DNA from: an uncultured beta proteobacterium | GTDB lineage: Bacteria; Pseudomonadota; Gammaproteobacteria; Burkholderiales; Rhodocyclaceae | DNA: 41,699 nt | Assembly: GCA_903848955.1 (NCBI GenBank) | Contig: CAINHS010000020.1 | Coordinates: forward strand, 1 to 41,699 | Direction of reading: 5' to 3' | Shown: positions 1-41,699 of the stretch, piece after piece | Numbering within the stretch: position 1 is the stretch's first letter | Layout: each line of letters begins with the position of its first letter | Notes under the pieces: generated by a model | The model's input: the letters and a program-made list of their open reading frames with translations, nothing else | Told to the model about the DNA's origin: nothing | Databases searched by the model: none | Made by a program: the position numbers and the translations under genes

Positions 1-476
1 CAGACCGCAGGCGCCGGCAGCGCCTCGGCCGCCGTCAGGTACAGCACGCAATCGGCCACGGCATCGGCGCACTCTGCCGGCAGCCCGGGCAATAACGCCG
101 GCTCTGACAAGGGCGCCGCTTGCGGCAACGGCGCCGGCGGCTCGGCTTGTGCCGGCAATCGCTCAGCGGCAATAAATTCGGCCGCAGCATCGACCTCGGC
201 CAGGGGTTCGGCCAGGGATTCGGCAACATCCGCATCGGCAGCCGGTTCGCCGACAGCGTCGACTTCGTCGGCAAAGTGCGGTTCCCGCCGCTCGCCGTCG
301 CCGGCGTTGCGGCCGGGTTCAGCGGCGCCGAGCAGGGCATCGCCCTGCCCGCCCTTGAATATGCCTTCGGCAATCCTGCGGTGCTTGCGATCCTGCCACG
401 CGTTGTAGCCCCAGACCATGCCGACCGCCGCCGCACCGGCGCCGATCAAAGCGATTTGCAGTTCGCTGATTGCCAT
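1..476 (-). CDS. zipA: ZipA-type cell division protein, N-terminal part (cut by window edge)
   Basis: The gene starts with ATG at 476 and runs off the left edge without a stop, so only about 158 residues are visible. It opens MAISELQIALIGAGAAAVG, a single N-terminal membrane segment at about residues 4-24, then a basic stretch (WQDRKHRR) and a long Ala/Pro/Glu-rich linker. The last visible residues (AECADAVADCVLYL) look like the start of the globular FtsZ-binding domain. This N-in membrane anchor plus flexible linker is the ZipA layout; ZipA tethers FtsZ to the inner membrane. It lies 3 bases after the smc stop in the same direction, the usual smc-zipA order in betaproteobacteria. The FtsZ-binding domain itself is outside the window, so the call rests on architecture and synteny. 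Confidence 0.75.
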   Translation of the reverse strand, partial: MAISELQIALIGAGAAAVGMVWGYNAWQDRKHRRIAEGIFKGGQGDALLGAAEPGRNAGDGERREPHFADEVDAVGEPAADADVAESLAEPLAEVDAAAEFIAAERLPAQAEPPAPLPQAAPLSEPALLPGLPAECADAVADCVLYLTAAEALPAPAV

Positions 477-479
477 AGT

Positions 480-3400
480 TCAAGCCACCTTCTGGTCATC
501 GGCGAGGCGCAGTGCCTCTTCGATATCGACTTCCACCACGCGCGACACACCCTGCTCCTGCATGGTCACGCCGATCAATTGCTGAGCCATTTCCATGGCG
601 ATCTTGTTGTGCGAGATGAATATGAACTGGGTTTGCGCCGACATGCGCCGGACCAGCTCGCAGAAACGCACCGTGTTCGAATCGTCGAGCGGCGCGTCGA
701 CTTCATCCAGCATGCAGAACGGTGCCGGGTTCAGCTGGAACATGGCAAACACCAGCGCAATCGCCGTCAGCGCTTTCTCGCCGCCGGAGAGCAGGTGAAT
801 GGTGGTGTTCTTCTTGCCCGGCGGCTGCGCCATGATCTGGATGCCGGAATCGAGAATCTCGTCGCCGGTGAGAATCAGCCGCGCTTCGCCGCCGCCGAAG
901 AGCTGCGGGAACAGCGTGCCGAAATGCAGGTTGACCGTGTTGTAGGTTTCCTGCAGCTGCTCGCGCGTCTCGCGGTCGATGCGCCGGATGGCGTCTTCCA
1001 GGGTGCCGATGGCCTCGCTCAGGTCGGTCGATTGCGCATCGAGAAAACCCTTGCGCTCGGAGGCCGTGGCGAGTTCTTCCAGCGCCGCCAGGTTGACCGG
1101 GCCGAGGGTCTCGATTTCAGCCGTGAGCCGGACGATGTCCGCCTGCAGGACATTGTCCTTGAGCCGGTCGGCGCCGCCGGCGGCAAGTTCATCGGCGAAG
1201 GGTTCTTCGTCGGCGGCGGTGACTACATGCACCTCGGCCAGACGCTCGCCCAACTGCTCCTCGTTGATCTGCGCCGCCTGCGCCTTGAGCCGCAAGTCGT
1301 TGATCTTGTCGCGCAGGGGAACCATGCCCTGCTCCAGCTTGAGGCGCTGCTCGTCCAGGCTGCGCAGTTCGGCGGCGGCCGCTTCGAGCACATTGCGCCG
1401 CTCCGCCAGCGCCGATTCCTTGCCCTGTTTGGCATCGAGTGCGGTGTGCAACTGCTCCTGCAGCACCGTGTCGCTGATGCCGGCAACCTCGGTGCGGGCC
1501 GCCGCCGTCTCGGCCTCGATGCGCTGCAACTGGCTGCCCGCCGTCGCCGCTGCGCGCGCGTTGTCGTCCAGTTTCGACAGGCACTCGCGTTCGGAAAAGC
1601 CGGCCTCCTGGGCTTCGCGCCCGAGCTGGATTTCCAGCGCACGCGCCTCGCGCAGGGCGACGTCCTTCTGCCTATGGACTTCCAGTGCCAGTTCGAGGCG
1701 CTCGCGCACCTCGCCGAGGCGCTCGCCCTGCAGCCGGCCTTCGTCCCCGGCGCGCTGGCGCCGGGCCTGTTCGGTCTCCTCCTGGCGCAGGAGTTCGGCC
1801 AGGTCGCGGTCGATCTGCGCCGAGCGTTCCTCGAAACGGGCCTGCGCCTGTGCCAGCTTGAGGGCCTCGACCTGCGCCGCATGAAAGGCCTGCTGGGCTT
1901 CCTGCAGCGTGCGCCGGGCGCTGCTGAGCCGGCCCTGGCTGTCGGCCAGTTGCTGCTCGGCGCTGCCTTGCACTTCGCGCGCCTCATCCTCGACGGCAGC
2001 GCGCACGGCAAGCAGTCCGGCCAACTCGTCGATCTCGCGCTGACGTTCGATGACGCCATGAGTCTTGGCATCCGGTACGTACAAGGTGAGTCCGGCGGGC
2101 GTCAGCAGATGCCCGGCGCGCGAAACGCGCTGACCCGAAGCCAGGGGCAATTCGAGCGCCAGATCATCGGCGACGGCGACGCCGGACAGCCATTCGTCGA
2201 GCACGCCGGCCCAGCGCGGATCGTCGCAGCGCACCTTGCTGCGCAGGGAATCCGGGGCGGGGGACAGCTGGTTGCCATGGCGATCTGCGAGCGCAAGCGA
2301 AATGATCGCCGGCGGCGGCGAGGCCAGAGCCGCGCGCACGGTTTCGCTGTCGGCGCTCAGCGCCGAGAAGCGCTCGCGCAATACGGCTTCGACCGCGGTT
2401 TCCCACCCGGCCTCGACCTGGATGGCCTGCCACAGCGGTTTGGCATCGGCCAGTTGGTGTGCCTTGAGCCAGTCGCCGATCTCGCCCCTTTGTGCCACCT
2501 TGGCCTGCAACTGCGCCAGCGCATCATGGCGGGCGCGAGTCTCGGTCAGACTGCGATGGGCGGCCTGCAATGCCTCGCGCGCCGAACGCAGTTGGGCTTC
2601 GGCCGCGGGTATGGCCGCCTGCAGCGCGGCCATGCGCTCCTGGGCGGCGCCGAGCGCCTCCCCGGTGCGCTGTTCGCCTTCCTGTGAAGCCGCCAGCAGC
2701 GCCGGATCCGGCGCGCCCAGCGACTGTCGATCCTGCTCCAGCCTGCCGCGACGCTGCACCAAGTTGTCCAACGCGCGCTGGGCATGGCCCTCGTCGGCAT
2801 CGGCCAGGCGCAGTGCCTGTTCGGCCTCGCCCAGGCTGCGGCGTGCCTCGGTAACGTCGCTGCCGGCACGCTGCACGGCCTCTTCGGCGTCGGGCATTCT
2901 GGCCGCGGCTTCGCCGTGGCGCGCGGCGGCGGTCGCGGAGCGGGTACGCGAGTTGTCCAGCAGCAGCTTCCAGCGCGCTTCGTCCTCGCCCAGCTGGCCG
3001 TGCTCGGCGCGCCAGTGACTTTGCTCGGCGCCCAGTTGGGCCAGGCGTGCTTCCAGCCGCGCACGGGAATCGCGCAGATGGCCGATCTCCGACTCGAGCC
3101 GGCTGACCTCGGCGCTGGCGGCAAAGTTCTCGGCCTGAGCCGAGTGCAGGGCATCCGAGGCCGAATAGTGGCTCTCGCGCGCATGTTCGACGCGCGCTTC
3201 GATTTCACGCAATTGCGCCGTTTCGCCTTCGACGCGGTTGACGGCTTCTTCGACCTGGCGCGCCAGCCGCTGGCTGTCATGCCGCGCGTCGTTGCGCTTC
3301 TTCAGCCACAGCAGCGTCTGCTTGCGCGACACCTGCTGGTGCAGATCGCGATACTGCTGCGCCACCGCAGCCTGCGTCTGCAGGTGGCTGACCTGGGCTT

Positions 3401-4004
3401 CCAGTTCATTGCGGATGTCATCGACGCGGGCGATGTTCTCGCGCGCATCTTCCAGGCGGTGTTCGGTTTCCTTGCGCCGTTCCTTGTACTTGGTGACGCC
3501 CGCCGCTTCTTCGAGGAAAAAGCGCAGCTCTTCGGGCTTGGCCTCGACGATGCGCGAGATCATGCCCTGGCCGATGATGGCGTAGGCGCGCGGACCGAGG
3601 CCGGTGCCGAGGAAGAGGTCGATGACGTCGCGCCGGCGCACGTGCAGGTTGTTGATGTAGTAGCTCGAGTTGCCCTCGCGGTCGAGCACGCGCTTGACCG
3701 TGATTTCGGCGTACTGGCTCCACTGGCCGGCGGCGCGGCCCTCGGCATTGTCGAAATACAGTTCGACGCTGGCGCGGCTGACTTCCTTGCGGTTGCCCGA
3801 GCCCTTGAAGATCACGTCCTGAATCGATTCACCGCGCAGCTCGGAGGCTTTCGACTCGCCCAGCACCCAGCGCACGGCATCGATGATGTTCGACTTGCCG
3901 CAGCCGTTGGGGCCGACCACGCCCGCCAGCTGGCCGGGGAAAAGCACCGTGGTGGGCTCGACAAAGGATTTGAAGCCCGAGAGTTTCAGCTTGTTTAGAC
4001 GCAC
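480..4004 (-). CDS. smc: Chromosome segregation protein SMC
   Basis: Full-length SMC ATPase of 1174 residues. The N-terminal half of the ABC head has the Walker A motif GPNGCGKS at residues 31-38. The C-terminal half has the signature LSGGEK at about 1072-1077 and Walker B FCMLDE at about 1096-1101. Between them lie two long Glu/Arg/Ala-rich coiled-coil arms separated by a hinge at roughly residues 505-650. SMC dimers, with ScpA/ScpB, compact and separate newly replicated chromosomes. The gene starts MRLNKLKLSGFKSF, the normal SMC beginning. It is divergent from queF (91 bases apart) and probably co-transcribed with the zipA-type gene. Because of strong codon bias, the opposite strand carries a long open frame without real coding features. 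Confidence 0.97.
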   Translation of the reverse strand: MRLNKLKLSGFKSFVEPTTVLFPGQLAGVVGPNGCGKSNIIDAVRWVLGESKASELRGESIQDVIFKGSGNRKEVSRASVELYFDNAEGRAAGQWSQYAEITVKRVLDREGNSSYYINNLHVRRRDVIDLFLGTGLGPRAYAIIGQGMISRIVEAKPEELRFFLEEAAGVTKYKERRKETEHRLEDARENIARVDDIRNELEAQVSHLQTQAAVAQQYRDLHQQVSRKQTLLWLKKRNDARHDSQRLARQVEEAVNRVEGETAQLREIEARVEHARESHYSASDALHSAQAENFAASAEVSRLESEIGHLRDSRARLEARLAQLGAEQSHWRAEHGQLGEDEARWKLLLDNSRTRSATAAARHGEAAARMPDAEEAVQRAGSDVTEARRSLGEAEQALRLADADEGHAQRALDNLVQRRGRLEQDRQSLGAPDPALLAASQEGEQRTGEALGAAQERMAALQAAIPAAEAQLRSAREALQAAHRSLTETRARHDALAQLQAKVAQRGEIGDWLKAHQLADAKPLWQAIQVEAGWETAVEAVLRERFSALSADSETVRAALASPPPAIISLALADRHGNQLSPAPDSLRSKVRCDDPRWAGVLDEWLSGVAVADDLALELPLASGQRVSRAGHLLTPAGLTLYVPDAKTHGVIERQREIDELAGLLAVRAAVEDEAREVQGSAEQQLADSQGRLSSARRTLQEAQQAFHAAQVEALKLAQAQARFEERSAQIDRDLAELLRQEETEQARRQRAGDEGRLQGERLGEVRERLELALEVHRQKDVALREARALEIQLGREAQEAGFSERECLSKLDDNARAAATAGSQLQRIEAETAAARTEVAGISDTVLQEQLHTALDAKQGKESALAERRNVLEAAAAELRSLDEQRLKLEQGMVPLRDKINDLRLKAQAAQINEEQLGERLAEVHVVTAADEEPFADELAAGGADRLKDNVLQADIVRLTAEIETLGPVNLAALEELATASERKGFLDAQSTDLSEAIGTLEDAIRRIDRETREQLQETYNTVNLHFGTLFPQLFGGGEARLILTGDEILDSGIQIMAQPPGKKNTTIHLLSGGEKALTAIALVFAMFQLNPAPFCMLDEVDAPLDDSNTVRFCELVRRMSAQTQFIFISHNKIAMEMAQQLIGVTMQEQGVSRVVEVDIEEALRLADDQKVA

Positions 4005-4057
4005 GAGGGATGAACCGGAAAGATGATCGCGAAGGGCAGCCTTCGAAGCCCTGCCAT

Positions 4058-4063
4058 TATAAT
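4058..4063 (+). promoter_or_regulatory. Possible -10 box TATAAT in the smc/queF divergent region
   Basis: A perfect TATAAT lies 32 bases before the queF ATG. It sits inside the palindrome ATTATAAT, so the same bases could serve as a -10 box in either direction. I see no good -35 box at 17 bases on the plus strand, so this is only a candidate. Confidence 0.3.
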
Positions 4064-4095
4064 CTGTCCCGCCCCTTTACCTGTGGCCACCCAGC

Positions 4096-4527
4096 ATGCC
4101 AAAGCCAGCCATCCAAACCCGCGCCAAGGCGCTGGAAACCTTCCCCAACCCCGCGCCGCACCGGGATTACCAGATCCACATGGAAATCCCGGAATTCAGC
4201 TGCCTTTGTCCCAAGACCGGGCAGCCGGATTTTGCCGTGCTGACGCTGGACTACATCGCCGACAAGGTCTGCGTCGAGTTGAAGAGCCTCAAGCTCTACA
4301 TCTGGAGCTTTCGCGACGAGGGCCATTTCCACGAAGATGTCGCCAATCGCATCCTCGATGATCTGGCCCGCGCCACGAAGCCGCGCTTCATGCGCCTCAC
4401 CGCGCGCTTCTACGTGCGCGGCGGCATTTTCACCAACGTGGTGGCGGAACACCGCAAGAAGGGCTGGCAGCCGGCGCCGAAGATCGATCTGGCGGAGTTT
4501 CCGGCGCAGTCCAACACGCGCGGCTGA
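4096..4527 (+). CDS. queF: NADPH-dependent 7-cyano-7-deazaguanine (preQ0) reductase QueF, short type
   Basis: QueF reduces the nitrile of preQ0 to the amine preQ1 in the queuosine tRNA-modification pathway. The 143-residue protein has the T-fold signature of the family: [13 protein letters not shown] with the nucleophile Cys38 and acid Asp45, then [21 protein letters not shown] at residues 64-84, which forms the substrate-binding and NADPH region. The length matches the single-domain Bacillus-like QueF rather than the double-domain E. coli form of about 280 residues. The start MPKPAIQ is the first ATG in frame that fits family length. I see no preQ1 riboswitch-like structure in the short upstream region. 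It stands alone, divergent from smc. Confidence 0.95.
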
Positions 4528-4602
4528 AAGCAGCGGCCGGCAGCCGCAACGCGGCGCAATGCGGCAAAATCAGGGTCTGCCAACCGATATCGAAAGCACT
4601 CC

Positions 4603-6045
4603 ATGAAGAACCCTGAACTCCTGCGCAATGCGTGCCTGATCAATGGCGAATGGCTGACGGCGAGCGGTGCCTGCATCGATGTGCGCAATCCGGCGACGGG
4701 TGAGCTGGTCGGCTCGGTGCCGGACTTCGGCGCCGCCGAAACCCGCCGCGCCATCGATGCCGCGGAAGCGGCCTTTCATCCCTGGCGGGCGAAAACGGCC
4801 GGCGAGCGGGCGAAGATACTGCGCCGCTGGTTCGAACTGATGATGGCGAACCAGGAGGACCTGGCACGGCTGATGACCCTGGAACAGGGCAAGCCGCTGG
4901 CCGAGGCGCGCGGCGAGATCGCCTACGCCGCCTCCTTCATCGAGTGGTTCGCCGAGGAAGCGCGGCGCGTGTATGGTGAAGTGATTCCCTCGCCGCTGGC
5001 GGACCGCCGCCTCATCGTGCTGAAACAGCCGGTCGGCGTCTGCGCCGCCATTACGCCGTGGAATTTCCCGGCGGCGATGATCACGCGCAAGGCCGCGCCG
5101 GCGCTGGCCGCCGGCTGCACCATGGTGGTCAAGCCGGCCGAGCAGACCCCGCTCTCCGCCCTGGCGCTGGCCTGGCTGGGCCAGCAGGCCGGCATTCCGC
5201 CCGGCGTGCTCAACGTCGTTACCGGCGACCCGGTTGCCGTCGGCGCCGAACTGACGTCGAATCCGAAAGTGCTGAAGCTGTCCTTCACCGGTTCGACCGA
5301 GGTCGGCCGGCTGCTGATGGCCCAGTGCGCGCCGACCATCAAGAAGATGTCGCTGGAACTCGGCGGCAATGCACCCTTCATAGTCTTCGACGATGCCGAC
5401 CTCGACGCCGCGGTGGCCGGCGCGATGCTCTCCAAGTACCGCAACACGGGGCAGACCTGCGTCTGCACCAACCGTTTCCTGGTGCAGGAGGGGGTGCATG
5501 ATGCCTTCGCGCAGAAGCTGGCGGCGGCGGTGGCCGGACTCAAGGTCGGCAACGGCCTCGAGGACGGCGTGACACAGGGTCCGCTGATCGATGGCGCGGG
5601 CTTGGCCAAGGTCGAGGAACTGCTCGCCGATGCTGTGGCGCAGGGCGCCCGGATCTTGTGCGGCGGCAAGCGCCACGCGCGCGGCGGCACCTTTTTCGAA
5701 CCGACCGTGGTTGCCGGTGCGACGCCGGCCATGCGCCTGGCACGGGAGGAAATCTTCGGACCGGTGGCACCGATTTATCGCTTCAAGGATGAGGCCGAGG
5801 CCATCCGCATGGCCAACGATACCGAGTTCGGTCTGGCGGCCTATTTCTTCAGCCGCGACATTGCCCGCGCCTGGCGCGTCGGCGAGGCGCTCGACTACGG
5901 CATGGTCGGCATCAACTCGGGCCTGATCTCCAACGAGGTTGCACCCTTCGGCGGCGTCAAGCAATCGGGGCTGGGGCGCGAAGGCTCGAAGTACGGCATC
6001 GAGGAATACCTGGAGATCAAATACCTGGCCATGGCCGGCCTGTGA
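4603..6045 (+). CDS. gabD: NAD(P)-dependent succinate-semialdehyde dehydrogenase (GabD type)
   Basis: Aldehyde dehydrogenase superfamily protein of 480 residues. It shows the cofactor-binding TPWNFP at 151-156, the FTGSTEVG glycine motif at 228-235, the general base Glu252 in LELGG, and the catalytic Cys286 in NTGQTCVCTNR. The C-terminal GGVKQSGLGREGSKYGIEEYLEIKY is typical of GabD enzymes, which oxidise succinate semialdehyde to succinate (GABA and related degradation). A second cysteine (Cys288) lies two residues after the nucleophile, as in many GabD proteins. No GABA transaminase is adjacent, so the aldehyde used in vivo is uncertain. It begins a run of plus-strand genes that continues into two exporters. 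Confidence 0.9.
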   Translation: MKNPELLRNACLINGEWLTASGACIDVRNPATGELVGSVPDFGAAETRRAIDAAEAAFHPWRAKTAGERAKILRRWFELMMANQEDLARLMTLEQGKPLAEARGEIAYAASFIEWFAEEARRVYGEVIPSPLADRRLIVLKQPVGVCAAITPWNFPAAMITRKAAPALAAGCTMVVKPAEQTPLSALALAWLGQQAGIPPGVLNVVTGDPVAVGAELTSNPKVLKLSFTGSTEVGRLLMAQCAPTIKKMSLELGGNAPFIVFDDADLDAAVAGAMLSKYRNTGQTCVCTNRFLVQEGVHDAFAQKLAAAVAGLKVGNGLEDGVTQGPLIDGAGLAKVEELLADAVAQGARILCGGKRHARGGTFFEPTVVAGATPAMRLAREEIFGPVAPIYRFKDEAEAIRMANDTEFGLAAYFFSRDIARAWRVGEALDYGMVGINSGLISNEVAPFGGVKQSGLGREGSKYGIEEYLEIKYLAMAGL

Positions 6046-6070
6046 CCGCGCCTTGAAATTTCCCGCCCCG

Positions 6071-7270
6071 ATGCGGGCGCTGGAACATCGCCCGTTCCGG
6101 CTGTATTTCTGCGGTCAGGCGGTTTCCATCCTCGGTTCCTGGATACAGCAGGTCGCGCTGGCCTGGCTGGTCTATCGTCTGACCGGGTCGGCGGCGCTGC
6201 TGGGTCTTGCCGCCTTTGCTACGCTGGCGCCGATGCTGCTGGTGGGTCCCGTGGCCGGGGCCTGGATAGACCGGCATGACCGGCGCCGGCTGCTGATGCT
6301 GCTGCAACTCCTGCTCTTCGTCCAGGCCACGCTGCTGGCCGCGCTGACCTGGTTCGATCTGATCGGGCCGACGCTGATCATCCTGATGGCGCTCTGCCTC
6401 GGCGTGCTCAATGCCGTCGACACGCCGCTGCGCCAATCCCTGATCCCGGCCATGGTCGGCGGACGCAGCGATCTGCCGAATGCCCTGGCGCTGAATGCCA
6501 TGGTATTCAACCTCGGTCGCTTCGTCGGTCCGCCGCTCGCCGGGCTGATGCTGAGCTTCATGACGGAGGCGGCCTGCTTCCTGGTCAATGCCTTTTCCTA
6601 TCTGGCGCTGCTGTGGGCCGTCGCCGCGATGCGCCTGGCACCCGTCGCCAGGGCCGGCGGCAGCGTCGGCCAGGTGTTCAGGGAGGGCGTCCGTTATGCC
6701 ATCGACACCTGGCCGATACGCACGCTGCTGATCGTGCTGGCGGTGCTCAACATCACCGCATCGGCGTATGCCGTGCTGCTGCCGGTATTCGCCCGCGAAA
6801 TATTCCATGGCGATGCCCGCACCCTCGGCCTGCTGTGGGGTGCCGCCGGCTGCGGCGCCTTTGCCGCAACCCTGATGCTGGCGACGCGCAGTTCGGTGCG
6901 CGGCAGTCTGAATCTGGCGATTTTCTGCGTCGTGCTGGCGGCGCTGGCGCTGCTGGCGTTTCCGCTCACGACCCGTCTCGCGCTCGCCCTGCCGGTACTG
7001 GCGGCACTGGGCTTCGGCATTTCCGGCGCCAACGTCGGCATCAGTACCGCGCTGCAGACTGTGGCGCCGGATCACATGCGGGGTCGGGTGGTTTCCTTCT
7101 TTTCCGCCATCCGTTTCGGTCTCGATGCGGTCGGCGGGCTGATCGCCGGCAGCATCGCCGCGCTGAGCAGCGCGCCCGCCACCTTGCTCGGCGAATCTGC
7201 GATACTGCTCGCCCTTGGCCTCTGGCTGCTGCTGCGGGCCGGACGTTTGCGTCAATCGGTGACCCACTGA
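6071..7270 (+). CDS. MFS exporter of the EntS-like (MFS_3) family
   Basis: A 399-residue integral membrane protein. It starts MRALEHRPFRLYFCGQAVSILGSWIQQVALAW, the characteristic beginning of EntS/YbdA-type major facilitator transporters, and has about 12 hydrophobic segments. The MFS loop 2-3 signature is present as GPVAGAWIDRHDRRRLL at about residues 60-76. Members export siderophores or other small molecules, or are of unknown substrate; nothing here fixes the substrate. The open frame extends upstream into gabD, but the ATG at 6071 gives the family-typical N terminus. It is separated from the next gene by only 2 bases, so the two are probably co-translated. Confidence 0.85.
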   Translation: MRALEHRPFRLYFCGQAVSILGSWIQQVALAWLVYRLTGSAALLGLAAFATLAPMLLVGPVAGAWIDRHDRRRLLMLLQLLLFVQATLLAALTWFDLIGPTLIILMALCLGVLNAVDTPLRQSLIPAMVGGRSDLPNALALNAMVFNLGRFVGPPLAGLMLSFMTEAACFLVNAFSYLALLWAVAAMRLAPVARAGGSVGQVFREGVRYAIDTWPIRTLLIVLAVLNITASAYAVLLPVFAREIFHGDARTLGLLWGAAGCGAFAATLMLATRSSVRGSLNLAIFCVVLAALALLAFPLTTRLALALPVLAALGFGISGANVGISTALQTVAPDHMRGRVVSFFSAIRFGLDAVGGLIAGSIAALSSAPATLLGESAILLALGLWLLLRAGRLRQSVTH

Positions 7271-7272
7271 AC

Positions 7273-7905
7273 ATGATCTCGACAGAAGTCTTGCTGGCCT
7301 TCCTCGCCGCCTCCGCGCTGATCACCATCGCGCCCGGCCCCGACAACCTGATGGTGCTGTCGGTAGGCATCAGCCGCGGCCGCGCCGCCGGCATCGGCTT
7401 CGGCCTGGGCTGCACCCTCGGCTGCTTTACCCATACCTTGTGGGCGACGCTGGGCATAGGCGCCGTGGTACTGGCGTCGGAGGCGACCTTCACCACGCTG
7501 AAGATGGCCGGCGCCGCCTATCTGGTGTATCTCGGCATCATGACCTGGCGTTATGCCGGCAAGATGGCCATGATCAATCTCGATCCGGGCGGCGTCGAGC
7601 CTTTGGCGGCGCATCTGCGGCGCGGCTTCATCGCCAACGTGATCAACCCCAAGGTGGCCTTGTTCTTCATCGCCTTCCTGCCGCAATTCGTTGACCAGGC
7701 ACGCGGCGCGGTGTGGCCGCAGATGTTGCTGCTGGGTGCGCTGTTCGCGGCGCTGACGGCGGTTATTTTCGGCAGCATCGGCTGGTTTGCCGGCAGCATC
7801 GGCGCCCGCCTGCAGCAGCGGCCGGGGCTTGCAGTCTGGCTCGAACGCTGCGCCGGGACGCTGTTTTTCGCGCTGGCCCTGCACCTGGCGACTGCCGCGC
7901 GTTAG
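7273..7905 (+). CDS. LysE/RhtB family amino-acid exporter
   Basis: A 210-residue membrane protein with the LysE family N terminus MISTEVLLAFLAASALITIAPGPDNLMV (the APGPDN motif at about residues 20-25) and about six membrane segments. The central RRGFIANVINPKVALFFIAFLPQFV (about 116-139) is the RhtB-subfamily hallmark. Such proteins export amino acids or related metabolites; the substrate cannot be read from sequence. It follows the MFS exporter with a 2-base gap, so the pair may be a small export operon. Confidence 0.9.
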   Translation: MISTEVLLAFLAASALITIAPGPDNLMVLSVGISRGRAAGIGFGLGCTLGCFTHTLWATLGIGAVVLASEATFTTLKMAGAAYLVYLGIMTWRYAGKMAMINLDPGGVEPLAAHLRRGFIANVINPKVALFFIAFLPQFVDQARGAVWPQMLLLGALFAALTAVIFGSIGWFAGSIGARLQQRPGLAVWLERCAGTLFFALALHLATAAR

Positions 7906-7954
7906 TTTCCGGCATCCTTGCAGCGGCATCAGCGACTGGCCCCGGTGATTGCTG

Positions 7955-8317
7955 ATGGCCGCAACCATGGTTTCCTATCAGCTCGAAATCGAGATCGGGC
8001 GACCGCTGCGGATCAGGATCGGCCGCCTCGGCGAATTCCTCTTTCCTGCGGGACGCTATGTCTATTCGGGCAGCGCCCGGCGCAACCTGGAAGCCCGCAT
8101 CGCCCGGCATCTGCGCCAGGAAAAGAAACTGCGCTGGCACATCGACTGGCTGCTGGCGGCCCGCGGCGTCAGGGTGACCGGCGTGAGGCGCTCGGCCAGG
8201 GACGAATGCGTCCTCAATCAGGCGGTGCGCGGCGTGATCGTCGCTCCGGGTTTCGGTGCGTCGGATTGCGCCGCCGGCTGCGGCAGCCACTTGCTCTACC
8301 GGCAGCCGCCCGGCTGA
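7955..8317 (+). CDS. DUF123 (GIY-YIG-like, Uri superfamily) protein
   Basis: A protein of about 120 residues carrying FPAGRYVYSGSARRNLEARIARHLRQ, then KKLRWHIDWLL, an EC motif (DECVLNQ) and GFGASDCAAGCGSHLLY near the C terminus. This is the pattern of the DUF123/COG1833 family, often annotated as Uri-superfamily endonuclease; the biological role is not established. Start choice is open: the ATG at 7955 or the one at 7967 (MVSYQLEIEIG), with no strong ribosome-binding site for either. It lies 49 bases after the LysE gene and converges on the thioesterase gene. Confidence 0.75.
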   Translation: MAATMVSYQLEIEIGRPLRIRIGRLGEFLFPAGRYVYSGSARRNLEARIARHLRQEKKLRWHIDWLLAARGVRVTGVRRSARDECVLNQAVRGVIVAPGFGASDCAAGCGSHLLYRQPPG

Positions 8318-8329
8318 ACCCGGAATCGC

Positions 8330-8350
8330 CGGCGGCCGCTGCAGCCGCCG
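8330..8350. terminator. GC hairpin between convergent genes
   Basis: A perfect 7-base stem CGGCGGC/GCCGCCG (8330-8336 with 8344-8350) and a 7-base loop lies in the 37 bases between the DUF123 stop and the thioesterase stop. There is no T-run on either side, so it is a plausible but weak bidirectional terminator. Confidence 0.35.
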
Positions 8351-8354
8351 CAGA

Positions 8355-8843
8355 TCACGAAACGATATAAGCGCCGGATCCGGTCGACAGCAACTTGCCG
8401 TCGGCACCGAGAAACTCCATGCGGGTAGTCGCGACGCGGGAACCGAGGCGCAACACGTCGGCGCGCAGTTCGAAATGATCGCTGATGCCGGGACGCAGGT
8501 AGTCGATGCGCAGGTCTATGGTGCCCAGTTTGCCGAAGCGGTTGAGTCGCTGCTGCGGATCTTCGTCCATGTGGCGCGCACCGATCGCCGCCATCACCGC
8601 CAGGCCGCCCATGGCGTCAAGCCCGGCACTGATGACGCCGCCATGAATGCGGTTGAGGCTGTAATGACCGATCAACTCGCGCCGCATGTCGATGCGCCCC
8701 CTGACGCCGTCGGCCCTGATCGACTGGATCTTCAAGCCCAGGACCTGGTTGAAGACGATCATTTCCTCGAAAATCCTCTTCAGGCCGACGACAAACTCGT
8801 CTTCGAATTCGACTGCAGGGACTGCGGCTGCGGCTTTTTTCAT
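8355..8843 (-). CDS. YigI-like acyl-CoA thioesterase (hotdog fold)
   Basis: A 162-residue hotdog-fold protein. The motif IHGGVISAGLDAMGGLAVMAA (about residues 67-87) followed by GTIDLRIDYLRPG (about 106-118) matches the PaaI-like thioesterase subgroup that includes E. coli YigI, a medium- and long-chain acyl-CoA thioesterase. It would hydrolyse acyl-CoA to free acid and CoA in the cytoplasm. It is in the same direction as, and 37 bases downstream of, a second hotdog thioesterase of a different subfamily. The start at 8843 (MKKAAAAVPAVEFED) is the first in frame; a ribosome-binding site is not obvious. Confidence 0.85.
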   Translation of the reverse strand: MKKAAAAVPAVEFEDEFVVGLKRIFEEMIVFNQVLGLKIQSIRADGVRGRIDMRRELIGHYSLNRIHGGVISAGLDAMGGLAVMAAIGARHMDEDPQQRLNRFGKLGTIDLRIDYLRPGISDHFELRADVLRLGSRVATTRMEFLGADGKLLSTGSGAYIVS

Positions 8844-8880
8844 GGAGTGTGCCGGGAAAGGAAAGGTGGTTCGGAGCGGG

Positions 8881-9285
8881 CTAGGAGATCTGCCCGACGC
8901 GCGCCGCGACTTCGGGCGGAAAGGCTCGCGACTTGCGGGTCTGCGGATCGAGGCAGACGACGGTGAAGTCGCAGACGGAGCAGACCGCGCCGGTTTCGGT
9001 ATTGATCAGTTCGTGGCGGAAGCGCAGCACCTTTTCGCGCAGTTCCAGCACTGCGGTGCGCACTGCCACCGTGTCACCGGGATAGAGTTCCTTTTGGTAA
9101 CTGATGTTCTGCTGCACCGCCGCCAGGTGCAGCGCTCCGCTGCGCAACAGCGAAGGCGTCATGCCCAGCATGGCATAAAACTGCCAGCAGGCTTCCTCGA
9201 AAAATTCCATGTAGGCGCGCACGTTGATGTGCCCCATATGGTCGCGCTGCCACTCATGCACTGTGCCGCGTGCGGTTTCCATCAT
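8881..9285 (-). CDS. YbgC/FadM-like acyl-CoA thioesterase (hotdog fold)
   Basis: A 134-residue protein with the 4-hydroxybenzoyl-CoA thioesterase pattern: RDHMGHINVRAYMEFFEEA at about residues 14-32, where the first Asp is the usual catalytic position, then YQKELYPGDTVAVRTAVLEL. Substrate is not deducible. Start: two ATGs in a row at 9285; an AGGAA lies about 11 bases before. The gene probably forms a small operon with the YigI-like gene downstream. Confidence 0.85.
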   Translation of the reverse strand: MMETARGTVHEWQRDHMGHINVRAYMEFFEEACWQFYAMLGMTPSLLRSGALHLAAVQQNISYQKELYPGDTVAVRTAVLELREKVLRFRHELINTETGAVCSVCDFTVVCLDPQTRKSRAFPPEVAARVGQIS

Positions 9286-9425
9286 CGCCGGGATTCTTCC
9301 TGTAGCGCCGGGGGCGGCGGATTCTGGTTTTTGCGGGCCATGCCTGCCTCCATTCCTTGAGGATGCGCAGAAGGCTCCATGCTAACCCGATACCGGCCGG
9401 CATGGCATGGCGCCATCGCAAAGCC

Positions 9426-9441
9426 TGGCATTGCTCTTGCT
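9426..9441 (+). promoter_or_regulatory. Sigma54-type -24/-12 promoter
   Basis: TGGCAT, five bases, TTGCT: this matches the RpoN consensus TGGCAC-N5-TTGCW with one mismatch and exact spacing. It ends 36 bases before a small gene with a strong Shine-Dalgarno. A 10-base palindrome ATGGCGCCAT lies just upstream at 9407-9416. The basis is motif match; a typical activator site was not recognised. Confidence 0.5.
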
Positions 9442-9477
9442 AATGCATGCTTGTGAGTGTTGACAACGGAGGCAATC

Positions 9478-9603
9478 ATGGACCTGAACGAACTTCTTGC
9501 ATTGATGACGCTGGGCGCCGTAGCGCCTTATGTCACGGCTGCCGCCGCGTGCTGGATCAAGCGCTCCGGCGAGCCCCCGACTGGTGCAGACGCACCAACT
9601 TGA
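9478..9603 (+). CDS. Small hypothetical protein, 41 residues, behind a sigma54-type promoter
   Basis: The reading frame runs from ATG 9478 to TGA 9601-9603 and encodes MDLNELLALMTLGAVAPYV followed by TAAAACWIKRSGEPPTGADAPT. GGAGG at 9468-9472 is 5 bases before the ATG. Residues 5-27 are hydrophobic enough to be one membrane segment, followed by a short polar tail. I do not recognise a family. Support comes from the whole cassette: a sigma54-like promoter, an excellent ribosome-binding site, the micro-ORF and a 13-base-pair hairpin directly after it. The alternative is a regulatory RNA with a fortuitous ORF. Confidence 0.5.
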   Translation: MDLNELLALMTLGAVAPYVTAAAACWIKRSGEPPTGADAPT

Positions 9604-9615
9604 TGCCATTTCCGT

Positions 9616-9650
9616 AAGCGCCGGCAGCATCCGGCAGGCTGCCGGCGCTT
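9616..9650. terminator. Strong hairpin, probable bidirectional terminator
   Basis: Perfect 13-base stem AAGCGCCGGCAGC (9616-9628) with GCTGCCGGCGCTT (9638-9650) and a 9-base loop. It begins 12 bases after the 41-residue gene and ends 25 bases before the stop of the convergent TlpA-like gene. No T-run follows on the plus strand; on the minus strand the stem is followed by ACGGAAATGG, so any termination may not be classic intrinsic. Confidence 0.55.
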
Positions 9651-9675
9651 GCGGGATGCCGTCCGGTTAAGGCAT

Positions 9676-10188
9676 TTACATCGGGATACGGAAGGTTTTC
9701 CCGATCAATTCAAGGGCTTCAGGGCTGTCCCATTCCTTGCCGCCGTAGACTTTGGCGAGGACACGACCCTGCGCATCGACCAGCAGAGTCAAGGGAATCC
9801 GGTCGGCGCCCAGCATGTTTTCCAGTTGCAGCCGGCTGTCTATGAAGTGACTGAAGGGGGTCCCGGATTTTTTCAGGAATTCCCTGGCGGCATCGGCATA
9901 GTCATCGGTGGAAATTCCGATCACCGCAAACTTCGCCCCCCCGTAGCGGCGCGACAGCCGCCCCAGCGAACCCATTTCCTGACGGCACGGACCACACCAG
10001 CTGGCCCATACATTTATGACAAGCGGCTTGCCGCGGAATTCCGAGAGCAGCCGCGAGGGGCCGGACAGTCCCTGCATCGGGGCATCGCGCAGGAGCCCGC
10101 CGACATCCACTTCACCGGGAGTCTTTGCCGCCGCATCGCCGCCGATGCAGGCCAGCGCAAACAGCATCAGGGAGAGAATCGCTTTCAT
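9676..10188 (-). CDS. TlpA/ResA-like periplasmic thioredoxin
   Basis: A 170-residue protein with an N-terminal signal sequence (MKAILSLMLFALACIGG, residues 1-17, then DAAAK) and a thioredoxin domain. The redox-active WCGPC has Cys65 and Cys68, preceded by KPLVINVWAS, and a conserved cis-Pro region RIPLTLLVDAQG follows at about 130-141. Proteins of this family reduce disulfides outside the cytoplasm, for example in cytochrome c maturation. The open frame extends 47 codons upstream, but ATG 10188 gives a clean signal peptide. It is unclear whether Cys14 makes it a lipoprotein; the residues before it do not fit the usual lipobox well. It sits 49 bases downstream of the LysR gene. Confidence 0.88.
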   Translation of the reverse strand: MKAILSLMLFALACIGGDAAAKTPGEVDVGGLLRDAPMQGLSGPSRLLSEFRGKPLVINVWASWCGPCRQEMGSLGRLSRRYGGAKFAVIGISTDDYADAAREFLKKSGTPFSHFIDSRLQLENMLGADRIPLTLLVDAQGRVLAKVYGGKEWDSPEALELIGKTFRIPM

Positions 10189-10237
10189 GCCGCGCAGTCT
10201 ACCAGTCGCAGAATGCCGGCGGCACAGCATGGCCGGC

Positions 10238-11152
10238 CTATTCCAGCACAAGACCCCGGTCCCAATAGGGTTCGGGGCCAAGGCGCGCTGCCAGAAAATC
10301 GACGAAGGCCCGCACCCGCTGCGGCACAAAGCGGGTGCCGGGAAAGACGGCGAACATGGCCAGCACCGGGGTCGGAAAATCCTTCAGGATCGGCACCAGC
10401 CGGCCCTGGCGGATCGCCTCGGCGGCAATGAAGGTGGGTTCATAGACAATGCCCATTCCCTGCAGGGCCGCTTCCTGCAGGGCGCTGCCGTTGTTGGCGG
10501 TGATCGGCCCGCTGATATCGACCCAATGCGACGCACCATCGATGATGAAGGGCCAGCTCGAGCGCGAAGTCAGGGAATAGTTCAGGCAGGCCCGCTGCGC
10601 CAGTTCGTCCGGGTGTTTTGGCGCGCCGTGGCGCTGCAGATAGGCCGGCGACGCCACGACCACCGAGCGGCAAGTCGTCAGGCGCCGCGCCACGGCCGTT
10701 TCCGGCAGTCGATCGGTGATGCGCAAGGCGAAATCCATGCCTTCTTCGATCAGATTCACGCGCCGGTCGTTGAAGTCGAGATCGATGCGGATGTCGGGAT
10801 GAGCCCGGGAGAACTCCAGGATCAGCGGCGTCAGGTGCAGCAGGCCGAAGGTCATCGGCACGCTGGCGCGAATCTCGCCGCGCAGGGTTTGCCGCTCGCC
10901 GGCAAGATCCCCTTCCGCCTCGTCGATGCGGTCGAGGATGTCGCGGCATTGCTCGATATAGGTCGCGCCGGCCGAGGTCAGGGCCAGCCGGCGCGTGCTG
11001 CGGGCGATCAGCTTGACCCCGAGATGGGCTTCCAGCGCAGCAATCTGGCGCGTGATCGCCGAGCGCGCCAGATTCATCTGTTCTGCCACGGCGGTGAAGC
11101 TGCCGGCCTCGGCCACCCGCACAAAGGTCTGCATTGCCGCCAATCGATCCAT
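10238..11152 (-). CDS. LysR family transcriptional regulator
   Basis: A 304-residue LysR protein. The N-terminal winged helix-turn-helix is MDRLAAMQTFVRVAEAGSFT..NLARSAITRQIAALEAHLGVKLIARSTRRLALTSAG in two blocks (residues 1-62), followed by a linker helix and a periplasmic-binding-protein-like effector domain from about 90 onward. It resembles the large DsdC/PtrR-like group whose effectors vary; I cannot name the ligand. It is divergent from dsbA, and a perfect dyad lies between them (11189-11215), as expected for an autoregulating LysR protein, but there is no proof it controls dsbA. Confidence 0.93.
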   Translation of the reverse strand: MDRLAAMQTFVRVAEAGSFTAVAEQMNLARSAITRQIAALEAHLGVKLIARSTRRLALTSAGATYIEQCRDILDRIDEAEGDLAGERQTLRGEIRASVPMTFGLLHLTPLILEFSRAHPDIRIDLDFNDRRVNLIEEGMDFALRITDRLPETAVARRLTTCRSVVVASPAYLQRHGAPKHPDELAQRACLNYSLTSRSSWPFIIDGASHWVDISGPITANNGSALQEAALQGMGIVYEPTFIAAEAIRQGRLVPILKDFPTPVLAMFAVFPGTRFVPQRVRAFVDFLAARLGPEPYWDRGLVLE

Positions 11153-11188
11153 GGTACGGCTTCTCCGTAATAATTTGCATCTGCGGCC

Positions 11189-11215
11189 ATTGTATGGGGA
11201 ACGCTGTCATACAAT
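11189..11215. promoter_or_regulatory. Perfect dyad in the lysR/dsbA intergenic region
   Basis: ATTGTATG (11189-11196) and CATACAAT (11208-11215) are exact inverted copies with 11 bases between. The centre is about 46 bases from dsbA ATG and 50 from the lysR ATG. LysR proteins usually bind interrupted dyads of the T-N11-A kind between divergent genes, so it is a candidate operator. Confidence 0.4.
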
Positions 11216-11247
11216 TCCGATCGAAACCCATTTCAACGGAGATATTC

Positions 11248-11892
11248 ATGAAGCGACTGCTTGCACTGCTGTTTGCCACACTCTTTTCCTTCTTTGCCGC
11301 TCCCGGCCTGAGCCTGGCCGCAGAACCACAAGCCGACCGCGACTTCAAGCTGATCAACCCGCCGCTGCCAAGCACCAAGGGGAAAATCGAGGTCATCGAA
11401 TTCTTCTCCTACGGCTGCCCGCACTGCAGCGACTTCAATCCTTTCGTCGGCCAGTGGGCGGCGAAGCTGCCGAAAGACATCAGCCTGCGTCGCGTCCCGG
11501 TGAGTTTCAACCGTCCCGAATGGGCACGTCTGTCCCGGATCTATTTCGCGCTCGAAGCCACCGGCGACCTGGCGAAACTTGATGCCGCGGTATTCGTCGC
11601 CATCCATGAGCAGCGCATCGCCTTCAAGACCGATGAAGCCGTAGTCGCCTGGGCGGCGAGCAAGGGAATCGACGCCAAGAAATTCGGCGACGCGCTGGCC
11701 TCGTTTTCAATGCAGAGCAAGGTGCAGCGTTCCGATCAGGAAGCCACGGCTGCGCGTATTTCCGGCGTACCTTCGCTGGTGGTGGACGGCAAGTTCCTGC
11801 TCAACAACGAGGCGGCGGGCAATTTCGACGAGCTGTTGAAGCTGACCGACAGCGTCATCGCCAAGGCCCGCCAGGAACGGTCGGGGAAATAG
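11248..11892 (+). CDS. dsbA: Periplasmic thiol:disulfide oxidoreductase DsbA
   Basis: A 214-residue DsbA. Signal peptide MKRLLALLFATLFSFFAAPG..SLAAE (cleavage near residue 25), then the thioredoxin fold with active site Cys57-Pro-His-Cys60 in FFSYGCPHCSDF, an inserted helical domain, and the cis-Pro loop SGVPSLVVDGKFL near residues 169-182. It inserts disulfides into exported proteins and is reoxidised by DsbB, whose gene begins 3 bases after the DsbA stop. A longer in-frame extension exists upstream, but the ATG at 11248 with ACGGAGAT before it gives the proper signal peptide. Confidence 0.93.
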   Translation: MKRLLALLFATLFSFFAAPGLSLAAEPQADRDFKLINPPLPSTKGKIEVIEFFSYGCPHCSDFNPFVGQWAAKLPKDISLRRVPVSFNRPEWARLSRIYFALEATGDLAKLDAAVFVAIHEQRIAFKTDEAVVAWAASKGIDAKKFGDALASFSMQSKVQRSDQEATAARISGVPSLVVDGKFLLNNEAAGNFDELLKLTDSVIAKARQERSGK

Positions 11893-11895
11893 CCC

Positions 11896-12396
11896 GTGCA
11901 AGGGCTGCGCCTGCTGCTGACGCCGCGCGGCCTGTTCGCTGCCACGGGTATTGCAGCCATCGGCCTGGTTGCCGGCGCAATAGTTCTGCAGCAAACAATG
12001 AATCTCGCCGCCTGCCCGCTGTGCATTCTGCAGCGCATGGTCGATCTGCTGCTGGCGCTGGAGGCCATCGCGGCGTATCTGGTGGCGGGAAAGAGCCTGC
12101 AACGGCGCGCGGCAGCGCTGGTCATGGCCGCAACGGCACTGACGGGCGTCTGGATTGCCGCCTACCAGACCTGGCTGCAACGCTTTGCCAGGGGGGTCAG
12201 CTGCACGGCAGATCAGCCGTGGTGGGAAAGCTTCGTGAATTGGGCCGGCAGCCAGTGGCCGCTGCTGTTCGAGGCCTCCGGCCTGTGTTCGGAGGCCGGC
12301 TGGAAGCTGCTCGGCCTGTCGCTTGCGGAATGGTCGCTGGTCGCATTCACGACCATGACCGTCGCAATGCTCGCGGCATTGCTGCGCAGAGATTAG
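11896..12396 (+). CDS. dsbB: Disulfide bond formation protein DsbB
   Basis: A 166-residue membrane protein with four hydrophobic segments. The first periplasmic pair is Cys40-x2-Cys43 in LAACPLCILQR, and the second pair is Cys103 and Cys131 in the larger periplasmic loop (SCTADQPWWESF to ASGLCSEAGW). DsbB passes electrons from DsbA to quinone. The start is a GTG at 11896, 3 bases after the dsbA stop. A linked dsbA-dsbB pair makes a complete oxidative system; in many proteobacteria the two genes are apart. Confidence 0.92.
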   Translation: MQGLRLLLTPRGLFAATGIAAIGLVAGAIVLQQTMNLAACPLCILQRMVDLLLALEAIAAYLVAGKSLQRRAAALVMAATALTGVWIAAYQTWLQRFARGVSCTADQPWWESFVNWAGSQWPLLFEASGLCSEAGWKLLGLSLAEWSLVAFTTMTVAMLAALLRRD

Positions 12397-12482
12397 CGCT
12401 GCGTCCTGAGCAAAGTCCGTCCTGACTTCTGCCCGGGCCTGTTGCGTTACACTGAACCGCTGCAAACCAAGGAGGAATCGCC

Positions 12483-12758
12483 ATGATCCGACATGCCGCC
12501 ATCACCCTGCTCGGCGCGGCTGCGCTGGTCCTTGCCGCCGCGCCGGTTTATGCGGAAAGTCCGGGCGACACGAAAGGCAAGCTGCAGGAAAGGGAAGCCA
12601 GGCACGAACTGATAAAAAAGGAATTGCGCCAGATGGAGGACGTGCAGCGTCAGGAGCAGCGCGACCTGCAGGACCGCCATGAGAAGGAGCGCAAGGCGCT
12701 GCATCAGAAACACGAACAGGAACGCGATGCCATGCGCCAGAAACTGGCGCCGAAGTAA
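12483..12758 (+). CDS. Small exported coiled-coil protein, hypothetical
   Basis: A 91-residue protein with a clear signal peptide (residues 1-25, ending PVYAES) and a mature part that is almost one charged helix rich in Glu, Lys, Arg, Gln and His (residues 33-87). The helix contains near-repeats such as DRHEKERKALHQKHEQERDAM. A strong ribosome-binding site (AAGGAGG) lies 8 bases before the ATG. I do not recognise a named family; it may be a periplasmic structural or chaperone-like helix. It is in the same direction as dsbAB, with an 86-base gap. Confidence 0.7.
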   Translation: MIRHAAITLLGAAALVLAAAPVYAESPGDTKGKLQEREARHELIKKELRQMEDVQRQEQRDLQDRHEKERKALHQKHEQERDAMRQKLAPK

Positions 12759-12770
12759 GGCGATCCTGCC

Positions 12771-13094
12771 GTGGACCCCGGCCCGGGCCGGCTGCTGCCG
12801 GCACTCTGCGCCGCCTTGGTGCTGTCCGGCAGCGTCGCCGTCAGGGCGCAACCGGTGATTCCCGGATCGACGGCGTTTTGCCTGTTCGAAATTCCAATCG
12901 ATGACACGGGCAAGCGGCGCTGGATAAATCTCGGCATCGTGCAGTACGTCGAGGCGACCCGCAACGAAGTAAAGATCGCCTACGGCGGCGGCAGCTTCGG
13001 CGCCGGCTACGAGGTCAGGATCGCCGCCGCCGGTATGGACGAGGTGGCCACGCTGCTTGAGAAAATGCGCAAGGTCGCCGCCGCCTGCCGCTGA
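12771..13094 (+). CDS. Hypothetical exported protein, 107 residues
   Basis: The frame starts at a GTG 12 bases after the previous stop and has a likely signal peptide (residues 1-26, ending AVRAQ). The mature part (PGSTAFCLFEIPIDDTGKRRWINLGIVQYVE) looks like a small beta-rich domain, and a C-terminal helix ends KMRKVAAACR. Two cysteines (near residues 37 and 106) could form a disulfide, which would fit being beside dsbAB. I recognise no family. The start is uncertain because the ribosome-binding site is weak. Confidence 0.55.
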   Translation: MDPGPGRLLPALCAALVLSGSVAVRAQPVIPGSTAFCLFEIPIDDTGKRRWINLGIVQYVEATRNEVKIAYGGGSFGAGYEVRIAAAGMDEVATLLEKMRKVAAACR

Positions 13095-13127
13095 AGCTGC
13101 GCGGCACCTGCCGTTTCGTCGCCGGCG

Positions 13128-13925
13128 TCAGCAGCCCTTCCATTCCGGCTTGCGCTTCTGCATGAAGGCATCGATGCCCTCGGCGGCGTCATCTGCCATC
13201 ATGTTGCAGGCCATGGTTTCCGAGGCCAGCTGGTAGGCGCCGTCGAGTCCCATTTCCAGCTGCTTGTAGAACATCTGCTTGCCCATGGCCACGGCCACCG
13301 GGGACTTGGCGCAAATGGAATCGGTAAGCTTTTTCACTTCGGCATCCAGTTGCTCCAGCGCCACCACGCGATTGACCAGACCGCGCCGCTGCGCCTCGGC
13401 GGCATCGATGAAATCGCCGGTGAGCAGCATTTCCATCGCCTGCTTGCGGCCCATGGCGCGACCCAGCGCGACCGAAGGCGTGGCGCAGAACAGTCCCAGG
13501 TTGATGCCGGAAACCGCGAACTTCGCCGACTCTGCCGCCACCGCCAGGTCGCACATGGCGACCAGCTGGCAGCCCGCCGCCGTGGCAATGCCGTGGATGC
13601 GCGCGATCACCGGCTGCGGCATGACCGTAATGGTCATCATCACCCTGCCGCACTGCCTGAACAGCTTCTGCATGTAGGCCTTGCCGTGATTGGCGCGCAT
13701 CTGCTTGAGGTCGTGTCCGGAACAAAACGCCTTGCCGGCGCCGGCGACCACCACTACCCGCACCGACGCGTCGGCGGCGATGCCGTCGAGCGCCGCCTGC
13801 AATTCATTCAGCATTTCCTCCGAGAGCGAATTGAACTGGGTCGGACGGTTGAGGGTCAGGGTAGCAACGCCCTCCTTGTCCTCGCGCAACAGGATGGGGG
13901 CAGCGCTGGTATCGGGTGCATTCAT
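13128..13925 (-). CDS. Enoyl-CoA hydratase/isomerase family protein, ECHDC3-like, lacking the catalytic glutamates
   Basis: A 265-residue crotonase-fold protein. CoA-binding and oxyanion-hole elements are present: AFCSGHDLKQM at about 67-77 and ATAAGCQLVAMCDLAVA at about 114-130. In classic enoyl-CoA hydratase the two catalytic glutamates sit in GGGCELA and in GQPEI; here the matching positions are Gln120 and Gly140 (AVSGINLGLFCATPSVAL). That change and the rest of the sequence resemble the ECHDC3 subgroup, whose reaction is not settled. It is downstream of the acyl-CoA synthetase in the same direction, 185 bases away. Function in fatty-acyl metabolism is likely, but hydratase activity should not be assumed. 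Confidence 0.9.
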   Translation of the reverse strand: MNAPDTSAAPILLREDKEGVATLTLNRPTQFNSLSEEMLNELQAALDGIAADASVRVVVVAGAGKAFCSGHDLKQMRANHGKAYMQKLFRQCGRVMMTITVMPQPVIARIHGIATAAGCQLVAMCDLAVAAESAKFAVSGINLGLFCATPSVALGRAMGRKQAMEMLLTGDFIDAAEAQRRGLVNRVVALEQLDAEVKKLTDSICAKSPVAVAMGKQMFYKQLEMGLDGAYQLASETMACNMMADDAAEGIDAFMQKRKPEWKGC

Positions 13926-14003
13926 GATGTCTTCTCCTTGCCGTTAACGTGAAACAACCGGACCGGTCGCTGCTGATATCGAGCGCAGCGAGCCAAGTAA
14001 TAG

Positions 14004-14021
14004 CCTCCCCGTGAGGGGAGG
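14004..14021. other. Hairpin in the intergenic region between the synthetase and crotonase genes
   Basis: Perfect stem CCTCCCC/GGGGAGG with a GTGA loop, about 90 bases after the acyl-CoA synthetase stop. No T-run follows on the minus strand. It could separate expression of the two genes or protect an mRNA end. The rest of 13926-14110 shows nothing I recognise. Confidence 0.35.
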
Positions 14022-14110
14022 ATGGGAGGGGCGGGCGTTTATGCCGCCTTTCGCGCCCCTCATCGTCAGTGGATGGTGCTCGCGGCCATGAGCGTTGATG
14101 GGAATGCGCG

Positions 14111-15748
<1,638 letters not shown>

Positions 15749-15762
15749 GAATTCATTTCCTT

Positions 15763-16380
15763 TCAGGTTCGACAGCGTTCGGCGACGGCGGGCTTCTCGC
15801 GCTCAACTTCGGCCAGCCAGCGTCCGATATCATCGGCGAAAACCTGCACCGCGTCGCGCGCGGCCTCCGCCCCGCCGCGGGCATCCGCAGCCGGCGCCGG
15901 CTGCCGGATCAGGAAAGCCCGCCGCGACAATACGTCCGGGCCGCGCGCCGGCGTCAGCAGCGCCTGCACTTCAAGCACCACCTGGCTGCTCCCGGGAGCA
16001 TCGAAGCGCTGTTCCAGTTCGTTCAGCACCAGTTGCAGGCGGCAGCCGGCACCGCTCCAATCCTTCTGAGCAAAAACGATGCGCTGCTTGAGGAAGGCTT
16101 CCAGCAGTTCGGCCGGCGCTGCCGCCCAGCGACTCCCGGCATAGCTCTGGCGCTGCAGCGGCTCGGCAAAGGCCAGGCGATAGTGCATCGCCGGGCCGGC
16201 GAGCCACGGCGACGCCTGAACGTCGACCGCTGCAATCGGCATGCGCCCCGCCGGCCAGACCGCGGCTCCCGCGGCGGCCCGGCCGCCGAAGTCGTAGCGC
16301 GCCGTGGTGACGGTGGCGACGTTGCCGCCGCACGCCGCCAACAGCACGCCGGCAAGAATTGAGGCTACCCGCTTCATCAT
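15763..16380 (-). CDS. ABC-type transport auxiliary lipoprotein (PqiC/LetC-like)
   Basis: A protein of about 205 residues with a lipoprotein signal: basic MMKRV, a short hydrophobic stretch and the lipobox LLAAC. The mature part (ARYDFGG near the start, PIAAVDVQASPWLAG, MHYRLAFAEP, then WAAAPAELLEAFLKQRI) has the layout of the ABC_trans_aux family, outer-membrane lipoproteins that work with MCE transporters. Start: GAGGAG lies 4 bases before ATG 16380 and 7 before ATG 16377. An ATG at 16392 would overlap the MCE stop codon and is also possible. It follows the MCE gene directly. Confidence 0.8.
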   Translation of the reverse strand: MMKRVASILAGVLLAACGGNVATVTTARYDFGGRAAAGAAVWPAGRMPIAAVDVQASPWLAGPAMHYRLAFAEPLQRQSYAGSRWAAAPAELLEAFLKQRIVFAQKDWSGAGCRLQLVLNELEQRFDAPGSSQVVLEVQALLTPARGPDVLSRRAFLIRQPAPAADARGGAEAARDAVQVFADDIGRWLAEVEREKPAVAERCRT

Positions 16381-16388
16381 CGTTCTCC

Positions 16389-17324
16389 TCATTGTGACAC
16401 CGGCGGCCGGAAACCGGCTTCGCCCGGCCCCGGCACTGCCGCACTGCGGCCGAAGATCAGCATCTGCGGATTGCTTTCAAGACCGTCCAGAACGCGCGAA
16501 AGCTGGCGCGAACTTGTCGCCAGGTCCTGCATCAAGGCATTCGCGCGCGGCAGGGTTGCGCTGGTCAGTTCATCACCGGTGCTGACTGCAAGCTGATCGA
16601 AGCGATGCGACAGGGCGCTCATCGACTTGACCATTTCGCGCATTTCCGCGGCCAGCGGCGCGCTCTCCCCTGCCGTCTTTTCGACGTGCGCCAGAATCTG
16701 CCGCAAGCTGCGCAGGTTGTTCTCCGATAATGCCTCGCGCGCCGAGGCCATGATGGCGGGCATCTGCCGCAGGCCGTCGGAAGCCGCCGCGACGTTCTCC
16801 AGCGTGCGCGAAAGATTCTGCAGATTCTTCTCGTCCAGCAGCTTGCTTAGCCGCAGGGATGCCGCGCTGATCTGGTTGACGATATCGCCCGCCTTCTCGT
16901 CCAGCGTGTCGAACAGCGTCGACCGCATGGCGATGCGCGGCGGCTCGCCGTCTTTTCCCCGCAGCACTTCACTGGAAGAGCCATTGTCTTCGATCTGCAC
17001 ATAGGCCAGACCGGTCACCCCCTGATAGCCGAGTTCGGCAGTGCTGCCGCGGGTCAGTTTGAAGCGATCGTCGACGCTGATGCGCACCAGGATCTTGCGC
17101 GGATCGGCGGCATCGGGTTCGATGGCTTCCACTTTGCCGGCGCGAATGCCCCGGTAGCGCACCTGTGCCTCGACATTGAGGCCGTTGACGTTTCTGCGCG
17201 TCTCCAGCAGGTAGGTCGTGGTCAAGGCATCGGTCTGACCCAGCCACCACAGCGCGATGGCGGCGGCGATGGCGAACAGGAGGGTGAAGATGCCGGCAGC
17301 CAGTGCATGGGACTTGTTTTCCAT
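16389..17324 (-). CDS. MCE (MlaD-family) lipid transport protein
   Basis: A 311-residue protein. One N-terminal membrane anchor (residues 8-28), then a single MCE domain (about 38-115: NVNGLNVEAQVRYRGIRAGKVEAI, GYQGVTGLAYVQI), then a long helical tail rich in Leu, Ala and Glu (about 140-285). MCE proteins form hexameric rings that shuttle lipids between inner and outer membranes. The long tail makes it longer than E. coli MlaD (about 180 residues) and similar to the tailed MCE proteins that pair with an auxiliary lipoprotein, which is the next gene here. Confidence 0.93.
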   Translation of the reverse strand: MENKSHALAAGIFTLLFAIAAAIALWWLGQTDALTTTYLLETRRNVNGLNVEAQVRYRGIRAGKVEAIEPDAADPRKILVRISVDDRFKLTRGSTAELGYQGVTGLAYVQIEDNGSSSEVLRGKDGEPPRIAMRSTLFDTLDEKAGDIVNQISAASLRLSKLLDEKNLQNLSRTLENVAAASDGLRQMPAIMASAREALSENNLRSLRQILAHVEKTAGESAPLAAEMREMVKSMSALSHRFDQLAVSTGDELTSATLPRANALMQDLATSSRQLSRVLDGLESNPQMLIFGRSAAVPGPGEAGFRPPVSQ

Positions 17325-17336
17325 GTTTCGAAGCTT

Positions 17337-18125
17337 TCAGTGCGGCACGGCCGGGGGCCTGGAGTTCTGCAAGGCCCGCACGCTGCGCTCGGAAAGGAAG
17401 AAGTTGCGGATGAAGGGATGATCGATCCGGATGATTTCGTCGGTCGTGCCGTAGGCGAGGATACGCTGCTCGGCCAGCACCGCAACACGGGTGGACAACG
17501 CCGCCAGCGTATCGAGGTCATGCGTGACCAGCATGACGGTAAGACCGAGTTCTTCGCCCAGCATGCGGATCAGGCGCACAAAACTGTCGGAACGGTCCGG
17601 ATCAAGCCCGGCCGTCGGCTCGTCGAGCAGCAGCAGTTCCGGTTCGAGCGCCAATGCACGCGCCAGTGCAACGCGCTTGATCATGCCGCCGGAAAGCTCG
17701 GCAGGCATCAGCTCGCCATGGCGCGGCAAGAGTTCGACCATCGACAGCTTGAGCATCACCAGATCGTGTATCGCGCCTTCGTCGTAGCGCTTCAACTCGC
17801 GCAAGGGAAAGGCGATGTTGTCGAACACGTTGAATGCCGAAAACAGCGCGCCCTGCTGGAACAACACGCCGAAACGCTGCCGCAGCGAGCGTTCGCGCGC
17901 CACCCCGCCGCCGAACAAGGGCTCGCCGAAGACCTCGATGCTGCCGCTGCTGGGCATCAGCAAGCCGATCACCATGCGCAGCAGCGTGGTCTTGCCGCTG
18001 CCGGAACCGCCCACCAGCGACACCATTTCGCCGCGCTCGATGTCGAGCTGCAGCCCGCGGTGGATCCACACATCGCCGAAACGGGTGGACAGGTCACGGA
18101 TGCGGATGACGGGCGGCGCGCTCAT
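17337..18125 (-). CDS. MlaF-like ABC transporter ATPase
   Basis: A 262-residue nucleotide-binding subunit: Walker A GGSGSGKTT (about 39-47), Q-loop FQQGALFSAFNVFDN, signature AELSGGMIKRVALARAL, Walker B LLLLDEPTAGLDP, and switch histidine in LVTHDLDT. The GGM variant of the signature and the QQGALF Q-loop are typical of MlaF/Ttg2A-type ATPases. Its ATG overlaps the permease stop by 4 bases (ATGA), so translation is coupled. The open frame on this strand extends far upstream through the permease gene, but that part is out-of-frame shadow. Confidence 0.94.
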   Translation of the reverse strand: MSAPPVIRIRDLSTRFGDVWIHRGLQLDIERGEMVSLVGGSGSGKTTLLRMVIGLLMPSSGSIEVFGEPLFGGGVARERSLRQRFGVLFQQGALFSAFNVFDNIAFPLRELKRYDEGAIHDLVMLKLSMVELLPRHGELMPAELSGGMIKRVALARALALEPELLLLDEPTAGLDPDRSDSFVRLIRMLGEELGLTVMLVTHDLDTLAALSTRVAVLAEQRILAYGTTDEIIRIDHPFIRNFFLSERSVRALQNSRPPAVPH

Positions 18126-19240
18126 CCCGGCAAACCTATGCTGCGCGTGGCGATGGCAAACAGGGCATCTATGACGATCACCACGGTGATCGCCGAAACG
18201 ACCGCGGCCGTGGTGTTGCCCGACAGGCTCTCGGTGTTGGGACGCACGCGCAGGCCGAAGTGACAGGCCACCAATGCCACGAACATGCCGAATACCGCGC
18301 CCTTGGCCAGGCCGATCCACAGATTGGCCGCCGGCACCACCTGCGGCAAGGTATGAAAGAAGAAACCATAGGAAATATCCAACTGCATCCGGGCCGACAC
18401 CATGCCGCCGATCAGGGCGATGGCCGTGCTCCACAGCACCAGAAAAGGCAAGGCGATGGTCAGCGCCACCACCTTGGGGAACACCAGCCGCAAGCCGCGC
18501 GGCACGCCCATCGTCGCCAGGGCGTCGACTTCTTCGGTGACGCGCATGACGCCCAGTTGTGCGGTCATCGCCGAACCCGAGCGGCCGGCCACCAGGATCG
18601 CCACCAGCACCGGTCCCAGTTCGCGGACGATGCCGAGACCGATGATATTGACGATAAAAATATCCGCCCCGAACTGCTTGAGCTGCAAGGCCGACAGGTA
18701 GGACAGCACTACGCCGATGAGAAAGCCCACCAGGGCGGTGACAGGCATCGCCCGCACCCCGCTCTTGTACAGGTTGGCGGTAATTTCGCGGCGCGGCCAG
18801 TCCACCGGATTGCGCAGGACATGGGCCAGATTCAATCCGAACTGGCCGACCAGGGCAATGAAATCGAGCAGATGGCGACCGATGCCGATCGTCGCCGAAC
18901 CGAGCGTCATCACGCCATGCAGGGGGGAGCGCGGCAACGTCGTCTGGCGCGGCTCGCGGTCGGCGGTCTCGATCCGCTCGAAGACACGCCAATGCTCCGG
19001 CTTGATCGTCAATTGGCCGGGCAGGACCCGGCCCCAGGCGCGCCACAGCAGCATGGCACCGGCGCTGTCGATCGCCTCGAGCGACTGACAGTCCCATATG
19101 CTGCCGGGATCGACGACGCGACTCAGTTCATCCGCCAGTCCGGCGGCTCGCTGCGAGGTGGTCGCCAGCGTCCAGCGTCCGGAAAGCCTCACGGTACGAC
19201 CGCCTTCGCCGACGATCACTTCAATGCGCGCTGGGGACAT
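18122..19240 (-). CDS. MlaE-family permease with N-terminal STAS (MlaB-like) domain
   Basis: A 372-residue fusion. Residues 1-95 form a STAS-like domain (VRLSGRWTLATTSQ, IWDCQSLEAIDSAGAMLLWRAWG), equivalent to the separate MlaB protein in E. coli. Residues 110-372 are the MlaE permease with about five membrane segments and the family motif VRELGPVLVAILVAGRSGSAMTAQLGVMRVTEEVDALATMG. It is the first gene of the operon permease-ATPase-MCE-lipoprotein. A TATAAT lies 38 bases upstream. The fusion removes the need for an mlaB gene; no periplasmic MlaC gene is present here. Confidence 0.93.
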   Translation of the reverse strand: MSPARIEVIVGEGGRTVRLSGRWTLATTSQRAAGLADELSRVVDPGSIWDCQSLEAIDSAGAMLLWRAWGRVLPGQLTIKPEHWRVFERIETADREPRQTTLPRSPLHGVMTLGSATIGIGRHLLDFIALVGQFGLNLAHVLRNPVDWPRREITANLYKSGVRAMPVTALVGFLIGVVLSYLSALQLKQFGADIFIVNIIGLGIVRELGPVLVAILVAGRSGSAMTAQLGVMRVTEEVDALATMGVPRGLRLVFPKVVALTIALPFLVLWSTAIALIGGMVSARMQLDISYGFFFHTLPQVVPAANLWIGLAKGAVFGMFVALVACHFGLRVRPNTESLSGNTTAAVVSAITVVIVIDALFAIATRSIGLPG

Positions 19241-19278
19241 CTGGCCGGCACCGGTGTGGGCAATATGAAGGAGCCTTG

Positions 19279-19284
19279 ATTATA
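19279..19284 (-). promoter_or_regulatory. -10 box TATAAT upstream of the MCE operon
   Basis: Read on the minus strand this is a perfect TATAAT, 38 bases before the permease ATG. The hexamer 17 bases further upstream (TGTCGT) is a poor -35, and it lies inside the end of the ppx gene. Candidate only. Confidence 0.4.
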
Positions 19285-19307
19285 GCCACGCCTTCACTGC
19301 GACGACA

Positions 19308-20792
19308 TCAGGCGTCGCGGAGTACGCGCAACTCGCCGCCGATGCCGGCCCACTGCAGCGCCTCGTCCTCCAGCGCCGCCGCCGTCAGCGGCAGCGCCTC
19401 CATCCTGGAAGCCCCCAGCCGCAACTCGAAACCGTTGCGCGTAAACCCGACGGCAAGGGCCGGCAAGGGCTGGTCGTCGCGTGACCGGTGCAGCAGCACG
19501 GCGGTGCGCAGGCAGAAAAGCAGGGTCCATTCCGGGGCTTCGCCGCGCAAAGGCTGGGCCCGCTCGAGTTTGCCGCGATGTGCCAGCACCAGCCGCGAAA
19601 GGCGCACCTGATCCTGCCGCGAGAATCCCGGCATATCGGCATTGGCAATGATGTAGGCGCTATGCTTGTGATAGCTCGAATGCGCCACGGAAACCCCGAC
19701 CTCGTGCAGGCGGGCGGCCCAGACAAGGAATTGCGCGTCCATGTGGCCGACCTCGCGGCTCGCCGGAACCATCTGATTGAGCAGACCGAGTGCCGTGTGA
19801 GCGACGCGCGCCGCCTGGCGTCGATCAACTTCGTAGCGCTGCATGAAGCGGTTTGCCGTCGCCTCGCGCAGATCGTCATGATGATAGCGGCCCAGTTGAT
19901 CGTAGAGCACGCCGAGACGCAGGGCGCCTTCGGAAAAAGCCATGCGCTCGAGGCCGAACTCCTTGAATACGGCGGACATGATGGCCAGCCCGCCGGGCAG
20001 CACCAGAACCCGGTCGGCGCGCAAGCCCTGCAGCTTCATGCGCGACACCTCGCCGGCATGCAGGAGTTCGCCGCGCAGTTTCTCCAACCCCTCGCGGGTA
20101 ATGCCGCGATCGGAAAAACCGTTCAGTTCCAGCAGGTCGACGATGGCCTTGGCCGTACCCGACGAACCGATGGCCTCGTCCCAGCCCGTCTGGCGATAAT
20201 CGTGGGCGATGGCCTGCAACTCGCGCCGGGCGGCCAGTTCGGCTTCCTTGAATGAGCGCTTGTCCACCCGCCCTTCCGGAAAGAAACGCAAACTGTAGCT
20301 GACGCAGCCCATGTACAGCGATTCGAGCCGGATCGGATCGATATTCTGGCCGATGATGAATTCGGTTGAGCCGCCGCCGACGTCGACCACCAGCTGGCGC
20401 GTTTGCGGATTGGCCAGGGTATGAGCTACGCCGAGATAGATCAGCCGCGCCTCCTCGCGCCCGGCGATGACTTCGATGGGAAAGCCGAGGGCGGCCTGCG
20501 CCTTCTCCAGAAACTGCTCGGCATTCTTGGCCACGCGAAAGGTGTTGGTGGCCACCGCACGCACCGCGCCCTGATCGAAATCCCGCAGGCGTTCAGCAAA
20601 GCGCGCCAGGGCCTGGATGCCGCGCTGCTGGGCCGCCGCATCAAGCCGCTTGTCCGGGGTCAGGCCGGCGGCAAGCCTGACCACCTCCTTGAGGCCGTCC
20701 AGAGGGTAGACCTGATTATTGACGACGCGCCCGACTTGCAAGCGAAAGCTGTTGGAGCCGAGATCCACAGCGGCGATCAGTTCGTAGGTCAT
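19308..20792 (-). CDS. ppx: Exopolyphosphatase / guanosine pentaphosphatase (Ppx/GppA)
   Basis: A 494-residue protein with the ASKHA-fold phosphate loops AAVDLGSNSFRLQVG (residues 7-21) and VVDVGGGSTEFIIG (about 140-153), followed by the helical C-terminal HD-like domain found in full-length Ppx. It removes terminal phosphate from polyphosphate, and GppA-type members also hydrolyse pppGpp. It is divergent from ppk across a 96-base intergenic region, so synthesis and breakdown of polyphosphate are controlled from one spot. No active-site change is apparent. Confidence 0.95.
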   Translation of the reverse strand: MTYELIAAVDLGSNSFRLQVGRVVNNQVYPLDGLKEVVRLAAGLTPDKRLDAAAQQRGIQALARFAERLRDFDQGAVRAVATNTFRVAKNAEQFLEKAQAALGFPIEVIAGREEARLIYLGVAHTLANPQTRQLVVDVGGGSTEFIIGQNIDPIRLESLYMGCVSYSLRFFPEGRVDKRSFKEAELAARRELQAIAHDYRQTGWDEAIGSSGTAKAIVDLLELNGFSDRGITREGLEKLRGELLHAGEVSRMKLQGLRADRVLVLPGGLAIMSAVFKEFGLERMAFSEGALRLGVLYDQLGRYHHDDLREATANRFMQRYEVDRRQAARVAHTALGLLNQMVPASREVGHMDAQFLVWAARLHEVGVSVAHSSYHKHSAYIIANADMPGFSRQDQVRLSRLVLAHRGKLERAQPLRGEAPEWTLLFCLRTAVLLHRSRDDQPLPALAVGFTRNGFELRLGASRMEALPLTAAALEDEALQWAGIGGELRVLRDA

Positions 20793-20825
20793 GGCACGAT
20801 TCTACCTCCTGCCCGCGTTTGACCC

Positions 20826-20854
20826 GCGTCACACGGCAGTAACAAAACTGACAC
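20826..20854 (+). promoter_or_regulatory. Pho-box-like triple repeat between ppx and ppk
   Basis: Three 7-mers at an exact 11-base period: GCGTCAC (20826-20832), CAGTAAC (20837-20843) and CTGACAC (20848-20854). Each resembles the PhoB half-site CTGTCAC, and PhoB sites are built of such 7-mers at 11-base spacing. It lies 34 bases before the ppk ATG. CATAAT at 20854-20859 directly follows. The similarity is moderate (two or three mismatches per unit). Confidence 0.45.
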
Positions 20855-20888
20855 ATAATTGCCTGTCGAGACTTGCCTGAAAGCTCCC

Positions 20889-22973
20889 ATGCCCTCATCG
20901 CACCGATTTCCCCATGAGCACTTTCTCAACCGCGAATTGTCCCTGCTGGCCTTCAACCGGCGCGTTCTGGCCCAGGTTGCCGACGCTCGCGTGCCCTTGC
21001 TGGAGCGGCTGCGCTTTCTGTGCATCGTCTCCTCCAATCTCGACGAGTTCTTCGAAATACGCGTCGCCGGTCTCAAGGAACAGATCAAACTGGGCAGCCA
21101 CGCCGCCGGCGCCGACGGCATATCGCCGCGTGAGGTCTTCCGCCGCGTTACCGATCAGGCTCATCAACTGATCGCCGAACAGTACGCGCTGCTGAACAGC
21201 GTGATACTTCCGGCGCTGGAGAAGGAAGGCATCGCCTTCTTCCGCCGCAGCCTGTGGAGCGACGAGCAGCGGGCCTGGATACGCGAGTTCTTCGTCAGGG
21301 AAGTGATGCCGGTGCTGACCCCGATCGGACTCGATCCCTCGCATCCATTCCCGCGCGTGCTGAACAAGAGCCTGAACTTTGCCGTCGAACTGGAAGGGAC
21401 TGACGCTTTCGGCCGCAGTTCGGGTACCGCCATCGTCCAGGCGCCACGCGCCCTGCCGCGGGTGATCCAGTTGCCGCGGGAACTTTGCGGCATGGACTAC
21501 GGCTTCGTCTTTCTGTCGTCGGTGCTCCACGCCTACGTCGGCGAACTGTTCTCCGGCATGAACATCCTCGGCTGCTACCAGTTCCGCGTCACGCGCAACT
21601 CGGATCTGTTCGTCGATGACGAAGAAGTCAAGAACCTGCGCATCGCGCTGCAGGGGGAACTGCCGCAGCGCCACTTCGGCGACGCCGTGCGACTGGAAGT
21701 GGCGGACAACTGTTCGGAAACCATGACCGACTTCCTGCTGCAGCAGTTCAGTCTCGAGCGCGGCGACCTCTACCGGGTGCCGGGCATCGTCAACCTGGTG
21801 CGCCTGATGTCGGTGCCCGACCAGGTGCATCGCCCCGACCTGATGTACGCGTCGTTCCAGCCCGGCCTGCCGAAGGAACTGGCCAAGCGCTACGACATTT
21901 TCGCCAGCATCCGCAGGCATGACATCCTGATACATCACCCGTTTCAGTCATTCACCCCGGTCATCCAGCTGTTGCAGCAGGCGGCGGACGACCCGCTGGT
22001 GGTGGCGATCAAGATGACGGTGTATCGCACCGGCACCGACTCGGTGCTGATGGAACATCTGCTGCGCGCGGCAGAGAAGGGCAAGGAAGTCACCGTCGTG
22101 GTCGAACTGATGGCGCGCTTCGACGAGGAAGCCAACCTGTCAATCGCCGCGCGTCTGGAGGAGGTCGGCGCCCACGTGGTGTATGGCGTGGTCGGCTACA
22201 AGACCCACGCCAAGATGCTCATGGTATTGCGGCGGGAGGACCAGGGCTATCGCCGCTACATCCATCTCGGTACCGGCAACTACCATCCGCGCACCACGCG
22301 CTTCTATACCGACTTCGGCCTGCTGACCGCCAATCCGGAAATCGGCAACGACGTCAACGAAGTATTCAAGCAGCTTACCGGCCTGGGCAAGGCCAGCGCG
22401 CTGAAGCACCTGTGGCAGGCGCCGTTTGCGCTGCATTCGAACATGCTGGAGGCGATTCACGCCGAGACCGAAGCGGCACGCGCCGGCAAGCCGGCACGCA
22501 TCATCGCCAAGATGAACTCCCTGCTGGAACCCGAAATCATCACCGCCCTGTACGCAGCCGGCATGGCGGGCGTCCGCATCGACCTGATCGTGCGCGGCGT
22601 CTGCTCGCTGCGCCCCGGAGTGAAGGGCCTGTCGGAGAACATCCGGGTGCGCTCGGTGATCGGCCGCTTTCTCGAGCATCACCGCATTTTCTATTTCCAT
22701 GCCAACGGCAAGCAGAACATCTACCTGTCGAGCGCCGACTGGATGGAACGCAACTTCTTCCGCCGCATCGAAATCAGCTTTCCGGTGCTCGAACCCAGGC
22801 TCAAGCGGCGGGTGCTCAAGGAGGGACTCAAGCCCTACCTCGCCGACAACAGCCAGGCCTGGGAGATGAATAGCAGCGGCGAATACCGCATCAAGCCGAC
22901 GCGACGCCGCCGCGTCTGCGCTCAGGAACTGCTGCTGGCCGACCTCGGCGTCGGCACAATCAACGCAACGTAA
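20889..22973 (+). CDS. ppk: Polyphosphate kinase Ppk1
   Basis: A 694-residue polyphosphate kinase. The N-terminal domain begins FLNRELSLLAFNRRVLAQ, and the catalytic phospholipase-D-like domains contain His440 in GYKTHAKM and His597 in FLEHHRIF, corresponding to E. coli His435 (phosphorylated) and His592 with the same 5-residue offset. SSADWMERN is also conserved. It makes polyphosphate reversibly from ATP. The start MPSSHRFPHEHFLNREL at 20889 fits the family; an upstream TTG in frame is less likely. Its last 14 bases overlap the 3' end of the convergent sppA gene. Confidence 0.97.
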   Translation: MPSSHRFPHEHFLNRELSLLAFNRRVLAQVADARVPLLERLRFLCIVSSNLDEFFEIRVAGLKEQIKLGSHAAGADGISPREVFRRVTDQAHQLIAEQYALLNSVILPALEKEGIAFFRRSLWSDEQRAWIREFFVREVMPVLTPIGLDPSHPFPRVLNKSLNFAVELEGTDAFGRSSGTAIVQAPRALPRVIQLPRELCGMDYGFVFLSSVLHAYVGELFSGMNILGCYQFRVTRNSDLFVDDEEVKNLRIALQGELPQRHFGDAVRLEVADNCSETMTDFLLQQFSLERGDLYRVPGIVNLVRLMSVPDQVHRPDLMYASFQPGLPKELAKRYDIFASIRRHDILIHHPFQSFTPVIQLLQQAADDPLVVAIKMTVYRTGTDSVLMEHLLRAAEKGKEVTVVVELMARFDEEANLSIAARLEEVGAHVVYGVVGYKTHAKMLMVLRREDQGYRRYIHLGTGNYHPRTTRFYTDFGLLTANPEIGNDVNEVFKQLTGLGKASALKHLWQAPFALHSNMLEAIHAETEAARAGKPARIIAKMNSLLEPEIITALYAAGMAGVRIDLIVRGVCSLRPGVKGLSENIRVRSVIGRFLEHHRIFYFHANGKQNIYLSSADWMERNFFRRIEISFPVLEPRLKRRVLKEGLKPYLADNSQAWEMNSSGEYRIKPTRRRRVCAQELLLADLGVGTINAT

Positions 22974-23904
22974 AGCGCGTCAGGACATTCGCCATGCTCT
23001 CGGCCATGTCGGCGCCGAACTGCTTGGCAAACTTCTCGGCAAAATTCTGCTTGACGCTGAAATCGCGCACGTCGCTGGCCTTGAAAACCTCGCGCGCGAC
23101 GCTATCGACGGTGCCGTAGCCGTCGGTCAGGCCAAGCTCGATGCTCTTCGCCCCGCTCCACATCAGTCCGGAAAACATCTCGGGGGTTTCCTTCAGCCGC
23201 TTGCCGCGGCCTTTTCTGACCACGTCGATGAACTGCTGGTGGATCTCTCCCAGCATTTGCTTGGCATGGTCCTTGTGATGCTCGTTCTGCGGCGAGAACG
23301 GATCGAGGAAACCCTTGCTCTCGCCGGCGGTCAGCAGGCGGCGCTCGACACCGAGCTTCTCCATGGTCCCGGTAAAACCGAAGCCGTCCATCAGCACGCC
23401 GATGGATCCGACGATACTGGCCTTGTCCACATAGATCTTGTCCGCCGCCGCAGCGACGTAGTAGCCGCCGGAAGCGCAGACATCCTCGACGACCACGTGC
23501 AGCGGGATTTCCGGATGCGCGGCGCGCAGGCGCCGCATTTCATCGTTGATGATCCCTGACTGTACCGGGCTGCCGCCGGGACTGTTGATGCGCAGGATGA
23601 CCCCCGCCGTATGCTTGTCCTCAAAGGCGGCCTGCAGGCCACTGATGATGTGCTCGGCATTGGCATCGCCCTTGGCCTTGATGACCCCGTTCAGATTCAC
23701 CAGCGCCGTGAATTTCGCGCCTTCGGCCAGTTTTTCGGTCTGCCCCCAGTCAACCACCAGACCGAGGACCACCGCCAGATAGCCGAATCCGAGAAGCTTG
23801 AAAAAAATGCCCCAACGCCGGCCGCGCCGCTGCTCGGCGACGGCTTCGAGCGCAAGCTTTTCCAGAACCTTGCGTTCCCACTGCATATCATTGCTATCCG
23901 ACAC
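22960..23904 (-). CDS. sppA: Signal peptide peptidase SppA-type (S49) membrane protease
   Basis: A 314-residue single-domain S49 protease with a membrane segment at about 32-52. The catalytic serine is Ser145 in CASGGYYVAAAADKIY and the likely catalytic lysine is Lys197 in AGESKGFLDPF. RINSPGGSP (105-113) is the conserved substrate-binding strand. It degrades leftover signal peptides in the inner membrane. This short form is about half of E. coli SppA. It is the last gene of rluC-HAD-Rieske-sppA, and its start overlaps the Rieske gene by 11 bases. Confidence 0.9.
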   Translation of the reverse strand: MSDSNDMQWERKVLEKLALEAVAEQRRGRRWGIFFKLLGFGYLAVVLGLVVDWGQTEKLAEGAKFTALVNLNGVIKAKGDANAEHIISGLQAAFEDKHTAGVILRINSPGGSPVQSGIINDEMRRLRAAHPEIPLHVVVEDVCASGGYYVAAAADKIYVDKASIVGSIGVLMDGFGFTGTMEKLGVERRLLTAGESKGFLDPFSPQNEHHKDHAKQMLGEIHQQFIDVVRKGRGKRLKETPEMFSGLMWSGAKSIELGLTDGYGTVDSVAREVFKASDVRDFSVKQNFAEKFAKQFGADMAESMANVLTRFTLR

Positions 23905-24253
23905 TGTCGCTGCCTTCCTCGATCAAGAAAATTTGTCCGTCAATTTCGGCGACGGGCACCGCCGCCAGCCCCTTGCCGTTGCAGCGCCCGCCGAGGCAGC
24001 GCCCTGAATCCGGGGCATACAAGGCGCCATGAGTAGCGCAAATCAAGTATAAGCCGGAATCGTCGAAGAACTCCCCGGGCCGCCAGTCCAGTTCGACCGG
24101 CTGATGGCCGCAGCGGTTCAGATAGGCATACACCTGTCCGCGAAAACGCACGACGAAGGCCGCCTCGCTGATGCCGCAGCGCTCCACTGCGAAACACACG
24201 CCGGGCCCGCCATCGGCGAGTTCATCGCTGGCGCAGACCGGATGCCGGTTCAA
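23894..24253 (-). CDS. Rieske [2Fe-2S] domain protein
   Basis: A 119-residue single-domain protein. The two cluster-binding boxes are Cys48-x-His50 (NRCGHQPVELDW) and Cys72-x2-His75 (LICATHGALY). It is a soluble ferredoxin-like Rieske protein, possibly an electron carrier, with no known partner oxygenase nearby. Its ATG overlaps the HAD phosphatase stop (ATGA), so it is translationally coupled. The rluC-phosphatase-Rieske-sppA order is a familiar betaproteobacterial arrangement, but the function of this Rieske protein is not established. Confidence 0.88.
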   Translation of the reverse strand: MNRHPVCASDELADGGPGVCFAVERCGISEAAFVVRFRGQVYAYLNRCGHQPVELDWRPGEFFDDSGLYLICATHGALYAPDSGRCLGGRCNGKGLAAVPVAEIDGQIFLIEEGSDSVG

Positions 24254-24906
24254 GCGTGAAGCCGCAGCCAGGCCGCCAGTTGCGCCACGTCGGCGGCGCA
24301 GTACAGAGGGGCATGCGCCTCCAGGCTATGGCGCGGATGCGCGCCATAGGCCACGCCCAGCGCCGCGACGCCGGCGTTCCTGGCCATCAGCAGATCGTGG
24401 GTAGTGTCGCCGATCATGAGCGTCGCCTCCGCCGCCACGCCGAACTCGTCCATCAGTTGCTCGAGCATCTGCGGATGCGGCTTGGAATGACACTCGTCGG
24501 CGCAGCGCGAGGCATGGAAACGCGGCCCCAGACCGCTGACCTCGAAGGCGCGAGCCAGACCCTTGCGCGTCTTGCCGGTGGCAACCGCAAGATGGTGACC
24601 GGCCTGTGTCAGTTCTTCGATCAGTTCCACGGCGCCATCGAACATGCGCAATTCGTGATCGCGCGACAAAAAGTGGTAGCGATAGCGCTCGGCAACTTCG
24701 CTGTATCGCTCGGCCGGCAAGTCCGGCAAAGCAAGGCGCAAGGCATCGATCAGGCCGAGGCCGATGATATGGTTGGCGCGCTCGTCGGAGGGCGGCGGAA
24801 TGCCGAGATCCCGCGCCGCCGCCTGGATGCTGGCGACGATGGCAGCGGTGGAATCCATCAGGGTACCGTCCCAGTCGAATACGATCAATTCAAAACGTCT
24901 GGCCAT
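24250..24906 (-). CDS. HAD-family phosphatase (phosphoglycolate phosphatase-like)
   Basis: A 218-residue HAD hydrolase, subfamily IA. Motif I is FDWDGTLMDS with nucleophile Asp11 and Asp13, motif II is AVATGKTRKG, motif III is around the SKPHP lysine, and motif IV is LMIGDTTHDLLMA. The helical cap follows motif I. It resembles Gph-type phosphatases, but the substrate is not defined. The start at 24906 overlaps the end of rluC by 17 bases; the in-frame extension upstream lies wholly within rluC and is not needed. Confidence 0.88.
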   Translation of the reverse strand: MARRFELIVFDWDGTLMDSTAAIVASIQAAARDLGIPPPSDERANHIIGLGLIDALRLALPDLPAERYSEVAERYRYHFLSRDHELRMFDGAVELIEELTQAGHHLAVATGKTRKGLARAFEVSGLGPRFHASRCADECHSKPHPQMLEQLMDEFGVAAEATLMIGDTTHDLLMARNAGVAALGVAYGAHPRHSLEAHAPLYCAADVAQLAAWLRLHA

Positions 24907-25852
24907 AGTCCCTCTTCTCGTTGCCATCGAGTTTTCCGGTAAAGCTGCGCAGTTCCTCCGGCAGCGGCGATTCGAGTTGCACCGGCACCCCGGAGAGCGG
25001 ATGCGGCAGGGCGAGTCTGGCCGCATGCAGGAACATGCGCCTGAGTCCCGCCTTCTGCAACTCCTTGTTCAAGGGGAAATCCCCGTACTTGTCATCGCCG
25101 GCAATGGGAAAACCGAGGTGAGCCAGGTGCACCCGGATCTGGTGGGTGCGCCCGGTCTTGAGTTCCACCTCGACCAGGCTGAAGTTCTCCCAGCGCGCCA
25201 CCAGACGCACCACCGAGTGCGCCGGCTTGCCCTCGGCATTGACGCTGACGCGTCGTTCGCCCTCCGCCGTCAGATATTTGAGCAAAGGCAGACGCACATG
25301 CTGCAGTTCGTTGCGCCAACGACCCTTGACCAGCGCCAGATAGCGTTTGCCGATGCCGCCGTCGCGAAACTGATCGTGGAGTCTGGTCAGCGCCACGCGT
25401 TTCTTGGCCACGATCAGCAGACCCGAGGTGTCGCGATCAAGGCGATGCGCCAGTTCCAGGAACCTGGCCAGCGGCCGGGCGCGGCGCAATTGCTCGATGA
25501 CGCCGAAGGACACGCCGCTGCCGCCATGTACCGCCACGCCGGCCGGCTTGTCGATCACGATGAGCGCCTCATCCTCCCAGGCAATCTCGAATTCCCTTGC
25601 CGGAACAGCCGCTTGCGACGGCCGCTCGGCGGTTCGCATGGGCGGCACGCGCAAGCGGTCGCCGACCTGGAGCCGGTACTCCGCAGGCACCCTGCCCTTG
25701 TTCACCCGCACCTCGCCGCTGCGCACGATGCGATAGATGTGGCTCTTCGGCACGCCTTTGGCGATGCGCAGCAGAAAATTGTCCAGGCGCTGCCCTTCGG
25801 CCTCCTCGCCAACTTCAAGCCATGTAACCGAATCTTTGCTTAAGTCCTTCAT
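24890..25852 (-). CDS. rluC: 23S rRNA pseudouridine synthase RluC
   Basis: A 320-residue RluA-family enzyme. An S4 RNA-binding domain occupies about 18-70 (RLDNFLLRIAKGVPKSHIYRIVRSGEVRVNKGR in two blocks). The catalytic motif HRLDRDTSG is at 136-144 with Asp139, and the conserved TGRTHQIRVH is further on. It converts uridines 955, 2504 and 2580 of 23S rRNA in E. coli. It is divergent from rne, the same arrangement as in E. coli. The ATG at 25852 is chosen over a TTG two codons earlier. Confidence 0.93.
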   Translation of the reverse strand: MKDLSKDSVTWLEVGEEAEGQRLDNFLLRIAKGVPKSHIYRIVRSGEVRVNKGRVPAEYRLQVGDRLRVPPMRTAERPSQAAVPAREFEIAWEDEALIVIDKPAGVAVHGGSGVSFGVIEQLRRARPLARFLELAHRLDRDTSGLLIVAKKRVALTRLHDQFRDGGIGKRYLALVKGRWRNELQHVRLPLLKYLTAEGERRVSVNAEGKPAHSVVRLVARWENFSLVEVELKTGRTHQIRVHLAHLGFPIAGDDKYGDFPLNKELQKAGLRRMFLHAARLALPHPLSGVPVQLESPLPEELRSFTGKLDGNEKRDYGQTF

Positions 25853-25864
25853 TTGCAATATACT
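25836..25864 (+). promoter_or_regulatory. Sigma70 promoter for rne
   Basis: TTGCTT (25836-25841), a 17-base spacer and TATACT (25859-25864) form a good sigma70 promoter pointing toward rne. The -35 lies inside the first codons of rluC on the other strand. Transcription from here would give a leader of about 455 bases before the rne ATG, as expected for an autoregulated rne. Confidence 0.65.
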
Positions 25865-26328
25865 GAGCGCTTGGTTAGCCGTCCCGTGACGGTGTGCCCG
25901 GCGGCCCGAAGTGGCGTCGGTGGCACGGTTCCCGGGGTGTTGTTGCCGTCCTTGCCGTGTCGCTTGTCAGCGATCAGGTGCAGGGAGGCGACAAGGGCGC
26001 GAAAGCAGCAGAAGACAACCGCCGGATCTCACAACTCCGACCGGTAGCGCGACCAGCCGACCACAGGGTGTTTCGCTCGCCCGAAAGAGCGATACTACTT
26101 GATTGCGCGCAACACACGCACAGATTTGGGCACAGATTGCCGGACGCTGATCATGAGTCAGCGACCGCTTGACCTACGACAAGTTATCAACCCCGTTTGC
26201 CACGATAAATCACAGGCACCATGAACCCGCCGAATCAACCGCAAACCCGAGGCACACCGCCCGCGTCCTGACGCCCGCGATGTGCGACTTGTCGTGCCCT
26301 CCTGCAGTGAATGCGCGCGGGAGCACAC
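25865..26328 (+). promoter_or_regulatory. Long rne 5' leader, probable autoregulatory region
   Basis: These 464 bases have no gene I can support. Candidate structures: CTTGTC/GACAAG (25963-25968 with 25990-25995) and TCGCTC/GAGCGA with an 8-base loop (26073-26078 with 26087-26092). GCACAGATT is present twice, 12 bases apart (26118, 26130). In E. coli, rne also has a long structured leader by which RNase E controls its own mRNA. The matching position next to a divergent rluC suggests the same here; structural similarity to the E. coli hairpins was not tested. Confidence 0.6.
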
Positions 26329-29118
26329 ATGAAACGCATGCTTTTCAATGCGACGCAGGCTGAGGAACTCCGCGTCGCGATCGTTGATGGTCAGAAACTG
26401 ATTGACCTCGACATCGAATCAGCCAACAAGGAACAGCGCAAGAGCAACATCTACAAGGCCGTCATCACGCGCATCGAGCCCAGTCTCGAAGCCGCCTTCG
26501 TGGACTATGGTGCCGAGCGTCACGGCTTCCTGCCGTTCAAGGAAATTTCCCGCAACTATTTCAAGCCCGGTGTCGATGCCGGCAAGGCGCGCATCCAGGA
26601 CGTTCTCAGCAACGGCCAGGAACTCATCGTCCAGGTCGAAAAGGACGAGCGCGGCAACAAGGGCGCGGCGCTGACCACCTACGTCTCGCTGGCCGGCCGC
26701 TACCTCGTCCTGATGCCGAACAATCCCCGCGGCGGCGGCGTCTCGCGCCGCGTCGAGGGCGACGACCGCCAGGAACTGCGTGAAATAATGGACCAGCTCG
26801 TGGTTCCCAACGGCACCAGCCTGATCGCCCGCACCGCCGGCATCGGCCGCTCGCTGGAAGAACTGCAGTGGGATCTCAACTACCTGCAGCAGTTGTGGAC
26901 CGCCATCGACGGCGCGGCCAAGGCGCAGAACGGCGCTTTCCTGATCTACCAGGAATCCAGCCTGGTGATCCGCGCCATCCGCGACTACTTCCACTCCGAG
27001 ATCGGCGAGATCCTGATCGACACCGACGACATCTTCGAACAGGCCCAGCAGTTCATGGCGCATGTGATGCCGGGGACCGTCAATCGCGTCAAGCGCTATC
27101 ACGATGACGTGCCGCTGTTCTCGCGTTTCCAGATCGAGCACCAGATCGAATCCGCCTACTCGCGCCAGGTCACCCTGCCCTCCGGTGGTGCCATCGTCAT
27201 CGACCATACCGAAGCGCTGGTTTCGGTCGACGTCAACTCGGGCCGCGCCACCAAGGGCAGCGACATCGAGGAAACGGCGCTCCGCACCAACTGCGAAGCC
27301 GCCGACGAAATCGCACGCCAGCTGCGCCTGCGCGATCTCGGCGGCCTGATCGTGATCGACTTCATCGACATGGAATCGGCCAAGAACCAGCGTGAAGTCG
27401 AGAACCGCCTGCGCGATGCGCTGCGCTTCGACCGTGCCCGGGTCCAGACCGGCAAGATCAGCCGCTTCGGCCTGCTCGAACTGTCGCGCCAGCGCCTGCG
27501 TCCGGCGCTCGCCGAAACCAGCTACATCACCTGCCCGCGCTGCACCGGCACCGGCCATATCCGCAGCACCGAGTCCGCCGCGCTGCACATCCTGCGCATC
27601 CTCGAAGAAGAGTCCATGAAGGAAAACACCGGCGCCCTGCACTGCCAGGTTCCGGTGGATGTCGCCACCTTCCTGCTCAACGAAAAGCGCGTTGACATTT
27701 CCCGCATCGAGATGCGCCACCGCGTCAATCTGGTGATCGTGCCCAACCGCCACCTGGAGACCCCTGCGCATGAAATAGTGCGCCTGCGCCATGACCAGCT
27801 GAATGCCGAAGGCATCGCCCTGGCCAGCTATCAGATGGCGGAAAAGCCGGTTGAAGAGGCCTACCAGCCGCCGTCTGCACAAGCGGATGCCAAGCCGGTC
27901 AAGATTGAAGCCGCGGTAAAGGGAATCACTCCCGATCAGCCGGCACCGATCGTGGCCCCGAGGGAAGCGCCGCCCGCGGCCCAACCCGCAGCGGCCAGGG
28001 AAGCCGGTTTCTTCGACAGGATCGTGTCATTTTTCACCGGCGGCAAAAAAGCCGAAGCACCCGCCAGCGTAGAAGAAAAATCCGACAGGCCGCCGCGTCG
28101 CGATGGCGGACGCGAGCGCAGCCGCGATGGCAATCGCGAAGGTGGCCGTGGCGGACGAGATCGCAACAGTCGCCGTGACGGACGCGACAACCGCGAAGGC
28201 GGTGAGCGCAAGGAAAAAACCGAACCGGCGCTGCGCGCGCCGGGCAAGCGCGAGGAAGTGCAAGGCGAAGGCGGCAACCGCCGTCCGCGCGACAATCGCA
28301 ACGAACCGCGCGAACCGAAGGAAGCCCGCGACGCAACGAAAGAAGCACGCGAACCCAGAGAACCGCGCCCGCCGCGCCCGCCGCGTGAACCCAAGGAAGC
28401 CAGGGAGCCGCGCGCACCGCGCAACGACGCGAACAGCACACAAAACGCCGCGGATCCGGCATCGCAGGCAGGCAGCGACAATGGCCAGGGCACCGGCCAG
28501 GACGGCGAAGCCCGCAGCGGACGCAGGAGTCGCGGCCGCGGTCGCGGACGCGGTCGTGGCGAAGAAGGCAGCACACAGGAAGCCGCGGCGGCAGGATTCG
28601 TTGCCGTTGATGCGGGCGAATCGGCCCCGGTCACTATGGAGCCTGTCGCCACGCAAGCGACGCCGGTCTGGAACGCAGAGCCCGTGCCTGTCCTGCAGCC
28701 GGCGCCGGAGATGGCAGCGGCAAGCGTTGCTGCCGAGCCCGTCGCGCCCGCAGCCGGATCGACCGAGGCGATCGCCCCGGTCGCCGTCACCGCGCTGGTG
28801 ATTGCGGAACCGGTTCCGCTACCCGTCGTCGTGCCGGTAGCGGCTCCTGCAGCCGAACCTGCGCCGCAGGTGGTCGCGGCAGCGCCCCGGCCGGCCATGC
28901 CCGTCGTCGATCCCATCATCGTGCCGCCGGCGCCGAAGCCGGCTGCGGTGGATCTTTCGGGATCGCTGCAACAGGCCGGGCTGGTGCTGATCGAGACCAG
29001 CCATGCCGCTCCCGCTGCGGACAGCTTCGCCCCGGCGCAACCCCTGGGCCGCAAGCCCAAACCGGCGCCGGTTATCGTCAACGAACCGCTGCAGATGGTG
29101 GAAACCAAGAACGACTGA
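26329..29118 (+). CDS. rne: Ribonuclease E
   Basis: A 929-residue RNase E. The S1 RNA-binding domain is at about 37-120, a 5'-sensor region follows, and the DNase-I-like catalytic domain holds the magnesium ligands Asp301 (VSVDVNSG) and Asp344 (VIDFIDMES). The Zn-link is Cys402-x2-Cys405 (TCPRC). After about residue 510 comes a disordered scaffold: an Arg/Gly/Asp-rich block (residues about 585-640), a Pro/Arg/Glu block (about 660-705), a short RGRGRGRG run near 740, and an Ala/Pro/Val-rich tail. This enzyme starts most mRNA decay and processes rRNA and tRNA. GGGAG precedes ATG 26329. A clear terminator follows. Confidence 0.95.
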
Positions 29119-29139
29119 AGCCGGTCGTTTCGAATCGAG

Positions 29140-29165
29140 CAACGGGCGCCCCAGGGCGCCCGTTG
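29140..29165. terminator. Hairpin after rne, shared with the convergent gene
   Basis: Perfect 11-base stem CAACGGGCGCC/GGCGCCCGTTG (29140-29150 with 29155-29165) and a 4-base CCAG loop, 22 bases after the rne stop. Its last base touches the stop codon of the convergent phosphatase gene. The plus strand continues TCATTCC, so the T-run is weak. Confidence 0.75.
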
Positions 29166-29648
29166 TCATTCCAGACGATTGATGGCGAGTTTCAGGATCA
29201 GCTGCGCCGCCGCATCCTCGACCAGATCGAGCACGTGCTCGAAGCCCTGCCCGTCGCCGTAGTAGGGATCGGGAACCTCGTCTGTCTCCAGGTCCTCGCT
29301 GAAGTCGAGAAACAAGCCCAGTTTGCTCCGGTGCGGACTCGGACACGCGCGCCGCAACCACTCCAGGTGATCCGGCCCCATCGCCAGCACGTGATCGCAG
29401 CAGACAAAGTCGAACTCCGTCACCCGCCGCGCCCGCAGCGGTGACAGATCGTAGCCGCGCTTTGCCGCCGCAGCGACGGTGCGCGGATCGGGCGGCTCAC
29501 CGACGTGATAGCCGTGAGTGCCGGCGGAATCGAACTCGAACAGTTCCTCCATACCGCGTTTTTGCGCCAGGCCGCGCGCCACGCCCTCGGCGGTGGGCGA
29601 TCTGCAAATATTCCCGGTGCATACGAAAAGTATGCGCTGCCTTGTCAT
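29166..29648 (-). CDS. Low-molecular-weight protein tyrosine phosphatase
   Basis: A 160-residue enzyme with the P-loop CTGNICRSP at residues 10-18 (nucleophile Cys10, Arg16) and the acid Asp127 in VPDPYYG. It removes phosphate from tyrosine or small phosphate esters; bacterial members often regulate polysaccharide export, but no such genes are near. Its ATG overlaps the uvrB stop (ATGA), so it is the second gene of a uvrB operon. Confidence 0.93.
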
Positions 29649-31717
29649 GCGGCATCCCCCGGCGCATCGTGCGCCTCGCCGCCGAAGGCGAGTTGCTTGA
29701 TGCGGAAGAGTTCGTCGCGCGCCGTCGCCGCCGCCTCGAACTCCAGATTCCGCGCATGCTCCAGCATGGCCTTCTCCAGTCGCCTGATTTCTCGCGACAT
29801 ATCCTTTTCGCTCATCACCTCGTAGCGCGCCGTCTCCTGCGCCGCCTTGAGCTCGCGCCCGGCAGTTTCCGCGTCGTAGACTCCGTCGATGATGTCCTTG
29901 ATGCGCTTGCTGACACCGGTCGGGACAATCCCCATGACCTCGTTGTGCATCACTTGCCTGGCCCGCCGCCGCGAGGTTTCACCCATTGCCCGCTGCATCG
30001 AATCGGTAATCCTGTCGGCATAAAGAATCGCCGTGCCGTTGAGGTGGCGCGCGGCGCGGCCCATGGTCTGGATCAGCGAGCGCGTCGAACGCAGGAAGCC
30101 TTCCTTGTCGGCATCGAGGATAGCCACCAGCGACACTTCGGGAATGTCCAGACCCTCGCGCAGCAGGTTGATGCCGACCAGAACATCGAACACGCCCAGG
30201 CGCAGGTCGCGGATGATCTCGACCCGTTCCACGGTATCGATGTCGGAATGCAAGTAGCGCACCTTGATGCCATTGTCACCCATGTACTCGGTGAGCTGCT
30301 CGGCCAGGCGCTTGGTCAGCGTCGTCACCAGCACCCGCTCGCCGGCGGCGATGCGCTTCTTTGACTCCGTCAGCAGGTCGTCCACCTGCGTGCAGGCCGG
30401 CCGCACTTCAACCAGCGGATCGACCAGCCCGGTCGGCCGCACCAGTTGCTCGACCACCTGGCCCTGATGCGCCTCCTCGTAGGTCGAGGGTGTCGCCGAT
30501 ACGAACACCGTCTGCGGCATCAGCTTCTCGAATTCCTCGAACCGCAGCGGCCGGTTGTCCAGCGCGGACGGCAGGCGGAAACCGTAGTCAACCAGGTTCT
30601 CCTTGCGCGAGCGGTCGCCCTTGTACATGCCGCCGACCTGCGGAATCGTCACATGCGACTCGTCGACGAACATGATCGCGTCGGCCGGCAGGTAGTCGTA
30701 GAGCGTCGGCGGCGGCTCGCCGGGCTGGCGCCCCGAGAGATGCCGCGAGTAGTTTTCGATGCCCTTGCAAAATCCCAGCTGGTCCATCATCTCGAGATCG
30801 AAGCGGGTGCGCTGCTCGATGCGCTGGCACTCGACCAATTTGTGGTTCGCCTGAAAGAACTCGATGCGCTGACGCAGTTCTTCCTTGATCGCCTCGATGG
30901 CCGTCAACACCGTGGCGCGCGGCGTCACATAGTGGCTCGACGGGAACACCGTAAAGCGGCCGAGTTTCTGCCGGGTATGACCGGTCAGCGGATCGAAAAT
31001 CGTCAGGCCTTCGATCTCGTCGTCGAACAGCGTGATGCGCACCGCGCTTTCGGCGTTCTCCGCCGGGAAGACGTCTATCACGTCGCCGCGCACCCGATAC
31101 ACGCCGCGCCTGAAATCCACTTCGTTGCGCTCGTACTGCATTTCCGTCAGGCGGCGGATGATCTCGCGCTGCCCGACCTTTTCGCCCTTGCGCAGGTGCA
31201 GGATCATGCTGTGGTAATCGACCGGATCGCCGATGCCGTAAATCGCCGACACCGTGCACACGATCACCACGTCGCGCCGCTCGAGCAGGCTCTTGGTGGC
31301 CGAGAGGCGCATCTGCTCGATATGCTCGTTGATCGAGGAATCCTTCTCGATGAACAGGTCGCGCGACGGTACGTAGGCCTCGGGCTGGTAGTAGTCGTAG
31401 TAGGAGACGAAATACTCGACGGCATTCTGCGGAAAAAACTCGCGGAACTCCGAGTACAACTGCGCCGCAAGGGTCTTGTTGGGCGCCAGCACCAGCGCCG
31501 GACGGCCTAGCCTGGCAATCACGTTGGCCATGGTGAATGTCTTGCCCGAACCCGTGACGCCGAGCAGGGTCTGGAAGGAAAGCCCGTCATTGAAGCCTTC
31601 GGTCAGCAAGCGGATCGCCTCGGGCTGATCTCCCGCCGGCGCAAACGGCTGATGCAGGTGAAAAGGACTGCCTGCGAATTCGATCACCCGGGTAGACAAC
31701 TGATGAATCTCGGCCAC
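29645..31717 (-). CDS. uvrB: Excinuclease ABC subunit UvrB
   Basis: A 690-residue UvrB. Walker A GVTGSGKT (53-60), the damage-probing beta-hairpin [12 protein letters not shown] (107-118), the helicase DESH box ([14 protein letters not shown]), and the C-terminal UVR domain for UvrC contact (about 650-685). It finds and verifies DNA damage in nucleotide excision repair. The start is GTG at 31717; the N terminus is about 15 residues longer than E. coli UvrB, with [10 protein letters not shown] before the shared AGDQPEAI. No clear LexA box was found upstream. Confidence 0.98.
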
Positions 31718-31835
31718 TGGCTAACCTGTCTTTCCAGTTAAAACCGGGGCTGAACCTGAGCAAAGCAACCCGGACAATGGGGTATTATTGCTTGTTTTGC
31801 GACTTCCCGCCCTTGCCTTTATCTCTGGAGTTTTC

Positions 31836-33038
31836 ATGACCGCATCAATCTTCGCCGCCGTCGAAATGGCACCCCGCGACCCCATCCTGGGCCTCACAGA
31901 AGGCTTCAACGCCGACACCCGCGCCACCAAGGTCAACCTTGGCGTCGGCGTCTATTACGATGACAACGGCAAGGTTCCCCTGCTCGGCGCCGTTCGCGCC
32001 GCCGAAAAGACCCGTCTCGAAGCGGCACCGGCTCGCGGTTACCAGCCGATCGAAGGTCTCGCCGCCTACAATCAGGCCGTGCAGAAGCTCATGTTCGGCG
32101 CCGATTCGCCACTGATGGCCGACGGCCGCCTGATCACCATCGAGGCGCTCGGCGGCACCGGCGCCCTCAAGGTCGGCGCCGATTTCCTCAAACGCATGTA
32201 TCCCGAAGCGAAGATTTACATCAGCGACCCGAGTTGGGAAAACCACCGCGCCCTGTTCGAATCCGCCGGATTCACCGTCGACAGCTACCCCTACTACGAT
32301 GCCGCCACGCGCGGCGTCAATTTCGCCGGAATGAAGGCCTGCCTCGCCGGCCTGCCGGCCCACTCCATCATCGTGCTGCATGCCTGCTGCCACAACCCCA
32401 CCGGCGCCGACCTCTCGGCCGCCCAATGGGCCGAGGTGGTCGACCTGGTCCGCGCCCGCAACCTGGTTGCTTTCATCGACATGGCCTACCAGGGCTTCGC
32501 CGACGGCATCAAGGAAGATGCCGTGGCGCTCGACCTGTTCACCGCGTCCGGCCTGCAGTTCTTCGTCTCCAGCAGCTTCAGCAAGTCGTTCTCGCTCTAC
32601 GGCGAGCGCGTCGGCGCGCTGACCCTGGTGACCGCCAGCCGCGAGGAGTCGGCGCGCGTGCTGTCGCAGGTCAAGCGAGTGGTACGCACCAATTACTCCA
32701 ACCCTCCCACCCACGGCGGCGCCATCGTCGCGGCGGTCCTGGCCAGCCCGGAACTGCGCCAGCAATGGGAGGATGAACTGGCCGGCATGCGCGAGCGCAT
32801 CCGCGCCATGCGACTGGCGCTGGTGGAAAAGCTCAAGGGCAAGGGCGTCACTCAGGACTTCGGCTTCATCGTCAAGCAGCGCGGCATGTTCTCCTACACC
32901 GGCCTCACCGCCGAACAGGTCGAGAAGCTCAAGACCGATTTCGGCGTTTACGCCGTGGGTACCGGCCGCATCTGTGTCGCGGCGCTGAACAGCAAGAACA
33001 TTGACTATGTCGCGGAGGCCATCGCCGCTGTACTGTGA
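31836..33038 (+). CDS. tyrB: Aromatic/aspartate aminotransferase (class I)
   Basis: A 400-residue fold-type I, class I aminotransferase. Asp215 and Tyr218 (FIDMAYQGF) contact PLP, the PLP lysine is Lys250 in SSSFSKSFSLYGERVG, and HACCHNPTG (182-190) contains the conserved Asn. The pattern is that of proteobacterial TyrB/AspC enzymes, which transaminate aromatic amino acids or aspartate; the two cannot be separated by eye. CTGGAG lies 6 bases before the ATG. An in-frame extension upstream lacks a ribosome-binding site. Divergent from uvrB (118 bases between), with a possible -10 TATTAT at 31783-31788. Confidence 0.93.
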   Translation: MTASIFAAVEMAPRDPILGLTEGFNADTRATKVNLGVGVYYDDNGKVPLLGAVRAAEKTRLEAAPARGYQPIEGLAAYNQAVQKLMFGADSPLMADGRLITIEALGGTGALKVGADFLKRMYPEAKIYISDPSWENHRALFESAGFTVDSYPYYDAATRGVNFAGMKACLAGLPAHSIIVLHACCHNPTGADLSAAQWAEVVDLVRARNLVAFIDMAYQGFADGIKEDAVALDLFTASGLQFFVSSSFSKSFSLYGERVGALTLVTASREESARVLSQVKRVVRTNYSNPPTHGGAIVAAVLASPELRQQWEDELAGMRERIRAMRLALVEKLKGKGVTQDFGFIVKQRGMFSYTGLTAEQVEKLKTDFGVYAVGTGRICVAALNSKNIDYVAEAIAAVL

Positions 33039-33054
33039 AGAAGCGACAAATCTG

Positions 33055-33083
33055 TTGCGGGGGAAAATTGACGCGGCTATAAT
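33055..33083 (+). promoter_or_regulatory. tRNA-Asn promoter with GC-rich discriminator
   Basis: TTGCGG (33055-33060), a 17-base spacer and a perfect TATAAT (33078-33083) precede the tRNA by 16 bases. The next bases CCGCGCC form a GC-rich discriminator, as is usual for stringently controlled stable RNA genes. Confidence 0.7.
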
Positions 33084-33099
33084 CCGCGCCTCTTGATAT

Positions 33100-33175
33100 T
33101 CCTCGATAGCTCAGTTGGTAGAGCGCCGGACTGTTAATCCGTAGGTCCCTGGTTCGAGCCCAGGTCGAGGAGCCA
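33100..33175 (+). tRNA. tRNA-Asn (anticodon GTT), CCA encoded
   Basis: A 76-base cloverleaf. Acceptor arm TCCTCGA pairs with TCGAGGA, discriminator G then encoded CCA at 33173-33175. The D-arm contains AGCTCAGTTGGTAGAGC, the anticodon loop CTGTTAA carries GTT at 33133-33135, and the T-arm CCTGG-TTCGAGC-CCAGG is perfect. It is the boundary between the core chromosome and the island-like region to the right. Confidence 0.98.
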
Positions 33176-33190
33176 AAGAATCAATGACTT

Positions 33191-33217
33191 AGGCCACTTT
33201 AACCGGTGGCCTTTTTC
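33191..33217 (+). terminator. Intrinsic terminator after tRNA-Asn
   Basis: Stem AGGCCAC/GTGGCCT (33191-33197 with 33206-33212), an 8-base loop and a run of five T (33212-33216). A textbook rho-independent terminator 15 bases after the tRNA 3' end. Confidence 0.9.
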
Positions 33218-33233
33218 ATTTCTGGGCCATTTT

Positions 33234-33253
33234 GTACACGTTGCATACACGTT
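33234..33253 (+). repeat. Double-repeat element, copy 1
   Basis: GTACACGTTGCATACACGTT: two ACACGTT units 11 bases apart. It matches 18 of 20 bases of the element at 37755-37774 read on the minus strand. It lies 17 bases after the tRNA terminator and 112 bases before the small plus-strand gene at 33365. It could be a protein-binding site (operator or recombinase arm site). Confidence 0.6.
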
Positions 33254-33364
33254 AGACGGTGGTTACAGGCGCACATTAGTGGATAAGGTGATTGCTATCA
33301 CTTGGTCACGGCAACCCCTGTGCTGCACAATACCTTCACCTGTTGATAGCACTGTAGCCACACC

Positions 33365-33589
33365 ATGAATCCACCAGACAAAATCGTTGATTGCGAATGC
33401 CCGTGCTGCAAGCGTGAGAAATTGATTAGTGTGCGCCTCAGTGACGGTTCTCATACTGCCGGCAGTGCCACCATGATTGAGGACGAGGATGGGAGGTATG
33501 TCATATGCCCTGGTTGCCAGAAACACATATATCTGGAACAAGATGTTCGGGATGTGTGGATTCTTGCTCGACAACAAGACTGCAAATAA
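33365..33589 (+). CDS. Small zinc-ribbon-like hypothetical protein
   Basis: A 74-residue frame with two cysteine pairs: CPCC at about 12-15 (in DCECPCCKREKL) and CPGC at about 48-51 (YVICPGCQKHIY). This spacing fits a small zinc ribbon. No family is recognised. The ribosome-binding site is poor (CCACACC before the ATG), which lowers confidence. It points away from the tRNA, unlike most genes of the region. The 183 bases after it (33590-33772) contain nothing I can support. Confidence 0.5.
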   Translation: MNPPDKIVDCECPCCKREKLISVRLSDGSHTAGSATMIEDEDGRYVICPGCQKHIYLEQDVRDVWILARQQDCK

Positions 33590-33772
33590 TTTCCTGCATT
33601 GTCAGAATTTGATTCAATGGCATCTGCACACTGAGATTGTGCCAAGTAAATCTGATTGACTCCCACAGCAGAAGGCGTAGTCTTCCGATTGTGCCTACCG
33701 GCATCGTCGTATTTAGTCCTACTTGCGCGACGATAAACAAAAGCTAAACGGGACTCCTCACGGGAGAGCATC

Positions 33773-34183
33773 ATGGCTTACTTAGGCAAGGTAAAAGTCG
33801 GAGACTTTTCACCGAATCATCCCTGGTCACATCAACCCGCACGGCACACCTGTATCGTTTATAGAGGCCAGCCGGCCGCAGACTTGCCACCTGACTCAAG
33901 GCGCAAGGTCACCGGCACTTCCTGCCCACTGTGCTATGGGTCTATCGTGGAACTTGTCGGGCATCTGGATGAGTACCAGGGTCGCAAAGACCTTGCCATC
34001 ATTCAGCACATTGCCGGTAATCAGTGCCTCTTACCCTCGAACGATATTGGGCCGGTGGAAGACCCCAAGGCAGCAGAGCAACGCGCCAAATACGCGAACT
34101 TCGACATGAGCCAGGGAGTCGAGGATGCATTAGCCAAGATGACCCCAGAAGAGCAGGAAATAGCGAGGCAACTGGGGTTCTGA
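33773..34183 (+). CDS. Hypothetical protein, 136 residues
   Basis: The frame has a good ribosome-binding site (GGGAGAG, 4 bases before ATG). The sequence contains one cysteine pair in TGTSCPLCYGSIVEL (Cys at about residues 51 and 54) and a hydrophilic C terminus with DMSQGVEDALAKMTPEEQEIARQLGF, a likely helix. I do not recognise it. It converges on the minus-strand operon, with a hairpin between. Confidence 0.65.
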   Translation: MAYLGKVKVGDFSPNHPWSHQPARHTCIVYRGQPAADLPPDSRRKVTGTSCPLCYGSIVELVGHLDEYQGRKDLAIIQHIAGNQCLLPSNDIGPVEDPKAAEQRAKYANFDMSQGVEDALAKMTPEEQEIARQLGF

Positions 34184-34196
34184 CTACGCTTCCCGC

Positions 34197-34227
34197 GCCC
34201 TGATGGACGCATTCGCGGCATCAGGGC
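34197..34227. terminator. Hairpin between convergent genes
   Basis: Perfect 9-base stem GCCCTGATG/CATCAGGGC (34197-34205 with 34219-34227) and a 13-base loop, placed between the plus-strand gene ending 34183 and the minus-strand gene ending 34282. No T-run. Probably a bidirectional terminator for the island operon. Confidence 0.5.
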
Positions 34228-34281
34228 CGCGCACCACATCAAACCGCAAGACGGTGGCAGGAACTTGGCTGAAGTCGATCT

Positions 34282-34629
34282 TCACTCTTCCCGCATCGCC
34301 AAAGATTTGATTCGTCCCGCACCATCGCGGATGACATCGAACACCAAACCTTTGCCGTGTATCTGCGACATGTTGCCAGCACCATCGTAGACGGCATTGA
34401 CGAGATCACCGGAGTGCTGCGGTTGCTTGGGCATGCCTTCGAAATGTGAATCCTCTGTGTCGCGATTCATCGCCCTCTGATAAGCCTGGGTTGCATCCTC
34501 GCTACCGCCCATCACACCGTCTATCGCGAACTGCCTGATCATTGCGGCAAGCGAGGGAGGGACATCTCCCATGTCGGAGACCAGATCGTCTGCAAATGCC
34601 TCTGCCAGTTGCCGTTGGGTAGCAGTCAT
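34282..34629 (-). CDS. Hypothetical protein, 115 residues
   Basis: Good ribosome-binding site (GAGAGGTGA, about 4 bases before ATG). The N-terminal half is helical (RQLAEAFADDLVSDMGD, SLAAMIRQFAIDG); the C-terminal half looks like two short beta-hairpins with similar turns (VYDGAGNMSQIHGKG and VIRDGAGRIKSLAM). No family recognised. It is the last gene of the minus-strand island operon. Confidence 0.6.
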   Translation of the reverse strand: MTATQRQLAEAFADDLVSDMGDVPPSLAAMIRQFAIDGVMGGSEDATQAYQRAMNRDTEDSHFEGMPKQPQHSGDLVNAVYDGAGNMSQIHGKGLVFDVIRDGAGRIKSLAMREE

Positions 34630-34639
34630 AGATCACCTC

Positions 34640-34903
34640 TCATTGAAGGTTGCCTTCCCTGTGCCAACCCAACGTCGCAAGCAATCCGCGCACCTTGGGA
34701 ATGGCAGCTTCGATCTTCGTCATGCTTCGATGCTCAAGAGTTTCCAACATGTACTCCAGCAGAGTGATCCTGGAGGTTTTATCCTCTGCCATGATGTCCA
34801 ATGTCCGTTGCTGTTCTGCCACAAGCTTGTTCGTCGTTTCCAGCAATGCTTGCAGCAACGCGACTTCGCGTTTCGCCGCAGCTACCGGATCGAACTCGGT
34901 CAT
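34640..34903 (-). CDS. Small coiled-coil hypothetical protein, 87 residues
   Basis: MTEFDPVAAAKREVALLQAL followed by a long leucine-rich helix (residues 9-60) and a second helix; probably an oligomer. Its ATG shares one base with the stop of the upstream gene (TGATG), so translation is coupled. Function unknown. A longer in-frame start exists, but it would overlap the neighbour by 100 bases. Confidence 0.6.
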   Translation of the reverse strand: MTEFDPVAAAKREVALLQALLETTNKLVAEQQRTLDIMAEDKTSRITLLEYMLETLEHRSMTKIEAAIPKVRGLLATLGWHREGNLQ

Positions 34904-35295
34904 CAGACAACCGTGATATCGAATCCAGCAGTCAGAGACGAGTGTCCACTGGATGCCGCAGAACTTGCTTGGTTGTAAGTCGAGCCGGTCACCGAATGCC
35001 ATGAAACCGTTCCAGGTGCGGCCCCAGCACTGCTTTGGATGTTCACGACCAAATCGCCAAACCGCATACCGCGATTATCGGCAGACTTGACCAACGGCAT
35101 AGCTGCGTTTCCGCTTGTTGGTTGTGCGCCGCACTGCGCGAAGAATCCTGCTGCGACAATGGTTGCTGCCGCATGACTGGAGCAGTACGCGAAGATTGAT
35201 CCGCCACCACCCAGCACTGCACCTTCACTTTGCACTGCGTAGAGTCCTTGATCAACGATTTGACGAACTGATGCCACGGTTGATGCATATGCCAT
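34903..35295 (-). CDS. Hypothetical phage-like protein, 130 residues
   Basis: A Gly/Ala/Ser/Thr-rich protein (SEGAVLGGGGSIFAYCSSHAAATIVAAGFF, in two blocks) predicted to be mostly beta strand, with MRFGDLVVNIQSSAGAAPGTVSWHSVTG near residues 78-105. The composition is like small phage virion or decoration proteins, but I cannot assign a family. Excellent ribosome-binding site (AAGGAGA). It follows the scaffold-like gene by 14 bases. Confidence 0.65.
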   Translation of the reverse strand: MAYASTVASVRQIVDQGLYAVQSEGAVLGGGGSIFAYCSSHAAATIVAAGFFAQCGAQPTSGNAAMPLVKSADNRGMRFGDLVVNIQSSAGAAPGTVSWHSVTGSTYNQASSAASSGHSSLTAGFDITVV

Positions 35296-35309
35296 GTGAT
35301 TCTCCTTCG

Positions 35310-36290
35310 TTAGTTTGTTTGCAAAAGTTGCCTGTACCGCGACTGCATAGCGGGGTCTCTGTCGTACCTGGATCGATTGGTACGCAGAATCTTCTCGATC
35401 TCCTGGCGCGACAGACCTTCGTCTTTTTGACTGGTCTTTGCCTCTGCCAGGAATTCCTTCAACCTCTCAGGATCGTTGCCGAATGCGCGTCCATCGATTC
35501 GTGACCGCACTAGGTATTCGCGTTCGTCCTTGGGCAAGGTCTCCAGGTAACGGTTGATCGTCGCGATATTGGTGTCGTAGTCGGTCTGCCACTCGGCGCG
35601 GAGTCTCATGCCGGCAGTGTCTCGATGCTCGACATCGACTGCTTCGATCTGCCGCATTGCAGTGACCTGTTGGCTTGATTGCGTCTGCTCATACTTCGCG
35701 ACATTGCGTGTCAGGGTCTGCGCCCACTCGATGCTCTTGCTGAATTCGGATTGGCTTGCGCCGGCCCGCGCCATGTGGTTCGCGAAAGCTTGCAGATACG
35801 GCAGATTCTCAGGTGACACTTCCAGGCCACGAAGATCGTAAGCGTGACGCGCCGGCTCACTCTTCGTCAGTTCCTTGCCCTCCACCGACTTCAGCCAGTC
35901 CATCGCAGCATGTGCCGGTTCTGCCCGTCCCACGAAACCTACAAGGTGATCGACCACCACCGGATCGATGTCTCCCTGGCTGGACTCCTGACCGGACTCC
36001 TGGTCATGCTCGACAGGCTCTTTATTAGCCTCCTGGTCAAGCGGATGAACAGTGTTCGATGTCCTGACCTCATCCATGTTCCGGTAGTCACCGTCACCCC
36101 AATTGCCGCGCTCCACCGGCTTAGTGCCTGGAGGGACGATGTGCAAGCCAACGACATGCTCCGTGGGTGCGGCGTTTCCCCAGTCACCCCTTTGTACTGG
36201 TTTCGCATTTCCGGCGAAGCGCAGGGTCTCAACGTGTTCGCCACCACCGGAACCTCCACTCCAATCTGGACGATCTATGCCATCACCCAT
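35310..36290 (-). CDS. Scaffold-like or virion-associated hypothetical protein, 326 residues
   Basis: The N-terminal 70 residues are Gly/Trp-rich and hold two near-identical peptides, KPVQRGDWGN (30-39) and KPVERGNWGD (57-66). An acidic Glu/Gln-rich linker follows. The rest is highly helical: MRLRAEWQTDYDTNIATINRYL, SRIDGRAFGNDPERLKEFLAEA, and C-terminal RYDRDPAMQSRYRQLL. The LRAEW..DY pattern plus a Lys/Arg C-terminal helix is reminiscent of phage capsid scaffolding proteins; I am not certain. GAGGTGA precedes ATG 36290. No capsid gene follows. Confidence 0.65.
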   Translation of the reverse strand: MGDGIDRPDWSGGSGGGEHVETLRFAGNAKPVQRGDWGNAAPTEHVVGLHIVPPGTKPVERGNWGDGDYRNMDEVRTSNTVHPLDQEANKEPVEHDQESGQESSQGDIDPVVVDHLVGFVGRAEPAHAAMDWLKSVEGKELTKSEPARHAYDLRGLEVSPENLPYLQAFANHMARAGASQSEFSKSIEWAQTLTRNVAKYEQTQSSQQVTAMRQIEAVDVEHRDTAGMRLRAEWQTDYDTNIATINRYLETLPKDEREYLVRSRIDGRAFGNDPERLKEFLAEAKTSQKDEGLSRQEIEKILRTNRSRYDRDPAMQSRYRQLLQTN

Positions 36291-36392
36291 CACATCACCT
36301 CATCGTGGCGGGACACCTGACAAACCGGAGGAACGGAGATCGTATTCGGTGGCCGACTTATCAGGTGGTTGTCCCATGTTCTTCATCGCAAT

Positions 36393-36417
36393 TGTTGAGT
36401 TGGTTTGAGACTCAACA
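36393..36417. terminator. Hairpin between island genes
   Basis: Perfect 8-base stem TGTTGAGT/ACTCAACA (36393-36400 with 36410-36417), 9-base loop, starting 3 bases after the stop of the 254-residue gene (read on the minus strand). No clear T-run. The remaining bases to 36294 hold no supported gene. Confidence 0.4.
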
Positions 36418-36420
36418 GGC

Positions 36421-37185
36421 TCAAGGCAAATACTTCGTAATTTCGTCTTTCTTGAAAACGGCATGATCCTTGAGATGACGGCGAGCAGATTCGACATCAG
36501 GGAACGGCATGCCAGAACTCAGCATCAGATGCCCATCGCGCAGTCTCTTGATGGCGAATCCAGGAACCGGATGCTCCGGCCCCAGTGCGATCAACTCAAA
36601 ACCGTCCGGCAGCCATTCATGCTGGCTCGATTTCTGCGCCGGCTCGATATCGATGTAGCGCAGCAGTCGTGCAGACGCAGTGTTCTCACCGCATTCAGTC
36701 ACCACATACTCGGCATACCAGGAACGATCTGGTGCGATCACCCTGATCAGATCAAAGGCGGAAAGCTGATCACTGAGGATTGACCAGAACCTCCGGTTGT
36801 CATCGAGCAAGCGTGGATCGACATCCGCCGGCGCAACCAGTCTCCTGTCGCAATTGGTGAACTCAGCCAGTTGAAGTTGATCACGCGCCGGTTGCGGGAT
36901 GACGGACATTGCTTCTTTCGCCGCATCAGGCAGCTTCCCCTCACGCCGCAACTTGCTGAACTCCTCGATGCTCACGCCGGCAAGCTCCGCAGCAACCAGT
37001 GCCGCGAGTTCGATGTGACGAGGGGTTTTCGGTATCGGCTTTGCGTCCTTGCCCAAGTTGGCAAGATGCGCCATGTGTTTCGCCTCGCCCTCTGCAATCA
37101 GTTTGTCCTGTGCTGCCAGGATTGCTTTGCGCCTCTCAATCTCTGCACCCAGATTCTTTTGTTCTGCTGCTGTAGCTTCAGCCAT
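36421..37185 (-). CDS. Hypothetical protein, 254 residues, phage-associated type
   Basis: N-terminal coiled coil (residues 1-45: EQKNLGAEIERRKAILAAQDKLI), a short helical segment with ELAALVAAELAGVSIEEFSKLRREGKL that looks like a small helix-turn-helix-like domain, then a mixed domain (SWYAEYVVTECGENTASARLLRYIDIEPAQ, GFELIALGPEHPVPGFAIKRLRDG in blocks). I do not recognise a named family. Strong ribosome-binding site GAGGAGTGAATC before the ATG. Confidence 0.7.
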   Translation of the reverse strand: MAEATAAEQKNLGAEIERRKAILAAQDKLIAEGEAKHMAHLANLGKDAKPIPKTPRHIELAALVAAELAGVSIEEFSKLRREGKLPDAAKEAMSVIPQPARDQLQLAEFTNCDRRLVAPADVDPRLLDDNRRFWSILSDQLSAFDLIRVIAPDRSWYAEYVVTECGENTASARLLRYIDIEPAQKSSQHEWLPDGFELIALGPEHPVPGFAIKRLRDGHLMLSSGMPFPDVESARRHLKDHAVFKKDEITKYLP

Positions 37186-37244
37186 GATTCACTCCTCAGT
37201 TGATTGCATAATTCCAGCATAGCCCTGGACACGTACCTGAGAAG

Positions 37245-37610
37245 TCAGGAGTGATCTGTTTCGGTACTGAAACGGTGAAGATCGATCAGGATACGGAGTT
37301 CATCGCGAAGCACCTCCAGACTTGGTGATTGTGCAAGCCCGTATTCACCAGGATGGGCGCGAAGACGTCGACCAACGACAACCTCCAACTCCTTGTCAGG
37401 CGCGTCCAGCGGAAGTGCCTCTGCTGCCTTCCTGATAGCACCACGCAACAGTTCAGACCTGTCCCTGGAACGATCACCGGCAGCTTTCGCTCGACCAGCA
37501 GATGCGGTGAGGAGTTTGGCAAGGACAGACGGCAAGTCAGGAAAGTCCTGCGCCGCAGTACTTCCTGCCACGCTGGCAACCACCCTGGCGCGATGATCGA
37601 GGATGCCCAT
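37245..37610 (-). CDS. Hypothetical protein, 121 residues
   Basis: A helical, charged protein (MGILDHRARVVASVAGSTAAQ, AKAAGDRSRDRSELLRGAIRKAAEALPLD, then VVGRRLRAHPGEYG). No family recognised. The ATG at 37610 is 2 bases after the stop of the upstream 45-residue gene, so coupling is likely; an ATG at 37631 would overlap it. Confidence 0.55.
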   Translation of the reverse strand: MGILDHRARVVASVAGSTAAQDFPDLPSVLAKLLTASAGRAKAAGDRSRDRSELLRGAIRKAAEALPLDAPDKELEVVVGRRLRAHPGEYGLAQSPSLEVLRDELRILIDLHRFSTETDHS

Positions 37611-37612
37611 GA

Positions 37613-37750
37613 TCAAGCCACGATGATCCACGCAGATGCCCAGAATAGGGCCGCGCCAAGGGCCGCAACGCAGTAACTGGCATACACGCTTGCCTCAAGC
37701 GCGAAGTCCTCAGGAAGGGCCGATTTGATGCCTTGCAGATAGGTCTTCAT
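37613..37750 (-). CDS. Small membrane peptide, 45 residues
   Basis: MKTYLQGIKSALPEDFALEA followed by SVYASYCVAALGAALFWASAWIIVA: one C-terminal membrane helix (about 24-44). Its length and place are like phage holin-type or unknown small membrane proteins; no function can be named. The double-repeat element 37755-37774 ends 4 bases before this ATG and covers its ribosome-binding region (GGAG, read on the minus strand). Confidence 0.5.
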   Translation of the reverse strand: MKTYLQGIKSALPEDFALEASVYASYCVAALGAALFWASAWIIVA

Positions 37751-37754
37751 GCTT

Positions 37755-37774
37755 AACGTGTCTCCAACGTGTAC
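37755..37774 (-). repeat. Double-repeat element, copy 2
   Basis: Plus strand AACGTGTCTCCAACGTGTAC, i.e. GTACACGTTGGAGACACGTT on the minus strand, two ACACGTT units 11 bases apart. Same orientation relative to the downstream gene as the copy at 33234-33253. The remaining intergenic sequence to 37884 (110 bases) shows nothing else. Confidence 0.6.
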
Positions 37775-37884
37775 AGAATCTGAATTGCCGGAACCCATGT
37801 GGCAATCACCTGATACAACTGTATGTTTCCATGTGTGTTCATATTTGCTTTTCTCTGTTCGCCTACGGATTGATAATCCTTGTA

Positions 37885-38433
37885 TCACCGTCTCCAGGGG
37901 CCGGCATTGCCCATGAACGTCGATACTGTTTGCTTGGCTGCACGTTCAATTTTTTTCTGCTCTGCCAAGTCTTCTGCCTCTTCTGCACTCATGGGCTTAT
38001 GCCTGTATCCAGGCTCAGAGTCCTTTGCTGGCAGGACTTCGCCGGCAACCTCCTCCGGTTCCGAAACCTCCCTGGTCAGCATCTTTATGGGTGATGGCGT
38101 TTCGTCTACCAGCCTTGCAGCTTTCGCCAGGACGAACGCAATGCGCCTCGCGCCTTCCAGCAGTCCTTCCGGTGTGCTGGCATCAATGTGCGGTCTCGTC
38201 TGCTCGACATTCAGTTCGATCAACGGCATCAGCTTCGTACTCAGCCCATAAAACACCTTCAAGTTTTCCGGCGAATCCTTGGCCCAGGCCAGCAGGTTTC
38301 TCTCCTTGTCCTTCTGTAGCTTGCCGAATGCTGCCTCCCATGCATTCCTCACCGTGACCGTAACCTTGTTCGCCGCGCCTTTCCGTCTTCCTGCTCCTGC
38401 TGGCCTTGGCTGACCTTTCTGAAATTTGCCCAT
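37885..38433 (-). CDS. Terminase small-subunit-like phage protein
   Basis: A 182-residue protein beginning MGKFQKGQPRPAGAGRRKGAANK, a basic N terminus typical of phage small-terminase-like or DUF5681-type proteins, followed by VRNAWEAAFGKLQKDKERNLLAWAKDSPENLKVFYGLSTKLMPL in blocks, a pattern often seen in this group. The C-terminal half is charged and helical, including ALVEAE-like EEAEDLAEQKKIE. It would bind packaging sites and recruit a large terminase, but no large terminase gene is in the window. The ribosome-binding site is GAGGA, 7 bases before the ATG. The assignment is by pattern memory, not by a search. Confidence 0.65.
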   Translation of the reverse strand: MGKFQKGQPRPAGAGRRKGAANKVTVTVRNAWEAAFGKLQKDKERNLLAWAKDSPENLKVFYGLSTKLMPLIELNVEQTRPHIDASTPEGLLEGARRIAFVLAKAARLVDETPSPIKMLTREVSEPEEVAGEVLPAKDSEPGYRHKPMSAEEAEDLAEQKKIERAAKQTVSTFMGNAGPWRR

Positions 38434-38460
38434 CGTTATTCCTCGTTGAAGTAATGCCTG

Positions 38461-38610
38461 GGCAGTGGTGGCAGTGGTGGCAGTGATTTTCTATCCCTAT
38501 AGCTATTCGATTTACTCTGGAGATGGAATATCACTGCTATCACTGTCTATCACTGCCGTAAATTGACCCTGGAACACAGGGTGCTGGTTTATAAACACTG
38601 CTTTCACTGC
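38461..38610. repeat. Iteron-like repeat cluster downstream of the primase-helicase
   Basis: Three tandem 9-mers GGCAGTGGT, GGCAGTGGT, GGCAGTGAT (38461-38487); then TATCACTG at 38529-38536, 38538-38545 and 38548-38555; then CACTG at 38596-38600 and 38605-38609. That is eight CACTG cores (three inverted relative to the other five) in 150 bases, with periods of 9-10. The 41 bases between the groups are AT-rich (TTTTCTATCCCTATAGCTA). A small hairpin ACCCTG/CAGGGT lies at 38566-38582. No gene can be supported in 38434-38609. The layout resembles iterons of a replication origin or operators. Confidence 0.65.
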
Positions 38611-39962
38611 TAACGGTCTCCGTTCTTGGTTCTGATTAACTCGACCTGCTCCCGATAACTCAACTTCCGTTGCCCATAGACTGCTTGCCGTCTGCCGTCG
38701 ACACTCCAGAGACCGTCCTTCCGATCCTGGTTGCGAACTGGGATGTATCCCTGCTGGTGTAGTCGGTGCTGGACGTTGCGTCTGGTCTTGAGTCCGGTCA
38801 GGAAGTCAGCCAGAGAGAATGCTTGTCTGCGCCGCGCACAATCAGCCAGTTGTCCCAGTTGCAGGATAGGAGGATTGCCCAGGTCATCGATCAGGCTGGC
38901 AAGTTCGGCATCCTCAGGTGCGGCATTGGCATGGACGATGCGCCAGAATGCTTCAGTCTTGGGTGGCGATGCTTTCGCGTTCCAGCCGGATATATCCAGA
39001 GTTCTCAGATAGGCAACAACGTGTCCGATCCCGCCATTGGCATACCAATCCCAGAGTTGTGTCCAGTATTTCTCGGTGAAGGCATCCTTCTCGATCTCAC
39101 TGCTGGCAACAAAATGACGACGGTCATCGGCATCGAGGAAAATGCCATCAGCCTCATGGTTGGTGGTGATGATGATGCCAACCACATTGGGAACGGCATA
39201 TTCGCGAATGTTCTTGGAATCCACCCTGAGTACGTCCGGTGGTGCTGCCATGAAGACTTTGCTGTGGTCATAGAAGGCGTATCGGTCATAGTCACCCAGG
39301 TCTCGGGCTTCATTGACTCTGACGATAACTGCCTTGCACCACTCGTTGAACCGTCCTTGCATCTGGGCAGGGTTGATGTCTTGCCAGTTCCACGGTCCGA
39401 CTCCCTGCTTCACTGGCTCAAGGATTGTGTCCTTCCCGATCCCTGGTGCGCCCTGTAGCACGATGCAGTGATTTATCTTTTCGCCAGGGTGCTGGATGCG
39501 GTGTGCAAGCCAGCATTCGATGTGCCGTGCTTCACCAGGATAGATGAGATTGAGATGCTCCAGCCAAACCCCTGCCTGGGCAGGGTCACCAAGAAGGACT
39601 GGTGCTGGACGGTACAGGTTGAATACGTTGCACCCATGGTGATCAATCCAGCCACCGGAGTCGATCAACTTGTCCTTGATCAGTGCCGGCTCATTAGGTG
39701 ACCAAGTCATCTGTTCCACCGGCGCATTCCTATCGAGCCACGCGGATGGACGCACGATTTGTCCATTGACAATTTTTGGTGGCAGTCTGGTATTGATGCT
39801 TTCAGCCGGCCACAGTTCTCCGGTGGGCTTGAATATGTACTTGTGCATCGGCATCAATGCGTAGAAGTCGTTGATGGTGATTGCCGCGTCAACTTCATAC
39901 CCACTGAACAATTTCGCGAGGTTGTCGAGGTCGCGGATCCCTGCTTCTGCGGATGCTGTCAT
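38610..39962 (-). CDS. DUF5906-like primase-helicase / replication NTPase
   Basis: A 450-residue protein. The central ATPase has a Walker A LQGAPGIGKDT at about 170-180, a Walker B/sensor region in AVIVRVNEARDLG near 213-225, and the sensor-like VVGIIITTNHEADGIFL (about 255-271) with DADDRRHFV, a pattern of superfamily-3 type phage and plasmid primase-helicases (virulence-associated E/DUF5906 group). The C terminus is a winged-helix-like region. It likely opens or unwinds the origin of the element. Good ribosome-binding site AAGGAG 10 bases before ATG. The cluster of repeats lies just downstream of its stop. Confidence 0.85.
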   Translation of the reverse strand: MTASAEAGIRDLDNLAKLFSGYEVDAAITINDFYALMPMHKYIFKPTGELWPAESINTRLPPKIVNGQIVRPSAWLDRNAPVEQMTWSPNEPALIKDKLIDSGGWIDHHGCNVFNLYRPAPVLLGDPAQAGVWLEHLNLIYPGEARHIECWLAHRIQHPGEKINHCIVLQGAPGIGKDTILEPVKQGVGPWNWQDINPAQMQGRFNEWCKAVIVRVNEARDLGDYDRYAFYDHSKVFMAAPPDVLRVDSKNIREYAVPNVVGIIITTNHEADGIFLDADDRRHFVASSEIEKDAFTEKYWTQLWDWYANGGIGHVVAYLRTLDISGWNAKASPPKTEAFWRIVHANAAPEDAELASLIDDLGNPPILQLGQLADCARRRQAFSLADFLTGLKTRRNVQHRLHQQGYIPVRNQDRKDGLWSVDGRRQAVYGQRKLSYREQVELIRTKNGDR

Positions 39963-39990
39963 AGCCGCGCTCCTTGCCTACGATCATTTG

Positions 39991-40254
39991 TCATATCCGC
40001 AAGTCCTGTCGTATCCGCAACAACCACTGGGTCGTATTGCTTGCGAGTTCGGAACCGGAGTGACGGTCTGGATGGCAAAGCTGGATCAATCCGCGCAGTC
40101 GACTGGGCAGTTCATCAACTATTCGTGCAGGAAGATTCGCTGGTGCTGTGGTGGCATTGCGCTTCGTCGACCAGCAGGCGCGACAACGAATCTTCCAGTT
40201 TTCACTGGGGCCGCGAAGGAATGTGGTGCGGCAGTCGATGCATACGCCAATCAT
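39991..40254 (-). CDS. Zinc-ribbon mini-protein with HPD motif, 87 residues
   Basis: Residues 1-30 carry Cys-x2-Cys twice (VCIDCRT at about 4-7 and CRACW at about 26-29), so a zinc ribbon is likely. The C-terminal half is helix-HPD-helix: LIQLCHPDRH (about 59-68) followed by ASNTTQWLLRIRQDL. The HPD and helices recall the core of a DnaJ domain, though shorter than a full J-domain. It is directly upstream of the primase-helicase in the same operon, 28 bases apart. Proteins of this kind occur beside phage replication genes; function is unknown. Confidence 0.6.
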   Translation of the reverse strand: MIGVCIDCRTTFLRGPSENWKIRCRACWSTKRNATTAPANLPARIVDELPSRLRGLIQLCHPDRHSGSELASNTTQWLLRIRQDLRI

Positions 40255-40322
40255 GATTGCACCCGTTGCATACTGAGGCAGGGAGGCGTAGAGTGCTGGT
40301 GTCTGCTTTGATTTGTCTCCTC

Positions 40323-40355
40323 GATGATGGCTGCCCCCCACAGGCAGCCATTATC
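40323..40355. other. Hairpin between island genes
   Basis: GATGATGGCTGCC (40323-40335) with GGCAGCCATTATC (40343-40355), 13 pairs including one G-T, and a 7-base loop. It lies between the 81-residue gene and the zinc-ribbon gene, both on the minus strand. No T-run follows on the minus strand (GAGGAGACAAAT). It could attenuate or stabilise the operon mRNA. The rest of the 121-base gap shows nothing. Confidence 0.45.
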
Positions 40356-40375
40356 ATTTCCAGGGTCTGGTGGCC

Positions 40376-40621
40376 TCACAGCAACTCCCTGGCACGACGC
40401 GCCGCGGATTGGACGGGGCAGTAGCACCCACCACGCTGGAGATGATCAAGTGCTTTCAAAAGCTTTGAGAGCAACGGCTTCTCCGACATACGCAAGCGCG
40501 GGTCTACCTGGAAGTGACGCAGCACCTTGAGCAAGTGACTAAACGATTGATCGTAGTCACCGCGACTGCTGCAGAGATCTGCGTCCCGCAGCAATTCCTT
40601 GAGTTGATCGCCGGTAGCCAT
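40376..40621 (-). CDS. Hypothetical protein, 81 residues
   Basis: A helical protein (MATGDQLKELLRDADLCSSRG, SHLLKVLRHFQVD, LLSKLLKALDHLQ) with cysteines in GGCYCPVQ near the C terminus. No family recognised. Its ATG is 2 bases after the stop of the HTH gene, so it is translated together with it. Confidence 0.55.
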   Translation of the reverse strand: MATGDQLKELLRDADLCSSRGDYDQSFSHLLKVLRHFQVDPRLRMSEKPLLSKLLKALDHLQRGGCYCPVQSAARRARELL

Positions 40622-40623
40622 GA

Positions 40624-40827
40624 TTAGGCTGCCTTGCAGTTAGTGCCGGATTTTGCGATGCGTTCAATCTCTTCCGCTGGGATGCGACGGTCACTACCAA
40701 CCTGGATGTATCCAAGTGCGCCAGCCTTCATCAGACCGTAAATGAAGGAACGGCTTACATCGAGCAATTGTGCTGCTGAATTCGGGGAATAGAGAAGCTT
40801 CTGATGGGTGGTATGAGTGGTGGACAT
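40624..40827 (-). CDS. Excisionase/AlpA-like helix-turn-helix protein
   Basis: A 67-residue winged HTH of the MerR/excisionase (DUF1 binding domain helix) type: LLYSPNSAAQLLDVSRSFIYGLMKAGALGYIQVGSDRRIPAEEIERI in blocks (residues 11-57). Such small proteins act as excisionases or as AlpA-type activators in prophages and P4-like satellites. An AGGAG is about 8 bases before the ATG. It is upstream of the replication genes, as would suit a master regulator. Confidence 0.8.
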   Translation of the reverse strand: MSTTHTTHQKLLYSPNSAAQLLDVSRSFIYGLMKAGALGYIQVGSDRRIPAEEIERIAKSGTNCKAA

Positions 40828-40898
40828 CGGTGTCTCCTGTGATGAACTAACGCACAGGTACGATGCCAGAGGTCACACGCGATGAAAATGCCGTGTGT

Positions 40899-40922
40899 AT
40901 TGCTAAGTCGCGCTATAGCAAT
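40899..40922. other. Hairpin overlapping the end of the 143-residue gene
   Basis: ATTGCTA (40899-40905) with TAGCAAT (40916-40922), 10-base loop, overlapping the stop codon of the minus-strand gene at 40913. A weak candidate terminator. The 71 further bases to 40827 show no recognised signal. Confidence 0.3.
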
Positions 40923-41344
40923 AATTTCTTTCGGGCGCGAGAAAATGTTTCCCTGATGGTTGTATCGGTAGATCGTGCGGCAAGTCGTGGTTCAGTTTCT
41001 CGAAAGCCACTCTCATCATGGAATCGACCAGAACTAAGTCCGTCGAGAATTATTTTGCTCAGTTGAGGTCGTACCTTATCCCATTCGCGCAATCTGAATG
41101 GCAGGCATGCAATTAAAGAAGCCAGCCTTTCTCGTTCCATTTTGAGTTCTGTACTCGAATTGTCTTTCGCGAATTTAATCAGGTCATCGAACAGATGCCA
41201 TGTATGAGTATCCGCATCGGTGCGATTGTAGTTGTAGATAACGTCTATCAAATTATCAGCATCATCATTTGCCTTGATGGCTTGTGCCTTGGCAATTTCC
41301 TCTTCCTTCGTGCTTCGCTTCGGAGGTTGCTTTTCCTTACTCAT
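40913..41344 (-). CDS. Hypothetical partner protein, 143 residues
   Basis: Charged helical N terminus (SKEKQPPKRSTKEEEIAKAQAIKA) followed by a helical domain (NLIDVIYNYNRTDADTHTWHLFDDLIKFAKD, LASLIACLPFRLREWDKVRPQLSK in blocks). No family recognised. Its ATG overlaps the stop of the ADP-ribosyltransferase-like gene by 4 bases (ATGA), so the two are translated as a pair. A toxin-antitoxin or defence pair is one idea, unproven. Visible codon use is less GC-rich than the core genes. Confidence 0.65.
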   Translation of the reverse strand: MSKEKQPPKRSTKEEEIAKAQAIKANDDADNLIDVIYNYNRTDADTHTWHLFDDLIKFAKDNSSTELKMERERLASLIACLPFRLREWDKVRPQLSKIILDGLSSGRFHDESGFRETEPRLAARSTDTTIRETFSRARKKLLL

Positions 41345-41699
41345 TTCGCCTCCCGCCTCAACTGCATGTCATTCACATGCATTTCTGAGAACCGTTCGGT
41401 AACCTTAACGGCCATCAAGTACCGTCGATCCACGATATATTCTTCTTCGTGGTAGCGGTCTTGGGTACGCGGAACCTTGCATATGATTGCCTCTTTGGGT
41501 GCAAGCGTCTCAAGAACGACACTTCCACCTTTTGCCGTTCTGGCTATTCCCTTCATGGCATGATTACGAGCAACTTCGATGGATGCAGTCCATGACAAAC
41601 CGTATGTGCGCCGAGAACGATTATGGAGACTTTCTCCACGGTAGAGATGCTTCGCACTGCCTCTATACATTGGCAACAGCACTCGTAGCGCATCAGCAA
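41341..41699 (-). CDS. ADP-ribosyltransferase-like protein (start outside window or uncertain)
   Basis: At least 113 residues; the frame stays open to the window edge, so the 5' end may be missing. Three motifs appear in the R-S-E order of ADP-ribosyltransferases: HLYRGES (Arg), TYGLSWT (Ser) and HEEEYIVDRR (Glu-x-Glu), with the strand GGSVVLETLAPKEAIICKVP between. The spacing of about 15 residues from R to S and 50-60 from S to E is plausible for the fold. Catalytic activity is inference. Possible in-window starts are GTG 41682 or ATG 41670, but upstream codons (ALRVLLPMYRG) also read as protein. Target and role unknown. Confidence 0.55.
   Translation of the reverse strand, partial: ADALRVLLPMYRGSAKHLYRGESLHNRSRRTYGLSWTASIEVARNHAMKGIARTAKGGSVVLETLAPKEAIICKVPRTQDRYHEEEYIVDRRYLMAVKVTERFSEMHVNDMQLRREAK

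Follow-up and report, generated by a model that had tools for sequence, protein, structure and literature searches.

What is the role of a dense array of CACTG repeats that lies beside a helicase gene in the window (the whole 41,699-nucleotide stretch of DNA that was analyzed)? We predict that replication of a phage-like integrated element begins at the array and that the element's own D5-like helicase recognizes the repeats through its C-terminal domain; the helicase would assemble on facing arms of repeats, melt the core between them and load for bidirectional replication. We give this reading a probability of roughly 0.85.

The CACTG array and the adjoining helicase gene

The features on which the argument draws are as follows.

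33100..33175, plus strand: tRNA-Asn(gtt), a possible attachment site, with a drop in GC at the gene
37885..38433, minus strand: 182-aa gene, the next one past the array; its PHROG matches are weak and of unknown function
38463..38485, minus strand: iteron group of three CACTG copies, inverted (facing arm)
38486..38531, no strand: AT-rich core separating the facing arms (46 bp, 67% AT), candidate melting site
38532..38555, plus strand: iteron group of three CACTG copies in the same orientation, adjoining the AT-rich core
38566..38582, no strand: small stem-loop of 6 pairs between the groups of three and two, from a scan for terminator-like sites
38596..38609, plus strand: iteron group of two CACTG copies, touching the helicase stop codon
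38610..39962, minus strand: DUF5906/D5-like helicase gene (Pfam), 450 aa, putative origin-binding initiator
38613..38945, minus strand: helicase C-terminal domain, residues 340-450, putative iteron reader (winged-helix-like model)

An exact site scan finds eight CACTG copies at 38463-38609 in three groups: an inverted group of three (minus-strand sites at 38463, 38472 and 38481), a second group of three (plus-strand sites at 38532, 38541 and 38551) and a further plus-strand pair (38596 and 38605). The start-to-start periods are 9 and 9, 9 and 10, and 9, group by group. The number, the 3 + 3 + 2 grouping, the inversion and the 9-10-base periods given in a preliminary description of the locus are thus confirmed, as is the AT-rich stretch between groups. 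That description also holds in placing the array directly beside the helicase gene and outside coding sequence: no ORF of at least 80 aa was found over 38434-38609.

The eight copies in 251 nt around the array were reached by 0 of 3000 dinucleotide shuffles (mean 0.63, largest 5), and the six copies of the 6-mer CACTGC in the 350 nt past the helicase stop by 0 of 200 and 0 of 300 shuffles. CACTG is not enriched contig-wide (74 observed vs 83.6 expected), and the pattern CACTGNNNTCACTG is present in the whole assembly at the array only, twice. The 5-mer GCCGA likewise reaches eight copies in 150 nt elsewhere on the contig and 1 of 60 whole-contig shuffles reached eight for some 5-mer, so the case for the array rests on its period, facing arms, place and conservation. 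Elsewhere on the contig CACTGC forms five more pairs within 60 bases; the pairs at 35215/35233 and 35614/35659 belong to the element. No second array with at least three CACTGC copies or facing arms was found on the contig, the element being cut by the contig end. Terminator-like sites number two in 37800-39000, vs 1.5 expected from shuffles.

The 450-aa protein matches DUF5906 (PF19263) with 37.8 bits, above the curated Pfam cut-off of 27.6, and Pfam detects no primase domain in it. Its predicted fold matches those of the NrS-1 and SaPI5 helicases and is of the D5 ATPase type; the C-terminal domain is modeled as winged-helix-like, with weak fold matches. The reading frame is open across all 450 aa and includes what we take to be a phosphate-binding loop. 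Because the array, ending at 38609, directly abuts the stop codon (38610-38612), it is located downstream (3') of the helicase gene, a position that the preliminary description did not state. The array occupies the gap between two minus-strand genes, 3' of the helicase and 5' of the gene starting at 38433, with 29 bases between its other end and this start. The 182-aa ORF encoded there has no Pfam or NCBIfam match.

Repeats after related helicase genes

A broad set of 36 loci, window included, was drawn from 61 genomes near the window's own (six with a match, including its own) and from 200 genomes of the order (39 with DUF5906; 29 used of 30 loci listed). The 6-mer count in the 350 nt past the helicase stop was reached by at most 1 of 200 shuffles in 15 of the 36 loci and by at most 4 of 200 in 18. 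A control stretch inside the gene has 2 to 4 copies, and the 350 nt that follow have 2 to 5, except for L026 with 7 (L007 not included). The repeat is mostly specific to the element (CGCACG, TGCACA, GTAACA, GGAACA and AATGTA, for example), and at many loci the copies are oriented one way before an inner gap and the opposite way after it.

Viral contigs were scanned for CACTG triples using no protein information, giving at least 120 loci. Among the matches listed, one (L086) has a helicase by HMM, 53% identical to that of the window. Here the CACTG triple lies about 95 nt past the helicase stop, with one CAGTG on the other arm, and the next ORFs resemble terminase subunits by eye, a phage-type setting. 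CACTG repeats are therefore not unique to this element. The preliminary description had suggested a search for these repeats in related elements; the layout proves to be often conserved, and L086 shares the CACTG arms, but the sequence mostly differs.

With the window and L086 helicases as queries, we assembled a close set of nine viral loci (including L086) and seven genome loci, 16 relatives with 45-57% identity. The 6-mer count past the stop was reached by at most 2 of 300 shuffles in 6 of the 16 (L171 and L172 being alike) and by at most 28 of 300 in 12; the counts of L173, L174, L175 and L181 do not exceed those of shuffles. Copies are few in L173 and L174, the arms of L175 are over 200 nt further away, and the L178 array is indistinct in a sequence that contains N bases. 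The period is 9 wherever arrays are clear. Repeats of the ACTGAC or CAGTGA types occur in L167, L168, L176 and L177, and others are AGTACC (L169), AAGCCC (L170), ACGACC (L171), CACCGA (L179) and AGCGCG (L180). The L177 and L180 helicases are identical at 294 of 440 positions, yet the repeats are GTCAGT and AGCGCG, respectively. Around five relatives, with 39 kb of sequence covered for each, the repeat is confined to a single site apart from one stray pair.

In L181 (about 3590-3720) the iteron arms are within the 3' part of the helicase ORF, where the 9-base period equals three codons (HDEHDEHDS).

The facing-arm design

A strict test for the design called for at least two copies of a 6-mer at a period of 8-12 bases and, 30-220 bases further on, at least two reverse-complement copies. 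Of 51 loci, 23 have such 2+2 facing arms no more than about 330 nt beyond the helicase stop: 9 of 16 in the close subfamily, window included, and 14 of 35 others. Shuffles passed in 0 of 5100 cases, and control windows taken elsewhere in the same loci in 2 of 1242. The other 28 loci fail the test, as does the crr region of P4, so either genuine arrays escape the test or the design is absent from many relatives. Despite these failures, the earlier proposal of an origin candidate gains support from the same array design in the same place behind many related helicase genes.

The two arms within one element match each other and seldom those of other elements. Across the 23 passing loci, arms split at the gap and paired between elements match in only 15 of 506 pairings; both arms thus tend to change together, as sites read by a single protein should. 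At 19 of these loci the inner gap is richer in AT than is usual for the locus, in that fewer than 5% of 40-nt windows match its best 40 nt; the exceptions are L018, L035, L038 and L176.

The helicase has tblastn matches in 304 phage records and one plasmid record. The strict test was applied to 11 of these (10 of the phages and the plasmid) and was passed by four: three isolate phages (Burkholderia phage AH2, Halomonas phage H4907 and Stenotrophomonas phage S1) and the Rhizobium plasmid pTH2c; the remaining seven fail. The background was 0 of 1100 shuffles and 1 of 374 control windows. In Stenotrophomonas phage S1 (L197, 2454-2804), an annotated hypothetical protein spans the iteron arms and is probably not a gene.

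Comparison with known origins

In design the array comes nearest to the PICI/SaPI origin. The PICI origin is reported to follow the initiator gene directly on its 3' side and to have an AT-rich region with an iteron set on either side (PMC6092414), and the PICI/SaPI origin is described as one site immediately 3' of rep with two iteron sets around an AT-rich core (PMC6092414, PMC7581432). The PICI paper also describes a test of pri-ori plasmid maintenance (PMC6092414). The window has a similar arrangement, with an array immediately 3' of the helicase gene that consists of three inverted copies, the AT-rich core and then 3 + 2 copies. It differs from PICI/SaPI Rep or Pri-Rep in its 450-aa helicase without a Pfam-detected primase domain. 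The PICI element order (integrase, regulator, pri-rep-ori, attachment site) can be followed here only up to the contig end at 41699, with no integrase in the ten ORFs scanned.

SCCmec Cch2 is also similar in part, its helicase gene being followed by short direct repeats in a region that the C-terminal domain is reported to bind (PMC7581432). Such binding is shown there for Cch2 and stated for SaPI Rep (PMC7581432). Only three AAGTG repeats are described for Cch2, whereas the window has eight copies in facing arms. For pRN1, a region just 3' of the primase-helicase gene is reported to be essential (PMC4234260). The pRN1 and phage BIP-1 regions share the location of the window's array and are unlike it in being described as a stem-loop and not as iterons.

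The preliminary description compared the locus to P4-type satellites, a likeness that stands in part. The P4 record places crr (4291-4590) on the 3' side of alpha (4636-6969, minus strand), 45 nt away, and annotates short repeats in both orientations within it. A separate P4 origin region is marked at 9086-9809, about 4.5 kb from crr. The window contig, in which the element is incomplete, has only pairs of CACTGC elsewhere, and the five relatives have one site in 39 kb. The P4 type 1 repeat is mostly TGTTCACC, unlike the window repeat, which is CACTG with variable flanks, and PICI/SaPI origins are closer in design.

Judged from the sequence, the best reading is a putative single-site origin of the kind known from PICIs and only partly P4-like. 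The C-terminal domain of the helicase would recognize the repeats, and the helicase, probably in the form of two rings, may assemble on the facing arms. The AT-rich core between the arms would then melt, the helicase would load itself, and replication would start in both directions. We infer binding, two rings, melting and the bidirectional start for the window. Counted against the origin reading are the 28 strict failures together with that of P4 crr, the failure of seven of the 11 phage and plasmid records, the modest 6-mer counts of many close relatives, the weak C-terminal fold match and an element that is cut by the contig end and possibly decayed.

The surrounding element and alternative explanations

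GC falls at the tRNA-Asn gene from 0.59-0.65 to 0.46-0.59 (500-base steps), with 33176-41699 lying beyond, as at the edge of an integrated element. The contig end at 41699 falls inside this element. No second copy of the tRNA-Asn 3' end (last 25 bases, up to 2 mismatches) was found in the genome assembly, and no terminase large subunit, portal or integrase was recognized among the ten window ORFs scanned, the element having more. The phage-like element may be decayed; it cannot be shown to be a PICI.

A 327-aa ORF at 35310-36293 reads like a phage scaffold-type protein and has a weak PHROG match of unknown function; a tblastn search of 50,697 phage records (E 0.01) gave no relative. Two segments in different genes 2.8 kb apart, 35971-35999 and 38790-38818, form a 29-nt inverted repeat with 86% complementarity.

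The lack of recognized terminase, portal and integrase genes and of a second tRNA-Asn end is what a relic might leave, that is, a former origin in a decayed element whose array no longer works. The truncation of the element at the contig end leaves room for such a relic. Against it, the contig ends inside the element, so the missing genes may lie on another contig. The helicase frame remains open with its presumed phosphate-binding loop, and arms and spacing are regular; we consider a relic unlikely, though it deserves some weight. A different question is whether the arms matter by folding into a hairpin or cruciform, as proposed for pRN1 and phage BIP-1. The array strand does fold better than shuffles (z -4.19, 0 of 200), and PMC4234260 places a proposed stem-loop directly 3' of related replication proteins. 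Any facing repeats will fold, however, simply because of how they are built. Arm copy numbers are often unequal (5 and 3 in the window, 1 and 3 in L086, 5 and 3 in L171) and the periods are not uniform (9 and 10), a pattern expected of protein sites and not of a single stem. A stem-loop origin therefore appears improbable, and pRN1-type hairpins may, by conjecture, themselves be facing repeats.

The preliminary description had named an operator alongside an origin, and this part of it is the less likely one. A transcription regulator of the element would bind the repeats and control an operon starting at 38433, a gene that the array precedes by 29 bases. The first gene past the array begins with a similar Gly/Arg-rich stretch in the window, L086 and L177 (by eye), so the array in part accompanies a downstream gene too. 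The remaining close relatives have ORFs of a different appearance past the array, as judged by eye from the starts of no more than two ORFs per locus, and these differences make an operator less likely. The helicase, in contrast, is always present, though by choice of loci, and the repeat changes in both arms together. A scan of 37800-39000 for one promoter type found no sigma-70-like promoter. We regard an operator as the sole role as very improbable; a double role as origin and operator is possible.

Origin design and the helicase family

An origin of the predicted kind is already known, and what is new is this member, its repeat and the design beyond PICIs. A 2018 paper states that no other known bacterial replicon shares the PICI origin organization, and no statement of the design beyond PICIs was found in the literature searched, which was covered in part. 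Its presence behind the AH2, H4907, S1 and Rhizobium plasmid helicases and at the 23 passing loci suggests that it marks a helicase family and not the PICI lifestyle. We see about even chances that a design described as exclusive to PICIs belongs to DUF5906/D5-like helicases in general, as a portable module carried by ordinary phages, prophages and at least one plasmid. Helicase and iterons would act as a fast-changing private lock and key, and in this helicase subfamily the repeat tends to be constant in one part, TGAW, which lies toward the AT-rich core, and variable in its outer part.

Given a constant TGAW and a variable outer part, the recognition code of the C-terminal domain could be derived by comparison, and L177 and L180, with similar helicases and different repeats, are a natural pair for reading it. 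Many related elements have the same layout and a different repeat "password", and the facing-arm design offers a simple way to propose origins in phages without annotated ones.

In alignments, the subfamily has N-E or S-E at about residues 212-222 of the helicase (VNEARD, VSEARD), with the glutamate retained. Most of the distant relatives carry a D-E pair at these positions, which we take to be of Walker B type.
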